From: Asaia lannensis NBRC 102526
GTDB taxonomy: Bacteria; Pseudomonadota; Alphaproteobacteria; Acetobacterales; Acetobacteraceae
Reading direction: 5' to 3'
DNA: 64,000 bases
Assembly: GCF_024054035.1 (NCBI RefSeq)
Contig: NZ_JAMXQU010000001.1
Coordinates: 310,001 to 374,000, forward strand
The translations under genes were made by a program, and so were the position numbers. Positions 1 through 64,000 of the stretch are shown piece after piece. Position 1 is the first letter of the stretch, and each line of letters opens with the position of its first letter. Under the pieces are notes generated by a model. That model saw nothing but the letters and a program-made list of their open reading frames with translations, was not told the DNA's origin and searched no databases.

Positions 1-472
1 CGAGGCGGCGCACGATCTGCAGCTGCTGCCAGTCCTTTTCACCGAAAAACGCCATATCGGCCCGGCTCAGGCCGAACAGCTTGGTGACGACAGTGGCCAT
101 GCCGTTGAAATGACCGGGGCGATGGGCGCCTTCAAGTCCTTCACTGAGGCCGCTCACCTGTACCAGGGTCGAGAACCCGGCTGGGTACATGGCTTCGGCT
201 GTCGGGATGAATACTGTATCAACCCCTTGCAGGAGGGCGATATCCGCTTCTTCAGTACGCGGGTAGCTGGCAAGATCGGCTGGGTTGTTGAACTGCGTCG
301 GATTGACGAAAATCGAGACGATCACTCTGTCGCAACGCGTTCGTGCTTCCTGCACAAGGCTGAGATGACCCTCATGGAGGGCCCCCATGGTCGGTACCAG
401 TCCGATGGTCTGCCCTTCGGCTTGCCACTGCTCTACACGCTGCCCGAGTGTTCGGGCGTCACGAACGATCAT
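1..472 (-). CDS. panC: Pantoate-beta-alanine ligase (pantothenate synthetase), 3' part outside window
   Basis: Condenses pantoate and beta-alanine with ATP to give pantothenate in the cytoplasm, the last step of vitamin B5 synthesis. The visible 157 residues begin [10 protein letters not shown] and carry the nucleotide-binding motif [13 protein letters not shown] near residues 28-40, the [10 protein letters not shown] segment near 57, and the [13 protein letters not shown] segment near 120, all family hallmarks. The reading frame runs off the left edge, so the C-terminal part is missing here. The ATG overlaps the panB TGA in an ATGA arrangement, so the two are translationally coupled. Identity is certain; only the remainder of the gene is unseen. 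Confidence 0.96.
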
Positions 473-1287
473 GTCCGCTCTCCAAAGCTGTGCTCCGGCC
501 CAGGAAAGACGCGTTCGCGTACTTCATCTGCATAAGCCGCGAGCGCCTTTGCGGCATCGTCGGCCAGCGTGGCATAGCGTTTGACGAATTTCGGTTTGAA
601 ATCGGCAAAAAGGCCCAGCATGTCGTCGATGACCAGAATCTGGCCATCGCAATCCGGCCCGGCGCCGATACCGATCGTTGGAATATCCAGTGCGGCGGTA
701 ATGTCGCGACCGAGTTGCTGGGGGAGTTTCTCCAGCACGACCGCGAATGCGCCCGCTTCTTCCACAGCGCGTGCCTCGGCCATGACGCGCGCGGCATCTG
801 AGTCGCGCCCCTGCACCTTGTAGCCTCCGAGCGTGTTGACGGCCTGGGGGGTCAGACCGACATGCCCCATGACCGGCACGCCGCGTGCAACCAGAAACGC
901 GATGGTGTCTTTCATATGGACCCCACCCTCGAGCTTGACGGCACCCGCACCGGTTTCCGCCAGCAGGCGCGAGGCATTGCGAAAGGCCTGGGCGCGGCTT
1001 TCTTCGTAGCTGCCAAAAGGCATGTCCACTACGCAGAGCGCCTTGCTTATGCCGCGCATGACAGCCTGACCGTGCAGGATCATCATCTCCATCGTCACAC
1101 CCAGCGTGGAGGGTAGTCCATGCAGGACCATACCCACGCTGTCGCCGACCAGCACGATATCGCATGCTTCATCGGCAAGGCGCGCTACGGGCGTCGTATA
1201 GGCTGTCAGGCAGACAAGGGGGGAGGCCCCCTTGCGCGTCTTCACCGAGAGCGGGGTCAGGCTATGGACCGGGGTTGATGCGCTCAT
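469..1287 (-). CDS. panB: 3-methyl-2-oxobutanoate hydroxymethyltransferase
   Basis: First committed enzyme of pantothenate synthesis: transfers a hydroxymethyl group from 5,10-methylenetetrahydrofolate to 2-oxoisovalerate. The 272-residue protein has the metal-binding stretch VLVGDSVGM near residue 49, DMPFGSYEE, the KLEGG segment and MGHVGLTPQ, all as in KPHMT. The open frame extends further upstream, but the ATG at 1287 is preceded by an AAAGGG ribosome site, and the protein then starts at the normal family position. It is followed by panC with a 4-base overlap. Folate and branched-chain amino acid genes nearby supply the one-carbon donor and the oxoacid, although they are not in the same operon. 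Confidence 0.95.
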
Positions 1288-1630
1288 GAACGCCCTTTCA
1301 AATATGGCCGCGCCTGACGGTCCATGTGTCTCCATGCATTCTCTTCCACGACGCGACAGGCCGGCACTGACAGACCGGCACTGAACGATACCGGCGCCGA
1401 ATGCCCTTGGTGCATGTCCCGTCTCGCATGCCCCCCTGTCGCATATCGGCTTCGCGACGCATTGCGAAACGCGGCGACCTGCTGCCACCCCCGGTGTGGC
1501 AGGCATCGCGGACTGGCCTGCATGGAGCGATCACAAAACGGTCAGGCAGAAGCCCCGTTCTTCTCCTTCTCTTTCAAAGGGTGTCAAGATGCCATGAACG
1601 GGATAGAGTGCTGTCAAAATCGACCAGAAG
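1288..1630. other. Intergenic region between divergent panB and ilvE
   Basis: The 343 bases hold the divergent promoters of panB and ilvE. The only structure I see is a short direct repeat of the form ccggcactga, twice, near 1372-1387. The apparent long frames in it lack family resemblance and are antisense or out-of-frame noise. No RNA gene was recognised. Confidence 0.5.
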
Positions 1631-2740
1631 ATGGATCAGACCATGGTTTCCGAAAGCGCTGCGCTGCATTTCACTATCGAGCCGACGACCACGCCGACCC
1701 CGGCAGATCATCGTGCAGACCTCATTGCCAATCCTGCTTTCGGTCGCATTTTTACCGACCATATGGCGATCGTGAAATACAGCGAGGGACGTGGCTGGCA
1801 CGACGCAAAGATCACTGCGCGCAAACCCCTGACGCTCGATCCGGCGGCCTCTGTCCTGCATTACGCGCAGGAAGTCTTCGAGGGCATGAAGGCCTATCGT
1901 ACCGAAAATGGTGGCATCGCGACGTTCCGTCCCGAAGAAAACGCCAAGCGGTTTCGCGCCTCTGCCGAGCGTATGGCCATGGCCGACCTGCCTCAGGAAA
2001 TCTTCATGCAGGCCGTTGATGAGCTGGTGAAGATCGACCGTGACTGGGTGCCTGCCGGTGAGGGCAAGAGCCTCTATCTGCGTCCGTTCATGATCGCGAC
2101 CGAAGTGTTCCTCGGCGTCAAGCCCGCCTCCGAATATCTGTTCATCGTCATCGCCTGCCCGGTCGGCGCATATTTCGGCTCGGGTTGCGTCTCCGTCTGG
2201 GTGTCCGAAGACTACACGCGTGCGGCCCCCGGTGGCACGGGTGCTGCCAAATGCGGCGGCAATTATGCGGCAAGCCTTGTCGCCCAGCGTGACTCCAAGA
2301 CCCATGGGTGCGATCAGGTGCTGTTCCTCGATAGTCGCGAACAGCGTTTCATCGAGGAAATGGGGGGCATGAATGTCATGTTCCTGCGCGATGACAACAC
2401 GCTTGTCACACCGCCTCTGACCGGCACCATTCTGCCGGGCATCACGCGCAATGCCATTCTCCAGCTGGCGCAGGATCGTGGGCTCAAGGTGGAGGAAACG
2501 CCGCTGGAAATCGACGAGATTTTCGCAGGCGCTGCCTCAGGCCGTTACAAGGAGGCTTTCGCCTGTGGCACGGCAGCAGTCATCAGCCCGATCGGTACAT
2601 TGCGTCGCACGGGCGGCGAGGCCGTGTTCGGCGATGGAAAGACCGCAGGCGAGGTCACCCTCGGTCTTAAAAAAGCCCTGACCGATATCCAGGCGGGCAA
2701 GAGCAACGATGCCCATGGCTGGATTCATACCATCGCCTGA
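1631..2740 (+). CDS. ilvE: Branched-chain amino acid aminotransferase
   Basis: PLP enzyme that interconverts leucine, isoleucine and valine with their 2-oxoacids using glutamate/2-oxoglutarate. At 369 residues it has the length and motifs of the longer, eukaryote-like BCAT type: YAQEVFEGMKAY near residue 80, SLYLRPFMIA, GGTGAAKCGGNYA with the PLP lysine at residue 207, and EEMGGMNVMF. The start at 1631 has no strong ribosome site; an ATG 12 bases downstream is an alternative. It is a single gene and a strong stem-loop lies just after the stop codon. Identity is secure; the exact start is less so. Confidence 0.94.
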   Translation: MDQTMVSESAALHFTIEPTTTPTPADHRADLIANPAFGRIFTDHMAIVKYSEGRGWHDAKITARKPLTLDPAASVLHYAQEVFEGMKAYRTENGGIATFRPEENAKRFRASAERMAMADLPQEIFMQAVDELVKIDRDWVPAGEGKSLYLRPFMIATEVFLGVKPASEYLFIVIACPVGAYFGSGCVSVWVSEDYTRAAPGGTGAAKCGGNYAASLVAQRDSKTHGCDQVLFLDSREQRFIEEMGGMNVMFLRDDNTLVTPPLTGTILPGITRNAILQLAQDRGLKVEETPLEIDEIFAGAASGRYKEAFACGTAAVISPIGTLRRTGGEAVFGDGKTAGEVTLGLKKALTDIQAGKSNDAHGWIHTIA

Positions 2741-2747
2741 GCCACAG

Positions 2748-2785
2748 GCTCTGTCATCCTCTCAGCTGCGGGAGGCTGACAGAGC
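2748..2785 (+). terminator. Stem-loop after ilvE, terminator-like
   Basis: GCTCTGTCA at 2748-2756 is matched by TGACAGAGC at 2777-2785, and CCTC/GAGG can extend the stem inside with one mismatch. It begins seven bases after the ilvE stop. There is no T-run after it, so it may stabilise the 3' end or act as a pause site instead of a classical intrinsic terminator. Confidence 0.5.
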
Positions 2786-2826
2786 TCAGGTATACCGGGG
2801 CAGAAAGTGTACCGGGACAGAACGCG

Positions 2827-3138
2827 TCAGTAGTTTTCGTCGAGCGCTTCGGGCGGCGGGCTGTGCCGTTCCGGCTCGACCGTCCGGCTCATGGCTGCGA
2901 TTTCCGCATCGCTGGAGGCGGGGGTAGGGGTGAATCCCGGATGCTCGCTGCGATGTTCGAGCAGAACGCTCTCGAGCGCGGAAGGGTCGGCCGCCTCTGC
3001 CTGACGGAACAGGCTTTCCGCCTTTTCCTGATCGCCCTCTTCCTCGGCTCTCAGGGCAGCTTCGGCGAGGGCGCGTGCCGTCTGGTGTTTGTTGTCTTCC
3101 CCATCGAAGACCGGGCTGTCGAACTGGTCATTGGCCAT
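2827..3138 (-). CDS. Small acidic hypothetical protein
   Basis: A 103-residue protein starting MANDQFDSPVF. The frame is open further upstream, but the ATG at 3138 has an AAGGAG site eight bases before it. The sequence is rich in Glu and Ala, with a helical stretch near residues 20-55 (ARALAEAALRAEEEGDQEKA) that resembles a single TPR-like helical pair, and a Pro-rich acidic tail. No enzyme motif, signal peptide or membrane segment is seen. It is divergent from folP. Function is not recognised; the strong ribosome site and coding-like composition support a real gene. Confidence 0.7.
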   Translation of the reverse strand: MANDQFDSPVFDGEDNKHQTARALAEAALRAEEEGDQEKAESLFRQAEAADPSALESVLLEHRSEHPGFTPTPASSDAEIAAMSRTVEPERHSPPPEALDENY

Positions 3139-3265
3139 GGCACATCTCCTTGTCGACTGATCGACGTTACTTGAACCAAACACATGGCTCGGGAGACGGT
3201 TCGTTTTTCTGGACCTGTGTGCTCCCATACTCTAAGAGCCGGAGCTTCCTTTTATCCTGACCCGA

Positions 3266-4183
3266 ATGGATGAGATGACCGCGGACGGCTCTGCCGATCA
3301 GACGATATCATGGCAGGCCAGACGCGATGCGCTGGTTGCAGCGATCCATCATGCTCATGAAATGCGCAAACCCATGATCATGGGGATTGTGAACGTCACG
3401 CCGGATTCATTTTCCGATGGCGGGCACCATGCCGATGCCGATGCCGGAGCCCGGCATGCGCGCATTCTCGCGCAGGAAGGCGCGACCCTGCTCGATATCG
3501 GGGGTGAGTCCACGCGTCCCGGTGCCGGCTTTGTTCCTGAGGCCGAGGAAATTGCCAGAACACGCCCGGTATTGATGGCCCTGCATCGTGAGACGGCGTG
3601 GCTGTCGATCGATACCTACAAGAGCGGCGTGGCGCGCGAGGCTGTGCGTGCCGGTGCAACCATGGTCAACGATGTATGGGGCATGCAGCGCGATCCGGCC
3701 ATGGCGCCCGTTCTGGCAGAGACAGGCGCCGTCGCCGTTCTGATGCATAATCGTGAGACGATCGATCCGTCTGTGGACATGCGAGACGCATTCTGCCGGT
3801 TTTTCGACCTTGTTCTGTCTCAGGCCGAGCGTGCCGGTATCCGGCACGAGCGGATCGTGCTCGATCCGGGGATTGGCTTCGGCAAGACAGACCCACAGAA
3901 TATCGAGGCAATAAGGCTGATCGGTATGCTTCGCGCGCAGTATGGCCTGCCGGTCCTGCTCGGTCTTTCACGCAAATCCCTGTTCGGGCGTCTGCTCGGG
4001 CGCGACGTGCATGAACGTCTGGCCGGTACGCTGGCCGCCAATCTCTGCGGCATGCAGCAGGGGGCGGCCATATTGCGTGTGCATGATGTGGCCCAGCATG
4101 TCGATGCCGTGACGGTCGCCGCGCTGATTGCCGAGAGTCAGGGGATCGGGTCTCGCGAGAACAGAGGAGCGGAGCAGGCATGA
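3266..4183 (+). CDS. folP: Dihydropteroate synthase
   Basis: Joins p-aminobenzoate to 6-hydroxymethyl-7,8-dihydropterin diphosphate, the sulfonamide-sensitive step of folate synthesis. Signature 1, IMGIVNVTPDSFSDGG, lies near residues 38-53 and signature 2, LDIGGESTRPGA, near 75-87; DPGIGFGKT and the GLSRKSLFG loop follow. At 305 residues it has a roughly 30-residue N-terminal extension before the usual start, and no strong ribosome site at 3266, so a start slightly downstream is possible. The stop overlaps the folB-folK start (ATGA), making it the first gene of a compact folP-folBK-folE operon. Confidence 0.95.
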   Translation: MDEMTADGSADQTISWQARRDALVAAIHHAHEMRKPMIMGIVNVTPDSFSDGGHHADADAGARHARILAQEGATLLDIGGESTRPGAGFVPEAEEIARTRPVLMALHRETAWLSIDTYKSGVAREAVRAGATMVNDVWGMQRDPAMAPVLAETGAVAVLMHNRETIDPSVDMRDAFCRFFDLVLSQAERAGIRHERIVLDPGIGFGKTDPQNIEAIRLIGMLRAQYGLPVLLGLSRKSLFGRLLGRDVHERLAGTLAANLCGMQQGAAILRVHDVAQHVDAVTVAALIAESQGIGSRENRGAEQA

Positions 4184-5058
4184 GCCAGTCGGTTATTCGC
4201 CTCGATGGTCTGAGTGTTTTCGGCAGGCACGGCGTCCTGCCGGAAGAAACACGGCTCGGCCAGAAATTCCTGATCGACCTTGTCGTGACCGTCGACACGG
4301 CCATGGCGACACGTCATGACGATTACCATCAGGCTGTCTGCTATGCGGCTTTATGCGACAGGGTGGTGGCGCGCGTTTCGGGCGAGCCTGTCCAGCTGAT
4401 CGAAACGCTGGCCGACCGGATTGCGGACGATCTTCTGGCGCAGTTCCCGACGATTGCTGCCCTGACTGTGCGGGTCAACAAGCCCGGTGCCCCGATTGCG
4501 CATCCCTTTTCGATGGTCAGTGTCGAGACCCATCGCAAGCGTTCCCTCAAGGTGGGTTTCTCGCTTGGCTGCAATCTGGGCGATCGGGCAGCCGCCCTGT
4601 CCATGGCTGTGACATGGCTCGGCCTGGTCGATGGCATTGCGGTCGAAGCGGTCTCGCAGCTTTATCGCACGGCGCCCTGGGGCGGGGTCGATCAGCCCGA
4701 TTTCTACAATCTCTGCGTGACCGGCACGACCAGCCTCGAACCGCACGCCCTTTTGCGTGCCTGCAAGGAGATCGAGGCCCGTCTCGGTCGCGTTCCGGGT
4801 CCACGCTGGGGGCAGCGTGCCATGGATGTCGATCTGCTTTATCTGGGCGACCGGGTCGTCGACGATCCCGTGCTGATCCTGCCGCATCCCCAGATCGCGC
4901 ATCGTGCCTTCGTTCTGGTGCCATTGGCTGAAATCGCGCCGGAACAGAAAATAGGTGGACTTTCCGTGTCGGACATGGTGGACAGGCTCCCCCGCGAGGC
5001 TGATGACGTCGTCCCCTGTGCGGACCAACCATCGTGCAATGCCGAGGATTTGACATGA
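4180..5058 (+). CDS. folBK: Fused dihydroneopterin aldolase / HPPK (FolB-FolK)
   Basis: Two consecutive folate enzymes in one 292-residue chain. Residues 1-120 are dihydroneopterin aldolase ([11 protein letters not shown], then the ALCDRVV and [11 protein letters not shown] segments), which cleaves dihydroneopterin to 6-hydroxymethyl-dihydropterin. Residues from about 123 are HPPK, which pyrophosphorylates that product: [29 protein letters not shown] and [16 protein letters not shown] are all present. The reaction product is the substrate of FolP, encoded directly upstream with overlapping codons; folE overlaps downstream. Both halves look complete. No stop or frameshift lies between them, so the fusion is read directly from the sequence. 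Confidence 0.93.
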
Positions 5059-5711
5059 CCAAACCGACTGCCGATCTCGTGGCGCTGGATGCCGCTCGCC
5101 ACAAGGGGCAGGGCGGAGAGCGGCCCATCGCCCCTATTGCAAGACCTGAAGATGCCGAAGCCCGCATCGCCACGGCTGTGCGTGAAATTCTTCAGGCGCT
5201 TGGTGAAGACCCGGATCGTGAGGGTCTGTTCGAGACGCCGGGTCGTGTGGCGCGTATGTATCTGGATGTGTTGGGTGGCCTGCATGAGGACCCGCGCGAG
5301 CATCTGCACAAGCAGTTTCTGGCAGACCAGCACGAAGGCGCGGTGATCGTACGCGATATCGGCTTTCATTCGATGTGCGAGCATCATCTGCTGCCGTTTT
5401 TCGGCAAGGCCCACGTGGCCTATCTGCCGGAAGGCGGCCGTCTGACCGGGCTGAGCAAGATTGCGCGTACGGTCAATGTGCTGGCGCGTCGTCCGCAGCT
5501 TCAGGAGCGCCTGACCGATCAGATTGCGGCATCGCTTATCGAGGTACTGGAGCCCAAGGCCGTCATGGTGCTGGTCGAGGCCGAGCATATGTGCATGGCC
5601 ATGCGTGGTATACGCAATGTGGGCAGCCGCACGGTAACGACCGTCGTGCGTGGCACCTGGCAGCGCGATGCTGCGTTACGTGCCGAGATCATGTCCTTGC
5701 TGAAGGGCTGA
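5055..5711 (+). CDS. folE: GTP cyclohydrolase I
   Basis: Converts GTP to 7,8-dihydroneopterin triphosphate, the entry step for folate. It also makes the starting pterin for queuosine (QueD), whose genes lie about 8 kb away. The 218-residue protein has the zinc and catalytic signature [20 protein letters not shown], then [20 protein letters not shown] and [17 protein letters not shown] with the second zinc cysteine. The ATG at 5055 overlaps the folBK stop and is preceded by GAGG; an earlier in-frame ATG exists but lies inside folBK without a ribosome site. Confidence 0.96.
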
Positions 5712-5775
5712 ACGTCACGCTGCTGTGGTTTGACGCCAGTTCCCGACGCCTGCAAGCTGGACAGGAAGAGGGAAT

Positions 5776-6939
5776 ATGAAAACGCGTCTCGCCCTGTGTA
5801 CCCTGATTGCTTCGGTTGCTACCGCGCCCTGCGCTTTTTCGGCCGCTTTTGCCGCTGGAGAGATCGCTCCCCCGCCGCCGGGCGGGGATAGTGTCGATGC
5901 GGGTTATGCGCCGAGCGGTAATATCGAGATTATCGGTCGCTTCAGCGAGGCCCAGCCCTCCGGTATCGCCCTGCTTTCCGATCATCGTATGGTTCTCGGG
6001 TTTCCCCGCAGTCTGCGCGATCATGAGGGGGCGCGTCTGGCAGTTTACAGTCAGGGCAAACTCACGCCCTTTCCCGATGCCGAGAGCCAGGGGCGGTTTG
6101 TCTCGCCTCTTGGCATGACGGTCGATGCGAGCGGTCAGCTCTGGGTGCTGGATGAGGGTATTCTGGCAGGCAAGGGAACGGTTCCCGGTGCGGCCAGACT
6201 GTTCCACATCGATCCTGTGTCCGGGCGCATCGTCGAGGAAATTGCGCTTTCGGCCCCTGCATTGCGCTCGGACAGTCATCCGAACGATGTCCGTATCGAC
6301 CTGACCCATGGTGACCGCGGCACCGCCTTCATCACGGATTCATCGCTTACGGTCCATCCTGCGCTGATCGTGGTGGATATCGCAACGGGTGTGCAGCGTC
6401 GTCTGCTGGCCGATACCGAGCCGGTCATGCCGCGTCATGGTTTCATGGCCGTGCTCGATGGCAAGGCTTCGCGCTACGATCCCGACAAGCCTACAATGGC
6501 GCAGGCAGGCGCAAACGGAATCGGGTTGAGTGCCGATCAGCAGACATTGTTCTGGCAGCCTCTTACAAGCCGCGAACTCTATTCTGCGCCGACTGCGGTC
6601 CTTGCCGATCCGAAAGCGACCGAGACGGAAATAGAATTCAGCGTGAAGGATGAAGGCGAAGCCGGCATGGGCGATGGCATGGCCACAGCCCCCGATGGGC
6701 GCCTGTTCCTGACCGATATCGAGCGTCATGCCATTTTGCAGCGTGCGCCGGATGGCAGCATTTCCGTCGTGGCACATGACCCGCGTCTGATTGCTCCGGA
6801 CGGTCTGGCCTATAGCGATAACGCGCTTTACGCCACGATAGGCCAATGGTCGCGTCAGCCCGCTTTTCATGGGGGTGAGGACAGGCAGCAGCCTCCGTGG
6901 CTTGTGGTCAGGGTGGCTCTACCCGGGTCACGACCCTGA
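5776..6939 (+). CDS. Major royal jelly / yellow family secreted protein
   Basis: A 387-residue exported protein with an N-terminal signal peptide (cleavage near residue 27 after AFAA). The body matches the MRJP/yellow family: SDSHPNDVRID, TAFITDS, and GANGIGLSADQQTLFWQPL, then DGMATAPDGRLFLTDIE, consistent with a six-bladed propeller. Insect relatives bind small ligands or act in melanin synthesis (dopachrome conversion); bacterial members are mostly of unknown activity, and some are annotated as lactonase-like. A GAGGG ribosome site precedes the ATG. It lies 64 bases after folE on the same strand but has no obvious link to folate. Confidence 0.82.
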   Translation: MKTRLALCTLIASVATAPCAFSAAFAAGEIAPPPPGGDSVDAGYAPSGNIEIIGRFSEAQPSGIALLSDHRMVLGFPRSLRDHEGARLAVYSQGKLTPFPDAESQGRFVSPLGMTVDASGQLWVLDEGILAGKGTVPGAARLFHIDPVSGRIVEEIALSAPALRSDSHPNDVRIDLTHGDRGTAFITDSSLTVHPALIVVDIATGVQRRLLADTEPVMPRHGFMAVLDGKASRYDPDKPTMAQAGANGIGLSADQQTLFWQPLTSRELYSAPTAVLADPKATETEIEFSVKDEGEAGMGDGMATAPDGRLFLTDIERHAILQRAPDGSISVVAHDPRLIAPDGLAYSDNALYATIGQWSRQPAFHGGEDRQQPPWLVVRVALPGSRP

Positions 6940-7063
6940 CCGGTTTGCCCGCATCGTCAGGCAGCAGGGGTTTTGATCCTTGCTCAAAGGCTATCGTGCT
7001 TTCGTACCCTGTTGTTCCGGGAGGGATTTCCCAGGGGTTGGGCATAAGCCGACGTATCGGCAC

Positions 7064-7780
7064 TCAGTTGTCGGTGTTCAGCGACCATGAAGCGGAAGCG
7101 ACACGGGTATCCGACATGAGCGAAGCGACGAGTGCCTCAAGCGCAGTCGGGCCGTTCGAGGAGACCATGAGCGAGAAATTCAGGGACAGATGGTCGCCCC
7201 CTTCATCGCTCAGGGACAGCTTGCCAATCGTATAATCGGCTTCTTCCAGCCGTTCTCTGATCAGTGCGGTCATTTCCTGCGCGTCGAGGCGGCATGTGAC
7301 CACCCTCATGCCATAGCCCGTCTCCATGGTCTTGGCCTGAAGCGGAATGCGATCTATCGCCCTGACAATTGGCCTGAGCAGCGTATTGCCCGCAATAATG
7401 AAGAAGGTGAGCAAAAACCCTTCGGCCAGCATATCGCTGCCGACGCAGGCCCCCACGGCGGCAGAGCACCAGAGTGTTGCGGCCGTATTCATGCCCCGGA
7501 CGGTAGGGCCTTCCTTGATGATGGCCCCCGCACCGAGAAATCCGATACCGGAAACGACATAGGCAATTACACGCAGGGATTCGACATCGCCTGCAATACG
7601 CTGGGCAAGATCGACGAAAGCGGCTCCACCCAGTGCGACAAGGGCATTGGTCCGCACACCTGCCGTGCGCTGTCGATACTGTCTTTCGGCACCGATCAGC
7701 GTGCCGAAAACGAAAGCACTCAGCAGGCTGATGCTCGTATCCGTGAAGGAATGCAGGTCGAAAGTGTCGATGAAGCGCAC
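7064..7780 (-). CDS. MgtC/SapB family inner-membrane protein
   Basis: A 238-residue membrane protein with about four to five hydrophobic helices in the first 150 residues and a soluble ACT-like C-terminal domain. The hallmark stretch GTLIGAERQYRQRTAGVRTN sits near residues 27-46, followed by GIGFLGAGAIIKEG and GMNTAATLWCSAAVG. MgtC proteins affect Mg2+-limited growth and F1Fo-ATPase activity in some pathogens, while others are of unknown role; nothing nearby fixes the function here. It is a single gene convergent with the royal-jelly-family gene. Confidence 0.88.
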   Translation of the reverse strand: MRFIDTFDLHSFTDTSISLLSAFVFGTLIGAERQYRQRTAGVRTNALVALGGAAFVDLAQRIAGDVESLRVIAYVVSGIGFLGAGAIIKEGPTVRGMNTAATLWCSAAVGACVGSDMLAEGFLLTFFIIAGNTLLRPIVRAIDRIPLQAKTMETGYGMRVVTCRLDAQEMTALIRERLEEADYTIGKLSLSDEGGDHLSLNFSLMVSSNGPTALEALVASLMSDTRVASASWSLNTDN

Positions 7781-7930
7781 GGGATGATCCAGTCTTCTGC
7801 AACGGGGCTGGCCCGGACTGTCTAGAGTATCCTGTCACAAGAGGAAATCTCCCCTGTGCGGGCGGACGGACGGTCAGGAGAACTGCGAAGGAAGTGGGGT
7901 AAGCAGGGTTCGGCGGGCTATTGAGCGTTC

Positions 7931-8710
7931 TCAACCCGGTTGTGCGGCTGAGCCTGCCAGCAGACCTCCATCGATTGAGAATTCCGCACCGGTAATATAG
8001 CGCGCCTCATCCGATGCCAGCATGACACAAAGGGCTGCAACCTCATCGACCGTGCCGAAACGCTTGAGGGGTGTATCGGCCATCAGCGAGTCCATGCGTG
8101 TCTGCCGTTCGGGACCATCGCCGAGCATGGCGTCCCACATGGGAGTCAGAATTGCGGCAGGATGAACCGAGTTGCAGCGTATCGACCAGCCCTTCTGCGC
8201 AGCATAGAGCGCGACCGTTTTCGTATGATTGCGTATGGCAGCCTTGGACGATGCATAGGCAGCGGCGCCCGGTATGCCCACCATTCCGGAGCGCGATGAC
8301 ATGTTGATGATCGATCCGCTCCCTCGCTGCCCCATGAGACGCAGGGCATAACGGCAGCCCAGAAACGTGCCATCCAGATTGGTGCGATGGACATCATGCC
8401 AGTCCGCAAGTGTTGCATGCTCGGGATCGTGAGCTCTGATCCCGTTTTCGAACCCGGTAATCCCTGCGTTATTGACCAGAATATCAGGGATATCGTTCTC
8501 GCATTCGAGCCTATTCCATGCTTCTTCGTCTCTCACGTCGAGTGCGGTGAAGCGGCTGTTCAGGCTGGCGGCGGCCCGTTGTCCGGCATCTGCATTTTTG
8601 TCTGTCAGAATGACCTCACAGCCCTCATCATGGAACCGGCGCGCGATGGCCAGTCCGATCCCCTGTGCCGCACCTGTCACAATGGCGCATTTCCCTTCGA
8701 GACGACGCAT
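7931..8710 (-). CDS. SDR family NAD(P)-dependent oxidoreductase
   Basis: Classical short-chain dehydrogenase of 259 residues: cofactor motif [12 protein letters not shown] near residue 12, [12 protein letters not shown] at about 83, catalytic Ser in SSRSGMVG, and YASSK as the YxxxK motif near 150. The acidic DKN after the second strand suggests NAD(H) preference. Substrate cannot be told from sequence; the closest general type is the cyclohexanol/glucose dehydrogenase-like group. It is divergent from the gene at 8835. Confidence 0.85.
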
Positions 8711-8834
8711 GGATATCTTCCCCTGTCTATAGCCATTGCGTTGGCCGTTCCGTCATGAGCCGGGTCTCGGGAGGAAGCGATCCATCCAGCAGGGTTTGCC
8801 GGAATATGCGGAGAGTTGCGAGGAGGCTGTATTC

Positions 8835-9407
8835 GTGGAGTCGAGACCCCTGATGAATGATGATGGAACCTTCCTGCGGTCTTTTCCAGTGCATTTCGAG
8901 GAACGTCACGCCCGTGTCATTCAGGCCGATCCCGGCAGCTGTCTCGACGCGGTGGAAGCATTCCGGACCGAGGATGATTTGCTGATATCGGCCTGTCTGG
9001 CGCTACGCGATCTGCCCGGACGGATGATCGGCGCGGTGAAGGGGAGGCCGGCGCATCGTTTTTCGATGGCGAGCTTCACCCCGCTCGGGCGTCATGAGGA
9101 TCGATATGTTCTGTACGGCCTGGCAGGAGCGTTCTGGCGATTCGATTATGGTCTGCATGATATCGGACCGTCATCGCAGAATTTCTGGCAGGCAGATGAC
9201 AGCCTCTGTCGCCTGATACTCACGTTTGAGGCGGAGGCACTCCCCGGTGGAAGAACCCGGCTTGTTACGCGCACTATCGTCTCATGCGGAACTGTTTCAG
9301 CCAGAACGCAGATGAGCCGGTACTGGACTATTATTCGGCCGATGAGCGGGTTAATCAGAAGAAGGATTCTTTCACGAGTTGATGGAGTTATTGATAAAAA
9401 TAGGTAA
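8835..9407 (+). CDS. Hypothetical protein, SRPBCC/DUF2867-like
   Basis: A 190-residue soluble protein. I chose the GTG at 8835 because a perfect AGGAGG lies at 8821-8826 with eight bases of spacing; an ATG follows six codons later. The C-terminal part, with GLAGAFWRFDYG, GGRTRLVTRTIV and SRYWTIIRPMSGLIRRRIL, resembles small bacterial proteins that adopt a START/SRPBCC-like fold and often sit next to oxidoreductases. No catalytic residues are assigned. It is divergent from an SDR gene. The last codons run into an AT-rich island. Confidence 0.65.
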   Translation: MESRPLMNDDGTFLRSFPVHFEERHARVIQADPGSCLDAVEAFRTEDDLLISACLALRDLPGRMIGAVKGRPAHRFSMASFTPLGRHEDRYVLYGLAGAFWRFDYGLHDIGPSSQNFWQADDSLCRLILTFEAEALPGGRTRLVTRTIVSCGTVSARTQMSRYWTIIRPMSGLIRRRILSRVDGVIDKNR

Positions 9408-9730
9408 AAATAATAATCAATACATGATTTAATAAAATAAGATACCAAACTATTAATAAATAATAATATTATCTTCATGGATATACAAATATCAACTCCC
9501 GCTATCGCGTCACTACTCGGGAAAGGGCTCGATTGGGATCGAGAGCGGTATACTGCAGCATTAATTTTTTCAGAAAATAAACTTACAAATGTCGCCCATT
9601 TGACATTGAAAATATTTTGTTACGATGCGACACAGCAGGAAATCACGTGTTCGTGATGTTCGGTCTCCCATAAATGCCGCTGAATTCTCAGTAAGCAAAT
9701 AAATACTTATACTCTATAAGTATAGGATTT
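9408..9730. other. AT-rich island upstream of the Hint protein
   Basis: These 323 bases are far richer in A+T than the neighbours, especially 9390-9480. No coding frame is convincing. Visible structures are an inverted repeat ATCACG-TGTT-CGTGAT at 9642-9657, a TTGACA at 9600-9605 with a weak TACGAT at 9621-9626 (spacer of 15 bases), and a perfect hairpin at 9703-9723. It probably holds the promoter and control sites of the following gene, and the composition hints at acquired DNA or a nucleoid-protein-silenced region. Confidence 0.5.
9703..9723 (+). promoter_or_regulatory. Perfect 9-bp inverted repeat just before the Hint gene start
   Basis: ATACTTATA (9703-9711), three-base CTC, TATAAGTAT (9715-9723). 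It ends one base before the AGGA ribosome site (9724-9727) of the GTG start at 9731. It could be a repressor operator or an RNA hairpin affecting ribosome access. Confidence 0.45.
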
Positions 9731-12016
9731 GTGTTGTCTATAGTTCATTCAGGTCGTGGTGTAATAGTTACGAGCGGATCGACCAATTATATTGGTGCGG
9801 GACGTGTGACGTCGGGTGATGTTGTCTACGGATTGAATGGCGGCACGGATTATCCCGCGGTCGATCTGGCCTCGGGTGGCATCATTTCCGGTGCAACCGC
9901 CCTCTCCGGTGGCGTCGTCGCCGCAGCAGCAAACGGCACGACCTTTGGCGGTACTGCGTATGAGAGCGGGTCTTTTGCGGCTCTTAATCAGGGCGTCATA
10001 GTCAGCGCAACCATCGCCTCGCGTGCAGGTCTGGCTGTTGGCAATCTCTCTGGCTATCAGGGTACACCCGCGCGTGCGATTGCTCCTCATGTCATGAGCG
10101 GCGGGCACGCGATTGTCGGCGGGGGATTCACGGTCAAGGGGCAGAGTTTTTCCGGTTCCGGTGTGATTTCAGGCGGGACATTCGAGGTTGGATCGACAGA
10201 GCAGCTGGCAAGCGGAGGGACAGATAGCGGCGGGCTTTTCGGAGGGACTCAAATTGTCTCTACCGGGGCTTTGGCGCTCAAAAGCATATTCAGTGCCGGT
10301 GTGCAGCTGGTTCAGGGTGGGCTCGCTTCCGGTTCTGTTGTCTCTTCCGGTGGAACGGTGGTCGCTACACAGGGGGGGACTGTCAGTTCAGTGACGGTTG
10401 GAAGCCGTGGTACGGCCCTGACACTTGCTGGGGGCGTGATGACCAATCAGATGATCCAGGCACAGGGTGTCGGTATCGTCTCGTCTGGCGGGTCAGTCAG
10501 TGGTGCGACGATTGCTTCCGGCGGGTCGGAAATCGTTCAATCCGGGGGTGTCGTCAGCGGTGCGACGGTTCTCTCGGGTGGCACCGAGATCGTTCAGGAA
10601 GGTGCAACGATCCGCACTGCGGCGATCTCGGCAGGAGGCTCCATGATTGTGGCATCCGGTGCCACGGTGATTGGGCTTGCAATCGACGGGGCAGCAACGA
10701 GTAAGGGTGCTGTCGGCAAGCTGATTGTCACCCCCGGAGCAGTTCTGCGTGATGTCCGTGTCGGCTGGCGCGGACGTATCGATATCGATGGTCTCGCGTA
10801 TCGACCTGGCGGGACGATCAGGATCAGAAACGGCGTTCTGACCGTTGCCTACGCCGATGGCTCGAACTGGTCGGTCCCTCTTTCGGGGACCTACAAGGCG
10901 GGCGATTTCCATCTCGAGGCGGATAGCGATGGCAGTACCGATCTGGTTTATGACAAGTGCTTTCTTGCTGGTACCATGATTCGCACACCTGACGGTGAGC
11001 GACCCGTCGAGGATCTGCGCCAGGGCAATGTGGTGCTTGTTTGCAAGGAAGGCGGAAGCGCCGCCCGGCAGATCACATGGGCGGGTTCCGCATCCGTCAG
11101 CGTCGATCCCGCACGCAGCGATGACGAGGCCGGCTACCCGGTGCGGTTTCGTGCCAATGCCCTTGCTCCATCCGTGCCGGATCGTGACCTCTTCGTCACG
11201 CCTGAACATTGCGTGTTCATCGAAGGCGCGCTTGTGCCGGCACGTATGCTGGTCAACGGCAACAGCATTGCCTATGACCGTACTCGATCTCGCTTTGAAA
11301 TCTTCCACTTCAGAACCGAAGATCATGCAGTCATCTGGTCGAACAACATGACCACTGAGACCCTGCTCGGATGCGGTGAGGCGGCAGGTTTACAGTCTTT
11401 CGTCGGGGAGAAACAGGCTGCGACGGCGCCCGTCGCAATGGATGACGCATCTTTTCAGACTGACCACTCTCAGGCTTCCGCCAAAGCGTCGCAGGCGCTT
11501 GCCGCACCTCTATGCGTCTCGCGTGAGTTCGTCGAACCGATCCATCGCAGGCTGGCGGAGCGGGTCGGAAACCCTGTCGCGGCGGCTGCGACGATGTCAG
11601 ACGATCAGGACCCCGATCTGCATCTTGTGACGGAGAAAGGACAGGTCATAAGGCCGCTGCGCCAGATTGACGACATGATGATTTTCCAGCTGCCTGCCTT
11701 GCTCGATGAGGTCAGGATACGCTCTCGCGCAGCAAGGCCGGCAAACGCCGAGGGGCCTTTTGTCGATGACCGGCGTCGTCTTGGCGTTCTGATTGGAGAT
11801 GTCCATCTATGGGACAGCCTTGGCATGAAGAGCCTGGACGCTCATCTGCTCGACGAAAAACTCGAAGGCTGGAACAACGTCGAAGCGGTGCCGATGCGCT
11901 GGACCAAGGGTAATGCCCGGCTAAAGCTGGGTCCGGGTCGTGTCGATACGCCCGCCATTCTGGGAATTACCGTCAAGGCGACAGCCCGATATGGTGCCGC
12001 CCCGCTCCAGGGGTAG
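9731..12016 (+). CDS. Strand-loop-strand repeat protein with Hint domain
   Basis: A 761-residue protein in three parts. Residues 1 to about 330 are Gly/Ser/Thr/Val-rich repeats of about 19-20 residues with the pattern SGGxxSGATVxSGG, as in autotransporter passenger strand-loop-strand repeats that form a beta-helix. Residues 410-555 are a Hedgehog/intein (Hint) domain beginning CFLAGTMIRTPDGERPVEDL, with Cys410 in the nucleophile position, the TPEHCVFI block with its TxxH motif, and the HAVIWSNN end. About 200 residues of unassigned tail follow. No cleavable signal peptide or C-terminal beta-barrel is visible. The start is GTG with AGGA. Such proteins are frequent in Acetobacteraceae and are thought to be surface or secreted, with Hint driving autocleavage; that is inference here. 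Confidence 0.85.
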   Translation: MLSIVHSGRGVIVTSGSTNYIGAGRVTSGDVVYGLNGGTDYPAVDLASGGIISGATALSGGVVAAAANGTTFGGTAYESGSFAALNQGVIVSATIASRAGLAVGNLSGYQGTPARAIAPHVMSGGHAIVGGGFTVKGQSFSGSGVISGGTFEVGSTEQLASGGTDSGGLFGGTQIVSTGALALKSIFSAGVQLVQGGLASGSVVSSGGTVVATQGGTVSSVTVGSRGTALTLAGGVMTNQMIQAQGVGIVSSGGSVSGATIASGGSEIVQSGGVVSGATVLSGGTEIVQEGATIRTAAISAGGSMIVASGATVIGLAIDGAATSKGAVGKLIVTPGAVLRDVRVGWRGRIDIDGLAYRPGGTIRIRNGVLTVAYADGSNWSVPLSGTYKAGDFHLEADSDGSTDLVYDKCFLAGTMIRTPDGERPVEDLRQGNVVLVCKEGGSAARQITWAGSASVSVDPARSDDEAGYPVRFRANALAPSVPDRDLFVTPEHCVFIEGALVPARMLVNGNSIAYDRTRSRFEIFHFRTEDHAVIWSNNMTTETLLGCGEAAGLQSFVGEKQAATAPVAMDDASFQTDHSQASAKASQALAAPLCVSREFVEPIHRRLAERVGNPVAAAATMSDDQDPDLHLVTEKGQVIRPLRQIDDMMIFQLPALLDEVRIRSRAARPANAEGPFVDDRRRLGVLIGDVHLWDSLGMKSLDAHLLDEKLEGWNNVEAVPMRWTKGNARLKLGPGRVDTPAILGITVKATARYGAAPLQG

Positions 12017-12043
12017 GAACTTCGCCCTGCTTGCTGTGGAATG

Positions 12044-12664
12044 TCAGAGGAAGAGCTTTTCCTGACGGTTCATATCCCGTCCGGATCGGAGCGCCGCGCC
12101 GCGTCTGATATGGCGGGCACGGGTCAGGGCAAGCAGATCCTCAGGAGGTGACAAAGCCAGCTGCTGTCTGAGGATATGTGCGGTGACATAGGCATCGGGG
12201 CCTGCCCGGTGTGCGGGCATGGCCAATGTGCGATCAAGATCGAGTTTGAGCCAGTAGCGCAGGATCTGGTTGGTATGGCGTGGCGCATCGGGCCAGAGCT
12301 TTTGCCCGATGCGCAAGGTGCAAAGCCAGGGCAGGCCCTGCGTGATGTCATCCGTCAGGAAATGACGCTCGAAAGCAATGTGATGGGCGGCCAGCATATC
12401 GGGGGCCGGGCTGCGATGAACAAGAGCCATCAAAGCCTCGTCACTCGCCTTCGGTAGATCGGGGCTGAAATCCTCGTCCATCAGGTGATGGACTGCCTGC
12501 GTCTCAGGGGTGAGGGGGGCGTTGGGCCTGAAAAGCTGCGTTCGGGGGGCTTCAATGATCCAGTCGTCGCCCTCGCGTACGAGATCGACCGAGCCGAACT
12601 CTATGATCTCAGAAGAAACAGGGTGAGAGCCGGATGTCTCAAGGTCGATAACGCGCAGTCGCAT
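12044..12664 (-). CDS. ExoX-like 3'-5' exonuclease (DnaQ fold)
   Basis: A DEDD-superfamily nuclease of 206 residues resembling E. coli exonuclease X: VIDLETSG near residue 5 supplies Asp and Glu of motif I, then the HHLMDEDF segment, LCTLRIGQKLWP, and the HRAGPDAYVTAHIL motif III with His and Asp. Motif II reads AHHIAFERHFL, with Glu where most members have Asp. I start at the ATG at 12664, where the family normally begins; the frame extends 23 codons upstream to an ATG at 12733, and neither start has a good ribosome site. It likely acts in DNA repair or RNA/DNA end trimming. Confidence 0.8.
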   Translation of the reverse strand: MRLRVIDLETSGSHPVSSEIIEFGSVDLVREGDDWIIEAPRTQLFRPNAPLTPETQAVHHLMDEDFSPDLPKASDEALMALVHRSPAPDMLAAHHIAFERHFLTDDITQGLPWLCTLRIGQKLWPDAPRHTNQILRYWLKLDLDRTLAMPAHRAGPDAYVTAHILRQQLALSPPEDLLALTRARHIRRGAALRSGRDMNRQEKLFL

Positions 12665-12898
12665 AGGTCTTTGTAGAGCTTTTCCGGAGAAAAGCGCGAG
12701 TCCTGAAACCGGGCTGTTAGCCGATAGATGCATGCTGACGCCCAGGACGACAGGAAATCGTCAGGTCGCGAAAACCGGTTCATTACACTCACGTTAATGA
12801 GAGACGGGAACGCGCTCGCCGTCATGTGCCTCATTACTCCATGACGATGTCAGATTGGTGCCATGTTCCTCTGTTGAACTGACAGAAAGGAGACGATC

Positions 12899-13057
12899 AT
12901 GACCGAGAAATCGATTTCCCCCCAGACAGAAGCGCCAATGCCCGAACGCGCCACGCCGGCAGCCACGGCAGCGCCGCGCGATATCAAGTCAGACGATCAC
13001 GGTGCCTTCAGGGTTCATGTGCAATTGCTTGGTCACGAATGGTCACAGACCCATTGA
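12899..13057 (+). CDS. Small protein of 52 residues
   Basis: Starts MTEKSISPQTEAPMPE and ends GHEWSQTH. It has an excellent AAAGGAG ribosome site at 12886-12892, six bases before the ATG. The first 35 residues are Pro/Ala/charged and probably disordered; the end (GAFRVHVQLLGHEWSQT) may form a short beta element. No homologue is recognised. It stands alone between convergent and divergent neighbours. Support rests on the ribosome site and clean frame only. Confidence 0.55.
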   Translation: MTEKSISPQTEAPMPERATPAATAAPRDIKSDDHGAFRVHVQLLGHEWSQTH

Positions 13058-13107
13058 GACCAGGCTGGTTTCTGCTTTGTGTACCCTGTTCTGGCCGCCA
13101 TAGGCGG

Positions 13108-13656
13108 TCAGAGTGGTGATGGTAGATCGGACAGGCTGCAATCGGCACGATGCCACCAGAAATCGCCTGGAGTGCCGGAACATTCCGGCAGGAAAATTTC
13201 AGGCCCACCGGTCAGGCAGACCGTGTTTGTCGGCGTTTCCTCCAGTGTAAGACTGGTGCAGACCAGCACATCTCCTTCGTCGCGTAGAAAAGCCTGTAGC
13301 TTCGCATAGAGCAGGGCCGCCATAAGTTCTGTCGTCGGGTCGCCCGGTGTCACGACGAGACGGTCGAGGCGCTGGGGCTCATGCTGCCTGAACCAGTCCA
13401 GCAATGGATCGGCAGACGAAATCTGGAAAGAGTGGTCCAGCCGCGTGTCGATAAAGGCGTGCCATCGCTGTTTGGCTTCGGCGAAAGGTACGACCATGTT
13501 CTGTGCACCATCGAGACGTGCAGGTGTTCTGGCCTGTAGCGTGACCGTCACGAACTCGTTGTGACCATGAGGAATGGCGCAGCGCTCGGAGCTGCCGGAA
13601 ATCAGGCGATGGCCCATGCTGAACCGTCTGGTGAAACTCAGCTCAAGCGTTGACAT
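13108..13656 (-). CDS. queD: 6-carboxy-5,6,7,8-tetrahydropterin synthase
   Basis: Second step of 7-deazaguanine (queuosine precursor) synthesis, turning 7,8-dihydroneopterin triphosphate, the FolE product, into carboxytetrahydropterin. The protein shows the zinc histidines in FSMGHR and in [11 protein letters not shown], the catalytic Cys four residues before HGH, and the LDHSF segment. At 182 residues it is longer than the usual 120, with an extra C-terminal section. The ATG at 13656 lies inside the queC end (14-base overlap), which supports coupling; an upstream extension in the same frame is only antisense-like noise within queC. Last gene of queE-queC-queD. Confidence 0.9.
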
Positions 13657-14344
13657 AGCTGGCCCATCCCTTTGCCCGCAATTCGCAGGCGGGGCAGGTG
13701 CCGCACCCGTAGCCCCATTCGTGCAGGTGAAGCCTGTCGCCCAGATAGCAGCTATGGCTCTCATGATTGATCAGCGCCACAAGATCGGCGCCGCCAATCT
13801 CTTCGGCAAGTTGCCAGGTCTGTGCCTTGTCGCGCCACATCAGTGGGGTGTGGAGCACAAAACGTGTTTCCATGCCGAGATTGAGCGCGACCTGAAGCGC
13901 CTTGATCGTATCGTCGCGGCAATCGGGATAACCGGAGTAATCCGTCTCGCACACGCCGGTCACGATGTGGCGGGCATTGCGCCTTACGGCGAGTGTGGCA
14001 GCAAAGCTCAGAAAAAGCAGGTTTCGGCCGGGGACGAATGTCGAGGGTAAACCGCTCTCGGTCATCTCAATGGCTGCTTCGCGTGTCAGAGCCGTTTCTG
14101 AAATCTGGCCGAGCACGGCGAGATCGAGCGTGTGATCCATTCCCAGCCGGTCACGCCATTGCGGATTCTGGTCGACCATGGTGTCACGCAACGTGTCGCG
14201 ACAGGTCAGCTCGATGGCGTGGCGCTGTCCGTAATCGAAGCCGAGTGTTTCGACATGGGCAAAACGGTCCAGCGCCCAGGCGAGACATGTTGCGGAATCC
14301 TGCCCGCCTGAGAACAGCACGATTGCCTTGTCATCGGAGAGCAT
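13643..14344 (-). CDS. queC: 7-cyano-7-deazaguanine (preQ0) synthase
   Basis: ATP-dependent enzyme that converts 7-carboxy-7-deazaguanine and ammonia to preQ0. The 233-residue protein has the PP-loop [16 protein letters not shown] near residue 10, the GFDYGQRH segment, [23 protein letters not shown] and the C-terminal zinc site [13 protein letters not shown] with an upstream Cys in HSCYLGDR. Start and stop overlap the neighbouring que genes: its ATG shares a base with the queE stop. Confidence 0.95.
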
Positions 14345-14994
14345 CAGGGTATCCCGATCAGCTTGTGGGTTTGCAGCGACAATCGCCAGCGCGGGTGTTC
14401 GAGGCAATAGGCAACGGCCTTGGCCGTATTGTCGAGACGGTCCGGACCATCCATCGGCTGCAGCCAGAAATGCCCGAAATCCCAATCCTCGAACAGCTCG
14501 GGGGGCAGGCTGTCCTGCGGGTAGACGAGTTTGAGTTCCTGCCCGGAACGCTGTGTTATCGTACTGTCGGGTTTCGGGCTGACGCAGATCCAGTCGATCC
14601 CGTCCGGAGCCGCGATCGTGCCATTGCTTTCTATGGCGATTTCGAATCCCGCCTGCTTTACCGCAGCGACGAGAGGGGCATCGATCTGCAGGAGAGGCTC
14701 GCCTCCAGTGAACACCACATAGCGCCCTGTCCGTTCGCCTGCCTTTTGCGTCCAGCATGCGACCAGTGCATCGGCGAGCGCCTGCGCTGTCGCGAAGCGT
14801 CCACCGCCTTCGCCATCGGTGCCGATGAAATCGGTATCGCAGAATGTGCAGGCTGCCTTGTGGCGGTCCTCTTCACGGCCCGACCAGAGATTGCAGCCGG
14901 TGAAGCGACAGAACACCGAGGCGCGCCCGGTATGGGCGCCTTCTCCCTGAAGCGTCGCGAACATTTCCTTTACAGCGTATGGCATGCTCCGCAT
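14344..14994 (-). CDS. queE: 7-carboxy-7-deazaguanine synthase (radical SAM)
   Basis: Radical SAM enzyme that contracts carboxytetrahydropterin to 7-carboxy-7-deazaguanine. The N-terminus [17 protein letters not shown] is typical. The [4Fe-4S] ligands occur as CRFTGCNLW followed by CTFCDTDF, that is, with the long insertion between the first and last two cysteines seen in one QueE group. FTGGEPLLQ and the IESNGT segment follow. At 216 residues it is of normal size. Two starts three codons apart are possible (14994 or 14985, the latter with GGAG close by). It leads the queE-queC-queD operon; queF was not found here. Confidence 0.93.
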
Positions 14995-15052
14995 GTCGGC
15001 GAGCCGGGCAGCATATGCAAGAGAAAAAACGCTCCCGACGCGATCGGATGCG

Positions 15053-16030
15053 CTATTTGCTCATCGGAATCGGGGGCGCATCCTGCATTTCGGAGACATG
15101 CTGCACATACATCACGTCTTTTGTCGTGAGCCAGATACGCGTGTGCTGCAGGAAGCGCGCACCGAACAGGGCGTAATCCAGGTTGTCGGCGTCGTCGATG
15201 ATCACTCTGGCGTTGTTTATCCTGAAATCGCCCAGATCGAGATGATCGAACTCGTGATAATAACTCGTGACGACATCGTCACCGATTGCCTGCATACCGG
15301 TGCCGGATCGGTCTTTCTTCAGGTCAGCGCGTGTAACGCCAGTCTTCTTATGGGCAAGACCGTACGGAATGATGATCCCTGAGGCGCCGGTATCAAATAT
15401 TGCGGGAATAGGTTTGCCGCCGTTGATCGTGAAATGCAGACCGATCTTGTTGATACCCTCATCGCGGTCCACTTGTATCTTGTGAATTGTCCCTTTCCAG
15501 TAGGGCGTGACATAGGGGCAACGACGCATGTTGAGCAGATACATGGCGTGATGCGGCATATCGATTACGAGATCGGCTGCAAGCAGGAACTCAGCTCCCA
15601 GAAGGCCGACGATAGGGGGTTGTGACGGGGGTGAGCGCGGTGCCATCGTCTCTGTGAGCGTGAAAAGATGGTCCGAGGTGGTGCCCGATCCCAGATCGAG
15701 TTTGTCGATGCGCACCACAGGCTCTTCCTCGCGACCATGGGCCCCGCTGGCATGTACCATGCCCCCTGTATAGGCGAGATCGAGAGATTTCGCGTTTTTC
15801 GCAAAAAGCACGGAGTTGAACGCCCCTGTATCGACAAGGAACAGGACCGGTTTACCGTCGATTTTCGCTTCGACCACCGGGATGTTATGCAGTCGTCCCA
15901 GTGGGAGTTTGCCCAGCGTCTCGATTTCGCAATGGTTAGGTTCGAGCGGAGGCTGGTCGTCGCACGCGGCAAGGCTCGCGCAGGTCATGAGAACTAGCAG
16001 GCCGCGTGTGAGAGCCAGACGTCGTGCCAT
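15053..16030 (-). CDS. Periplasmic retropepsin-like aspartyl protease lipoprotein
   Basis: A 325-residue protein with a lipoprotein signal: hydrophobic N-terminus ending LAACDDQ (lipobox, Cys23). It has two aspartic protease half-sites in one chain: VDTGAFNSVLF near residue 66 and FDTGASGIII near 215, each followed by a hydrophobic-hydrophobic-Gly segment (GLLGAEFLL; YALFGARFL). This is the two-domain pepsin-like layout seen in some Gram-negative secreted proteases. A GGAG ribosome site precedes the ATG. The target is unknown; the neighbouring que genes are likely unrelated. Confidence 0.82.
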   Translation of the reverse strand: MARRLALTRGLLVLMTCASLAACDDQPPLEPNHCEIETLGKLPLGRLHNIPVVEAKIDGKPVLFLVDTGAFNSVLFAKNAKSLDLAYTGGMVHASGAHGREEEPVVRIDKLDLGSGTTSDHLFTLTETMAPRSPPSQPPIVGLLGAEFLLAADLVIDMPHHAMYLLNMRRCPYVTPYWKGTIHKIQVDRDEGINKIGLHFTINGGKPIPAIFDTGASGIIIPYGLAHKKTGVTRADLKKDRSGTGMQAIGDDVVTSYYHEFDHLDLGDFRINNARVIIDDADNLDYALFGARFLQHTRIWLTTKDVMYVQHVSEMQDAPPIPMSK

Positions 16031-16260
16031 GAATATTCTCCAGTCAATAGTGCGTTGACTGTTACATAAGCATTGTCATTTTGCCAGAGGTGACAGGGTA
16101 CCAAAGGAGGCAGGGTATATGCCCGCAGGGCTGTCGATTTGTACAAGCGGCAGACCTCAGTCATTCGCCCTCAGGTTATCGAGATCTTGTATTTGCCGGA
16201 CGATGTCGCGATTGGGAGAGGTCCCCCGAGGAGGGGGCAAGTCGGTGATCCGGAGGTCTC

Positions 16261-17256
16261 ATGAAGTCGTTATTGCTGCGCCTGTCCCTGATTGTCATGG
16301 CGCTGACCCTGTTCCGACCCGTCGTGGCATGTGCACAGGGCTTCGAGGTGACCGTTCTGGGGGCGGCTGGTGGCCTGGAGGACGGTAATCTCAGCGCTTA
16401 TCTGGTGCGTGAGCAGGGCACATCCGCAGGCGTATTGCTCGATGCCGGGACGGTGCTGAACGGTCTCGAAAAGGCGGACAAGGCCCATGCTTTCGACCAG
16501 GTAAAGCTTGCTGACGATGCAGCGGCCTCGCGTAGCGGCCGTCTGCTGCATCAGATGATTCGCGGTTATCTGATCAGCCATGCCCATCTCGATCATGTGG
16601 CAGGACTGGTCGCTGTCTCGCCAGACGATCCGGGCAAGCCGGTTTACGGGCTTTCTTCGGTCCTGTCGGTCCTGCAGGACGATCTTTTCAACCATCGTGT
16701 CTGGCCCAATCTGGGTGACCGGGGCGTGCAGCCGGCTTTCGGGCTGTTGCATTATCATACGCTCATCCCTGACCGGGCCATGGCTCTGGCCGGCACCGGC
16801 CTGACAGTGACGGCCTACCCACTCAGTCATGGCGGTGTGGAATCGACGGCTTTCCTGATCAGGGCCGGGTCGTCTGCCCTGCTTTATCTTGGCGATACCG
16901 GACCCGATGCGATCGAGAAATCAGGGAAACTCCACGCCCTGTGGCAGGCAGTGGCCCCTCTGGTTCGCTCGGGTGAGTTGCGCGGGATGATCATCGAATG
17001 TTCATACGACAACCGCCGGGCAGACAGGCAGCTTTTCGGTCATCTGACACCGCACTGGCTTCTGGAAGAACTCGATGCGCTTCAGGCTCAGGCGGGTGTT
17101 TCCATGAAGGGCTTTCCCGTTCTCGTATCCCATATCAAGCCCGTTCTGGAATCGGGTGTGCCAGTACGTGAACGCATAGCCTCCGAACTTGCGGCAGGAA
17201 ACAGGAACGGCTTTCATTTCAGGCTCGCCGAGCAGGGCATGACCATACGCTTCTGA
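16261..17256 (+). CDS. Class II 3',5'-cyclic-nucleotide phosphodiesterase, exported
   Basis: Metallo-beta-lactamase-fold phosphodiesterase of 331 residues with a signal peptide (cleavage after VACA, near residue 24). The metal-binding motif ISHAHLDHVAGL near residue 100, the YPLSHGGVESTAF segment, the LYLGDTGPD aspartate and SHIKPVLE near the end match the class II PDE family (yeast Pde1, Vibrio CpdP). It would hydrolyse cAMP or cGMP in the periplasm. A good GGAGGT ribosome site lies at 16250-16255. It is a single gene. Confidence 0.88.
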   Translation: MKSLLLRLSLIVMALTLFRPVVACAQGFEVTVLGAAGGLEDGNLSAYLVREQGTSAGVLLDAGTVLNGLEKADKAHAFDQVKLADDAAASRSGRLLHQMIRGYLISHAHLDHVAGLVAVSPDDPGKPVYGLSSVLSVLQDDLFNHRVWPNLGDRGVQPAFGLLHYHTLIPDRAMALAGTGLTVTAYPLSHGGVESTAFLIRAGSSALLYLGDTGPDAIEKSGKLHALWQAVAPLVRSGELRGMIIECSYDNRRADRQLFGHLTPHWLLEELDALQAQAGVSMKGFPVLVSHIKPVLESGVPVRERIASELAAGNRNGFHFRLAEQGMTIRF

Positions 17257-17288
17257 ACCGCATTGCAAGGGCGCATCACGATTGCGGT

Positions 17289-17414
17289 TTATTCGTCCTT
17301 GTCGTTGAACAGATCCGAACGGTTGATCCGCCTGACCAGCAACCCTGCAAGCACAGGGCCGATGGCATAGGCGGAAAAGACGAAACAGATCATGAAGTAG
17401 TCGCCTGCATCCAT
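17289..17414 (-). CDS. Small single-span membrane protein (41 residues)
   Basis: Reads MDAGDYFMICFVFSAYAIGP, then a hydrophobic stretch to about residue 28 and a charged tail VRRINRSDLFNDKDE, so one membrane helix with a positive-then-acidic cytoplasmic tail. An AGGA lies directly before the ATG, closer than ideal. The layout is reminiscent of small helper proteins such as CcmD, but no cytochrome c maturation genes are near, so I do not assign that. It lies convergent to the phosphodiesterase gene. Confidence 0.5.
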   Translation of the reverse strand: MDAGDYFMICFVFSAYAIGPVLAGLLVRRINRSDLFNDKDE

Positions 17415-17602
17415 TCCTGTCGTCTTGCGTCTGTGAGGGCATTGATCATAGCGCAGGCATGAGAGGTAAATCCATGATCTCCTGTTTCGGCGCTAAAACA
17501 CGATGCCTGCTTGGCAGAGGGAGCAATGTAAACTCTCTCAGCTCTTGGAGGAGAAGCCCCGAACGGTTAAGGCTTTTCCTGATCAGACCAAGAGCGAGAA
17601 GC

Positions 17603-18454
17603 ATGAATACGACGCACGCAGAGACAGGCAAAACAGAGCCTTTGCTCGATCTGTATCCCCTGGACAGGGCAGGACGCTTTCGTGCGGCTTGGGTGGATCT
17701 GCGTGAGGGCCTGCGTCTGTTGCCTCTGGCCATGACTTTAGGCTGGCTCGATATCAAGATGCGCTATCGCGGTTCAGTGCTTGGCCCGTTCTGGCTGACC
17801 ATTACAACGGCAGTGATGGTGGCGGCCCTAGGCTTTCTTTACGCCGAACTGTTTAACATGGTGATCAGGGACTATCTGCCGTTCCTCGCCCTGTCTCTCG
17901 TTCTGTGGGGCTATATCTCGACCCTGATTACCGAGAGCACCACAGTATTTTCTCAGGAAAGCCGCCTTATTCAGGCAGCCCGTATGCCTTTCACTGTCTT
18001 TGCCTTTCAGGCCATTACGCGCAACGCACTCATTCTTTTGCATAACGCCGTTGTGGTTCTGGCGGTGTTTCTCATTTTCGGTGTAACGCCGCGCGATATA
18101 TGGCTTGTCATACCCGCTCTGGCTCTTTGGCTTGTTGATAGTCTTGCCGTGATGCTCTGTCTGGGACTGTTGGGCGCGCGTTTTCGCGATATTCCGCCTA
18201 TCGCGACTTCGCTGCTTCAGGTTTTCTTTTTCATCACACCGATTATCTGGCGTCCTGAGCTGGTGGGTACGCTCCAGCGCTGGATTTTGCTCGATCCGTT
18301 CTATTCCCTTATCGCAATTCTGCGCACGCCCCTTCTTGGGGAACCTTCGCCTTTTGCGCTGTGGGAGGTCGCCTGTGCGCATAGTGCCGTGCTTGTGACG
18401 CTGGCCATTGCCGTCTTCACCCGCTTTCGCGCACGCATTGCCTATTGGGTTTGA
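17603..18454 (+). CDS. ABC-2 type polysaccharide exporter permease
   Basis: Inner-membrane permease of 283 residues with about six helices. The N-terminal amphipathic part LGWLDIKMRYRGSVLGPFWL and the region LRTPLLGEPSP near the end are typical of Wzm/KpsM/TagG permeases that export lipid-linked or free polysaccharide. I start at the ATG at 17603; the frame stays open upstream but reads into poor sequence. The ATPase gene follows two bases after the stop, so the two make one transporter. No glycosyltransferase cluster is next to it; the substrate is unknown. Confidence 0.87.
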   Translation: MNTTHAETGKTEPLLDLYPLDRAGRFRAAWVDLREGLRLLPLAMTLGWLDIKMRYRGSVLGPFWLTITTAVMVAALGFLYAELFNMVIRDYLPFLALSLVLWGYISTLITESTTVFSQESRLIQAARMPFTVFAFQAITRNALILLHNAVVVLAVFLIFGVTPRDIWLVIPALALWLVDSLAVMLCLGLLGARFRDIPPIATSLLQVFFFITPIIWRPELVGTLQRWILLDPFYSLIAILRTPLLGEPSPFALWEVACAHSAVLVTLAIAVFTRFRARIAYWV

Positions 18455-18456
18455 CC

Positions 18457-19221
18457 ATGACCAGAGTTTCAGTCGACCGTCTCTGTCTCAGCTTTCCCGT
18501 CTATCATGCGGAAAACCGCACGCTTAAACGCTCCATGGCTCAGGCCGTGGCGAACAGGACAGGCAATCGTGCGGGTAGCGCCCTGATCGAGGATGCGCGC
18601 CATCGCATCACGGTCGATGTGCTGAGAGATATCAGCTTTTCGCTCGGCAGCGGTGAACGTCTTGGGCTGATCGGTGGCAACGGTGCGGGTAAGACAACCC
18701 TTCTCAGGGCGCTGGCCGGAATCTACGAGCCGGTTTCTGGGCGGGTGCGTATGCGTGGGCGAATCGGCACTCTGCTCGATACGCAGCTCGGCATGAATAT
18801 GGAGCTGACGGGCGTTGAGAATGTCCGTTTGCGCTGCCTGTTTCATGGCATGAGCAAAAGCAGGATCAGAGCCGTACTCGATAACGTGGCGGAATTTGCC
18901 GAGCTGGGCGATTTCATTTCCCTGCCGGTCAAGACCTATAGCAGCGGTATGCTTGTCCGTCTGGCTTTCGGTCTGGCCACGGCAATCACCCCCGACATTC
19001 TGCTGATGGATGAATGGTTCATGGCGGGCGATATCATCTTCCTGGAGAAAGCCAGAAAGCGACTCGAAACGCTGGTCCAGGAGTCTGACGCGCTTATCAT
19101 GTCGTCTCATCAGCCTGATGTCGTTCGACAGTGGTGCACGCGTCTGATCTGGCTCGAAAACGGGCAGATTCGTCGCGATGGCCCGACAGACGAAGTGCTG
19201 GACGCCTATCTGGCGGCCTGA
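18457..19221 (+). CDS. ABC exporter ATP-binding subunit (Wzt/KpsT type)
   Basis: ATPase of 254 residues partnering the upstream permease. Walker A is GGNGAGKTT near residue 74; the signature is YSSGMLVRLAFGLA near 168, the degenerate form usual for polysaccharide exporters; Walker B is ILLMDEWFMAGD, with the H-loop in SSHQPD. It lacks the C-terminal sugar-binding domain of Wzt proteins that recognise capped O-antigens, so it is nearer to KpsT/TagH-like forms. The ATG at 18457 is preferred to an upstream TTG at 18445. Confidence 0.9.
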   Translation: MTRVSVDRLCLSFPVYHAENRTLKRSMAQAVANRTGNRAGSALIEDARHRITVDVLRDISFSLGSGERLGLIGGNGAGKTTLLRALAGIYEPVSGRVRMRGRIGTLLDTQLGMNMELTGVENVRLRCLFHGMSKSRIRAVLDNVAEFAELGDFISLPVKTYSSGMLVRLAFGLATAITPDILLMDEWFMAGDIIFLEKARKRLETLVQESDALIMSSHQPDVVRQWCTRLIWLENGQIRRDGPTDEVLDAYLAA

Positions 19222-19279
19222 GCTTGAACAGCGAGAAGAGACGCTCTGCCATCTGGCATCGTCTCGTTCATCATGCGCG

Positions 19280-19303
19280 AAAAAACCCTGCACGGATGCA
19301 GGG
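19280..19303 (-). terminator. Intrinsic terminator downstream of tRNA-Asp
   Basis: On the minus strand CCCTGC-ATCCGT-GCAGGG is followed by six T. It lies 37 bases past the tRNA-Asp 3' end and is oriented to stop tRNA transcription. Confidence 0.75.
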
Positions 19304-19339
19304 AGCCAGAATAATGCGCTACTTTGTTTTTTGAGAAAG

Positions 19340-19416
<77 letters not shown>

Positions 19417-19643
19417 ATGAAGCTTTTCAGCTTCTGCTACCGCTTCGGAGGAGGTCGTAACGTCCTCGTCTTCGGTGAACGGGGAACTACCAGTCCCGCT
19501 CTTTCTTGGCAACAGGGGGAGACTGTTTTTTTTCATTTTTCTTGTATGGGGGTGCTTCTGCCTCTGTCTCCCCAGTCTGGAAAGAGTGGTTTGTCCTGCT
19601 CCTCAGGACCCGGAGAGCAGCGAAAGCGCTCCGGCCTTGAACA

Positions 19644-20816
19644 TTACCGCCTTACCGGCTCAAGCTGGCTGTCGGCGCAGTGTTCGGGGGCATTGACCGG
19701 GTTGCAGCGTATCGTCGCGCCATGCGGGAAAGTGACAACGTAGTCGTGCCACGGCGCCGGTTCATGAAGCGGGTAATCCGTGCTGACAAGTTGTGCCCCG
19801 GATTCGAGAGCGACCCTGCGTCGTTCCAGATCATTCCTGCGTGCTTCAAGCGTGTCGCCATCGGCGCGCGTGCGTATCAGATAGCCTTCTCGTACGAGCG
19901 GCGGGATAATATGCGCGGCCCTGACATTATCGACAGGCTCGAAATCAGCGATCTTCTTGCCGACGAACCCTTCATTGATCTCGGTAAAGGCGCATTCGGG
20001 TTCACCGGGTTTGCCATTGGGGAAGATCAGGCGTCCCTCAAGGGCAGGATGACCTACCAGATAGCGTGCCGTGTCATGGGGGCGTTCGAACAGGAAGACG
20101 ATCTTGCCACGTGCATGATCGAGGCCCGGCCAGCCACGGGTACGGATGGCCTCATCCAGGCTTGGCGCATCCCCCCTGACGTCATCCGGGGCGAGAATGC
20201 GGTGACGGCCGAAGACCGAGAGCAGCTCGGCATCGAGTTTGTCATAGGTGGCAGGCGTGAAGATCTCAGGTGCGGTGAAAGGGACTTTCCCCGGAGGGGC
20301 TGCCTGCTTGGTTTCCAGATCGACGAAAATCGGTACATGGTTCGGGTGCCTGTCAGACCAGTCGCGAATGATCTCGAGGCAGGCACGCAGAGGCTGACAT
20401 GTCGAACGTTGATCGATATCGACGATATGCATGACCTTGAAATCGGTGCCCTGCATGATGTCAGGTGAGCTTGTCTCGGGGTCAGGTGTCAGCCCGGCCG
20501 CTTTCTGCCATGCCGGCCCCTTGGGATGAGCGTAGCGACCGCCCTGTGTATCTGCATAGAGATCGAGTTCTATCTGGCGAACACCGTGGTCGAGCTGCGC
20601 TGCCAGCGGTTCATGATGGTAATCGAGTGTGATGGCGGCTTCAGGCGCGACTTTTCTCAGCCAGGCCATGGTGACGGGCGACATGGCCGCGCGGTAGCTG
20701 TTATGGGTGCCAACAAGCTGTATCTGGTTGAGTCTGATCGTGTCGTCGGCACAGGCGTTGTGCACAGGGAGCGCAAACAGGGTCGTCGTCATGAAAAATG
20801 GGGCGAGACGTTTCAT
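19644..20816 (-). CDS. Secreted phosphatidylinositol-specific phospholipase C, copy 1
   Basis: A 390-residue exported protein with a signal peptide (cleavage near residue 24 after NACA). It matches the Ca2+-dependent bacterial PI-PLC group typified by Streptomyces antibioticus PLC1: catalytic His in LVGTHNSYR near residue 39, metal-binding ELDLYADTQGG near 78, and second His in VMHIVDIDQRSTC. It would cleave phosphatidylinositol, releasing inositol phosphate. Cysteines in STCQPLRAC and near the C-terminus probably form disulfides. I start at the ATG at 20816 where the signal peptide begins; longer open frame upstream is not supported. The copy at 21010-22233 is a clear paralogue. Confidence 0.85.
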   Translation of the reverse strand: MKRLAPFFMTTTLFALPVHNACADDTIRLNQIQLVGTHNSYRAAMSPVTMAWLRKVAPEAAITLDYHHEPLAAQLDHGVRQIELDLYADTQGGRYAHPKGPAWQKAAGLTPDPETSSPDIMQGTDFKVMHIVDIDQRSTCQPLRACLEIIRDWSDRHPNHVPIFVDLETKQAAPPGKVPFTAPEIFTPATYDKLDAELLSVFGRHRILAPDDVRGDAPSLDEAIRTRGWPGLDHARGKIVFLFERPHDTARYLVGHPALEGRLIFPNGKPGEPECAFTEINEGFVGKKIADFEPVDNVRAAHIIPPLVREGYLIRTRADGDTLEARRNDLERRRVALESGAQLVSTDYPLHEPAPWHDYVVTFPHGATIRCNPVNAPEHCADSQLEPVRR

Positions 20817-21009
20817 CCGGGCATTCCGTCTTGTTGATCTTGTATCAGGCAGGAATGAAACGACAGGCGCGTATCGGGTAATGACATTCCCGCCGTCACT
20901 AAAGCTTAACGAGAAGCCGGTCGTGCAGACGCTGCCTGTGCGTGATCGGGCCAGGGTCTGTCTCGACTCAGCACTGACAGACCCGCCCATCGCATCGGGC
21001 AGCCGTATT

Positions 21010-22233
21010 CTATTTTTCGAGCGTCTCGCTCCTGCATGAGACGGGCGCATTGATCGGGTTGCAGCGCGCGACCAGTCCGTTTCCAAATGTCACGGTGTAA
21101 TTATGCCAGGGGGCCGGTTCGAAGCCGGGATAATCCGTACTGATCAGATGCGCACCCGACGCAAAGGCCACAGTGCGACGCTCGAGATCGTTCTTTCTGG
21201 CTTCTATGGTGTTGGCATCGGCACGTGTGCGGACCAGATAGCCGCGACGCACAAGAGCAGGGATGGTGACAGCAGCTTTCCTGTTATCGACAGCATCGCT
21301 GCCATTGCCTTTTGCTCCAATGAAACCTTCGTTGACCTCGGTAAAACCGCAATCCGGATCGCCGGGACGGGCATTGGTAAATACGATGCGGTTGCGCAGG
21401 GCTGGATGACCCTGCGTATAGCGCGCCGTATCGTGGGGGCGATCGAACAGAAAAACGATTTTGCCGCGCGCGTGGGCCAGATCGGGCCAGCCATGACTGC
21501 GAACGCCTTCATCCAGCGTTGCTGCATCACCTCTTACATCGTCAGGGGTGATGATGCGCTCGCGCCCGAACACCGAAAGCAGCTCGGCATCGAGCCTGTC
21601 ATAGGTCGCGGGTGTGAATATTTCCGGTGCCGTAAAATCGAGTTTGCCTCCGCCAAAAGGAATATCCTGCTTGGTTTCGAGATCGATGAAAACAGGCACA
21701 TGACCGGGATGCGCATCCGACCATGCCTTGATCTGTTCCAGGCAGGCGCGGAAAGGCTGACAGCTCGTTCTCTGGTCGATATCGACAATATGCATGACCT
21801 TGAAATCGGTGCCCTGCATGGCCGATGAGAGGGTGGGATCGGCCTCTGGCGTCAACCCGGCCTTGCGTTCCCATTCCGGTCCCTTGGGATGGGCATATCG
21901 CCCTCCCTGCGTATCGGCATAGATATCGATTTCCAGCTGACGCACACCATGATCGAGCTGAGCGGTCAGCGTGTCATGATGATAGTCGAGCGCAATGGCT
22001 GCCTGAGGCGAGAGGCCTGTGAGCCATTTGAGCGTGACAGGCGAAATATCGCGGCGATAGCTGTTATGCGTACCGATGACCTGGATCTGGTTGACATGGA
22101 CCTGATTGTCCATGGCGGTAGCAGTCTGCGTATTGGCTTGAGCAGCGAAAGGGGCCGGAGACGGCGCAAGAACAGCGGCAAGAACCGCAAGACCTGTCAG
22201 CGGAGCCAGAGTCAGCAAGCGACGAAACGTCAT
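21010..22233 (-). CDS. Secreted phosphatidylinositol-specific phospholipase C, copy 2
   Basis: 407 residues, same domain and order as copy 1: signal peptide ending near residue 33, VIGTHNSYRRD with the catalytic His, LEIDIYADTQGGRYAHPKG, VMHIVDIDQRTSCQPF, and long shared stretches such as FTAPEIFTPATYD and HARGKIVFLF. The two proteins are alike along their whole length, so this is a tandem duplication. It lies upstream of copy 1 on the same strand with a gap of 193 bases, so they may be co-transcribed. It is divergent from a TonB-dependent receptor gene, with 231 bases between. Confidence 0.86.
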   Translation of the reverse strand: MTFRRLLTLAPLTGLAVLAAVLAPSPAPFAAQANTQTATAMDNQVHVNQIQVIGTHNSYRRDISPVTLKWLTGLSPQAAIALDYHHDTLTAQLDHGVRQLEIDIYADTQGGRYAHPKGPEWERKAGLTPEADPTLSSAMQGTDFKVMHIVDIDQRTSCQPFRACLEQIKAWSDAHPGHVPVFIDLETKQDIPFGGGKLDFTAPEIFTPATYDRLDAELLSVFGRERIITPDDVRGDAATLDEGVRSHGWPDLAHARGKIVFLFDRPHDTARYTQGHPALRNRIVFTNARPGDPDCGFTEVNEGFIGAKGNGSDAVDNRKAAVTIPALVRRGYLVRTRADANTIEARKNDLERRTVAFASGAHLISTDYPGFEPAPWHNYTVTFGNGLVARCNPINAPVSCRSETLEK

Positions 22234-22464
22234 GAGGAGATCCCGTTACACAAGAGGTAATTCGGTGGATCAGAGAGCATTCCGCATGACGGAGCCAGTC
22301 AAAATGACCGGTTCATGAATATTTCATCTAACATGATCGAAATCGAAACAAATTATACATTCACAAATCACATTTTATCTGTCGAACAGTTGATAGAACC
22401 ACCGACCGAGCGAGATATCGTGCATTAATTCCCGAAGGCGACGTGCGAAATACGGGAATCTGGC

Positions 22465-24843
22465 GTGATATCGACGACATTTCGTGCCGGAGTATGTTTG
22501 TTGTACCTGTTGATCAGACGATATGCCTTTCCCATGCTGTCGGTCATTCCGGCACTGCATTTATCCGGGCCGTTTCAGGCCCATGCCCAAAGCCGCAAGC
22601 CGGAGCGGCACGATGCGACCTCCACCCGTCAGCAGGAGGCAAAGCGGCACGAGCAGATCAGTATTCGCGAAAAGCGCCGTGTCGTCGGTGGCGGTCTGAT
22701 GAAAGTCCAGACGACGCCGCGCGCCATCAGCGAGGTTACGCAGGAGTACATCGCCAGACAGGCGCCCACATTGAGCCCCACCAGTCTGATCGCAAGTCTG
22801 CCCGGCGTTCAGGCCGGGAATGAATCGCCATTGAGTACCCAGGCCGAGACACTTCATATCCGTGGCCTCGATCAGAGCCAGATCGGTTTCGTTTTCGAGG
22901 GGATTCCAGCTGCCGATGTGTTCAGCTATTCGCCCTGGAATGCAGCAATGATCGATAATGAAAATCTGGCATCCATCAGCGTCACACAGGGGTCGGTCGA
23001 TCTCACGTCGCCGCTTTATAATGCCGACGGTGCTCAGGTCACCATGAAAGCCCTGCGCCCTGCTGACAAGGCGAGCGAGTTCATTTCTCTTGGTGGCGGC
23101 ACGCATAGTCTGCAGAAGGAATTCCTGCGTCTCAACACAGGCGAAATCGGCCATAGCGACGTTCGGGCCTATGCTTCTTTCTCTCACTCATCGGCCAATC
23201 TCTGGCGCGGTCCGGGCGATGTCGCGCGCTATCATGTCGATGCGAATCTTGAAAAACGCTGGGCGCGTCATTCTGTCAGTGACGTGATTTTCGGCTATAA
23301 TCAGGGGCGCCAGACCATCTACCGCTATCCCAATCTTGCCCAGTGGCAGCAATACGGGACAAGCTTCAATTATACCGCACCCTATACGGCGGGAAATTAC
23401 GCCTATTACAAGCTGAACGAGCGCTTCACCAATGTCGCTTTCGGGACGATACGCAACGATATCGCGCTTGGCGATCACTGGCTGTTACATGTCACGCCCT
23501 ATGGGATCAGTCAGATGGGGCCGAATAATTATGGCATGGCCGTTCCGACGGCCAATGGCTATATCGGCACGCAACGCTACGATTATCTCGACGGCTATCA
23601 GGGCCAGAATCGTACCCTGCTCGTACAGAGTGTGCATCCCTGGGAACAGCGCAGTTCGGGCGTGACCATGGCACTGGACTGGAAGACGCGCCATAACACA
23701 CTGACCTTCTTCTATTTCTATTCCTTCGCCGATCATCAGGAGCATCAGAACCGGTTTGTCGTTGGTGATGACGGGTCAGTCACCTGGAAAAACCCTCTCA
23801 CGGCCAATGGATTGCTCGTGACCGGCTACGATATCAACCAGACGCAGCAGCTCAATGCGCTTGGTTTCGATGACAAGCTGCATCTTCTGAATGACCGGCT
23901 GATGATCGATGCCGGGTTCAAGGCCACCATGGTGTCGCGCATGACCTCCGAGAATGTTCCCGGGGCCAATCCCTACAAGGTTTCGCCTAATAATTTCATA
24001 CCCACACCACAATTTCTTGCGAGCTATCAGATCACGAAAAAGGATCAGGTCTATCTGAACGCAACAACCTCTTACCGCCTGCCTGCGGGCTATTCCGCCT
24101 ATGTGCCTGCATTCGGCAATACATCACCCAATCCGACCACCATCCCGCCCAGCAGTCTCAATCCCGAGTATTTCATCGGTGAGGAGCTGGGGCTGCGTCA
24201 TAACGGCAGCATCACGGCGTCTGTGGCAGGGTTTCACTACAACCTGACCAATCATCAGGTGACGAGCCTCGCCTATCAGCCGGGAAGCACGATACTCGTC
24301 AGCAGCCAGATCATGGCGGGTGGGGAAGAGGCCTGGGGCGTGCAGGCCGAACTGGCGACACGTCCGTGGCACCATCTGAGCGCCTATCTTTCGGGGCAGT
24401 ATCTGCATACCCGGCTCGGTAATAATGTGAGCACCGGCAATGACTATCTGCCCACCAAGGGAAAATCGGCCCCGGGCGCGCCGAAATATACTGGGGCAAT
24501 CGGTCTGACATTCGATGACAGTCTGTGGTTTGGCAATTTCAACCTGCGCTACCAGGATTCCCAGTATTCTACCCTGATGAACGATCAGAGCATTCCGGCG
24601 TTCGTCACGGCCGACCTCTCCCTCGGGCGCAAACTCCCCTCTTTCGGCACTCGTGTGCATCCGCGCGCCATGCTGAATCTGACCAATCTCGGCGGCCTGA
24701 ATTATCTTTCCGGTCTCGGTGGGTTCGGTCTTACGGCCCAGCCACGTACGGGCATCTTCGGTAACAAGGTCGGTGCGTCCAGTCCGGTTTTTGTCGTGGG
24801 TTCGGCATTTACCGCTATGGCAACACTGGCAGCGGATTTCTGA
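22465..24843 (+). CDS. TonB-dependent outer-membrane receptor
   Basis: About 792 residues, ending in Phe as outer-membrane barrels do (TLAADF). Plug domain features are near residues 100-190: SLIASLPGVQAG, LHIRGLDQSQIGFVFEGIP and ISVTQGSVDL; the rest is a beta barrel with many aromatic, Asn- and Tyr-rich strands. A signal peptide seems to end at QAHAQ. The start is unclear: GTG at 22465, or a TTG near 22501 after CCGGAG, or the ATG at 22534. The substrate is unknown. It is divergent from the PI-phospholipase pair. No Fur box or riboswitch is evident. Confidence 0.88.
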   Translation: MISTTFRAGVCLLYLLIRRYAFPMLSVIPALHLSGPFQAHAQSRKPERHDATSTRQQEAKRHEQISIREKRRVVGGGLMKVQTTPRAISEVTQEYIARQAPTLSPTSLIASLPGVQAGNESPLSTQAETLHIRGLDQSQIGFVFEGIPAADVFSYSPWNAAMIDNENLASISVTQGSVDLTSPLYNADGAQVTMKALRPADKASEFISLGGGTHSLQKEFLRLNTGEIGHSDVRAYASFSHSSANLWRGPGDVARYHVDANLEKRWARHSVSDVIFGYNQGRQTIYRYPNLAQWQQYGTSFNYTAPYTAGNYAYYKLNERFTNVAFGTIRNDIALGDHWLLHVTPYGISQMGPNNYGMAVPTANGYIGTQRYDYLDGYQGQNRTLLVQSVHPWEQRSSGVTMALDWKTRHNTLTFFYFYSFADHQEHQNRFVVGDDGSVTWKNPLTANGLLVTGYDINQTQQLNALGFDDKLHLLNDRLMIDAGFKATMVSRMTSENVPGANPYKVSPNNFIPTPQFLASYQITKKDQVYLNATTSYRLPAGYSAYVPAFGNTSPNPTTIPPSSLNPEYFIGEELGLRHNGSITASVAGFHYNLTNHQVTSLAYQPGSTILVSSQIMAGGEEAWGVQAELATRPWHHLSAYLSGQYLHTRLGNNVSTGNDYLPTKGKSAPGAPKYTGAIGLTFDDSLWFGNFNLRYQDSQYSTLMNDQSIPAFVTADLSLGRKLPSFGTRVHPRAMLNLTNLGGLNYLSGLGGFGLTAQPRTGIFGNKVGASSPVFVVGSAFTAMATLAADF

Positions 24844-25032
24844 GGTGCTTGCGGGGCTCTGCCCCGTCCCTGCCAAAAGATGGACTGCCTTCGAAAGCCC
24901 GCTTTGCAGCCAGCCCTGCGAAAAACGCTGGAGCCGTGGCTTATCCTCGGCTGGTCACGCCTGCGCAAAACAAAGGGGCAGAAAAAACCATGGCGATCCG
25001 AAGGGCGAAAACTGCTCGTTCTTCGGCATCGA

Positions 25033-25398
25033 TCACTTGTCCGGGAAAAGCAGGGATCCGAGTTTCATCCTGTCGCACAGCAGAATTTCTGCTCTGAATC
25101 CTTGCTCGTCATATTCGATAATGACGCGTCTTTCGTTCCATTCCAGATACGGATTGAGCGTTTTCCTCAAATGGATTCTGTTTTCGGTGAGTTCGTGAAC
25201 CCTGAAACCACGCAGCTCGAATGCCTCGATAATCTTTTTCCTGTTTATGGGTATGGTTGTCATTCCGACCAGTCGAACTGGCATGGCGAGAATGACGCTT
25301 GGAATTGCGCCTATCAGGACGAATGCTGCATAAAATCTGTCAGAAGATGGGAACAGGAAATGTTCAACAAGCACGAAAACTGATATGATAATGAACAA
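25033..25398 (-). CDS. Small membrane protein, unknown
   Basis: About 121 residues with two hydrophobic helices (residues 2-17 and 24-45) and a soluble basic/acidic tail with HLRKTLNPYLEWNERRVIIEYD. The first codon shown is TTG; the frame stays open for some 20 codons upstream with coding-like content but no ATG or GTG, so the true start is uncertain. No family is recognised. The hydrophobic pattern and tail make it more likely real than its antisense frame. Confidence 0.5.
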   Translation of the reverse strand: MFIIISVFVLVEHFLFPSSDRFYAAFVLIGAIPSVILAMPVRLVGMTTIPINRKKIIEAFELRGFRVHELTENRIHLRKTLNPYLEWNERRVIIEYDEQGFRAEILLCDRMKLGSLLFPDK

Positions 25399-25493
25399 AT
25401 ATGCGATACGGACAGATAACGCAAAGTTGTATAAATAATGTACTGCTGACCAAATTGTCTATTTCTTGTCCAGTCTGATCGCGGGTAATGTCT

Positions 25494-25517
25494 TTCTTCT
25501 CGTATTCATGAGAAGAA
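25494..25517. repeat. Inverted repeat with 8-bp arms
   Basis: TTCTTCTC (25494-25501), eight-base loop, GAGAAGAA (25510-25517), in the low-GC gap between 25399 and 25662. There is no T-run fitting a terminator of a known gene, so it may be an operator or a non-coding structure. Confidence 0.35.
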
Positions 25518-25662
25518 TACAGTTTTTATCAGGGTAGGTCCAGTGATCCGGTTGCGCTTGTCTTGCTGTTCTGGAACGGCGTCAGCATGAAGACATGATG
25601 ACAGGGTTTGGATGGCTTCTGCACGGATAACTCGCGCCCATCTGCAATTATCCCACACCCTT

Positions 25663-26418
25663 CTATCGACACCGCGCGCGAACGCGCGGATCTGAGGGTA
25701 GATTGAAATCCGGGTCGGTCAGGATGCTTCTCAGTATGTTCCCTCTTTTTGCGCCTCGATCGGTTATCGCATCCATCGCCCAGAATGATAGATGAGGCAG
25801 ATTCAGGACATGAATTATGCGCTCATTATGGATGTGGTGGCCTTTGCGTATCTGCCAGCTGCCATGCTCAGCACAGCATTTACGGTCGAATTTCATTGAA
25901 AGAGCTTGCTCGACCAGCGCGTGATTTCCATGCGTCAGAATGAGGCGGGGCTGGATTGCATTCAGAAAAATATCATGAACAGGTTTGCATCGCGTCACTG
26001 CGGCAGAGAAATTGCCGTGTGATTTCAGGTTGCGCGAGCGGGTAAACACAAGGTTGCTCGCGGGCACAGAGCAGGTTCTCAGTCCCATTATGGCAAACAG
26101 CGTCTTCACGCGTCGTTGCAAGATGGACTGGCCTGGCTTGGTTTGTCTCGGCGGGTCGCCCCATACGGCATGCGCGAATTCGTTTTTCCCCGCACGGCTC
26201 TGTCGCAGCGAGGCTCCGAGAGCCCCTTCGGGATTGTTTTGCGGGCTGCCCCCGGGATTGAGGCCAAGGAAATAGGCCGGACCGGGTTTCAGTGTATCGA
26301 CGGAGGAGTACAGAACCGAGCCCGAGGCAGCGAGCAGAGAAGTGCCGTCGGGTAGGGTTTGCAATTCAAGATAGGCCTCTGCTTCGTCGAGCACGGTATC
26401 TGGGTTCCTCACCGTCAT
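25663..26418 (-). CDS. Hypothetical protein, possibly uracil-DNA-glycosylase-like fold
   Basis: A 251-residue soluble protein. The segment PAYFLGLNPGGSPQNNP near residues 47-63 resembles the first motif of the uracil-DNA glycosylase superfamily, and ILTHGNHALVEQAL near 158 and LNLPHLSFWAM near 208 occupy positions where that fold has its second and last motifs. The match is by eye and weak, and the active residues differ from Ung. It is divergent from a GNAT gene. The start at 26418 has a poor ribosome site. It ends in a basic tail. Confidence 0.55.
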   Translation of the reverse strand: MTVRNPDTVLDEAEAYLELQTLPDGTSLLAASGSVLYSSVDTLKPGPAYFLGLNPGGSPQNNPEGALGASLRQSRAGKNEFAHAVWGDPPRQTKPGQSILQRRVKTLFAIMGLRTCSVPASNLVFTRSRNLKSHGNFSAAVTRCKPVHDIFLNAIQPRLILTHGNHALVEQALSMKFDRKCCAEHGSWQIRKGHHIHNERIIHVLNLPHLSFWAMDAITDRGAKRGNILRSILTDPDFNLPSDPRVRARCR

Positions 26419-26539
26419 CTCATGGTGCTTCTGATGGTTCCCGTAATGCGAGAATGGTGATGTTCGCTATGGACCGGCTTTCGTCCCGGTTTCATTATTC
26501 TGCTCCCCATGCTTGTGAGGATCCAGAGGAGATCGGGTG

Positions 26540-26995
26540 ATGGACATACGAACCGACGATCTTTCCGGCGATGAAATCCGCGCTCTTGTCACGCTTCATC
26601 TGGCGGGGATGGCGGAGAGTTCGCCCGAGGCTTTCCGGTTTGCACTCGATCTGTCCGGGCTGACGGTACCTGAGGTGACGGTCTGGTCTGCGTGGATAGA
26701 AGGGCATGTGGCAGCGATTGGCGCATTGAAAATGTTCGGCGATGGCGTGGGCGAGGTCAAATCCATGCGCACCCATCCTGATTTTACAGGGCGCGGTGCG
26801 GGGGCGGCTATACTCGCCACCATTATCGAAACGGCGAGATTGCGTGGCCTGACGCAACTCAGTCTGGAGACCGGCACGGCGCCATCTTTCGATGCTGCAA
26901 CCAGGCTTTATTGCAGGTACGGCTTTGAGAGCGGGCCGCCTTTCGGCCCGTACAAAGCCACGCCCCATAACCGGTTTTTTCACCTGAGCCTCTAA
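26540..26995 (+). CDS. GNAT family N-acetyltransferase
   Basis: A 151-residue acetyltransferase: V-[RK]-SMRTHPDFTGRGAGAAILA is the acetyl-CoA pyrophosphate loop near residues 74-95, followed by LSLETGTAPSFDAATRLY and RYGFESGPPFGPY, as in small PhnO/YjdJ-like GNATs. GAGGAG at 26526-26531 suits the ATG at 26540, though a GTG three bases earlier is also in frame. The acceptor substrate is unknown. A stem-loop separates it from the convergent ThDP enzyme gene. Confidence 0.85.
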   Translation: MDIRTDDLSGDEIRALVTLHLAGMAESSPEAFRFALDLSGLTVPEVTVWSAWIEGHVAAIGALKMFGDGVGEVKSMRTHPDFTGRGAGAAILATIIETARLRGLTQLSLETGTAPSFDAATRLYCRYGFESGPPFGPYKATPHNRFFHLSL

Positions 26996-27024
26996 GGCCG
27001 GATCGAAGGATCGACCCTGTTCGT

Positions 27025-27045
27025 GGCCGGGGGAGGGCCCCGGCC
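27025..27045. terminator. GC-rich stem-loop between convergent genes
   Basis: GGCCGGGG-GAGGG-CCCCGGCC at 27025-27045 lies between the stop codons of the GNAT (26995) and the minus-strand decarboxylase (27053). It has no T-run, so it would act as a weak or bidirectional terminator. Confidence 0.5.
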
Positions 27046-27052
27046 TCACAGC

Positions 27053-28744
27053 TTACCGGCTGATCATGATTTCAATGAGATTGGCCTTGCCGCTCGCAAT
27101 GCCGGCCTGAATGGCAGGGGCGATATCGCCCGCGCGTGTCAGGCGCTGGGCAGGAAGCCCCATTGAGGTGGCAAGTGCCTGATAGTCGATGACAGGATTG
27201 ACGATATCCATCGCAATGAAGCGTCCGGTCTGGGCGGCGGTGTAGTTCTGCTGCCCGCGCATGAAGTTTTTCAGCACATTATATTCGCAGTTGTTCATGA
27301 CCACGAATGTGATGGGCAGGTTTTCATGCGCTGCGGTCCAGAGCGCCTGAGGGGAATAAAGCGCAGCGCCATCGCCCACCAGACAGACGACCGGCTCGCG
27401 TTTCAGACCGAGTGAGCAACCGACCGCAGCAGGCATTCCCCAGCCCAGAGCGCCACCGCGCAGAAAGGAATATTGTGCAGGGTCGCTGCTTGCGAGAAAG
27501 CTGCGTACGAAGCCCGATGTGGCAATGGCTTCATCGACGATCGGCGTGTTGGGCCCGATGGCGCGTACGGCTTCGCGGGCAGCGAGGATCGGAGGAATGA
27601 CAGATTCTGCCATGGCGTCATCGGCGCGCTGATGAAGGGTCGCACGTTCAAGGGCACGTTGCGTGGCAGCATTCTGGAGCAGCGTTGCATAAGCGGGCGC
27701 GTGAGCGACCGAAGCACTTTCCACCAGAGGCAGAAGGGCTGCAAGCGAGGCCCTGAGATGGCCGCAGGTCGACAGGGCCGTTGGGTAAGTGCGACCCAGA
27801 TCGTTCACATCGGCAGAAAGCTGATACACCGTGCATCCCTCGGGAATGGCTGAGCCTTCGGTGTAGAGAATGGTGATAAGCGACTTTCCACCGATGGCGA
27901 AAATGGCGTCATAGTGTGAAAGCGCTTCTGCGATGCCGCGTGCGGTAGTGGGCAGATTGCCGCGCCAGAGCGCATGGGCCGTCGGGAAAGGCACGCGCGA
28001 GGGCCAGGACGATCCATAGACAGGCGCGCCGAGCGTTTCGGCCAGCGCGGCCGTTTCGGCAGCGGCCTGGCTCGCGTGGATCTCATCGCCAGCGATCAGG
28101 GCAAGACGGCCGGGCGCGATGGAGGCGAGGGCGCTGGCCAGATCGGTCAGGGCGCCCGCAGTGGCGTTGCGGTCGATGCGCGAGGGCGCGCCGACGCCGA
28201 TCGTGCTCATCTCCTCCATCACATCCATGGGCAGTGACAGGAAGACCGGCCCGGAGGGGGCTGCATCGGCATCGTGAAAAGCACGCCGAACGAGCGTGGG
28301 GAGCTGCTCGGCAGAAGCGACTTCCTTGCCCCATTTCACGGCGGGTTCGGCAATTTTCAGCAGATCGCCGAACAGCAGCGGATCGGTCACCGCATGACGC
28401 AGATCCTGCTGTCCCGCCGTGACGACCAGGGGAGTCTGCGACACATGGGCATTAAGCAGATTGCCCATGCCATGCCCGAGACCGCCTGCCGTGTGCAGGT
28501 TCAGGAATCCGGGTTTTCCGGCGGCCTGGGCGTAGCCATCGGCCATGGCCACGGCGCTCGCTTCCTGAAGGGCAAGAATATAGCTGATATCGGGACGGCG
28601 CAGCAGACTGTCCATAAGCGGCAGTTCTGTCGTGCCGGGATTGCCGAAAATATACTCCACCCCCTCACTGGCAAGAATTTCGAGCAGGATATCGGCCCCG
28701 CTCCGGGCGTCGAGTGTACGCGTTTCGGTAAAACCGGCTGTCAT
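27053..28744 (-). CDS. Benzoylformate decarboxylase-like ThDP enzyme
   Basis: A 563-residue thiamine diphosphate enzyme. The N-terminal half closely follows benzoylformate decarboxylase: EYIFGNPGTTELPLMDSL, ILALQEASAVAMADGYAQA with the cofactor-activating Glu, and FLNLHTAGGLGHGMGN with the His in the position of the catalytic His70. The Ser26 position of the Pseudomonas enzyme is Thr here (NPGTTE). The ThDP/Mg motif is GDGAALYSPQALWTAA with MNNCEYNVLKNF. It probably decarboxylates an aromatic or branched 2-oxoacid; acetolactate synthase-like annotation is less likely because the FAD-binding acetolactate features are absent. It is divergent from an Lrp/AsnC regulator that probably controls it. 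Confidence 0.82.
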   Translation of the reverse strand: MTAGFTETRTLDARSGADILLEILASEGVEYIFGNPGTTELPLMDSLLRRPDISYILALQEASAVAMADGYAQAAGKPGFLNLHTAGGLGHGMGNLLNAHVSQTPLVVTAGQQDLRHAVTDPLLFGDLLKIAEPAVKWGKEVASAEQLPTLVRRAFHDADAAPSGPVFLSLPMDVMEEMSTIGVGAPSRIDRNATAGALTDLASALASIAPGRLALIAGDEIHASQAAAETAALAETLGAPVYGSSWPSRVPFPTAHALWRGNLPTTARGIAEALSHYDAIFAIGGKSLITILYTEGSAIPEGCTVYQLSADVNDLGRTYPTALSTCGHLRASLAALLPLVESASVAHAPAYATLLQNAATQRALERATLHQRADDAMAESVIPPILAAREAVRAIGPNTPIVDEAIATSGFVRSFLASSDPAQYSFLRGGALGWGMPAAVGCSLGLKREPVVCLVGDGAALYSPQALWTAAHENLPITFVVMNNCEYNVLKNFMRGQQNYTAAQTGRFIAMDIVNPVIDYQALATSMGLPAQRLTRAGDIAPAIQAGIASGKANLIEIMISR

Positions 28745-28861
28745 GATCTCGCTCCGCAGGAAAGCTTTTCAGGGAAAGGAGCTGACTGTCAGGGCGGCTC
28801 CGATGTCAGAACGGTATCATGCTCGCCTCTGATAAAAATTGCGTTTTTTTTAAAGATTCAG

Positions 28862-28884
28862 GCATATCAAGGCATATAATATGC
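28862..28884. promoter_or_regulatory. Probable Lrp/AsnC operator between decarboxylase and regulator
   Basis: A GCATAT half-site at 28862-28867 is followed by GCATAT-A-ATATGC, a perfect palindrome with 6-bp arms at 28872-28884, so three half-sites in 23 bases. It is 28 bases before the regulator ATG and about 118 bases before the decarboxylase start, as expected for an autoregulated divergent promoter. Confidence 0.5.
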
Positions 28885-28911
28885 GCATAATTTTCATTTT
28901 ATGGTGTTTAT

Positions 28912-29391
28912 ATGCTTGAAGATCTGGACGCGATAGACCGTCATCTGCTGCAGCTTCTCCAGCAGGATGCGTCTCGCCCCACGGCCGAACTGGCCGAGGC
29001 GGTCGGATTATCGCAGGCCCCTTGCTGGCGTCGCATACAGCGCCTCAAGGATGCGGGTATTTTGCAGAAACAGGTCTATCTGGTGGACCGGCGCAAAATC
29101 GGACTCAATGCTCAGCTTTATGCGCTGGTCAAACTCACAGCGCATGCGCGTGCCAATCTGGCAGCCTTCGAAGAGGCCATACGCGACTTTCCCGAAGTGC
29201 AGGATTGCTACGTGCTTCTGGGCTCGGTCGACTTCATTCTGCGTATCGTGACGCGCGATATCGAGTCCTACGAGCAGTTTTTTCTGAAAAGACTGGCTCT
29301 CATTCCCGGCATACAGGAGGTCAACTCGATGGTGGCTCTTTCGGAAATCAAACATACGCTCGAACTGCCCATCGAACGCCTGACTTCCTGA
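28912..29391 (+). CDS. Lrp/AsnC family transcriptional regulator
   Basis: A 159-residue regulator with an N-terminal winged helix-turn-helix (LDAIDRHLLQLLQQDASRPT, then VGLSQAPCWRRIQRLKDAGI near residues 33-52) and a C-terminal RAM/ACT-like domain (VQDCYVLLGSVDFILRIV, ALSEIKHTLELP). These proteins sense amino acids or related acids and form octamers. Divergent placement beside the ThDP decarboxylase suggests it responds to an amino acid whose 2-oxoacid that enzyme uses. Confidence 0.92.
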   Translation: MLEDLDAIDRHLLQLLQQDASRPTAELAEAVGLSQAPCWRRIQRLKDAGILQKQVYLVDRRKIGLNAQLYALVKLTAHARANLAAFEEAIRDFPEVQDCYVLLGSVDFILRIVTRDIESYEQFFLKRLALIPGIQEVNSMVALSEIKHTLELPIERLTS

Positions 29392-29489
29392 TTTCCGATA
29401 AAAGGGCGGTGCGCCCTGTCACTCAGAGCGGCGACAACGCAGAAAAGCCGATCCCGGCCGGTATGAGCTCCTGCCGCACAACCGGGATC

Positions 29490-29511
29490 GAAGGGGCTTT
29501 GGCCCCCTTTG
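29490..29511. terminator. Stem-loop between convergent genes
   Basis: GAAGGGGCTTTGGCCCCCTTTGC at about 29489-29511 folds into a short GC stem with AAAG/CTTT flanks, between the Lrp gene stop (29391) and the SDR stop (29541). It could serve both strands. Confidence 0.4.
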
Positions 29512-29540
29512 CAGGTTTCAGAGCAGCGTTGTGACCGGTT

Positions 29541-30308
29541 TTACCAGCAGCAGAAGCCCCCATCGACCAGCAGATCGACCCCGGTGCAGAAAGACGCCGC
29601 GCGGGACGACAGGAAAATCGCCGGTCCTACCATTTCGCGCGGGGCGGCGATGCGGTTCATGGGAGTATCGTTCTCGAACACTTTCACGCGTTCTGCCCAT
29701 TCAGGACGCGTATTCATAGGGGTGGCGGTATAGCCGGGGCTGATGGTGTTGACGCGCACGCCACGCGTGGCCCATTCCATCGCCAGACTTTTGCTGAGAT
29801 GGATGACGGCGGCTTTGGACGCATTGTAATGCGCCTGCATGAGCCCGCGATTGACGATCACCCCCGACATCGAAGCAATATTGACGATCGATCCGCGGCC
29901 ATTGGTCAGCATGACGCGTCCCTCAGCCTGCGAAGACAGAAAAACGCCAGTCGTGTTGATATCGAGCACGCGCTGCCACTGATCGCGTCCCATTTCCTCT
30001 GCTGGCGCGGCATTGGCGATGCCCGCGGCATTGACGGCAACAGAAAGCAGCCCGAGTTCGGCCTGTGTGGCTGCAACGGCATCGGCCAGACCGGTTTCGT
30101 CTGTGGCATCTCCCGTACAGACCAGTGCGGCGCGTTTGAGACTGCGGATGCGATCGGCAGTCTCGTCGAGGCCCTTGCGCGAGCCGGGCAGATCGAAACA
30201 GGCAACTGAAGCACCGGCTTCGGCAAGACCGATGGCAATCTGTTGCCCGATGCCGCTTCCAGCTCCGGTGACAAAAGCGACATCGCCGGAGAGATCGAAA
30301 AGGTCCAT
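29541..30308 (-). CDS. SDR family polyol/sugar dehydrogenase
   Basis: A 255-residue short-chain dehydrogenase: TGAGSGIGQQIA near residue 14, acidic FDLPGS after the second strand (NAD preference), NAAGIANA, catalytic Ser in NIASMSGVIV, and HYNASK as the YxxxK. The protein from MDLFDLSG resembles polyol dehydrogenases of the xylitol/arabitol/threitol group. An upstream ATG at 30347 is also in frame, but 30308 fits the family start. It lies 84 bases after a transketolase gene on the same strand, and a pentitol-type permease diverges from that gene, so a role in pentitol oxidation is a sensible inference. Confidence 0.82.
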   Translation of the reverse strand: MDLFDLSGDVAFVTGAGSGIGQQIAIGLAEAGASVACFDLPGSRKGLDETADRIRSLKRAALVCTGDATDETGLADAVAATQAELGLLSVAVNAAGIANAAPAEEMGRDQWQRVLDINTTGVFLSSQAEGRVMLTNGRGSIVNIASMSGVIVNRGLMQAHYNASKAAVIHLSKSLAMEWATRGVRVNTISPGYTATPMNTRPEWAERVKVFENDTPMNRIAAPREMVGPAIFLSSRAASFCTGVDLLVDGGFCCW

Positions 30309-30392
30309 GATTTTATCCAGTAGGGATGCAGGCAACGCATCTGGCATTGCCCGGAGAAACGCGGGAAAAAACGCGGGAAAAGAGTGAGCCGG

Positions 30393-32414
30393 TCAGGCGT
30401 CGAGGCGCCTGCCGCTGCGGGTAAGAAGGGCTTCGGCGCGGGCCACGACGTTCTCGGTCGTGAAACCGAAATGGCGGAACAGATCCTGTGCCGGGCCGGA
30501 TTCGCCAAAACCTGTCATGCCCACCACATCGCCATCGAGCCCCACATAGCGTGACCAGTACATCGTGCTCGCAGCCTCGATGGCGAGACGGGTGCGCACG
30601 CCATCGGGCAGAACGCTCTCGCGGTAGTCGGCGTCCTGCGCGTCGAAGGTCTCGGGCGAGGGCAGGGAGACCACGCGCACATCCACATTCCTGTCCTTGA
30701 GAATGGCGGCAGAATCGAGCGCAAGCGTCACTTCCGAGCCTGTGGCGATCAGGATGAGGTCGGGTGTGCCAGCACAGTCGGACAGGATGTAACCGCCGCG
30801 CCATGCATTGCGCAGCTGCGCGTCTGAGCGTGGGTGCTGTTTGAGCGGCAGACGCGAAAGCGAGAAAGCGGTTGGTCCGTCGCGACGTTCAAGAGCGCTG
30901 ATCCAGGCAATGGCCGTCTCGACCTGATCGCAGGGGCGCCAGGTGACCATGTTGGGCGTCTGGCGCAGACTGGCGAGCTGCTCGACGGGTTGATGGGTCG
31001 GCCCGTCTTCGCCCAGACCGATGGAGTCATGCGTATAGACCAGGATCTGACGCTGCTTCATGAGGGCCGCCATACGTACGGCATTGCGTGCATATTCCAT
31101 GAACATCAGGAAAGTGGCGGTATAGGGAATGAGGCCGCCATGCAGGGCAATGCCATTGGCCATCGCCACCATGCCGAATTCGCGCACGCCGTAATCGACG
31201 TAATTCCCCGCCGCATCGAAACAGACGGAAGAAGATCCCGACCAGCGGGTAAGGCAGCTTGGGGTGATATCGGCACAGCCGCCGAACATTTCGGGCAGGT
31301 GGGGGGCAAAGGCCTCGATGGCGTTCTGCGATGCCTTGCGTGAGGGTATATCCTTGGGGGCGGCCTGCAGCGTGGCGACAAAATCACGCGAGTTGCGCAC
31401 CCACTCGGCAGGGAAGGTGCCGGTCTGACGTCGGATGAATTCCGCAGCCAGTTCGGGATGGGCATCGCGATAACGGGAAAACAGATCGTTCCATGCGGCT
31501 TCGGCCATTGCACCGGCGGGGCGGTGATCCCAGTCCCGATAGATGTCGTCGGGGATTTCGAAAGCGGGATGTGTCCAGTTCAGGCGGGCGCGGATTTTCG
31601 CGATTTCGTCGGCGGGCAGAACGCCGCCATGCACCTTGTTCGTCCCCGCATAGCCTTCCGAACAGCCCTGACCGATGGTGGTGCGACAGATAATCAGGCT
31701 GGGGCGTGCGGTTTCGGCACGGGCAGCGTTCAGCGCATTCAGCACAGCATCGGGGTCATGACCGTCAATCTCGCCGATCACCTGCCAGTTATAGGCTTCA
31801 AAGCGCTTGCGCGTATCGTCGGTGTAGACACCCTCGATCGGACCGTCATTGGTGACCATGTTGCGATCATAAATGGTGATCAGCTTGCCGAGCCCGAGCG
31901 TGCCCGCCAGGGCGCAGGCTTCATGCGAGATGCCCTCCATCAGACAGCCTTCGCCGACATAGGCATAGGTGTGATGATCGACGATGGGCAGGCCGGGTCG
32001 GTTGAACTGTGCGGCAAGGGTCTTTTCGGCCAGTGCCAAGCCTACGGCATTGGCAATACCCTGACCCAGAGGGCCGGTGGTGGTTTCGATGCCCGGCGCG
32101 TAGCCGAATTCGGGGTGGCCCGGGGTTCTGGAATGGAGCTGCCGAAACTGCCGGATATCCTCGATCCCGAGATCGAACCCGCTCAGATGAAGCAGGGCAT
32201 AGAGCAGCATCGATCCATGGCCGTTCGAATAGACGAAGCGGTCCCGGTTGCACCAGCCAGGGTTGGCAGGGTTATAGCGCATCACGTCGCGCCAAAGCAC
32301 TTCGGAGATATCGGCCATACCCATCGGGGTGCCGGGATGACCCGATTGAGCCTTGAAAATGGCGTCGATGGCAAGAATGCGTATGGCATTGGCGCGTTGC
32401 GTACGGGTGGTCAT
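30393..32414 (-). CDS. tkt: Transketolase
   Basis: ThDP enzyme of the pentose phosphate pathway, moving two-carbon units between ketoses and aldoses. The 673-residue protein is full length: [16 protein letters not shown] near residue 21, [35 protein letters not shown], the ThDP motif [37 protein letters not shown] and [24 protein letters not shown] ribosome site lies before the ATG. It heads a transcript that continues into the SDR gene. Being linked to polyol genes, it may be a dedicated copy feeding pentulose phosphates into central metabolism. Confidence 0.95.
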
Positions 32415-32941
32415 GGGTGCCTCGGTCTGATTCGGTCGACAGGGTCGGGATGTTAGATTCGCAGGGTGAAATGATATGTATTAAACTCTGTTCATGATGC
32501 GTCTTTTACGAAACATGGCCAGTACCTGCTTTATCTTGATATGGAATTTCCAGAAACAACAAGTGGAATATAAATCAATATGATGGAAAATTTATATCAA
32601 ACGAATAAGTGTGATTAACTGTTTTATATATGTCTGGAAAACCGCAGTATGAGCGCTGTTAGATTATAAATAGAATACAGATTGATCGTCGATATAAACT
32701 CAAATTCTCGTTATCAGGTGTGGGGAATCCATGGATGGTTCCATAAAAGTTCTTATATGAACTCATTAATAAATGTTTATCGTACCAAGTTTGTCAGGAT
32801 AAACGTCTCATACGAACATATGGTCTGGTAACTATAACTCTTTTTTGTGATTTGCCGCAGGCGGTCAACCCGCGCAAAGGAGGAGGGCCAGGCACGCTGC
32901 ATGGCAGCAAGATGCCTTTTGTAAGACTCAGGAGAAACACA
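32415..32941. other. Long AT-rich regulatory gap between tkt and the permease
   Basis: The 527 bases are A+T-rich at 32480-32860 and contain no convincing gene. They hold divergent promoters. Structures seen are a near-palindrome GGAATCCATGGATGGTTCC at 32725-32743, with perfect core ATCCATGGAT, and AGTTC-TTATAT-GAACT at 32748-32763, both candidate operators. A GGAGGAGG-like purine run near 32879 does not serve a recognisable start; the permease has its own ribosome site later. Confidence 0.45.
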
Positions 32942-34285
32942 ATGGCAGGCGGGACATTCGTCGGAGGGGCACGGTCCGTAACCGACACTTTGCCAGACAT
33001 TGAGCCACAGACAGCTTTCGGGCGGTTCATTTCATGGGCCGGTATTCCGCCGATCATGATCTGGGGTTTCATCGGAACGCTGCTGTTCATGATCGGTGAC
33101 GGCGTGGAGAGTGGTTATCTCTCGCCCTATCTCGTCTCGCTCGGTTTTCAGGAGCATGACGTTGCCGGTTTGTTCACCATCTACGGTCTGACAGCCGCTG
33201 TTTCTGCCTGGGCTTCAGGTGCTCTTTCCGACATGTGGGGCAGCCGTAAGGTCATGCTGGTCGGACTTGCAATCTGGATCGCTTTCCAGATCGGCTTTCT
33301 CGGCTTCGCCCTGCCGTCCAAGTCCTGGACGCTGATCACGCTGTTCTATGGTCTGCGTGGCTTCGGTTACCCGCTCTTCGCCTTCGGCTTTCTCGTCTGG
33401 GTCGTGAATACGGCGCCTGTGCAGAAGCTCGGCTCGGCTGTGGGCTGGTTCTGGTTCTGCTTCACCGCCGGTCTGCCGACGCTGGGCACGACGATTGCCG
33501 GTGTGCTTTTGCCCATCATCGGCGGCTATGCCACGCTGTGGGTTGCTCTGTCCTTTGTGGTCTTCGGTGGTGCTCTGGCCCTGCTTGGCATGAGCCGCGT
33601 TCCCCGCGTCGAGACCGGCAACAAGGGGGCCATCAGAACCCTGTTCATGTCGCTCGCCATTGGCTGGCAGCGTCCGAAAGTGGGTATTGGCTGCATTGTG
33701 CGCGCCATCAACACCTCTGCCGAGTTCGGCTTCCTGGTGTTCATGCCGCTCTACTTCACCCATACGCTCGGCTTCACCATGGGCCAGTGGCTGGCTGTTC
33801 TTCAGGCCATCTTCATCAGCAACATCTTCTTCAACCTGTTCCTGGGTATCATCAGTGACAAGCTGAGCTGGCGCTACACGGTGCTGATCATGGGTGGCAT
33901 CGGTTCGACGCTGAGCACCATGGCGCTGTATTTCGCTCCGACCCTGCTCGGCCCTGACCACCTGTTCATCGTCATGATTGCCGGTGCATTCTATGGCATG
34001 ACCCTGGCTGGCTACGTTCCGCTCTCTGCCCTGATGCCCTATCTGGCCCCTGAGAACAAAGCAGCTGCCATGTCCCTGCTGAACCTCGGCGCCGGTGCCA
34101 GCGTCTGGATCGGCCCGGCTATCGTCTACATCTTCGAGCCTGCCTTCGGCGTGTTCGGTGTCATGGTTGTCTACTCCATCATCTACTTCATCAGTGCAGT
34201 TATGACCTACTTCCTGAAGCTGGACCCGGAGGTGGAAGCCCATCTCCACTCCACCCGCGCTTCGGCCAAGGGGTTCAGCCACTGA
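32942..34285 (+). CDS. MFS polyol permease (ribitol/D-arabinitol type)
   Basis: A 447-residue major facilitator with 12 predicted helices. It follows the RbtT/DalT polyol permease family along its length: MIWGFIGTLLFMIGDGVE, FTIYGLTAAVSAWASGALSD, ITLFYGLRGFGYPLFAFGF, VGWFWFCFTAGL, IGCIVRAINTSAEFGFLVFMP and SLLNLGAGASVWIGPAIV are positions where the Klebsiella ribitol and arabinitol transporters show equivalent residues. The ATG at 32942 has CAGGAG eight bases before. It is divergent from transketolase and SDR genes and is followed by a strong terminator. Substrate: a pentitol or similar sugar alcohol, inferred. Confidence 0.87.
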   Translation: MAGGTFVGGARSVTDTLPDIEPQTAFGRFISWAGIPPIMIWGFIGTLLFMIGDGVESGYLSPYLVSLGFQEHDVAGLFTIYGLTAAVSAWASGALSDMWGSRKVMLVGLAIWIAFQIGFLGFALPSKSWTLITLFYGLRGFGYPLFAFGFLVWVVNTAPVQKLGSAVGWFWFCFTAGLPTLGTTIAGVLLPIIGGYATLWVALSFVVFGGALALLGMSRVPRVETGNKGAIRTLFMSLAIGWQRPKVGIGCIVRAINTSAEFGFLVFMPLYFTHTLGFTMGQWLAVLQAIFISNIFFNLFLGIISDKLSWRYTVLIMGGIGSTLSTMALYFAPTLLGPDHLFIVMIAGAFYGMTLAGYVPLSALMPYLAPENKAAAMSLLNLGAGASVWIGPAIVYIFEPAFGVFGVMVVYSIIYFISAVMTYFLKLDPEVEAHLHSTRASAKGFSH

Positions 34286-34320
34286 GATCGGTTTTCCTTC
34301 CTTGAGACGAGGGGAAAGAA

Positions 34321-34349
34321 AAGGCGGGGCCAAAAGCCCCGCCTTTTTT
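34321..34349 (+). terminator. Intrinsic terminator after the permease
   Basis: AAGGCGGGGC, CAAAA loop, GCCCCGCCTT followed by TTTT. A textbook hairpin with T-run starting 36 bases after the permease stop. Confidence 0.9.
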
Positions 34350-34352
34350 CAT

Positions 34353-34710
34353 GGCCCGATTTTCCATAATCGCGACTTCCCGGAGCTCGTCTCTCATGCC
34401 GTTTGTCGCGCGTGATCGGGCGCAAGATCATGAATGCCACCGGTAATTAACAATTCGGTTTCGTTATAATCTGATTCGATACCCGCACCGACAGCGCTCC
34501 AAAAGGGCCAGATTCCTGCGTAAATAACTGATTCACAACAGTTTCATGAACGTAACCCGATAGGCGACACTGTGACATCGTTGCACAGTCGATTTCAAAG
34601 TATGTAATAAGAATGTAACCCGTCTTGCGAGTTTTATCGAAGTGCCGTTACGCATTGGGAACATTGTGACGATAGATGTCGCAGAATAACCCATTTTGAC
34701 GGAACACTTC
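34353..34710. other. Gap upstream of the large TonB receptor
   Basis: About 360 bases without a convincing gene, lower in GC than the flanks near 34440-34700. The string GTAACCCG occurs twice (near 34553 and 34615), which might mark a regulatory site. It should carry the promoter of the receptor gene; no sigma-ECF or Fur site could be named with confidence. Confidence 0.4.
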
Positions 34711-37700
34711 ATGACGCCCCTCAACAGAGAGACGACTGAGTCCGGTCGGCAGCACCGGATCATTGCCCCGTCAACCCGACGCAGGAAAAACCTCGCTCAT
34801 GGACTGATGAGCGCCACGGCCTGTATCGCCCTGTTGCATTTTGTCAGCGAAGCCAAGGCACAGACTGTATCAGCGCCGGAAACATCGACAATTCCGGTCA
34901 ATGCCGCCAAGGCACCTGCGCGCAGCAAGGTGAAGACAAACGCAGCCACGCGTTCGGTTCGTGCCAAGGCTGTTTCGGCGCCCGTGGCCAATACACCGGC
35001 TGCGGAAACATCCCGACCCGAGACCATCATGGTAACCGGCTCGCTGTTTCGCGATCCGAACACCACCAGTGCGTCGCCCATCACCCATATCACCATGAAG
35101 GACATGCAGCAGCGCGGCATCAAGACCGTGACCGATGCGCTGCAGCTTCTCTCGTCCAACGGCGCAGGCAATCTGACCAATGCCTGGTCGGCGGGCGGCG
35201 GCTTTGCCGCCGGTGCATCGGCGCCGTCGCTCCGTGGTCTCAGCACGGATTCGACGCTGGTCCTCATGGATGGCCAGCGTCTGTCCTACTATCCGCTGGC
35301 CGATGACGGCGAGCGCAACTTCGTCGACACCAACTGGATGCCGCAATCCATCATGCAGGGCGTGGACGTGCTGCAGGATGGCGGTTCGGCCACCTACGGT
35401 GCCGATGCCGTGGCCGGTGTGGTCAACATGATCACCCGCAAGGAAATCAAGGGTTTCGAGGGTAATGCCGAAGGTGGCCTGACACAGCGTGGCGATGCCG
35501 GACATCAGCGTCTTTATGCGACCTGGGGTCATGGCGACCTGCACAAGGACGGCTATAACTTCTACATCAACTCGGAATATCAGCAGGACGATCCTCTTTA
35601 TTACCGTCAGCTGAATGCGCCCTATAATAATGGCGATCTGACCGGTATCGGTGGTTCCAACGGAAACGATAATATCGTTTCGGGCGGCTCGATCACCAAT
35701 TTTGCGCCCTCGACCGTGGCTCTTGTCCGTCCCGTATCGGGCAGCGGGACGAATACCGCGCCATGGCAACTTCTGAATCAGCAGGCTGGTTGCCGTGACC
35801 TTGACGGTCTGGTTACAGGAGCTGTTGGTGGAAGCACCGGTACCAGCCAGGCCTGCTCATGGAACACGCAGAAATATGCCCAGCTTGCGCCCGATCTGCG
35901 TCGCATCAGTGCGACAGCGCATTTCACGGCCAATGTCACGGAGCGTTCGCAGCTGACGGCCATGTTCACCTGGTCGCAGGCGCGTTCGATCATCACCGGA
36001 ACGCCCTACTCAACCTATGGTGGTACGTCCTACAGCCAGGCAAAGCTGGCATCGGCGCAGAATACCTATCTGCCCGTCTATCTGGCTGACGGCTCGCTGA
36101 ACCCCAACAATCCTTATGCCGCACAGGGTCAGCAGGCTCAGGTCAATTACCGCTTTGGCGATCTGATTCCGACCACCATGGACACGAGCCAGAACTTTCG
36201 CGGTTCGGTGCGCTATAATGGCTGGCATCCCTCTCACTGGGGTTCCGACTGGAATTACGACGTCAATTTCGTTGGCATGAATACGCTGCTGAACCAGACG
36301 ATCACGGGTGTGCCGACCATCGCCGGAATCCAGAACGCGATTACCAGCGGCAGCTACAATTTCGTCGATCCGTCGCAGAATTCGCAATCGGTACTGAATT
36401 CCATCGCGCCGCGTAACGTCATCAATGCACGCACGCAGGAATATTCCGGTGAAGCCACGCTCAGCAAGGGACTGTTCCGCCTGCCTGGCGGCATGGCCAA
36501 GCTCGCCATCGGCGGCAACATCCGTTACGAAGCGCTGAACGATCCGAACGCCAACCCGCTCGACACGGCCAATCCGGCCAATCAGTATACCAGCTATATC
36601 AACCCGGTGAACGCACAGGGCAGCCGCTGGGTCGAATCTGCCTTCTTCCAGGCCGAGGCGCCGATCGTGAAGATGTTGAGCGCCGACGCCTCGGGCCGCT
36701 ACGACCATTATTCCGAAGGCTTCAGCCACTTCTCGCCGAAATTCGGCGTGCAGTTCAAGCCGACCGAAAAGCTGACCCTCCGCGGTACGTTCCAGAAGGG
36801 CTTCCGCGTTCCCAGCTTTGCGGAAACTGGCGGGTCGAATGTGGGCTACACCACCTACACCCCGAACAATGCCAATTTCGTCAGCCAGCATCTCAATGCC
36901 AACGGCACGCCCAACAACTACGCGCAGACCTATTATATTGGTTCGAACACCGCTGGTAATCCGAACCTGCGTCCGGAAACCTCGACCAATTTCTCGGGTG
37001 GTCCGATCTTCCGCCCGACCCGTTGGCTGACCCTGATGGCGGATTATTATTACATCCGCAAAAACCACTACATTGCGCCGAACCCCGTCGGTACCACCAA
37101 CGTGGCCAATGCCTATCTTGCGGGTGAAGCCCTGCCGACAGGTGTGACGGTTACGCCGGATATTGCCGACCCGCAGAACCCGAGCGGCCAGCTGCGTCCG
37201 GGCATCATCAATCTTGGCTACGTGAACACGAACAAGCTCGTGACGGATGGTTTCGATCTGTCTTTCGAGGCCAATACCCAGCTTCCCGGCGTATTTCGTG
37301 AAGTGCACTGGTACAGCAAAGGTACGGCGACTTTCGTGCGTCGCATGAACCTGACCAATCCTGATGGCTCGGTCTATCGCTATGCCGGAACGCTCGGCCC
37401 CTACGGTGCCGTTTCGGCATCGGGAACGCCGCGCTGGCGCGCCAACTGGTCCAATACACTGTCATGGCGCAAGCTGGCTGTGACGCCGACGGTCTATTAC
37501 ACCAGCGGCTATCGCACGACGGCAGAAGACCAGACAGGTTCGGGCACGGCGGGCAACTGCGCCGATGCCCTGACCTCCAGCAGTTTCGTCCCTCAGGGAC
37601 AGTGCAAGGTCAAAGGCTTCTGGGACGTCGATCTGACAGTGAACTATCAGTTCAATCGCCGCTGGAGCGCCTATGCCAACGTCTACAACCTGCTTGGTTT

Positions 37701-37812
37701 CAGATCGCCCTACGATTTCGGAACCTATGGCGGCTATCTCTACAACTCGTCCTGGACGCAGAACGGTGTCGTTCTTCGCTCCTTCCAGTTCGGTGTGAAG
37801 GTCGTTCTCTGA
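34711..37812 (+). CDS. Large TonB-dependent receptor
   Basis: A 1033-residue outer-membrane receptor. After a long signal region (AKAQ near residue 50) and an Ala/Thr/Pro-rich linker, the plug starts ETIMVTGSLFRDPNTTSAS and includes ITMKDMQQRGIKTVTDALQL, LRGLSTDSTLVLMDGQRL and VDVLQDGGSATYGADAVAGV. The barrel includes a TonB-box-like C-terminal pattern VYNLLGFRSPYDFGTYGG and ends SFQFGVKVVL. This is the oligosaccharide/peptide type common in Caulobacter and sphingomonads, not a classic siderophore receptor. The ATG at 34711 is preferred to an upstream TTG. It is monocistronic, with terminators before and after. The substrate is unknown. Confidence 0.92.
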   Translation: MTPLNRETTESGRQHRIIAPSTRRRKNLAHGLMSATACIALLHFVSEAKAQTVSAPETSTIPVNAAKAPARSKVKTNAATRSVRAKAVSAPVANTPAAETSRPETIMVTGSLFRDPNTTSASPITHITMKDMQQRGIKTVTDALQLLSSNGAGNLTNAWSAGGGFAAGASAPSLRGLSTDSTLVLMDGQRLSYYPLADDGERNFVDTNWMPQSIMQGVDVLQDGGSATYGADAVAGVVNMITRKEIKGFEGNAEGGLTQRGDAGHQRLYATWGHGDLHKDGYNFYINSEYQQDDPLYYRQLNAPYNNGDLTGIGGSNGNDNIVSGGSITNFAPSTVALVRPVSGSGTNTAPWQLLNQQAGCRDLDGLVTGAVGGSTGTSQACSWNTQKYAQLAPDLRRISATAHFTANVTERSQLTAMFTWSQARSIITGTPYSTYGGTSYSQAKLASAQNTYLPVYLADGSLNPNNPYAAQGQQAQVNYRFGDLIPTTMDTSQNFRGSVRYNGWHPSHWGSDWNYDVNFVGMNTLLNQTITGVPTIAGIQNAITSGSYNFVDPSQNSQSVLNSIAPRNVINARTQEYSGEATLSKGLFRLPGGMAKLAIGGNIRYEALNDPNANPLDTANPANQYTSYINPVNAQGSRWVESAFFQAEAPIVKMLSADASGRYDHYSEGFSHFSPKFGVQFKPTEKLTLRGTFQKGFRVPSFAETGGSNVGYTTYTPNNANFVSQHLNANGTPNNYAQTYYIGSNTAGNPNLRPETSTNFSGGPIFRPTRWLTLMADYYYIRKNHYIAPNPVGTTNVANAYLAGEALPTGVTVTPDIADPQNPSGQLRPGIINLGYVNTNKLVTDGFDLSFEANTQLPGVFREVHWYSKGTATFVRRMNLTNPDGSVYRYAGTLGPYGAVSASGTPRWRANWSNTLSWRKLAVTPTVYYTSGYRTTAEDQTGSGTAGNCADALTSSSFVPQGQCKVKGFWDVDLTVNYQFNRRWSAYANVYNLLGFRSPYDFGTYGGYLYNSSWTQNGVVLRSFQFGVKVVL

Positions 37813-37836
37813 TCCTCCGGAACGGCTGAAATTGAA

Positions 37837-37872
37837 AAACCCTCCGGGCTGCAAAGCCCGGAGGGTTTTTTT
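37837..37872 (+). terminator. Intrinsic terminator after the large TonB receptor
   Basis: AACCCTCCGGGCT, loop GCAA, AGCCCGGAGGGTT and a T-run. A perfect 13-bp stem. The A-run on its 5' side also allows it to end minus-strand transcripts coming from the aldolase gene (stop at 37901). Confidence 0.92.
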
Positions 37873-37900
37873 ATGCTTCTGTCCGGAAAGGCGGATGCGG

Positions 37901-38635
37901 TCAGTCGCGGTAATCGGGCTGCTCGCGGTCGAGCTTGCGACGCAGCGCTTTCCAGATCATCCGGCCCTGATCGGGATCCGTTTCGAACTGGGCGCGGGCA
38001 CGCAGTATTTCGGCTTCACTCGGGCAGTGCAGGGGAACACCTGCCGACTGGGCGGCAAGCTGCACGCGGCAGGCCTGTTCCAGATAATACATGCGATAGA
38101 AAGTCTGAGCGACAGTGCTGCCTATGGTCAGCAGGCCGTGATTTTGCAGGATCAGCCCCATATGATCGCCCAGATCGCGCACCAGACGCTCGCGCTCGCT
38201 CATATTGTCGTCTGCCGCGATCCCCTCATAGGGGTGAAAGCCAATACGGCCATAGAACTCCATATTGATCTGGTTGAGCGGTAAAATACCGCTTTCCTGT
38301 GCGGCAATGGCCATGCCGGCCAGCGTATGACTGTGCATGACACAGGCTGCATCGGGATGCGCACGATGCACGGCAGAGTGAATGACGAACCCTGCCGGGT
38401 TGACCGGCCAGCTCGTCTCCTGCTGGGGGTGGCCTTCTGAATCGACCACGACCAGCGAACTCGCCGTGATTTCCTCGAACAGCAACCCGTAGGGATTGAC
38501 CAGAAAGCGGTGCCCCTCTCCGGGCAGACGCACGGAGAGGTGGGTATAGACCATATCGGTCAGGTCGAACTGTGCATAAAGCCGATAGGCGGCGGCCAGG
38601 TCTTCACGCAGTTCCTGCTCTGTCTGCAGGGTCAT
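37901..38635 (-). CDS. Class II aldolase/adducin family protein
   Basis: A 244-residue zinc-dependent aldolase-like enzyme of the fuculose/ribulose-phosphate group: THLSVRLPGEGHRFLVNPYG near residues 30-50, HSAVHRAHPDAACVMHSHT with the HxH zinc ligands near 95, and ILQNHGLLTIG with the third histidine. Members act on sugar phosphates, sugar acids or related hydroxy-ketones; the exact substrate is not given by sequence. The ATG overlaps the stop of the Fe(II)/2OG oxygenase gene (ATGA), so it is the last gene of the TonB receptor / TIM barrel / oxygenase / aldolase transcript. Confidence 0.87.
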   Translation of the reverse strand: MTLQTEQELREDLAAAYRLYAQFDLTDMVYTHLSVRLPGEGHRFLVNPYGLLFEEITASSLVVVDSEGHPQQETSWPVNPAGFVIHSAVHRAHPDAACVMHSHTLAGMAIAAQESGILPLNQINMEFYGRIGFHPYEGIAADDNMSERERLVRDLGDHMGLILQNHGLLTIGSTVAQTFYRMYYLEQACRVQLAAQSAGVPLHCPSEAEILRARAQFETDPDQGRMIWKALRRKLDREQPDYRD

Positions 38636-39666
38636 GGGGTCACTCCGGTCTTGCTGAAATGGCCGAATGTATTGGTGCGGCGCGTGCCCTCCGGCAAGGT
38701 CAGTTCGCCACGCTCGCGTTTGGCGATGAGATAGGAATAGGTCTGCATGGCCTGTGCCCACATATGATCGCCGATCTTTACGGCTTCATAGGAACTGTCC
38801 CCTTTCTCGAAGGCGGGGAGAGGGCGGATTTCATGATGATAATCGCAGGCATAGAACAGCGGGAAGGAATAACGCTCCTCTTTCACGCTGCGCACGCGAT
38901 GAGCGGTCGCAACGAAAGCTCCAGCCGTCATCATTTCAAGCATATCGCCGATATTGACGACGAATGTGTCCGGCATGGGAGGCGCATCGATCCAGTCTCC
39001 GTTGCCGTTCAGAACTTCCAGACCCGGCTTGTCGGCGAGGAGAATGGTGAAGCATTCATAATCGGTGTGAGCGCCGATCCCTGGCGCATCATGCGCCTCG
39101 CCATCGAAAGGATAATGGATCATGCGCAGTTTCGAGGGGGGGAACTGTGCCACGTCGTCGAAGCTGTGTTCATCGAGACCGAGTGCGAGTGCGAAGCCGC
39201 GAAACAACACGCGTCCCAGTTCGAAAACGGCCTTGTAATAGGCGCTGGCCCGCTCGCGAAAAAGCGGAATTTCAGGCCAGTCATTGGGGCCGAGAAGCGG
39301 CGTGCCTGCCTTGACCAGAGGATTATCGGCGGGAACCTCGAAGCCGATATCGAAGGCCTCCTTATGGTCGGGGCGCGATTTGTTGTAGATCTCTTCTCCC
39401 TCGGGAACGAAGCCCTTATGCGAGGCTGAGGCGCCGATATAGCGCTTCATCTTCTCCTCAAGCGGCTGCGAGAAGAAGTCTTTCGCTGCCAGACGCAGAT
39501 CGGCGATGAGCTCGGGTGCGACACGATGCCCTGCGATATAGAAAAAACCGATCTTGCTGGCGGCGTGATGCAGAGCGTCAGCCACTTTCTGACGCTCGGT
39601 CTTGTCGGCCGAATACAGCCCGGCAATATCGATCACCGGAATGGACGTGAAAGTCTCTTCTGTCAT
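38632..39666 (-). CDS. Fe(II)/2-oxoglutarate oxygenase (isopenicillin-N-synthase-like)
   Basis: A 344-residue non-haem iron oxygenase. The N-terminal IPNS/DIOX_N part runs from IPVIDIAGL to GFFYIAGH; the core has the iron facial triad in IGAHTDYECFTILL (His, Asp) and ATAHRVRSV (His) near residues 210 and 270, and RYSFPLFYACDY supplies the Arg-x-Ser that binds 2-oxoglutarate. Plant and fungal relatives oxidise amino acid- and hormone-like compounds. It lies one base after the TIM-barrel gene and overlaps the aldolase, so it acts in the same pathway. Substrate unknown. Confidence 0.9.
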   Translation of the reverse strand: MTEETFTSIPVIDIAGLYSADKTERQKVADALHHAASKIGFFYIAGHRVAPELIADLRLAAKDFFSQPLEEKMKRYIGASASHKGFVPEGEEIYNKSRPDHKEAFDIGFEVPADNPLVKAGTPLLGPNDWPEIPLFRERASAYYKAVFELGRVLFRGFALALGLDEHSFDDVAQFPPSKLRMIHYPFDGEAHDAPGIGAHTDYECFTILLADKPGLEVLNGNGDWIDAPPMPDTFVVNIGDMLEMMTAGAFVATAHRVRSVKEERYSFPLFYACDYHHEIRPLPAFEKGDSSYEAVKIGDHMWAQAMQTYSYLIAKRERGELTLPEGTRRTNTFGHFSKTGVTP

Positions 39667-39667
39667 G

Positions 39668-40528
39668 TCAGGAATCTCCTTCTGGAGAGGAAGCGGAAAC
39701 AGTATCCGCAAAGGATCTGGCCTGATCCTGCCTGAGCCAGTCATTCATTTCCTGACGGTCGGCAAGCGGCAGATTGGTGAAGGGCACGGTATGGGTGTAG
39801 CCATCGGGACCGCATTCGGGTGTGAGTGTCGTGACATCGTAGCCCCGTGCGCGTTGCGAAACCCTGATCCGGCGCCAGAAATCGCGATGGAAATCGAGCG
39901 CCGCCCGATTTTCAGGTGCCGCCGGATGCGAGACCTGCGGTCCCTGATCGTAGCCCACGCGTGCCTGAACGTGATGCACGCGTTCGATGAAAGCACTGAA
40001 ATCGTCGCAGGGGTCGTTGAGCAGCCTTTCGCAGCCCACCACCCAATGGCTGATATCGGCAGTAAACAGCGCATCCGGCAATTGTGCCACAACGTCGAGC
40101 GTGACCCATGGCGTTGCACAAAGCCGGGCACGATGGGTCTCGAAACTGAGCGTGAGGCCGTGCTTTCGCCCCAGCGTCATGGCGCGACCGATAAACTCGA
40201 CCTGCTGGTTCACATCCCAGCGATCATTGCCGCCCAGCACATTGACAAAATGCGGTGCAAGCTGCGTTGCGTGCGACAACAGAGCGTCGAGATCAGCAAG
40301 ATGATCTGCGGTCGTGGCATCCTGTCGTGGGATAACGCCGCCGCCTGTCAGGGCGATTGCGATGAAGGGGCAATGACTGTCGCGCAGTGCCGCACCACAG
40401 GCGGGCAGGTCTGCAAGTGCAGGAATGCGCGCCTCGATCCCGTCATAGCCACGCCGATGGGCATCGGCGATGGCGTGGCGCCACGGGCGCGTATCGCCCC
40501 AGAGCGTGAGATAGGTTTCAAGGCGCAT
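39668..40528 (-). CDS. Sugar phosphate isomerase/epimerase family TIM-barrel protein
   Basis: A 286-residue protein of the xylose-isomerase-like TIM barrel (AP-endonuclease 2) family: GYDGIEARIP near residue 27, NVLGGNDRWDVNQQVEF, LSFETHRARLC with a probable metal Glu/His pair, TADISHWVVGC with Asp-x-x-His, and a Glu in TLTPECGPDGY. These give the usual divalent metal site. Many members isomerise keto-sugars or inososes; the particular reaction is not known. It is the second gene after the TonB receptor (21-base gap) and leads directly into the oxygenase gene. Confidence 0.84.
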   Translation of the reverse strand: MRLETYLTLWGDTRPWRHAIADAHRRGYDGIEARIPALADLPACGAALRDSHCPFIAIALTGGGVIPRQDATTADHLADLDALLSHATQLAPHFVNVLGGNDRWDVNQQVEFIGRAMTLGRKHGLTLSFETHRARLCATPWVTLDVVAQLPDALFTADISHWVVGCERLLNDPCDDFSAFIERVHHVQARVGYDQGPQVSHPAAPENRAALDFHRDFWRRIRVSQRARGYDVTTLTPECGPDGYTHTVPFTNLPLADRQEMNDWLRQDQARSFADTVSASSPEGDS

Positions 40529-40549
40529 CGGGAGCCTGCCTTTTACGCT

Positions 40550-42877
40550 TCAGAAATTGTAGCGCAGATCGCAGCCGATCCAGCGAGGCGTCTGGAGAAA
40601 CTGCACGCGTGAATTATCCGAGCCGGTAAAGGAATAGGTGTTGCCGTGCTTGTTGAGCATGTTGTCGACATAGACGGCAGCCGTCCATTTGCCGGTTTTG
40701 GGTCCGACTTCCATACGCATTCCGAACGAGCTGATCTTGCTGGTCACGCCATTGGGGTCGCCCAGTGCCACGAGCATGTTGTCTTTCCAAGTGTAGCTGG
40801 TCTGGAGTGACATGCGATAGGCATGAGGCAGGTCGATGCCATAACGGGCCACGGCATTCCATGAAAAGCGCGGGGCGAAAGGCAGCACCGAATGGGCTGT
40901 CACGGAAGAGAGCAGAGGCAGACCGCCGATATCGTTCACCGCATTGGTGGCCTGCGCATCGAGATAGGCAAAGGACCCGCGCAGATCGAGATTGGGGATC
41001 AGATCGTGCAGCGTGCTCGACAACTCGCCGCCACGCGTACGGGCACGGGGGATCGGCCCCAGGCTGAGCGAGGTGATGTTCATGGGCATCTCGGCCACGA
41101 ACAGTGTCTGGCGGTTGTGATACTCGTAATCGAACAGCGCACCCTCGATCTGCACATGGTTGTGCATCAGGCTGGTCTTGGCGCCGACTTCATAGGCAAT
41201 CATGTTTTCAGGGCGCACGTAATCGAGCGCCTGAGGAGCGGAAACAGGGGCCGCAAAATAGGCGCCCGCCTTGTAGCCGTTGGAAATGGTGGCATAGACC
41301 TGCGTGCCCGGCACGATGGTATAGCGCAGCCCCACGCGGCCGGTCAGGCGGGCGTAGGAATGGGTGGTGTCGAGGCGCGACAGATAGGCACCCTTGGTCG
41401 TCAGCGCGCCTGCATCGTCGATCGTCCCCCCATTGAAGCCGCGATCGTCCCAGGAGAAACGACCCGAGGCGATGAAATCGAGATTTCTGAGTATATTGGT
41501 GACGGTATTGAGATAGAGCCCGGTCGAGACATTCTGCTGCACGAAACGATCCGTCAGATTGCCATTGGGCACGCCAAGCAGAAAGGAGCGGTAGCTGGTA
41601 TAGGCCCCGTTGATCTTGTCCCAGGATTCATAGACGCCCACTGTCAGGTGAAAGCGCTTCGTCAGGTCCATTTTGAGATGCATGTCATGGGACTGGGCGA
41701 GTGAGGTGTCGTTCCAGTGGTAGTCGCCCACATTGATCGATTCACCATCGTAATTATCGTAATCGCTGCGACGGAACGCATCGAATGCCGTGGTCGAAAC
41801 GAACTGCCCCCAGTTGAAATCATGGGTGTAATTGATTGAGACGCCGCCGCCATTCTCGTCGCGGCCTACGCGGTTCGAGCCGACATTGACGGCGTTGTAC
41901 GAGGCGTTCGGTCCCACACCGACCGTGCCGGTCGGGAAGCCGTTGACCGCATCGCCATCCGTATCCTGCGGCGACATCGAGATGCCTTTGTCGCGCGTGT
42001 AGTGAATGTTCAGCAAAAGGTTCGAGCGGTCATCGATCAGGAAGCGCGTGAGATTGCGCAGGCCGAGCTGATCCTGAGAGCCGTAGCGCTTGTTGGTGTG
42101 AATATCGCGCTGCCAGCCATCGCCATTGATATAGGAAAACGCGGTGCGATTCTGGATGCGGTCGCTGATCGGCACATTGATGGCAGCGCTCGCCGTATTG
42201 GTGCCGTAGCTGCTATAGCCCCAGTCCACATAACCGCCGAACTTGCCATCGGGTTTGACCGTCTCGACCGCGATATTGCCACCGGTGGAGCTGCGTCCGT
42301 ACTCGAAGCCCTGCGGACCTTTCTCGACGGCAACCGACTGGGTGTCGAACATCTGCCCGGTATAGAACACGGGATAGGGGGCAAACACGCCATCTTGATA
42401 GATGCCGATCCCGCCCATGTTGTTGCCGGTATAATCATCGAGTCCGATGCCGCGTATCGAGAAAACCGGCGTGCTGCCCGAGGTGGCATTTACGGCAGTC
42501 AGGCCGGGCGTGTACGCCGCGACATCCTTGGGGCTGGTGATGTGCAGTTCCTGCAATTCGCGGCCACTCAGCACGTTGACCGTTGCTGCCGTGGTCAGAA
42601 AACGCTGCGCACGCGATCCGGTAACCTGAATAGCCTCGGGATCGGAATGAGGCGCTGCATGACGGCGCGAACGGGTCGTGCCGTGTTGCGTATGCGCTGT
42701 GCGCGAGGGGACGTGTCCGGCCATGGCCCGGGCGGATGGGTTTTGCTGTGCATCCGTATGCGCCACGGCTGCAAGGGCGGTCTTGTCCAGCGCAGAGCCA
42801 ACCAGCACGATTCCTGCGGAAAGCGACAGGGCGGTGCTGGTCAGGCGGCGAAATCCTTTGGGCAGGCGCGTCATCAT
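40550..42877 (-). CDS. TonB-dependent receptor in catabolic operon
   Basis: A 775-residue outer-membrane receptor that ends in Phe (RWIGCDLRYNF). Signal peptide ends near residue 35 (KTALAAV). Plug: EAIQVTGSRAQRFLTTAATV, SPKDVAAYTPGLTA, VFSIRGIGLDDYTGNN, VAVEKGPQGFEYGRSSTGGNI; the rest is barrel with ISNGYKAGAYF and RPENMIAYEVGAKTSL, patterns of receptors related to FecA-like and catechol/vanillate-type importers of sphingomonads. The ATG at 42877 has GGGAG nine bases before; open frame continues upstream without support. Its position between an ABC transporter and catabolic enzymes suggests it imports their substrate. Confidence 0.9.
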   Translation of the reverse strand: MMTRLPKGFRRLTSTALSLSAGIVLVGSALDKTALAAVAHTDAQQNPSARAMAGHVPSRTAHTQHGTTRSRRHAAPHSDPEAIQVTGSRAQRFLTTAATVNVLSGRELQELHITSPKDVAAYTPGLTAVNATSGSTPVFSIRGIGLDDYTGNNMGGIGIYQDGVFAPYPVFYTGQMFDTQSVAVEKGPQGFEYGRSSTGGNIAVETVKPDGKFGGYVDWGYSSYGTNTASAAINVPISDRIQNRTAFSYINGDGWQRDIHTNKRYGSQDQLGLRNLTRFLIDDRSNLLLNIHYTRDKGISMSPQDTDGDAVNGFPTGTVGVGPNASYNAVNVGSNRVGRDENGGGVSINYTHDFNWGQFVSTTAFDAFRRSDYDNYDGESINVGDYHWNDTSLAQSHDMHLKMDLTKRFHLTVGVYESWDKINGAYTSYRSFLLGVPNGNLTDRFVQQNVSTGLYLNTVTNILRNLDFIASGRFSWDDRGFNGGTIDDAGALTTKGAYLSRLDTTHSYARLTGRVGLRYTIVPGTQVYATISNGYKAGAYFAAPVSAPQALDYVRPENMIAYEVGAKTSLMHNHVQIEGALFDYEYHNRQTLFVAEMPMNITSLSLGPIPRARTRGGELSSTLHDLIPNLDLRGSFAYLDAQATNAVNDIGGLPLLSSVTAHSVLPFAPRFSWNAVARYGIDLPHAYRMSLQTSYTWKDNMLVALGDPNGVTSKISSFGMRMEVGPKTGKWTAAVYVDNMLNKHGNTYSFTGSDNSRVQFLQTPRWIGCDLRYNF

Positions 42878-42971
42878 GAAAAGGACTCCCGTCAGTGGCT
42901 TCCCTGTCATTGAAGAGGCGAAACGACCTGCTGTTCGATTGAAAAAAACCAAACCTCACTTTGTGCAATCG

Positions 42972-43742
42972 TTACCCATGATGAATCATCTGGTCGAGGA
43001 ACTGGCGGGCACGCTCTGTCTGCGGAGAAGTAAAGAATTCTTCCGGCGGGGCGATCTCGAGAATGACCCCCTTGTCCATGAAGATCACGCGATCGGCGAT
43101 ATGGCGTGCAAAGCCCATTTCATGCGTGACGCATATCGTGGTGATACTGCGCTCGGCCAGGGTGTTGATGATGCCGATCACGCCCTTGATGGCTTCGGGA
43201 TCGAGCGCCGCCGTGGGTTCATCGAACAGGATGATATCGGGCGCCATGCAAAGCGCGCGGGCAATCGCCACGCGTTGCTGCTGGCCGCCCGAGAGCTGAA
43301 TCGGGTATTTATCGGCCTGTTCCTCGATGCCCACCTGTTCGAGATAGGTGCGTGCCAGAGATTCCGTTGCTTCGCGACGGGCCTTGCGCACCAGACGCGG
43401 CGCAAGCGTGCAGTTGTCGAGCACGGTCAGATGCGGAAAGAGATTATAGTTCTGAAACACCATGCCAACTGCGCCACGAAGCAGAGGGAGGCTGGTCTTG
43501 TCATCGATCACATCGCCATCGATCATCAGAACACCGCTGTCATGCGGCTCTATTCTGTTGAGCGTGCGGATAAATGTCGACTTGCCTGAGCCCGAAGGGC
43601 CGAGAACGACGATTTTCTCGCCCTGCGCAATATCGAGGCTGATTCTGTCCAGCGCGAGAAACTCGCCGTAGAATTTACTGAGTTTGCGCAGGCTGAGGGC
43701 GGCATCGGGGTTGGGCGGCAGGTTATGCAGCATGAGGGGCAT
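42972..43742 (-). CDS. Polar amino acid-type ABC transporter ATPase
   Basis: A 256-residue ATPase of the GlnQ/HisP group: Walker A LGPSGSGKST near residue 48, Q-loop VFQNYNLFPHLTVLDN, signature LSGGQQQRVAIARAL, Walker B IILFDEPTAALDPE and H-loop VTHEMGFAR. The group transports polar amino acids, opines and similar cations. Its start lies inside the end of the fused binding-protein/permease gene (20-base overlap), so the two form one importer. It is followed after 94 bases by the TonB receptor gene. Confidence 0.93.
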   Translation of the reverse strand: MPLMLHNLPPNPDAALSLRKLSKFYGEFLALDRISLDIAQGEKIVVLGPSGSGKSTFIRTLNRIEPHDSGVLMIDGDVIDDKTSLPLLRGAVGMVFQNYNLFPHLTVLDNCTLAPRLVRKARREATESLARTYLEQVGIEEQADKYPIQLSGGQQQRVAIARALCMAPDIILFDEPTAALDPEAIKGVIGIINTLAERSITTICVTHEMGFARHIADRVIFMDKGVILEIAPPEEFFTSPQTERARQFLDQMIHHG

Positions 43743-45312
43743 TTCCTGTGTCCGTGGATGTCATGGAAGACGTGTCTTGGCGTGAGCCGGGTCTGCGTCC
43801 GGCACCGGTGCGGCTTGCCCAGACAAACCGTGTCTCGATCCGCTTCTGCAGATGCAGAAAGGCGAACACCATCGCGAGATAATAGACGAGGGCCGCAGCG
43901 TAATATTCGGTGAATTCGAAGCTGCGTGCCACCTGCACCTGCGTGATGAACAACAGCTCCTGCAACGAGATGACCGAAGCCAGCGAGGTCGTCTTGAGCA
44001 GGGAGATGAATTCGTTGATCGTGGGTGGCAGGGCCACACGCAGGGCCTGCGGGAAAATCACATGGCGATAGATCTGCGCCTGACTCATGCCAAGCGCCTG
44101 GCCACCTGCAAGCTGCCCCGGATCGATAGCGCTCAGGGCGGCGCGGTTGATCTCGACCTGATAGGCCGATTCATTGATGGACAGGCAGATCCATGTGGCC
44201 AGAAAGGGTGAAAACCAGCTCTCGCGAAACACCGGAAAAAACTGCGGCAGGGCGTTCCAGATAAACAGAAGCTGCAACAGCGTGGGCGCCCCGCGAAACA
44301 CAGCCACATAAGCGCGCAGGAAAGGATGCCAGAGCGAGCGCGGCGCATTGAGCTTGAGCGCGATGGGAATGGAAATCACAATGGCCGCAGCATGAGATGC
44401 CAGTGCAATCGCCAGTGTCATGGCTGCCCCCTTGAGGAAGGCCATGGAAAACAGGGCAGAGAAAAATGTTGCTGTGTTAAAGCGCGGTCGCTCGGCATGA
44501 ACGCCAAGGGCGACCTGTGCGGCTTTGCCGACATTCCACGTCTTTTCCAGCGAGGCAATGGTACCCTGTTGTCTGAGTGCCTCTATGGCACGGGCCAGAA
44601 GGGCGCGATCCTGTCCCGCGCGGCGAAGATAGACCGCGAACTCGGTGTAACCGGGCATGGATGGGGTAAAAATGACGTGCAGTTTGCCACCAAGCTGGGC
44701 CTGACGATAAAACAGCTCGACATCCTGACTCAGAAAATTCTGCGACCGTCCGACCAGAACCTGCTGAACCACCTGATCTTCACTGGGATATTGCTGCAAA
44801 ACGATGGGCGGTTTGCCGTGGGCGACGAGTGCCCGGTTGATATCCTCGATGCGCGCGGCATAGCTTGTGCCGGATTCGACTGCGAGACTTTGACCGGCCA
44901 GGGCGTCGAAACTTGTGACGGGGGCAATCTGGCTTGGGGCCACCACAACGGGTGACGTTTCCAGATAGGGAACGGCGTCGAAAAGACGCTCCCGTGATGC
45001 CTGTTTGAGCACGCCGCTGATGACCAGACTGCAACGCCCTGCGGCAAGGCTGGGGAACAGCCCCGTAAAATCCATGGTCTTGAACGTGACCGGCACGTTC
45101 CAGTAAGCGCCGAGTGCCTTGGCCAGAGCGATATCGAAACCGTCGAGCGCCGAGAGATCGGACCCGTTGACGAAGGTCATGGGCGGAAGGGTCGGGTTGG
45201 TGCAGACACTCAGCGTGCCGTCTTCCAGAAAGGAAGGTTTTTCCTGCGCATGGAGGGGGGCGGTCGACGCGAAAACAGAGAGTGTCAGGAAAAGTGCGAG
45301 CAGGAACCGCAT
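43723..45312 (-). CDS. Fused periplasmic binding protein and ABC permease
   Basis: A 529-residue two-domain protein. A signal peptide (cleaved after PLHAQ, near residue 23) precedes a family 3 solute-binding domain to about 270: LSVCTNPTLPPMTFVN, DGFDIALAKALG, CSLVISGVLKQASRERLFD and AVESGTSYA. From about 290 to 505 is a HisM/GlnP-type permease with five helices and the EAA loop GQALGMSQAQIYRHVIFPQA. So the binder is tethered to the membrane channel. The ATG at 45312 overlaps the LysR stop and has GAAGAG at suitable distance; another ATG six bases upstream is possible. Substrate: polar amino acid or guanidino/opine-type compound by family only. Confidence 0.9.
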   Translation of the reverse strand: MRFLLALFLTLSVFASTAPLHAQEKPSFLEDGTLSVCTNPTLPPMTFVNGSDLSALDGFDIALAKALGAYWNVPVTFKTMDFTGLFPSLAAGRCSLVISGVLKQASRERLFDAVPYLETSPVVVAPSQIAPVTSFDALAGQSLAVESGTSYAARIEDINRALVAHGKPPIVLQQYPSEDQVVQQVLVGRSQNFLSQDVELFYRQAQLGGKLHVIFTPSMPGYTEFAVYLRRAGQDRALLARAIEALRQQGTIASLEKTWNVGKAAQVALGVHAERPRFNTATFFSALFSMAFLKGAAMTLAIALASHAAAIVISIPIALKLNAPRSLWHPFLRAYVAVFRGAPTLLQLLFIWNALPQFFPVFRESWFSPFLATWICLSINESAYQVEINRAALSAIDPGQLAGGQALGMSQAQIYRHVIFPQALRVALPPTINEFISLLKTTSLASVISLQELLFITQVQVARSFEFTEYYAAALVYYLAMVFAFLHLQKRIETRFVWASRTGAGRRPGSRQDTSSMTSTDTGNAPHAA

Positions 45313-46295
45313 CAGCATGTCTCTTCGAGAATGGAGCGGAATGTTTCGGCCATGAGACCGTTTTCCGGCGTGGGACGTATCAGGAAATAGAAATGATTGA
45401 TCAGATGCAGGTCATTGAACTGTATATGGCGCAGGCGATCGTGCTGCACCATCTGGGTGACGAACAGCTCGGGCAGAAAGCCGATATACATGCCTGACAG
45501 AATGAGCAGGGCGCGTGAGTCGATATTCTCGGCTTTGGCCGCAAAATTCATGGACGGGCGCAGTTCGTCCCAGCGTGGCGACGAGGCGGCATCGCTGACG
45601 CTGATCATCCGCGCCTGTGACAGGGCAGGAATATCGATGGCCTCTTCCGGCACGTTGAAAAGGGGGTGACGCGCGCCGCAATAGAGATTGGACCGCTCGC
45701 TGAACAAGGCGGTCGCCTCCATTTCCGGCTGCTGATGGGGATAAAGCGTTATCCCTGCGGTCGCCGTGCCATTGCGCACGGCAAACTCGACATCGCGCGT
45801 CGAGGCAGAACGCACATCCATTTCGACAGCCGGATAGCGTGTGGTGAAGATCTGTATGGCACGCAAAAGGGCCGTCTCGCCATGGAACTGGATATTATCA
45901 GGCAGATACAGGCAGAACCGCCCCGATAACGTGCCGCTTACGTCATTGATCCGCTGCTGGAACAGATCGAGGTCGTTAAAAAGCCGGGCCGTTGCATCGA
46001 GCACGCCTTCACCTTCGCGCGTCAGGGCAAACCCTGCACGCCCGCGATGGCACAGCACCATGCTCAGACGGTTTTCGAGTGCTGCGATATCGATGCTGAT
46101 CGAGGATTTGCTTTTGCCCAGCGCCAGTTCGGCAGCGGCAAAGCCCCCATGCTGTGCGACGCAGGCAAAGACACGCAACAGGCGCAGATCGACTTCTGCA
46201 ATACGACCCTGAAACCCGCTGGCACGAGGGAGGCGTCTGGGCTGGTTTTGCGTGCGGACACGGGACAAGGGCATGAATCCTGTTTCAGACAGCAT
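45312..46295 (-). CDS. LysR-type transcriptional regulator
   Basis: A 327-residue regulator. The helix-turn-helix lies near residues 35-90: LRLLRVFACVAQHGGFAAAE, then SKSSISIDIAALENRL, a typical LysR HTH. The remaining part is the effector-binding domain. About 30 residues precede the HTH, longer than usual; a GGGGAG before the ATG at 46295 supports this start, while ATG at 46274 is possible. It overlaps the transporter gene, so it is co-transcribed with the genes it likely controls, and diverges from the dimethylargininase-like gene. A perfect CTCAA-N11-TTGAG repeat sits in the intergenic region. Confidence 0.9.
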   Translation of the reverse strand: MLSETGFMPLSRVRTQNQPRRLPRASGFQGRIAEVDLRLLRVFACVAQHGGFAAAELALGKSKSSISIDIAALENRLSMVLCHRGRAGFALTREGEGVLDATARLFNDLDLFQQRINDVSGTLSGRFCLYLPDNIQFHGETALLRAIQIFTTRYPAVEMDVRSASTRDVEFAVRNGTATAGITLYPHQQPEMEATALFSERSNLYCGARHPLFNVPEEAIDIPALSQARMISVSDAASSPRWDELRPSMNFAAKAENIDSRALLILSGMYIGFLPELFVTQMVQHDRLRHIQFNDLHLINHFYFLIRPTPENGLMAETFRSILEETC

Positions 46296-46423
46296 GCGAT
46301 GATATCTCCCCTGTCGATGCAATCAACCTGCCGTTTTGCAGGCGTTGCCCTGCAATGGCTGCGGCAAGAGGCGAGTATGGGGGCGATCGGGCCCGATTAT
46401 AATTTATGAAACGCCAAACCAAA

Positions 46424-46444
46424 CTCAAGCTCATTATGATTGAG
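46424..46444. promoter_or_regulatory. Probable LysR operator (CTCAA-N11-TTGAG)
   Basis: Perfect inverted repeat with 5-bp arms and an 11-base spacer, the T-N11-A layout of LysR boxes. It lies 128 bases from the LysR start and 79 bases before the dimethylargininase-like ATG, between the two divergent genes. Confidence 0.55.
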
Positions 46445-46473
46445 CAATGGCTGGACTGCTCCTAGCGTTTCTC

Positions 46474-46493
46474 CACCCGGTGACCGCCGGGTG
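46474..46493 (+). promoter_or_regulatory. Leader hairpin before the dimethylargininase-like gene
   Basis: CACCCGG, six-base loop, CCGGGTG. It lies 31 bases before the ATG at 46524 and would fold in the 5' untranslated RNA; it may be an operator or stability element. Confidence 0.35.
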
Positions 46494-46523
46494 ATTCATG
46501 CCGTTTCAGAGGGAAGGCCGATC

Positions 46524-47390
46524 ATGACAGCCAATCGCTGGTTTATCGATAGCGAAACCGGAACGCTGACAGATGTGCTGTTGTGCCCTCCCGATTTCTA
46601 CACCTGGAATCCGAGCAACGATATCGCCATACGCACCCTTGCAAGCGGGGCGCGTCCCGACCCGCTCAGGCTGAAACAGCAGTTCGACGGGCTGGTTTCT
46701 GTTCTTCAGGAGGCAGGCGTGCATTGCCATTTCCTGACCCCTTCAGAAGGGCAGCCCTATCAGGTCTATACCCGCGATTCCTCGCAGACCACGCCCTGGG
46801 GTACAGTGGTCACCAGGCTGATGCGCGCCGAACGCCAGCCGGAAATCCAGGGGATCGAGGCATTTTACGGCGAGGACGAAATCATCGGCCGGTGCACGGA
46901 AGGCTATGTGGAGGGCGGGGATATCCATATCATCCGTCCTGGGCTGGTTGTTGTGGGAGTAAGTGGTGGCCGAACCGATAGAGAAGGGGCGCAGGCTTTC
47001 CTGCGGCCTTTCGAGGCGGCGGGATGGACCTGCCGCATGATCCATTTCCCCGAGCATTTCCTGCATCTCGATGTGATCTTCACCATGGTGTCCGACGGTC
47101 TCGCGATCGGCGTGGTCGATGTGCTCGAGGATGACGATCTGGCATGGTTCGAGGCGCAGGGCATCCGTATTCTGCCCGTGACCTATAAAGAGGCGATGCG
47201 CGATATGGCGTGCAATGTGCTGGCTCTGGGCGAGGGGCGTGTGGTCAGCCCGCGTCATTCGTATCGCGTCAATGCCATGCTGCGCGATCACGGTCTTACC
47301 GTGTTCGAGCCCGAGCTCGACCAGTTTTCGCAGGGCGGCGGCAGTATTCACTGCATGACCATGCCGCTCAGACGTGCCAGTCTGGCTTGA
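46524..47390 (+). CDS. Dimethylargininase/amidinotransferase-like hydrolase
   Basis: A 288-residue guanidino-modifying enzyme of the DDAH/arginine deiminase superfamily. VYTRDSSQTTPWGTVV near residue 80 has the substrate-binding Asp, EGYVEGGDIHII the conserved Glu/Gly-Asp, HLDVIFTMV the catalytic His, and GGGSIHCMTMPLRR at the end the nucleophilic Cys. These hydrolyse or transfer amidino groups from arginine-like compounds. GGGAAGG precedes the ATG. It is divergent from LysR and transporter genes and 36 bases before a hydroxyacid dehydrogenase on the same strand. It supports a guanidino-containing substrate, though homologues with other activities exist. Confidence 0.83.
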   Translation: MTANRWFIDSETGTLTDVLLCPPDFYTWNPSNDIAIRTLASGARPDPLRLKQQFDGLVSVLQEAGVHCHFLTPSEGQPYQVYTRDSSQTTPWGTVVTRLMRAERQPEIQGIEAFYGEDEIIGRCTEGYVEGGDIHIIRPGLVVVGVSGGRTDREGAQAFLRPFEAAGWTCRMIHFPEHFLHLDVIFTMVSDGLAIGVVDVLEDDDLAWFEAQGIRILPVTYKEAMRDMACNVLALGEGRVVSPRHSYRVNAMLRDHGLTVFEPELDQFSQGGGSIHCMTMPLRRASLA

Positions 47391-47426
47391 GGTCCTGCTC
47401 TTGCAGGGCAGGCAGAAGAACGGGAG

Positions 47427-48386
47427 ATGACAAATATGGCGCCGCGTCTGGTGATCAGTGCCGATGGGCCGGAGGCCTTTGCCGGCTGGCGGGACTCATT
47501 TGCGGCCCATGCTCCCGATATCGAGATCCTGTCCTGGTTCGACCCTGACACCGCGCATGGGCAGGCCGATTATGCCCTTGTGTGGGAGGCCGATGATGAA
47601 GATCTGCGCCGCATGGGACATCTGCGTGGCATTCTCTGCACGGGCGCAGGGGTCAATCATCTGGTCAAAAGCCCCGATTTTCCCCGGCAGGTGAAGCTTG
47701 CTCGTATGGGTGGAGGCGATACGGCGGCGCTCATGGCCGATTATGTGCTCTGGGCCTGTATCGCCCTGCTGCGCGATGCACGCACGTGGGCCCTGCAACA
47801 GGCAGGTCATATATGGGCGCGCAATCTCGTGTCGCGCACGAGTGCCGAAACGGGCGTGACCGTGCTGGGCTATGGACAGATCGGTGCTGTCGTGGCGCAA
47901 AAACTGGCTCAGGCCGGGTTCAGCGTGTCGGCATGGCGTCGTTCCGCAGGCGCGACATCCGATGGAGCCGTCACGCTACATCATGGCGAAAAAGGGCTTC
48001 ATGACGCACTCGGCACAGCCGATCTGCTGGTCAATCTTCTGCCGAGCACCCCACAGACGCGTCATATCCTTGATAGAGCGACGCTTTCGCGGCTTCGACG
48101 CGGGGCGGGGCTTATCAATGTCGGCCGTGGCGACCATCTGGTAGAGGCGGATCTTCTGGCCCTGCTCGAAAACGGCCATCTTTGCGGAGCCGTGCTCGAC
48201 GTCGTGTCGCAGGAGCCCCTGTCTGCGGATTCCCCCTTATGGGATCATCCCGCCATTACGCTCACGCCTCATATCGCTTCGGAGGCGTCGCGCGAGGCAC
48301 AGGTGCGCTATATTGCCGAGACGATACGCCAGATGGAGCGCGGCGAGACGCCCGCCCTGCTATTCGATCACGCACGCGGATACTGA
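47427..48386 (+). CDS. D-2-hydroxyacid dehydrogenase, GhrA-like
   Basis: A 319-residue NAD(P)H-dependent dehydrogenase of the glyoxylate/hydroxypyruvate reductase A type: VLGYGQIGAVVAQKLAQAGF cofactor loop near residue 147, NLLPSTPQTRHIL, GAGLINVGRGDHL with the catalytic Arg, LDVVSQEPLSADSPLWDHP with Glu, and TPHIAS with the catalytic His. It would reduce a 2-oxoacid (glyoxylate, hydroxypyruvate or similar). It is in tandem with the dimethylargininase-like gene, so it probably handles a 2-oxoacid from the same pathway. A second ATG three codons downstream is possible. Confidence 0.87.
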   Translation: MTNMAPRLVISADGPEAFAGWRDSFAAHAPDIEILSWFDPDTAHGQADYALVWEADDEDLRRMGHLRGILCTGAGVNHLVKSPDFPRQVKLARMGGGDTAALMADYVLWACIALLRDARTWALQQAGHIWARNLVSRTSAETGVTVLGYGQIGAVVAQKLAQAGFSVSAWRRSAGATSDGAVTLHHGEKGLHDALGTADLLVNLLPSTPQTRHILDRATLSRLRRGAGLINVGRGDHLVEADLLALLENGHLCGAVLDVVSQEPLSADSPLWDHPAITLTPHIASEASREAQVRYIAETIRQMERGETPALLFDHARGY

Positions 48387-48546
48387 TGCATATGCCAATG
48401 CGCATAGTGCGCTTGCCGCCCCTATTGCGTGAGCGCTGCAAACGCGGCTGAAAGCGCCAGTAATCCTCAGGTGTTTTCGACCCTCAGGGGTTTTAGACGT
48501 TCGCGGCCGATGTGCTAGTCATGCGGGCAAAGACCGAGGAGGCATG

Positions 48547-49275
48547 ATGCGCAAGGTTGTGATCAACAGGGCCTGTGATACGGAGCGCCTGGCTGCCTTC
48601 ATGACGGCCAATGCGCATGTGCCCGACATCGAACGCATCGAGGGAACAGAAGGTCGCGAGGTGCCCCTCGATTCTCTGGTTGCGCGCGGCATTGCCGATG
48701 CGGGGCTCGTCTACTCACCGGGAGCAATCGGCGCAGCCCTGTCGCATCTCGGTTTGTGGAGCCGTGCGGTCCAGCAGAACGAACCTCTGATGATTTTCGA
48801 GGACGACGCCCTGCTATGCCGGAACTTCGAGACCGAGACGACAAGACTTGTCGCGACATTAGCGCCTGAATGGGATGTTGCCGTGCTGGGCTACAACTTC
48901 AATGCGCCCATCACGCTGGACGCGTTGCCGGGAGTAACGCGTAGCGTCGTTACTTTCGACGAAAAGCGCATGCAGAAAAATGCCTCGTCATTCACGACGC
49001 AGGACCGGCATGCGGCTTTTTTCCGTCTGCTGCAGGCATTCGGATTGTGTGCCTATGCTGTCTCGCCCAAAGGGGCACGCCGTCTTCTGGAATATTGTCT
49101 GCCCCTGCGCGCGCAGGAATATCAGCAGCTCGGCCTGGACCGCATGGTGCGCAATGTCGGGATCGACGTCGTAACGTCCTATTATTTTGCCCGGCTCGAG
49201 GCATATGGCGCGTTCCCGCCTCTTGCGCTTTCGCCCAATGACAAGACGGTATCGACCATCAGCCGCAAGCTCTGA
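48547..49275 (+). CDS. Glycosyltransferase family 25
   Basis: A 242-residue protein of the LOS/LPS-type family 25: VVINRACDTERLAAF at the N-terminus, GAIGAALSHLGLWSRAV near residue 60, MIFEDDALLC with the DDA metal motif near 85, and CAYAVSPKGARRLLEY near 172. Members transfer galactose or other sugars to lipooligosaccharide. Two ATGs in tandem follow AGGAGG; the second (48547) has the better spacing. It stands alone with no other cell-envelope gene nearby; base composition is ordinary. Confidence 0.85.
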   Translation: MRKVVINRACDTERLAAFMTANAHVPDIERIEGTEGREVPLDSLVARGIADAGLVYSPGAIGAALSHLGLWSRAVQQNEPLMIFEDDALLCRNFETETTRLVATLAPEWDVAVLGYNFNAPITLDALPGVTRSVVTFDEKRMQKNASSFTTQDRHAAFFRLLQAFGLCAYAVSPKGARRLLEYCLPLRAQEYQQLGLDRMVRNVGIDVVTSYYFARLEAYGAFPPLALSPNDKTVSTISRKL

Positions 49276-49300
49276 ATAAAATACGGCAGTAATGGCTGGA

Positions 49301-50206
49301 TCAGCCGCGTCGCTCTGCAATCGCAGCGGCCAGCGTGGAGACAAGCACCATAGAGGCCGCGTTCGAACGAAAGCCCTGAAAATCGGCTTCATGCACTTCT
49401 AGCCACAGGCCGGATTGCGGAATGACGGGGCTGCCTGCGCTATCCGTCATGGAAATGACCGGCACCTGCCGGGCTTCGAGCGCATTGAACAGCTCGATCG
49501 TGCGCGGCGCATAAGCGGTATAGCTGAGTACGAGCGCAGCATCCTGCGGCCCGGCGTGCAGAAAGCTCTCTTCCTCCATACCGGTCTCAAGCCCGATAAT
49601 CTGATGTCTGATATCCAGCTTCGCCAGAAGATAGGACAGATAGCGTATGACAGGCATCGACCGGCGCAGCCCGAGCAGATAGAGGCAGTCGGCCTGCGCC
49701 AGTGTCGTAACCGCCGCTTCGAGCCGGTCAGGTAAAAGATGCGCTTGCAGGGCATGTAGCGAGTCGAGCGCTGCTTCGTAAAAACCGTTGAAAATGACAG
49801 AAGCCTCGAGCGGCTCGCCATCCACGCGATGCAGGGCATTTACCCTGTCGCGATAGGTGACATTGCGCACGCGCAAGCGGTCGCGGAACACGGCCTGCAT
49901 GTCCGAGAAACCGGCAAAACCCAGCGTGCGCGCAAAGCGGACCACGGTTGAAGGCTGCACACCGGCCTGACCTGCAAGAGAGCTCACCGTGCCCAGAGCG
50001 ACTTCGTCAGGTGAGGCTGAAACGAAGTCGGCGAGCTGAACCAGTCGCTTGGGCAGATCGGCATAGCAATGGCGCAAACGCTGATGGAACGCATCGAAGT
50101 CGGATTGAGGGGGCGAAACGTCTTCGGAAATCTCGGTCAAGGCTGCGTCATCCGGAATGGGAATGAATATTCCATAACAGGGCCGTGGAGCATCGCGAAG
50201 GGCCAC
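49301..50206 (-). CDS. RpiR-type repressor of inositol catabolism (IolR-like)
   Basis: A 301-residue regulator with an N-terminal RpiR helix-turn-helix (LVQLADFVSASPDEVALGTV, then AGVQPSTVVRFARTLGFAGF) and a C-terminal SIS sugar-phosphate-binding domain (DCLYLLGLRRSMPVIRYL, ALVLSYTAYAPRTIELF). In rhizobia an RpiR protein represses iol genes, and this gene is divergent from iolC, so IolR is the best reading. The start is unclear: GTG at 50206 has a weak ribosome site, and a TTG at 50140 would place the putative operator at 50160-50173 in the leader instead of inside the gene. Confidence 0.86.
   Translation of the reverse strand: MALRDAPRPCYGIFIPIPDDAALTEISEDVSPPQSDFDAFHQRLRHCYADLPKRLVQLADFVSASPDEVALGTVSSLAGQAGVQPSTVVRFARTLGFAGFSDMQAVFRDRLRVRNVTYRDRVNALHRVDGEPLEASVIFNGFYEAALDSLHALQAHLLPDRLEAAVTTLAQADCLYLLGLRRSMPVIRYLSYLLAKLDIRHQIIGLETGMEEESFLHAGPQDAALVLSYTAYAPRTIELFNALEARQVPVISMTDSAGSPVIPQSGLWLEVHEADFQGFRSNAASMVLVSTLAAAIAERRG
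50160..50173. promoter_or_regulatory. GGAA-N6-TTCC site near the IolR start
   Basis: GGAATGAATATTCC. It matches the GGAA-N6-TTCC palindrome I recall for IolR of Sinorhizobium meliloti. It overlaps the first codons of the repressor gene if the GTG start is right. Confidence 0.5.
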
Positions 50207-50271
50207 GCCCCCGGCGGGAGGGTCGTAGGCCCGAGTTAATCACATCCCCGTGCAAAATTAAAGAATATTAG

Positions 50272-50316
50272 GGAATGTACGTTCTATCGCGTGACCAAGA
50301 ACAGAATGTATGTTCT
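50272..50316. promoter_or_regulatory. Tandem IolR-like operators before iolC
   Basis: GGAATGTACGTTCT at 50272-50285 and AGAATGTATGTTCT at 50303-50316: two near-identical 14-base near-palindromes, starts 31 bases apart (about three helical turns), 37 bases before the iolC ATG. Both keep the GAA-N6-TTC core, so a repressor dimer pair could bind on one face and block iolC. Confidence 0.6.
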
Positions 50317-50352
50317 TATCATGCGCAACGTAACATGCTGCAGGAGTCGGGG

Positions 50353-52278
50353 ATGCGCGGACAGGATCTCGATATCGTCGCAATAGGACGTTCTTCAGTC
50401 GATCTTTATGGCCAGCAGATTGGCGGCCGTCTTGAAGATATGGCCAGTTTCAGCAAAGCCGTCGGTGGGTGCCCGGCCAATATCGCGATCGGCACATCCC
50501 GTCTCGGGCTGAAATCGGCCATTATTACCCGTGTCGGACATGAGCATTTCGGCCGCTTCATTACCGAGCAGCTGCAGCGCGAGGGTGTGTGCACCGATGG
50601 CGTGCGTGTCGATCCCGACCGGTTTACGGCGCTCGCTATTCTCGGTGTGCGCGACCGCGAGAATTTCCCCCTGCTTTTCTACCGTACCGATTGTGCCGAT
50701 GCGGCGCTCGATGAAAACGATGTCGATCCGGCGCTGATTGCCCGCACCAGGGCGGTTGTCGTGACGGGTACGCATTTCTCGCGTCCTGAATCGGCCAAGG
50801 CACAGCGCAAGGCAATGGATCTCGTGCATGAGCATGGCGGCAAGGTCGTGTTCGATGTGGATTACCGCCCCAATCTCTGGGGTCTGGCAGGCATAGGGGA
50901 TGGTGAATCGCGCTATGTAAAGTCCGACAGTGTCACCCGCCATCTGATGGAAATCCTACCGCATTGCGATCTGATCGTCGGGACGGAAGAGGAGCTGCAT
51001 ATTGCCGGTGGCAGCGAGAATACACTCGATGCGATCAGGGCCATTCGTGCCGTGTCGAAGGGTACGATCGTCTGCAAGCGCGGACCCATGGGCTGCGTGG
51101 TTTTCGAGGGCGCCATTCCGGACTCGCTCGATGACGGTATCTCGGGCCCCGGCTTTCCGGTTGAGGTCTATAATACGCTCGGTGCAGGCGATGCCTTCAT
51201 GTCGGGCTTTCTGCGCGGGTGGGTAAAAGGCGAGAAAATTGCCGAGTGCTGTCGCTTCGCCAATGCCTGCGGGGCCTTTGCGGTTTCACGCCTGCTTTGC
51301 TCATCTGAAATCCCCACCTGGGAAGAGCTGAGCTATTTCCTCGAAAATGGCAGCAGCCAGCGCGCGCTGCGCCGTGACGAAACGCTCAATCATCTGCACT
51401 GGGTAACCACGCGCCGCGCGCAGGCCACACCCATCATGGCCCTTGCCTGCGATCACCGTTTGCAGCTGGAAGAAATTGCCGCAGCTGCCGGCGCATCGTT
51501 CGATCGCATTCCGAAATTCAAGCGGCTTGCCATCGAAGCCGCCAAAACCGTGGCCAAAGGCCGTCCCGGCTTCGGGGTGTTCATGGATGGACGCTACGGT
51601 CAGGATGCCCTGTTCGATGCCTCTCATGCCGGATTGTGGATCGCGCGTCCTATTGAAAAGACGGGATCGCGACCGCTCGATTTCGAGTGCGGCGGATCGC
51701 TCGGTGCGCATCTGGTCGAATGGCCGAGCGAACAGGTGATCAAATGCCTGTGCTTCTATCACCCGGACGATCCTGCGGAGCTGAAGCAGCGGCAGGAGCG
51801 TGAACTGATCCGCGCCCAGGATGCCTGCCGCAAGCTCGGCAAGGAAATCCTGATCGAGATCATTGCGGGCAAGAACGGTGTCCTGACCGTCGATACGGTC
51901 TCGTCCATTCTCTCTCGTCTTTACGATGTCGGCCTGCGCCCCGACTGGTGGAAGCTTGAGGGCCAGCGCAATCCGCAGGCCTGGGAGAAGATCGGTGCCG
52001 TGATCGAGGCGTGCGATCCGCATTGCCGTGGTGTCGTGATTCTCGGGCTCGATGCGCCAGCCGAGGAATTGATGGAGGCGTTTCGCGCCTCTGCCGCCAC
52101 GCCCTGGGTCAAGGGTTTTGCAATCGGGCGCACGATTTTTGCCCAGCCGGCGCGTGACTGGCTGGCAGGCAAGACCACCGATGAACAGGCCGTGGCCGAA
52201 ATGGCGCGGCGCTTCCAGGCTTTTGTCGAGGCCTGGCAATCGCGCGATCAGGCGGTTCTCGCCGGAACGTCCGCCTAA
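50353..52278 (+). CDS. iolC: 5-dehydro-2-deoxygluconokinase fused to DUF2090 domain
   Basis: A 641-residue protein. Residues 1-325 are a PfkB kinase (IGRSSVDLYGQQIGG, GGCPANIAIGTSRLG, VEVYNTLGAGDAFMSGFLRG with the catalytic Asp), which phosphorylates 5-dehydro-2-deoxygluconate. Residues from about 345 form the DUF2090 domain (ALACDHRLQLEEIAA, GVFMDGRYGQDALFDA, IARPIEKTGSRPLDFE, VLGLDAPAEELMEAF), aldolase-like and often fused to IolC in Proteobacteria, proposed to do the IolJ cleavage step. The ATG at 50353 has AGGAG six bases before; earlier open frame overlaps the operators. First gene of the iol operon. Confidence 0.93.
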   Translation: MRGQDLDIVAIGRSSVDLYGQQIGGRLEDMASFSKAVGGCPANIAIGTSRLGLKSAIITRVGHEHFGRFITEQLQREGVCTDGVRVDPDRFTALAILGVRDRENFPLLFYRTDCADAALDENDVDPALIARTRAVVVTGTHFSRPESAKAQRKAMDLVHEHGGKVVFDVDYRPNLWGLAGIGDGESRYVKSDSVTRHLMEILPHCDLIVGTEEELHIAGGSENTLDAIRAIRAVSKGTIVCKRGPMGCVVFEGAIPDSLDDGISGPGFPVEVYNTLGAGDAFMSGFLRGWVKGEKIAECCRFANACGAFAVSRLLCSSEIPTWEELSYFLENGSSQRALRRDETLNHLHWVTTRRAQATPIMALACDHRLQLEEIAAAAGASFDRIPKFKRLAIEAAKTVAKGRPGFGVFMDGRYGQDALFDASHAGLWIARPIEKTGSRPLDFECGGSLGAHLVEWPSEQVIKCLCFYHPDDPAELKQRQERELIRAQDACRKLGKEILIEIIAGKNGVLTVDTVSSILSRLYDVGLRPDWWKLEGQRNPQAWEKIGAVIEACDPHCRGVVILGLDAPAEELMEAFRASAATPWVKGFAIGRTIFAQPARDWLAGKTTDEQAVAEMARRFQAFVEAWQSRDQAVLAGTSA

Positions 52279-52299
52279 CGCCAGAAAGAGTGAAACGTC

Positions 52300-54156
52300 A
52301 TGAAAACGATCCGATTGACGATGAGTCAGGCCCTTGTGCGGGCCATGATGGCGCAGAAAACCGAAATCGACGGGCGTATCGAGCCTTTCTTTGCCGGTGT
52401 CTGGGCGATTTTCGGTCATGGCAATGTGGCAGGTATCGGCGAGGCCCTGCACGCCCAGCGTCATGGGCTGCCCACATTGCGCGGCCATAACGAGCAGGGC
52501 ATGGTTCATGCCGCAACGGCGTTTGCCAAGGCGTCGCGTCGTCGTCAGGCGATGGCCTGCACCAGTTCCATCGGCCCGGGCGCATTGAATATGGTGACCG
52601 GTGCGGCTGTGGCTCATGCCAATCGCCTGCCAGTGCTGCTTCTGCCCGGTGATGTATTTGCCAACCGTATTCCCGACCCCGTCTTGCAGCAGGTGGAGGA
52701 TTTCGGAGACGGGACAGTAAGCGCAAGCGACGCCTTCCGCTCCGTGTCGCGCTATTTCGACCGTATTACGCGCCCCGAGCAGATCATTCCTGCTTTTGCG
52801 CGTGCCATGACGGTCCTGACCGACCCTGCAGAATGCGGGCCGGTCACCCTGTCCCTGTGTCAGGATGTTCAGGCTGAGGCTTTCGATTATCCGGAGAGTT
52901 TCTTTGCCGAGCGCATTCATCGCATTCGCCGCCCTCTCGCTGACGACGTGGAGCTGGAAGAGGCGGTGGCGCTGATCGGCCAGTCGAAAAAACCGCTCGT
53001 GATTGCGGGCGGCGGCGTGCTCTATGCCGGGATCGAGAAGCAGCTTGCCGCTTTCTGCGCGGAAAAGGGTATTCCTGTAGGGGAGACACAGGCGGGCCGC
53101 TCGTCCTTGCCGACGTCGAACACGCTCAATATGGGGGGGATCGGCGTCAGTGGCAGTTCGGCTGCAAACGAGATGGCTGCAGATGCCGATCTGGTGATTG
53201 CGGTCGGCACGCGTCTGGCCGATTTCACGACCGGGTCATGGGGGCTCTTCTCCAATCCCGATATGAAAATCGTCTCGCTGAATGTGCAGCCGTTCGATGC
53301 GACAAAGCATCAGGCGCTGGCAGTAGTGGGCGATGCAGGTAGATCGCTTGCAGCACTCGAAGCCGGTTTGAAAAACTGGAAGGCTGCGCCTGAATGGACA
53401 GGCAAGGCCGAGCGTGCCTATCGCGCGTGGATGGAGATTTCGGCACGCTATCAGGCGCTGCCGGACGCCAGCCAGAAAACCCTCCCGACCGATGCGCAGG
53501 TTATCGGTGCCGTGCAGCGCGCAGGCAGGCCGACCGATACGGTCGTTTGCGCAGCAGGGGGGCTGCCTGCCGAGCTGCAGAAGCACTGGCAGGCGGAGCA
53601 GCCTGGCGGATATCATATGGAATATGGCTTTTCCTGCATGGGTTATGAGCTGGCTGGCGCGCTGGGCGTCAAGATGGCCTGTCCCGGTCGCGAGGTGATC
53701 GTGATGCTGGGTGATGGATCCTGGCTCATGCTCAATGCGGAAATCGCCACATCCGTCATGCTCGACCAGAAGCTGATCATCGTTCTGCTCGATAATCATG
53801 GCTATGGCTGCATCAATCGCCTCCAGCAGGAATGCGGTGGCGCGCCTTTCAACAATCTCTGGGAAGATTGCAGGCAGGTACGGCCTTTCAAGATCGATTT
53901 CGTTCAGCTGGCCCACGGTCTGGGGGCGCATGCCGAGAAAGTGCCCGATCTGCCCTCACTGACCGCAGCGGTCGAGCGGGCGCGGTCGGCTGACAAAACG
54001 ACCGTCATTGTGATCGACACCGATCCGGCTCCGACCACGACAGATGGCGGGGCATGGTGGGATGTCGCCGTGCCTGAAGTTTCCGAGCGCGCTCAGGTGA
54101 CGACGGCGCGTGAGGGCTACGAGCGCCAGCGCGGCACGCAGCGCATAGGCAACTGA
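52300..54156 (+). CDS. iolD: 3D-(3,5/4)-trihydroxycyclohexane-1,2-dione hydrolase
   Basis: ThDP-dependent ring-opening enzyme of inositol catabolism, 618 residues. N-terminal Glu region HGLPTLRGHNEQGMVHAATA, IGPGALNMVTGAA, GETQAGRSSLP, and the ThDP/Mg motif GDGSWLMLNAEIATS with DNHGYGCINRLQQECGG. These mark IolD among ThDP enzymes. It begins 22 bases after iolC and is followed 29 bases later by iolE, so it is inside the operon. It hydrolyses the dione made by IolE to 5-deoxyglucuronate. Confidence 0.95.
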   Translation: MKTIRLTMSQALVRAMMAQKTEIDGRIEPFFAGVWAIFGHGNVAGIGEALHAQRHGLPTLRGHNEQGMVHAATAFAKASRRRQAMACTSSIGPGALNMVTGAAVAHANRLPVLLLPGDVFANRIPDPVLQQVEDFGDGTVSASDAFRSVSRYFDRITRPEQIIPAFARAMTVLTDPAECGPVTLSLCQDVQAEAFDYPESFFAERIHRIRRPLADDVELEEAVALIGQSKKPLVIAGGGVLYAGIEKQLAAFCAEKGIPVGETQAGRSSLPTSNTLNMGGIGVSGSSAANEMAADADLVIAVGTRLADFTTGSWGLFSNPDMKIVSLNVQPFDATKHQALAVVGDAGRSLAALEAGLKNWKAAPEWTGKAERAYRAWMEISARYQALPDASQKTLPTDAQVIGAVQRAGRPTDTVVCAAGGLPAELQKHWQAEQPGGYHMEYGFSCMGYELAGALGVKMACPGREVIVMLGDGSWLMLNAEIATSVMLDQKLIIVLLDNHGYGCINRLQQECGGAPFNNLWEDCRQVRPFKIDFVQLAHGLGAHAEKVPDLPSLTAAVERARSADKTTVIVIDTDPAPTTTDGGAWWDVAVPEVSERAQVTTAREGYERQRGTQRIGN

Positions 54157-54184
54157 AAATACGAGACGTTCAAAGGAGAGGGAT

Positions 54185-55084
54185 ATGACCATCAAGATCG
54201 GTGCAAATCCTATCATCTGGTCCAATGACGACATGCAGTCGGTCGGGGCCAGTACCACGCTCGAAATGTGTTTGGCCCAGGCCAGAAAGGCCGGGATACA
54301 GGGGATGGAGCTGGGGCATAAATTTCCCCAGACCGTCTCCGGGATGAAAGCGGCGCTCGACCCGTTCGGCCTGGAATTCATTTCGGGCTGGTGGTCGACC
54401 GAGCTGCTGACCCGCACGGCTGAAGAGGAAATTGCAGCCCTCAAGCCGCGTCTGGAACTGCTCAAGGGAATGGGATGCAAGGTCTGTATCGCGGCAGAAA
54501 CGTCGAACGCCATTCACGGCCAGATCGACACGCCGCTTTCAGCGCGTCCGTTTCTTGAAGCAGGGGCATGGAAGGAATTCGCACGTCGCATGACGGTTGT
54601 GGCCGATTTCCTGTCCGATCACGGGATCGATCTCGTCTATCATCATCATATGGGCACAGTGGTCCAGTCGCGTGAGGATATCGCACGATTCATGGATCTG
54701 ACCGGGCCATCGGTCAAACTGCTGCTCGATACGGGCCATGCGCTCTGGGGCGGGTCCGATCCTGCCGAGTTGGCGCGCAACTATCGCGAGCGTATTCGCC
54801 ATGTTCACGGCAAGGACATACGCCCGTTCAAGCGTGCGCAGGCCGATGTATATGACTGGAGCTTCCTGCGCGCCGTACTCTCCGGTGTGTTCACCGTGCC
54901 GGGCGATGGCTGCATCGATTATGCCCGTGTCATGCGCGAACTGCCGGATTATTCCGGCTGGATCGTGCTCGAGGCCGAGCAGGACCCTGAAATTGCCAAT
55001 CCGCTCGTCTATGCCCGTATGGGCCGGAATTATCTGGTCGATACGCTGATCGCGACGGGCCATATGACGGGGGGCGCATCATGA
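54185..55084 (+). CDS. iolE: Myo-inosose-2 dehydratase
   Basis: TIM-barrel dehydratase of 299 residues that removes water from 2-keto-myo-inositol (scyllo-inosose) to give the trihydroxycyclohexanedione. IGANPIIWSNDDMQSVG at the start, GMELGHKFP, YHHHMGTVVQSREDIARFMD with metal histidines, LLDTGHALWGG (Asp-Thr-Gly-His), RIRHVHGKDIRP and LEAEQDPE at the end are IolE hallmarks. A GGAGAGG-like site precedes the ATG. Its stop overlaps the iolB start (ATGA). Confidence 0.95.
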   Translation: MTIKIGANPIIWSNDDMQSVGASTTLEMCLAQARKAGIQGMELGHKFPQTVSGMKAALDPFGLEFISGWWSTELLTRTAEEEIAALKPRLELLKGMGCKVCIAAETSNAIHGQIDTPLSARPFLEAGAWKEFARRMTVVADFLSDHGIDLVYHHHMGTVVQSREDIARFMDLTGPSVKLLLDTGHALWGGSDPAELARNYRERIRHVHGKDIRPFKRAQADVYDWSFLRAVLSGVFTVPGDGCIDYARVMRELPDYSGWIVLEAEQDPEIANPLVYARMGRNYLVDTLIATGHMTGGAS

Positions 55085-55881
55085 GTTCGAAACTTCTCCT
55101 GCATTCGCACAGGCGCGGCGATGCGAAATGTACCGTTTCCGTCACGCCGCAATCGGCCGGATGGGGCTATATCAGCTTCAATGTCCGCTCGCTCGAAGCA
55201 GGTGAGCAGGTATCCGATCGCACAGGGCCGAACGAGACCTGTCTCGTTCTCGTCAGCGGCAAGGCGCGCGTCATCGGAGCGGGTCAGGATTTCGGTGTGA
55301 TCGGTGAACGTATGGACCCGTTCAGCGGGGCGCCGTACTCGGTCTATCTGCCTTCGGGTGCCGACTGGCGTGTCGAGGCCGAGACACCGGTCGAGCTTGC
55401 GGTCTGTGCATCTCCTGCCAAGGGGAAATATCCTGCACGCCTTATTCCCCCCGACGAAGTGGAGCAACTGACACGCGGAACGGGTACCAACCAGCGTTTC
55501 GTGCGCAACATCCTGCCTGACACCGCACCCGCCGAGACGCTTCTGGTCGTCGAGGTCGTGACGCCGGGCGGACACTGGTCCAGCTACCCGCCGCACAAGC
55601 ACGATACGGATGATTTCCCGAACGAGACCTATCTGGAAGAGACCTATTACCATCGTCTGAAACGCGGCAGCGGTTTTGCGTTGCAGCGTGTCTACACGAA
55701 GGACGGGTCTCTGGACGAGGCCATGGCAATTGCCGATCGCGACGTCGTTCTGGTGCCGAAAGGTTATCACCCGGTCGGCGCGCCGCACGGTTTCGATCTC
55801 TATTATCTCAACGTCATGGCAGGTCCGCGCCGGGCATGGAAATTCTCCATGGACCCCGACCAGGCTCATCTGCCCTACTGA
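55081..55881 (+). CDS. iolB: 5-deoxy-glucuronate isomerase
   Basis: A 266-residue bicupin that isomerises 5-deoxyglucuronate to 5-dehydro-2-deoxygluconate. The C-terminal cupin has the metal site [21 protein letters not shown] with the His-x-His, and the pattern [21 protein letters not shown] closes the barrel. It overlaps iolE by four bases and precedes iolG by 22. Identity is clear. Confidence 0.95.
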
Positions 55882-55903
55882 TCCGCAAAACGGAGTTCCA
55901 GAC

Positions 55904-56917
55904 ATGACTCTCAAAATCGGTGTCATCGGCACGGGTGCCATTGGCGAAGACCATATCCGCCGGTGCATGCAGGCCCTTTCCGGGGCGGAAATCGTGGCGG
56001 TTACGGACGTCAATCTCGAACGCGCACGCGAAGTCGCCAGCCAGTATGCGCCCGGCGCCAAGGTGCCTGAGGATGGTGAATCCCTCATTGCCCTGCCGGA
56101 AGTCGAGGCGGTGATCGTCACCTCATGGGGTGGAACGCATGCACGCTATGTGCTCGAGGCCATACGCCACGGGAAATACGTGTTTTGCGAGAAGCCTCTG
56201 GCGACGACAGCCGAGGATTGCCTGAAAATCGTCGAGGCAGAGGCCGCCCATGGCAAACGTCTGGTGCAGGTCGGGTTCATGCGCCCCTACGATGCAGGTT
56301 ATCGCGCGCTCAAGGCGCTGATCGACAAGGGCGAAATCGGCGAAGTGCTGATGATCCATGCTGCCCATCGCAACCAGCGCGTGGGAGCCAATTACAAGAC
56401 CGATATGGGCATCACCGATACGCTCATCCATGAACTTGATGTTTTCCGCTGGATGCTGGGCGACGATTATGTCAGCGCGCAGGTCATTTTCCCGCGTCGC
56501 AGCGGCAAGGCCATGGAACATATGCGCGACCCGCAGATCGTGCTGCTGGAGACGAAAAAAGGCATCCGCATCGATGTCGAGATATTCGTCAACTGTCAGT
56601 ACGGATACGACATAAAATGTGCCGTGGTAGGCGAGCTGGGCGAGGCCAGTCTGCCCATGCCCCCGGCCGTCGAGCTGCGCAAGTCTGCAGCGCTGTCGAC
56701 CGAAATCATGACCGACTGGAAAGAGCGCTTCATTGCCGCTTATGACGTCGAGCTGCAGGATTTCATCAACGGCGTGAAAGCCCGGAAGCTCAACGGAGCG
56801 ACCTCCTGGGACGGCTATTGCGCATCGGTCGCCGCCGATGCCTGCGTGAAGGCACAGGAAAGCGGCAGGATCGAGCCGATCGCCATGCAGTCCCGTCCCG
56901 CACTCTACAACGCCTGA
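55904..56917 (+). CDS. iolG: Myo-inositol 2-dehydrogenase
   Basis: NAD-dependent first step of inositol catabolism, myo-inositol to 2-keto-myo-inositol. The 337-residue Gfo/Idh/MocA protein has the Rossmann loop [15 protein letters not shown] near residue 6, [16 protein letters not shown] with the catalytic Lys near 97, and [20 protein letters not shown] with the Asp/His pair near 170. The ATG at 55904 follows CGGAG. It is the fifth gene of the operon, so gene order is C-D-E-B-G. A 175-base gap with a hairpin follows before the permease. Confidence 0.94.
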
Positions 56918-57057
56918 GAGCCAAGACCATACAGGAGCATTTCGAACGCATGAGAGCCTGACGGATCTGCCTCGTCACGACGTGACCGGGGTCAAAGGCA
57001 GCGCAGGGCGCACGAGGTCCAGACAGGCTCTTTTCACTTCATTCAATGACTGTCTCG

Positions 57058-57077
57058 CCCGGCGATAAAGCGCCGGG
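57058..57077 (+). promoter_or_regulatory. Hairpin just before the inositol permease ribosome site
   Basis: CCCGGCG, loop ATAAAG, CGCCGGG; TGTC and GACA outside can add pairs. It ends three bases before AGGAG (57080-57084). It could be an RNA processing or stability point between iolG and the permease. Confidence 0.4.
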
Positions 57078-57092
57078 ACAGGAGAACATTCC

Positions 57093-58559
57093 ATGAAAAG
57101 AGTAAAAGACGTCGTCATGGTGTCATCTGAGCGCCATGATGTGGGCTATGTGCTGCGCATCTGCGCGATTGCAGCACTCGGCGGTATTCTGTTCGGCTAC
57201 GACACCTCGGTTATTTCCGGGGCGATTTCACCGCTTCAGGAATATTTCCATCTTTCACCGGCCCAGACGGGCTGGGCCGTTTCCAACGTCGTGATCGGCT
57301 GCATGGTCGGCGCCATGATTTCCGGCACGATGGCCGACCGGCTCGGTCGCCGCATGACGCTGTTCATCTGTGCTCTTCTGTTCAGTCTGCAATCCGTCGG
57401 CACGGCGCTGGCGACCGATTTCACCTGGTTCGTGGTTTATCGCATGCTTGGCGGTATTGCCGTGGGCGTGGCTTCCGCCGTTTCCCCCATGTACATGTCA
57501 GAGGTTTCCCCCAAAGACATGCGTGGCCGTGCATTGAGCATGGAGCAGTTTGCCATCGTGTTCGGTCAGGTGGTCGTTTTTATCGTCAATTATCTGATTG
57601 CCCGTTCCGCCACACCGGAATGGCTGCTGGATATGGGCTGGCGCTGGATGTTCGGTTCCGAGATCGTGCCCTGTATCCTGTTCTGTGCGACGATCTTCTT
57701 CATTCCTGAGTCGCCGCGTTGGCATGTGCTCAAGGGCCGTCACGACGAGGCCCTGAAGACACTCTCGCGTATCTCGAACGAGCATCATGCGCGCAATCTC
57801 CATGCAGAAATCAGGCAGTCTCTTGGGGCGGTCGAGAACACGTCACTCGGCTTTGGCAGGGTGCTGGGTGATGCGCGTGCGCGCTGGATCATTTTCGTGG
57901 GTGCCAGTATCGCTGCATTGCAGCAGGTCACGGGCATCAATGTCATGATGTATTATGCGCCTATGGTGCTCAAATCCACCAGCGGTAGCCTTCAGGCTGC
58001 CCTGTTCCAGACGATCTGGATCGGTTTTGCGCTTTTGGCAGGCTGCATCATCGGCGCCTGGATTGTCGATCGTCAGGGCCGCAAGCCGCTGATGCTCTGG
58101 GGATCGATCGGTATGGTGGTCGGGCTTCTGGTCGTATCGTGGGGGCTGTATACGCAATCCACGGGGCTTATGGCGCTGACCGGCATGCTTGTGTTCATGC
58201 TGATGTTCGGTCTGTCATGGGGGCCGGTATGCTGGATCCTGATTTCTGAAATCTTCCCCAACCGTTTCCGTGCAGTGGGCATCAGCCTTGCCGTGACCTC
58301 GCAATGGGGCATGAATTTCGTCGTCAGCCAGTTTTTCCCGATGCTGAGCGAAAACAAATACCTGTCCGAGAATTTCCACGGTGCATTCTCCATGTGGCTT
58401 TTCGCCATTCTGGGCCTGTTCGCGCTGTGGTTCGTCATGAAATACGTGCCGGAAACCAAGGGTGTGTCTCTGGAAAAAATCGAGGATACGATGATCAATC
58501 ATCGCTCCCTGTCTGCGACGGCCTCGTCGGTAGCCAATAACTCGACCCGTCACGTCTGA
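57093..58559 (+). CDS. Sugar-porter MFS transporter, probable inositol permease
   Basis: A 488-residue 12-helix major facilitator of the sugar porter family: GGILFGYDTSVISGAI near residue 32, GTMADRLGRRMTLF, RMLGGIAVGVASAVSPMYMSEV, FIPESPRWHVLKGRHDEA, IAALQQVTGINVMMYYAPMV, WGPVCWILISEIFPNRFRA and PETKGVSLEKIED at the end. These are the family signatures (IolT, GalP, XylE). In this operon it most likely imports myo-inositol by proton symport, an inference from position. AGGAG precedes the ATG. Confidence 0.9.
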   Translation: MKRVKDVVMVSSERHDVGYVLRICAIAALGGILFGYDTSVISGAISPLQEYFHLSPAQTGWAVSNVVIGCMVGAMISGTMADRLGRRMTLFICALLFSLQSVGTALATDFTWFVVYRMLGGIAVGVASAVSPMYMSEVSPKDMRGRALSMEQFAIVFGQVVVFIVNYLIARSATPEWLLDMGWRWMFGSEIVPCILFCATIFFIPESPRWHVLKGRHDEALKTLSRISNEHHARNLHAEIRQSLGAVENTSLGFGRVLGDARARWIIFVGASIAALQQVTGINVMMYYAPMVLKSTSGSLQAALFQTIWIGFALLAGCIIGAWIVDRQGRKPLMLWGSIGMVVGLLVVSWGLYTQSTGLMALTGMLVFMLMFGLSWGPVCWILISEIFPNRFRAVGISLAVTSQWGMNFVVSQFFPMLSENKYLSENFHGAFSMWLFAILGLFALWFVMKYVPETKGVSLEKIEDTMINHRSLSATASSVANNSTRHV

Positions 58560-58571
58560 GGAGAGCGGATC

Positions 58572-59693
58572 ATGCGTAAATCCCTGCGTATCGGGCTGAT
58601 TGGCACAGGCTTCATGGGCAAGGCTCATGCCCTGTCCTATCAGGCAGCGGGCAATGTCTTCGACGATATATCCCGCCCCGTTCTTCATGCCGTGGTGGAT
58701 ATCGACGGCGCACGCGCTGCACAGTTTCGCAACCAGTTCGGTTTTGCAAAAGCCATGACGGACTGGCAGGAACTGGTGCAGGATCCTGAAATCGATGTCG
58801 TGTCCATTACGACACCGACCCTGTTCCACAAGGAGATGGCGCTTGCCGCCATCGCTGCCGGCAAGCATGTGCATTGTGAAAAGCCTCTGGCCATCAGCGC
58901 GGCTGATGCACAGGAAATGATGCTGGCTGCCGAGCAGGCCGGTGTGCGCACGGCCAGTGGGTTCAATTATCTCAAGAACCCTCTGCTCAGATATGCGCGT
59001 GAGATGATTGCTTCCGGCGAACTGGGTGAAATCACCGATTTCAATGGCATCCATGCCGAGGGCTTCATGTCCGATCCGCAAACGCCCTGGTCATGGCGTT
59101 GCGATCCGGCGGGTGGACAAGGGGCGATTGCCGATGTCGGCAGTCATATCATTGCCATAGCGCGCTATCTCATGGGGCCTGTCACGCAGGTTTTCGCCCA
59201 GCTGGACACGCCTGTCGCATCCCGTCCGGTCAAAGCCGGAGCAAGCGAGCGCAAGCCGGTTGGCGTGGACGATATTGCACGCATGATTGTCTCGTTCGAG
59301 CGGGGGTGTTCAGGTGTATTGCAGGCCAACTGGCTGGCGACAGGGCGTAACATGCAGCTCGCCTTTCAGATTTCGGGCAGCAAGGGCAGTCTCGTTTTCG
59401 ATCAGCAGCGCATGAACGAACTGCAGTATTTCAAGGCTGGAGAAGATCCGCGTTCGAGCGGATTCCGTCTGATCGAATCAGGACCACAGCATCCGCCCTA
59501 TGGCGCTTTCTGCGTGGCGGGCGGGCATCATCTGGGTTTCAACGATCTCAAGACCATAGAAATGGCCGAGTTCATCAGGGCAATCGACCGCGATGAGCCC
59601 GCCAGTCCCGATTTTCGCGAGGCGTGGGAGGTGCAGCGTCTGATCGATGCCGCTGTGATGTCTCACAAGGATAGAGCCTGGCTGACGCTGTGA
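58572..59693 (+). CDS. Gfo/Idh/MocA family dehydrogenase, second inositol-type
   Basis: A 373-residue NAD(P) dehydrogenase unlike iolG in sequence: GLIGTGFMGKAHALSYQ near residue 8, HCEKPLAISAADAQEM with catalytic Lys near 98, SGFNYLKNPLLRYAREMI, and DVGSHIIAIARYLMG with Asp/His near 190. A long C-terminus includes HHLGFNDLKTIEMAEFIRAI. It begins 12 bases after the permease, so it belongs to the operon. It may oxidise another inositol stereoisomer (such as scyllo- or D-chiro-inositol) or a related sugar; this is inference. Confidence 0.87.
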   Translation: MRKSLRIGLIGTGFMGKAHALSYQAAGNVFDDISRPVLHAVVDIDGARAAQFRNQFGFAKAMTDWQELVQDPEIDVVSITTPTLFHKEMALAAIAAGKHVHCEKPLAISAADAQEMMLAAEQAGVRTASGFNYLKNPLLRYAREMIASGELGEITDFNGIHAEGFMSDPQTPWSWRCDPAGGQGAIADVGSHIIAIARYLMGPVTQVFAQLDTPVASRPVKAGASERKPVGVDDIARMIVSFERGCSGVLQANWLATGRNMQLAFQISGSKGSLVFDQQRMNELQYFKAGEDPRSSGFRLIESGPQHPPYGAFCVAGGHHLGFNDLKTIEMAEFIRAIDRDEPASPDFREAWEVQRLIDAAVMSHKDRAWLTL

Positions 59694-59776
59694 CAGCTGA
59701 TATCGAGAAAGCTGCCTTGTGACAGTGGGGCATGAAGGCCCTGGACAGGGCTACTATCGAAGGTGAAGGAAAAACA

Positions 59777-60166
59777 ATGCCGCTCCTGCATTTTCATGTC
59801 GTCGAAGGCCGAAGCGAAAGCGATATCAAGGCCATGCTCGACGCCGCTCATGAGGCTATGCTCGAAACCTTCGAGGTGCCTCGTGGCGATCGCTACCAGA
59901 TTGTCTCGGAGCATAAAAAGACGCATCTCATTGTCGAGGATACGGGTCTGGATATACCGAGGACGGACAAGGTATTACTTCTGCAAATGTTCACCAGACC
60001 GCGTGGTGACAAGAAAAACGAAGAGTTTTATAAAAATCTGACAGACAGACTTCAGAAGATCTGTAATATGGCGCCCTCCGATGTCATGATTTCCGTTGTC
60101 GAGAACAACGATGCCCATTGGTCGTTCGGACATGGGCGGGCGCAGTTTCTGACCGGAGAACTATAG
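59777..60166 (+). CDS. Tautomerase family protein
   Basis: A 129-residue protein beginning MPLLHFHVVEGRSE; after Met removal it would have N-terminal Pro, the general base of the 4-oxalocrotonate tautomerase family. Positions DIKAMLDAAHEAMLETFEVP and DRYQIVSEHKKTHL then RGDKKNEEFYKNLTDRL match the small single-domain tautomerase subgroup. AAGGA precedes the ATG; a longer frame upstream would remove the terminal Pro and is not preferred. It lies within the iol operon (83 bases after the second dehydrogenase), suggesting keto-enol isomerisation of an inosose or open-chain intermediate. Confidence 0.83.
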   Translation: MPLLHFHVVEGRSESDIKAMLDAAHEAMLETFEVPRGDRYQIVSEHKKTHLIVEDTGLDIPRTDKVLLLQMFTRPRGDKKNEEFYKNLTDRLQKICNMAPSDVMISVVENNDAHWSFGHGRAQFLTGEL

Positions 60167-60193
60167 GCCTTCGATGCCGGTGGAGTGACCCGT

Positions 60194-61045
60194 ATGGCCC
60201 CCGAGACCCATTCCAGATCCTGCACTCCTTCAGAACAGGAGGCGGCAGTCGGCACAAACCGGCCGGCTTTTCCTCTGGCTGTCTGTGCTGAAATGCAGTT
60301 TCTCGACATGCCTATGGTCGAGCGTGTCAGGCATATTGCACGCGAAGGATTTCTGGTCGAAATCTGGGACTGGACGCGGCACGATCTCAAGCGTCTTGCC
60401 GCAACGGGCGCGGAATTCTCGTCCATGACCGGTTATGTCAGCGGCACGCTTGCCGATGATGCCGGTGCGCAGGAGATGCTGCACAGTGCCGCCTTGTCCA
60501 TACGGGCAGCGCAAGAGTTGGGCGCACCCAGACTCAACCTACACGGGACCGGTCTCGACCCACAGGGATTGCCGGTCAAGCCCTGCGTGACGGGCGCCAC
60601 CGGTGAGATGTGGCTTAAAGCACGCGATACCCTGTGTCGTCTGGCCGAACTGGGTGCCAGACACGGCGTGACGTTCGTTCTGGAAAACCTGAACGCCTCG
60701 GTCGATCATCCCGGTGTTCCATTCGGCCGTGCGGAGGAGTGTCTGGCGCTCGTGCGCTCGGTCGATCATCCATCCCTGCGTCTGATGCTCGATCTTTACC
60801 ACGCACAGATCGGGGAGGGGAATCTGATTGCCCTGATCGAGCGCGCCATGCCTTATATCGGTGAAATTCAGGTGGCCGATGTTCCCGGCCGCTGCGAGCC
60901 GGGAACGGGTGAAATAAACTATCCTGCAATAGCCCGCGCGCTGCAGCGCCTTGATTATCGCGGTGTTATCGGACTGGAATCCTGGGCGGAAGGCGGCCAG
61001 AGCGATCGCGCGCTCGAACGCTTCGCCGCGTCTTTCACGCTCTGA
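60194..61045 (+). CDS. Hydroxypyruvate isomerase-like TIM-barrel protein
   Basis: A 283-residue sugar isomerase of the Hyi/xylose isomerase-like family: EMQFLDMPMVERVRHIAREG near residue 40, VEIWDWTRHDL, LNLHGTGLDPQG, TFVLENLNASVDHPG with metal Glu, LMLDLYHAQIGEGNLI with Asp and His, GEIQVADVPGRCEPGTGEI, and GLESWAEGG at the end. The ATG at 60194 has GGAG nine bases before; a GTG three codons upstream is possible. It is the last iol-operon gene (27-base gap from the tautomerase) and may act on an inosose or hydroxypyruvate-like intermediate, as with IolI/IolO. Confidence 0.85.
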   Translation: MAPETHSRSCTPSEQEAAVGTNRPAFPLAVCAEMQFLDMPMVERVRHIAREGFLVEIWDWTRHDLKRLAATGAEFSSMTGYVSGTLADDAGAQEMLHSAALSIRAAQELGAPRLNLHGTGLDPQGLPVKPCVTGATGEMWLKARDTLCRLAELGARHGVTFVLENLNASVDHPGVPFGRAEECLALVRSVDHPSLRLMLDLYHAQIGEGNLIALIERAMPYIGEIQVADVPGRCEPGTGEINYPAIARALQRLDYRGVIGLESWAEGGQSDRALERFAASFTL

Positions 61046-61061
61046 CAGGCAGGCCTTTCCT

Positions 61062-62633
61062 CTAGCCTTTGACCAGTTTCATTTCACCATGCTTGATGAT
61101 GAATCGAGCCATATCCTGCACGGCACTCAAAGGATCGCGCACGTTATCGAGACCTTTCAGAGCGATTTCAGCTCTGTCGCGTCTGAAATCGGCCAGTATG
61201 TAGCCTCGTTGTCGACTGTCATAATAATGGATGTCGGGATTGAGTGGCAGGACGGAGGTAATCGCTTCGAATGACGGCCCTGGCGATGTAATGGATGTAC
61301 CCAGAAATTCTGTCGCGATGACAGGAGAGCGTGGGTCATGTGCCCTCTGTCGGATCTCGCTTGCAAAATGCGCATGATAATCCCCACTAAAGATAACCGG
61401 TGATGGTGCCTTTGTGTCAGCAAGCAAATCCATCAATCTGTTGCGCGCACTTTGAAATCCATCCCAGCTATCGGTCCAGTATCGATAATGGCCGGGTTCA
61501 TGATCTGGCGCGCGGAGCGACGCGACCATCAGATCCTGAGCTAGGATCGTCCAGAGCGTATGATGTTCTTTAAGTTGACGATGCAGCCATAATTCCTGAT
61601 CGCGTCCGAGAAAACTGCGTCCTGGATCGAAGAGGTCCCGACAGCTATCGGCCTCCATATGTCCTTCGCCGCCATATTTACCGGTCGGACAGGGCTGCTG
61701 CGAACGGTATTGGCGGCCATCCAGTAGATCGATCGAAGCAAGATCGCCATAATAAAGGCGTCGATAGAGCTGATAGACATTTCTGTTGCGTCGTAGCTCC
61801 GGGCGTACAGGCATGTTTTCGAACCAGGCTTGATAGGCTGCCGCGCGTCGAGCGGCAAAGGCCGGCTGTGTTTCATTCTTGGCTGCGGAAAAAAGCCCTG
61901 AATAATCGTCTTCGACTTCGTGGTCGTCCCATATGCAGAGCCACGGCGCTACGCGGTGCGCGCGCTGGAGGGCGGTATCGGTTTTCTGTATAGCATAACG
62001 CCAGCGATAATCGGCAAGGCTGTAGGCAAGGGGCGCGCCATAAGCGCGTATCGCTTCATGCAGGCGTCTTGGGGGCGCGTTGTGTTCATAGATGTAGTCG
62101 CCCAGGAAGGCGACGAGATCTGGTCTGTCATCTGCCATACGATCATAGGCAGCGTAATAGCCGAACTCGTAATGCGCACATGAGGCAATTCCTAGTCTCA
62201 GCGAGTCGATGCGTTGCGAACGTCGCGGTAGGGATACGGTCCGTCCGACCGGTGACGCACAGCCACGGGCAAGAAAGCGGTACCAGTAGGGACGGCCAGC
62301 CGCCGGCAGGCGAGGCACGACATGAATGGAATAGCCAGCCTCTTTTCGTGCAATCGTATGACCTGAGGCTACGAGACCGGTCATGTCGGGATTGAGTGCG
62401 ATTTCCCAGATCACCGGTACCGCCTCAGGAAGATCGGGTTCCGCTCCAAATACGAGCGGCAGTGTACCAAGGCGCGTCCAGATCACGACGCTATCGGTAT
62501 CGGGGTCGCCGCTCGCGACCCCGAATGGAAAACATGAGGTGCCCTGGTCTAGGCTTGTTGCCCGCACCAGAGAGGGTTTGGCTATGCAGAGCGAGGCACC
62601 GAGGCCTAGAGCGGTACGTCTTGGAAGGAGCAT
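61062..62633 (-). CDS. PhoD-type alkaline phosphatase/phosphodiesterase
   Basis: A 523-residue exported protein with a twin-arginine-like signal (MLLPRRTALGLGASL). The PhoD core includes FPFGVASGDPDTDSVVIWTR near residue 35, GIASCAHYEFGYYAAYD, VAFLGDYIYEHN (metal Asp/Tyr), CIWDDHEVEDDYSG, MVASLRAP, and IFSGDYHAHFASEI. PhoD enzymes are Ca2+/Fe-dependent and hydrolyse phosphomono- and diesters, including lipid-derived ones. AAGGCG precedes the ATG at 62633; longer open frame upstream is not supported. It lies 89 bases after a TonB receptor on the same strand, so they may form an operon that imports or uses phosphate compounds. Convergent with the iol operon. Confidence 0.9.
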   Translation of the reverse strand: MLLPRRTALGLGASLCIAKPSLVRATSLDQGTSCFPFGVASGDPDTDSVVIWTRLGTLPLVFGAEPDLPEAVPVIWEIALNPDMTGLVASGHTIARKEAGYSIHVVPRLPAAGRPYWYRFLARGCASPVGRTVSLPRRSQRIDSLRLGIASCAHYEFGYYAAYDRMADDRPDLVAFLGDYIYEHNAPPRRLHEAIRAYGAPLAYSLADYRWRYAIQKTDTALQRAHRVAPWLCIWDDHEVEDDYSGLFSAAKNETQPAFAARRAAAYQAWFENMPVRPELRRNRNVYQLYRRLYYGDLASIDLLDGRQYRSQQPCPTGKYGGEGHMEADSCRDLFDPGRSFLGRDQELWLHRQLKEHHTLWTILAQDLMVASLRAPDHEPGHYRYWTDSWDGFQSARNRLMDLLADTKAPSPVIFSGDYHAHFASEIRQRAHDPRSPVIATEFLGTSITSPGPSFEAITSVLPLNPDIHYYDSRQRGYILADFRRDRAEIALKGLDNVRDPLSAVQDMARFIIKHGEMKLVKG

Positions 62634-62722
62634 GAGTCGCGCCTTTTGTTTTGCCCCGACCGGGCGAGAAAACGGGTGTCTGGATATGAGAGGGCGGCGG
62701 GTCCCCTCACGGAGTGGGAAGG

Positions 62723-64000
62723 TCACAAATCGCCTCGAACGCGCAGGAGCCAAGTGGCGGGCATACCTGCAAGTGCAATATTATCACCACTGATGAAGCG
62801 CCCGCGTGTCACATCATATTGTTTGTCTGTGATGTTTCGTCCGATCGCCTCGACCTTCCAATGACCCTTGCGTGGCGCGAAGGCGATGTAGCCACCCCAT
62901 AAAGTATATCCAGCCAGATCGTTGATAGGGGTTAGAAAGCGTAGCGAGGTCCGTAGGCTGTAATCGAGCCCTCCCGTCAGGTCGTAACGCCCGAGGCGCC
63001 ATGTATAATCGACTGACCCATTGGCCGTGAAACTCGGTACCGAGATTTTCTGTCCAGCGGCATCGCTCATGATGCCCTGCCAAAGTCCATCCACCTTGAC
63101 GACCTTGGTGATCGTGCTGAATTTGTCGTAGGCGCCAGTAACATAAGCGCCGGATTGAGCGATGCGTAATCTTTCGATCGGCGACCACTCGACCTCATAT
63201 TCGCCGCCGTATTCGTGTGATCTGGGTGCATTCACATAAACGCCGATTGCACCGCTGATCGGACTCACGGTCTGCGATTGAACCTGACGGTTGAAATAAT
63301 CGTAGTAGAAAAAATCTGCGTTGATCTTCAGATTGTACTCTGGCAACACAAGCTTGTTGCCAAGTTCGAAAGCATAGAGATTCTCAGGCTTGAACGGCGT
63401 CGACATATCACGAGCGTTGCTGGTGTTGTAAACAGTGTAGCCGCCCGATTTTATGCCTTTACTGAAGGTAAAATAAAGCATATCGCGAGAAAACGGTGTG
63501 TATTGCAGGATAAAACGCGCAGACGGAAGCGTGTAGGACAGGCTGCGCTTGTCAACGATATTGTTTGGGTTGGTTACAATATTATTGACGATGTAATGCG
63601 CATAGAGGTTATTCAGGTCACGTTTTTCATGCTCGATGCGAACCCCTCCCACAATTTGGAAAGCATGTGTGACGTGATAGGTGGCCTGACCGAAACCGCT
63701 GATCGTATTCACGACCTGAGAATAGCGTACATCGCCATTGGTCTTGTTGAGATCGACAAAGCCGGACTGATAGCGGTCGTTGAGCCACTGATAGCCATAG
63801 AAAACACCGCCGATCCATTCGAGGCGGCTCTTGCTGTTCGAAGAGACGCGGAATTCCTCCGATACGACATTGGCACGTGTCCTGAATGAAACGTCGGCGA
63901 TCGCCTTCGATGATCCGTCGAAATTGTTATATTCGTTGCGTTTCATGTTATCGAAGCTCGTCAGGTTCACGAGTGTGATCCTGCGCAGCTTCTTTTGCAC
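62723..64000 (-). CDS. TonB-dependent receptor, C-terminal part
   Basis: At least 425 residues of a TonB-dependent receptor barrel; the N-terminal plug lies beyond the right edge. YNNFDGSSKAIADVSFRTRA, FRVSSNSKSRLEWIGGVFYG, LYFTFSKGIKSGGYTVYN, RPENL-like KPENLYAFELGNKLV, and VEAIGRNITDKQYDVTRG with the terminal LLRVRGDL match barrel strands. It precedes the phoD gene on the same strand, consistent with uptake of a phosphorylated or PhoD-released compound. Confidence 0.9.
   Translation of the reverse strand: MQKKLRRITLVNLTSFDNMKRNEYNNFDGSSKAIADVSFRTRANVVSEEFRVSSNSKSRLEWIGGVFYGYQWLNDRYQSGFVDLNKTNGDVRYSQVVNTISGFGQATYHVTHAFQIVGGVRIEHEKRDLNNLYAHYIVNNIVTNPNNIVDKRSLSYTLPSARFILQYTPFSRDMLYFTFSKGIKSGGYTVYNTSNARDMSTPFKPENLYAFELGNKLVLPEYNLKINADFFYYDYFNRQVQSQTVSPISGAIGVYVNAPRSHEYGGEYEVEWSPIERLRIAQSGAYVTGAYDKFSTITKVVKVDGLWQGIMSDAAGQKISVPSFTANGSVDYTWRLGRYDLTGGLDYSLRTSLRFLTPINDLAGYTLWGGYIAFAPRKGHWKVEAIGRNITDKQYDVTRGRFISGDNIALAGMPATWLLRVRGDL

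Follow-up and report, generated by a model that had tools for sequence, protein, structure and literature searches.

A block of nine genes in Asaia lannensis NBRC 102526 probably encodes a LysR-regulated system for taking up and degrading a guanidino compound. The block lies in the 64,000-nucleotide stretch of contig NZ_JAMXQU010000001.1 that was analysed as a whole (hereafter, the window), and its constant core in other bacteria is a pair of genes for a TIM-barrel metalloenzyme (hereafter, TIM enzyme) and a 2-oxoglutarate (2OG) oxygenase.

The nine-gene block

An earlier note on this DNA had proposed nine genes, and all were recovered at their places using open reading frames, Pfam, NCBIfam and the sequence itself.

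37901..38635, minus strand: class II aldolase/adducin-fold enzyme, PRK07044 subfamily (PF00596, E 3e-47; PRK07044, 332 bits, cut-off 207)
38632..39666, minus strand: Fe(II)/2-oxoglutarate oxygenase (Pfam DIOX_N, E 1.1e-29; 2OG-FeII, E 2.1e-22)
39668..40528, minus strand: TIM-barrel metalloenzyme, epimerase/isomerase kind (AP_endonuc_2, E 2.6e-7; its 31.0 bits narrowly miss the 31.1 that Pfam requires)
40550..42877, minus strand: TonB-dependent receptor (Pfam)
42972..43742, minus strand: amino-acid-type ABC ATPase (Pfam, NCBIfam)
43723..45318, minus strand: solute-binding protein/permease fusion of the polar-amino-acid type (SBP_bac_3 and BPD_transp_1)
45312 to about 46295 (start uncertain, possibly 46322), minus strand: LysR regulator (open reading frames, Pfam)
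46323..46523, no strand: divergent intergenic region (sequence), presumably with LysR-controlled promoters
46524..47390, plus strand: guanidino-modifying hydrolase of the ADI/DDAH superfamily (PF02274, E 3e-26)
47427..48386, plus strand: GhrA-like D-2-hydroxyacid dehydrogenase (Pfam, NCBIfam)

The ATGA junction of the oxygenase and aldolase genes and the gaps of 94 bases (ATPase to receptor) and 21 bases (receptor to TIM) agreed with the earlier description; the overlap it gave for the TIM and oxygenase genes did not, and with the chosen starts these lie 1 base apart. The fusion and ATPase genes overlap by 20 bases. An Rfam search of the intergenic region gave no match at E up to 1. The nine-gene order is colinear in four more Asaia genomes (L058, L059, L060 and L062), so the grouping is not a matter of chance. 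A link of the block to the genes downstream, which we read as inositol genes, was considered: it is kept in Asaia, and no match to these genes was detected near the clusters read in other genera.

Occurrence of the block in other bacteria

The distribution of the block was read at 55 TIM loci, two of them from one genome (G648). They comprise 23 in Acetobacteraceae (24 strong matches less the window; two weak ones, at 30 and 27% identity, were omitted), all 22 places in 21 genomes of family f44, all 7 of family f65, and three in other families (L137-L139). In a phylum sample of 398 genomes, 28 had a TIM match; besides the source genome of the window, 8 matched strongly and their loci were read, whereas 19 with weak matches (E 2.6e-14 or worse) were left out. 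Named loci partly duplicate sampled genomes (A. bogorensis GD-01, the Kozakia plasmid) and were not added to the 55, and gene presence at a locus was decided by bit-score limits set by script.

With rearrangements and losses, the block was detected in five genera of Acetobacteraceae (Asaia, Komagataeibacter, Acetobacter, Gluconacetobacter and Kozakia) and, outside its own class, in Acinetobacter, Pluralibacter, Klebsiella and families f44 and f65. The TIM gene was coupled to an oxygenase gene: the partner was of the 2OG type at 48 of the 55 loci, of a desaturase type at six and a remnant at one (L169). This last locus belongs to G671, which is among the 17 genomes of f44 where a close TIM gene was found. 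The desaturase-type partner matched the arginine hydroxylase GntB weakly (31 bits, cut-off 380), which is only a lead.

Near the 23 Acetobacteraceae loci, an oxygenase gene was always found, an aldolase gene at 21 and a gene like the window's ADI/DDAH-type hydrolase (hereafter, DDAH-like gene) at 19, being absent from the other four. The independent scattering in relatives that the earlier note named as evidence against a unit was thus mostly not seen, apart from 10 genomes in which a close DDAH-like gene occurs but the TIM gene does not, and which hold only part of the block: the importer and aldolase in five, the GhrA-like gene only in two, and none of these in three. Both the four loci that lack a DDAH-like gene and these 10 genomes, with the gene completely detached in the last three, count against our reading. 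Among 25 remoter DDAH-like genes (45-51%), eight loci were read and the rest of the cluster was found at none.

The Pluralibacter operon has the layout LysR / guanidinobutyrase-TIM-oxygenase-SBP-[permease-ATPase]-aldolase-GhrA, and this type of layout was found at all 7 TIM loci of family f65. Two Acinetobacter loci encode the same functions in a different gene order, and these are also present in one Klebsiella record; the aldolase of the Acinetobacter baylyi and Pluralibacter clusters is again of the PRK07044 subfamily. The f44 loci are sparser, with no guanidinobutyrase gene at 19 of 22, no aldolase gene at 15 and no GhrA-like gene at any in the stretches read, and many have the TIM, oxygenase and importer genes with neither aldolase nor GhrA nearby.

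This recurrence across genera and classes bears out the earlier view of the genes as an uptake-plus-enzyme unit. Two observations speak against the stronger view of one fixed pathway, namely the partial blocks of some relatives and the restriction of TonB receptor matches to Acetobacteraceae. The receptor gene is the least conserved of the nine, and its role as an essential part gained no support, with no match at 35 loci of other classes. Nor did the analysis lend support to a complete pathway, to a single linear sequence of steps, or to a plant or opine origin of the compound. Heme or siderophore uptake was considered for the receptor and rejected, the NCBIfam receptor models scoring far under their cut-offs.

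The guanidino link

The window's hydrolase belongs to the ADI/DDAH superfamily, and its C276, H180, D84 and E129, to which we assign the catalytic roles, are invariant in 10 of 10 aligned sequences. It had been called dimethylargininase-like, which is right for the superfamily and not for dimethylargininase itself: the NCBIfam models scored 60.6, 46.6 and 46.2 bits against cut-offs of 340, 300 and 450, and "DDAH-like" is therefore a superfamily label only. The best PDB matches were the cyanobacterial Alr4995/Sll1336 proteins. An arginine dihydrolase was also rejected, as the window's protein has Asp at the aligned position in place of the Asn that double hydrolysis presumably needs.

In other classes the DDAH-like gene is replaced by a non-homologous guanidinobutyrase gene, found at 13 of 35 TIM loci there and at none of the 23 in Acetobacteraceae. 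The Pluralibacter hydrolase scored 548 bits against guanidinobutyrase 3nio and 317 against 3-guanidinopropionase, and a guanidinobutyrase specificity is carried over to it by similarity. Guanidinobutyrase was encoded in 17/17 f44 genomes with a close TIM gene versus 54/131 others, and in 7/7 f65 TIM genomes versus 1/41 others; in the order sample, a close DDAH-like gene was present in 20/24 TIM genomes versus 10/126 others, with P-values that take no account of shared ancestry. That guanidinobutyrase is common in f44 genomes without TIM too is a point against our reading.

In Paraburkholderia sprentiae, the TIM and oxygenase genes adjoin those for UAAP1, UAAP2, urea carboxylase and AtzF, and the locus has two Guanidine-I riboswitches and one Guanidine-II riboswitch (Rfam). 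It was the only positive among 22 stretches scanned with Rfam for guanidine riboswitches, the window's stretch being negative, which counts against our reading. An M20 carbamoylase-type gene was within the stretch read at 8 of the 23 Acetobacteraceae TIM loci (family tested on L065), and the window's genome has M20 homologues, two at 59% and one at 30%. The hydrolase swap, the co-occurrence with guanidinobutyrase and the Paraburkholderia carboxylase and riboswitch locus together strengthen the guanidino idea, and the earlier suggestion that guanidino hydrolysis is part of the unit gains from the same evidence.

The oxygenase and the TIM enzyme

The nearest proteins to the oxygenase in the PDB were the reconstructed ancestor 9ovh (229 bits) and the Pseudomonas protein PaIPNS (PA4191, 6jyv; 186 bits), the oxygenase being of the same family as PaIPNS and the ethylene-forming enzyme (EFE). 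An EFE was rejected for the window's oxygenase, the best EFE-named entry besides 9ovh reaching 84.9 bits (9eir) and 5v2t 78.9.

The TIM enzyme is predicted to be a metal-dependent TIM barrel of the isomerase/epimerase kind (AP_endonuc_2), as indicated by the fold of its model (pLDDT 81.8) and a four-ligand site: E130, D158, H186 and E238, which we take to be metal ligands, do not vary among the 71 sequences aligned, in which some genomes are represented twice. Its best PDB matches were D-tagatose 3-epimerases (E 1.6e-11, TM about 0.6). The matches were moderate throughout (TM about 0.55-0.67), and that the nearest structures are sugar epimerases rather than lyases speaks against the lyase role considered below.

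Proposed pathway and alternatives

The substrate would be a substituted guanidino acid, taken up through the TonB receptor and passed on to the importer formed by the binding-protein/permease fusion and the ATPase. The 2OG oxygenase would hydroxylate the compound, and the TIM enzyme would process the hydroxylated product. The most economical version of this chemistry, which we put forward tentatively, is oxidative N-dealkylation: the carbon adjoining the nitrogen would be hydroxylated to give a hemiaminal, and cleavage of this by the TIM enzyme would leave a small oxo acid and, as the free guanidino acid, 4-guanidinobutyrate or something closely similar. In Asaia, the guanidino acid would be converted to a ureido acid, probably by the deiminase-type protein, with an M20 carbamoylase from elsewhere in the genome completing the breakdown; other classes would use guanidinobutyrase, which would yield GABA and urea. 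The released fragment may be handled by the GhrA-like reductase and the class II aldolase. The swap between non-homologous hydrolases gives a narrow and testable list of substrates.

The hydroxylated guanidino acid may instead undergo chain shortening of the acid-sugar type, with dehydrogenase, isomerase and class II aldolase-fold decarboxylase acting in turn as in the threonate/erythronate (Otn) pathway and the guanidino group removed at either end. This would still be guanidino catabolism, and we regard it as unlikely. In its favour, ketose epimerases are the closest structures to the TIM fold, 1k77 (E. coli EC1530, presumably OtnI/YgbM) ranking 35th, the aldolase weakly matches an OtnC-type decarboxylase model (32.9 bits, cut-off 250), and GhrA is a 2-hydroxyacid enzyme; however, the block has no kinase gene, and the many f44 loci with neither aldolase nor GhrA nearby do not fit.

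Another form of the broad claim, which seems improbable, is release of free guanidine by the TIM enzyme after hydroxylation of the guanidino-bearing carbon. EFE (on arginine) and plant homoarginine-6-hydroxylases hydroxylate that carbon, and the oxygenase lies in the EFE/PaIPNS neighbourhood. The Paraburkholderia locus favors this route, but in the main branch the pair is joined by either a guanidinobutyrase or a protein of the deiminase type, neither of which is expected to act on free guanidine, and the other 21 stretches scanned had no guanidine riboswitch. Guanidine-forming 2OG enzymes have been published, according to the available part of PMC11018352; PaIPNS, however, made no detectable P5C from arginine, and it has no known function and only trace EFE activity (PMC12329707).

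That the block is two or more separate neighbouring systems (the TonB receptor together with an importer for amino acids, the oxygenase and TIM enzyme as a unit, and the DDAH-like hydrolase) would suit the partial blocks of the 10 relatives without TIM and the four TIM loci without a DDAH-like gene, but is made doubtful indeed by co-localisation that recurs in several classes even where the hydrolase is an unrelated protein with the same type of activity, and by the complete operons at all f65 loci.

Returning to N-dealkylation, its widest form, which we consider rather unlikely as a whole, is that the oxygenase and TIM enzyme are a new and widespread two-enzyme device for removing substituents oxidatively from guanidino nitrogens. 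The TIM enzyme would be a lyase specialised for hemiaminals and of other descent than MgdL (see below), the device would be combined with a deiminase-type protein, guanidinobutyrase or guanidine carboxylase, and in one branch a desaturase-type oxygenase would replace the 2OG enzyme. If so, N-substituted guanidino metabolites would be a common class in nature. The genomic evidence connects two protein families, an oxygenase family near EFE and one of TIM barrels, with the metabolism of guanidino compounds in several bacterial classes. A. baylyi, whose locus was read in the type strain, is well suited to genetic tests.

Comparison with known systems

Among the top-ranked results of a literature search, no description of this gene set was found, and the available part of PMC5320631 has nothing on such an operon.

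Opine (nopaline/octopine) catabolic operons share with the block a polar-amino-acid ABC importer and a LysR regulator. A classical opine operon was rejected because none of the nine genes encodes an opine oxidase, an arginase or an ornithine cyclodeaminase. The GbuA route of arginine catabolism in Pseudomonas aeruginosa has a guanidinobutyrase-like gene in common with the cluster versions of other classes; to our knowledge it has no oxygenase, TIM enzyme, aldolase or importer of this type, and a guanidinobutyrase pathway was rejected for the Asaia block, whose nine genes include no guanidinobutyrase gene. The Otn pathway (OtnI, OtnC), like the block, combines a TIM-barrel isomerase, a class II aldolase-fold enzyme and a hydroxyacid dehydrogenase. 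It was rejected as such because no four-carbon acid-sugar kinase is among the nine genes, and the block differs further in having an oxygenase and a guanidino hydrolase.

The precedent for the proposed chemistry is MgdH/MgdL of Vreelandella boliviensis, a 2OG oxygenase and a lyase that demethylate methylguanidine, as described in the part of PMC12508155 that was available. The MgdL model shown in that part has a beta-barrel fold, which makes the TIM enzyme an analogue at best; the 2OG oxygenase is present in both systems and the partners differ, a comparison made by description, not by sequence. The MgdH/MgdL operon is under riboswitch control and the Asaia block has a LysR regulator, and no deiminase, guanidinobutyrase, aldolase or GhrA is named for the operon in the same part of that article. 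Nevertheless, as far as that part goes, the two systems are alike in directing a 2OG oxygenase, a second enzyme and an ABC importer at a guanidino compound, and the Paraburkholderia TIM-oxygenase pair is hosted by a carboxylase locus like that of MgdH/MgdL.

The gene cluster and its proteins

All nine genes that the earlier note had assigned to this cluster (37901-48386) were recovered in the order it claimed, based on open reading frames, family searches and the sequence itself. Three of them are central to what follows.

38632-39666, minus strand: Fe(II)/2-oxoglutarate (2OG) oxygenase
39668-40528, minus strand: AP_endonuc_2-type TIM-barrel enzyme (hereafter, TIM)
46524-47390, plus strand: hydrolase of the ADI/DDAH superfamily (DDAH-like, a superfamily label only)

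No curated NCBIfam model matched the TIM or the oxygenase gene. The structure model of TIM is a barrel (mean pLDDT 81.8), and its nearest structures are D-tagatose, D-psicose and L-ribulose 3-epimerases (E 1.6e-11, TM only ~0.6). Four residues, putatively binding a metal, are the same in 71/71 aligned TIM sequences, some genomes being counted twice. In the DDAH-like hydrolase, the residues of the arginine-deiminase/dimethylargininase superfamily motif, with their presumed roles, are retained in 10/10 sequences. The closest PDB entries to the oxygenase are 9ovh, a reconstructed ancestor (229 bits), and 6jyv, PaIPNS of Pseudomonas aeruginosa (186 bits); PaIPNS is reported to have no known function and only trace ethylene formation (PMC12329707).

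Conservation within Acetobacteraceae

The window TIM gene shares 73-81% identity with those of named Asaia species, and a strong orthologue was found in 24 of the 150 genomes of the order sample (the window's own included). At each of 23 other Acetobacteraceae loci, 16-20 kb around TIM were read, with gene presence decided by bit-score limits that divergent homologues may escape.

Genes detected at the 23 other Acetobacteraceae TIM loci
Oxygenase: 23/23
ATPase match: 23/23 (a distant one in L167)
Aldolase: 21/23
TonB receptor (at least 100 bits): 20/23
DDAH-like gene: 19/23
LysR: 19/23
GhrA-like gene: 18/23
M20 carbamoylase-type gene: 8/23

The order of the cluster is shuffled and members are lost from genus to genus. 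Three loci (L077, L096, L097) are without the DDAH-like gene and keep the remainder, Gluconacetobacter loci are without LysR and GhrA matches, three Komagataeibacter loci are without GhrA matches, and L167 has TIM and oxygenase only, apart from the distant ATPase match. In Kozakia baliensis the cluster is plasmid-borne (pKB14400_3, L174), and the displayed part of the plasmid has transposase genes to one side of it. The Asaia platycodi copy (L100) looks broken, with DDAH, oxygenase and other matches in pieces.

The DDAH-like gene was detected at ≥66% identity in 20/24 TIM genomes versus 10/126 others of the order sample. Among these ten, five (L078-L081, L087) have the importer ATPase and aldolase, two a GhrA match only, and three no other cluster match. 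The sample holds 25 further, more distant DDAH-like genes (45-51%); at the eight of these loci that were read, other cluster genes were absent at orthologue level in all eight.

Upstream of the cluster lie an MFS transporter (32852-34285) and a second, larger TonB receptor (34696-37812). In Asaia both are far more strongly conserved (97-99% and 91-95%, respectively, in L058, L059, L060 and L062) than the receptor within the cluster (59-69%). Directly downstream, 50275-52278 encodes a fusion protein of 667 aa that joins a carbohydrate-kinase-like part to a second catabolic part, with an RpiR-type regulator alongside; 49301-50206 belongs with it. By our reading, these genes would be an inositol cluster of the iolC-iolJ type. 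They adjoin the cluster in Asaia, and had no match near it in the other genera read.

Rearranged versions in other bacterial classes

A single pattern scan of named genomes, reaching close relatives only, detected TIM outside Acetobacteraceae in Acinetobacter baylyi, A. ihumii and Pluralibacter gergoviae. Their clusters comprise LysR, TIM, oxygenase, binding protein, aldolase, hydroxyacid dehydrogenase and a permease-ATPase fusion, whereas the importer fusion in Acetobacteraceae is binding protein-permease. An agmatinase-family hydrolase takes the place of the DDAH-like gene, and that of Pluralibacter matched guanidinobutyrase (548 bits) and 3-guanidinopropionase (317 bits) in the PDB. By our reading, the A. 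baylyi cluster, unlike that of A. ihumii, adjoins an arginine succinyltransferase run (astADBE); an HD-domain protein beside it (L110:6961-7521) has weak similarity to phosphonate HD oxygenases.

A phylum sample of 398 genomes pointed to two families, f65 and f44, the latter of which we infer to be Pseudomonadaceae. TIM occurs in 7/48 f65 genomes, and all seven carry the entire operon, guanidinobutyrase first. The core in f44 is TIM, oxygenase and importer (22 loci), with guanidinobutyrase in 3/22 of the stretches read, aldolase in 7/22 and GhrA in 0/22. The full gene set also lies beside oqxAB in a 5.37-Mb Klebsiella pneumoniae record (L176, CP125156.1), which, judged by its size, is probably a chromosome despite its plasmid label. 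A 61-kb K. pneumoniae plasmid record (L177, NZ_MN823990.1) holds a copy with apparently broken reading frames, or poor sequencing. The cluster is real, and conserved across genera and classes more widely than the window alone could reveal.

Guanidino partners of the TIM-oxygenase pair

The pathway would need guanidino hydrolysis, so TIM carriers without a local guanidino hydrolase should hold one elsewhere. Among the 148 f44 genomes, guanidinobutyrase was detected in 17/17 with a close TIM (one, G671, with only an oxygenase remnant) versus 54/131 others (p ~1e-6, shared ancestry ignored), and in 0/4 of those whose sole TIM gene is divergent. In f65 it was detected in 7/7 TIM genomes versus 1/41 others (p ~1e-7, shared ancestry ignored). 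That one genome (G684) has a LysR gene related to the operon regulator next to guanidinobutyrase (L173:9250-10194), and looks as if the rest of the operon was lost or never gained.

In Paraburkholderia sprentiae, TIM and oxygenase directly precede UAAP1, UAAP2, urea carboxylase and AtzF, and the locus has three guanidine riboswitches, two of class Guanidine-I and one of class Guanidine-II. The interval between TIM and the start of its same-strand upstream neighbor contains none of them, so the pair itself need not be riboswitch-controlled. Guanidine is the reported substrate of the carboxylases in loci of this kind (PMC12508155). Guanidino chemistry thus goes along with the TIM-oxygenase pair by several unrelated routes. 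The guanidino idea of the earlier note is well supported by comparison; its opine or plant origin and its "complete" pathway are not.

Proposed reactions and comparison with known systems

Of 55 sampled TIM loci, 48 have a 2OG oxygenase, six a desaturase-type one and one a remnant (L169, a short match only; this copy looks broken). The TIM match at G635:C13:165517-166377, with one TGA inside it, likewise looks broken. Divergent TIM genes have other partners: in L137 and L145, an oxygenase together with a binding protein of the "urea" (uca) type, and a desaturase-type oxygenase in L138, L139, L142 and L146-L148. All of the latter except L142 have a different ABC system, an NMT1-type importer, and the L138 oxygenase has weak similarity to the arginine hydroxylase GntB. 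The desaturase-type loci may represent a sister pathway.

The coupling of TIM to an oxygenase gene points to the oxygenase product as the likely substrate of the TIM enzyme. This enzyme could split a hemiaminal formed by the oxygenase, or it could isomerise the product ahead of decarboxylation or aldol cleavage, for which the Otn pathway of acid sugars (threonate/erythronate) is a precedent. We prefer hemiaminal splitting as the more economical, because many f44 loci have importer, oxygenase and TIM without aldolase and GhrA, though the evidence does not decide. Hydrolysis would yield GABA and urea in the guanidinobutyrase versions and a ureido acid in the deiminase-type version. The ureido acid could pass to M20 carbamoylase-type enzymes, encoded at some Acetobacteraceae TIM loci (8/23) or elsewhere in the genome; the window's genome has homologues outside the cluster, two at 59%.

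No description of this gene set was found in the literature searched, and as far as the searches reach, the cluster would be a variant of guanidino-compound catabolism not yet described. The precedent for the proposed hemiaminal splitting by TIM is MgdL, the lyase that accompanies the 2OG oxygenase MgdH in methylguanidine demethylation and splits N-(hydroxymethyl)guanidine (PMC12508155).
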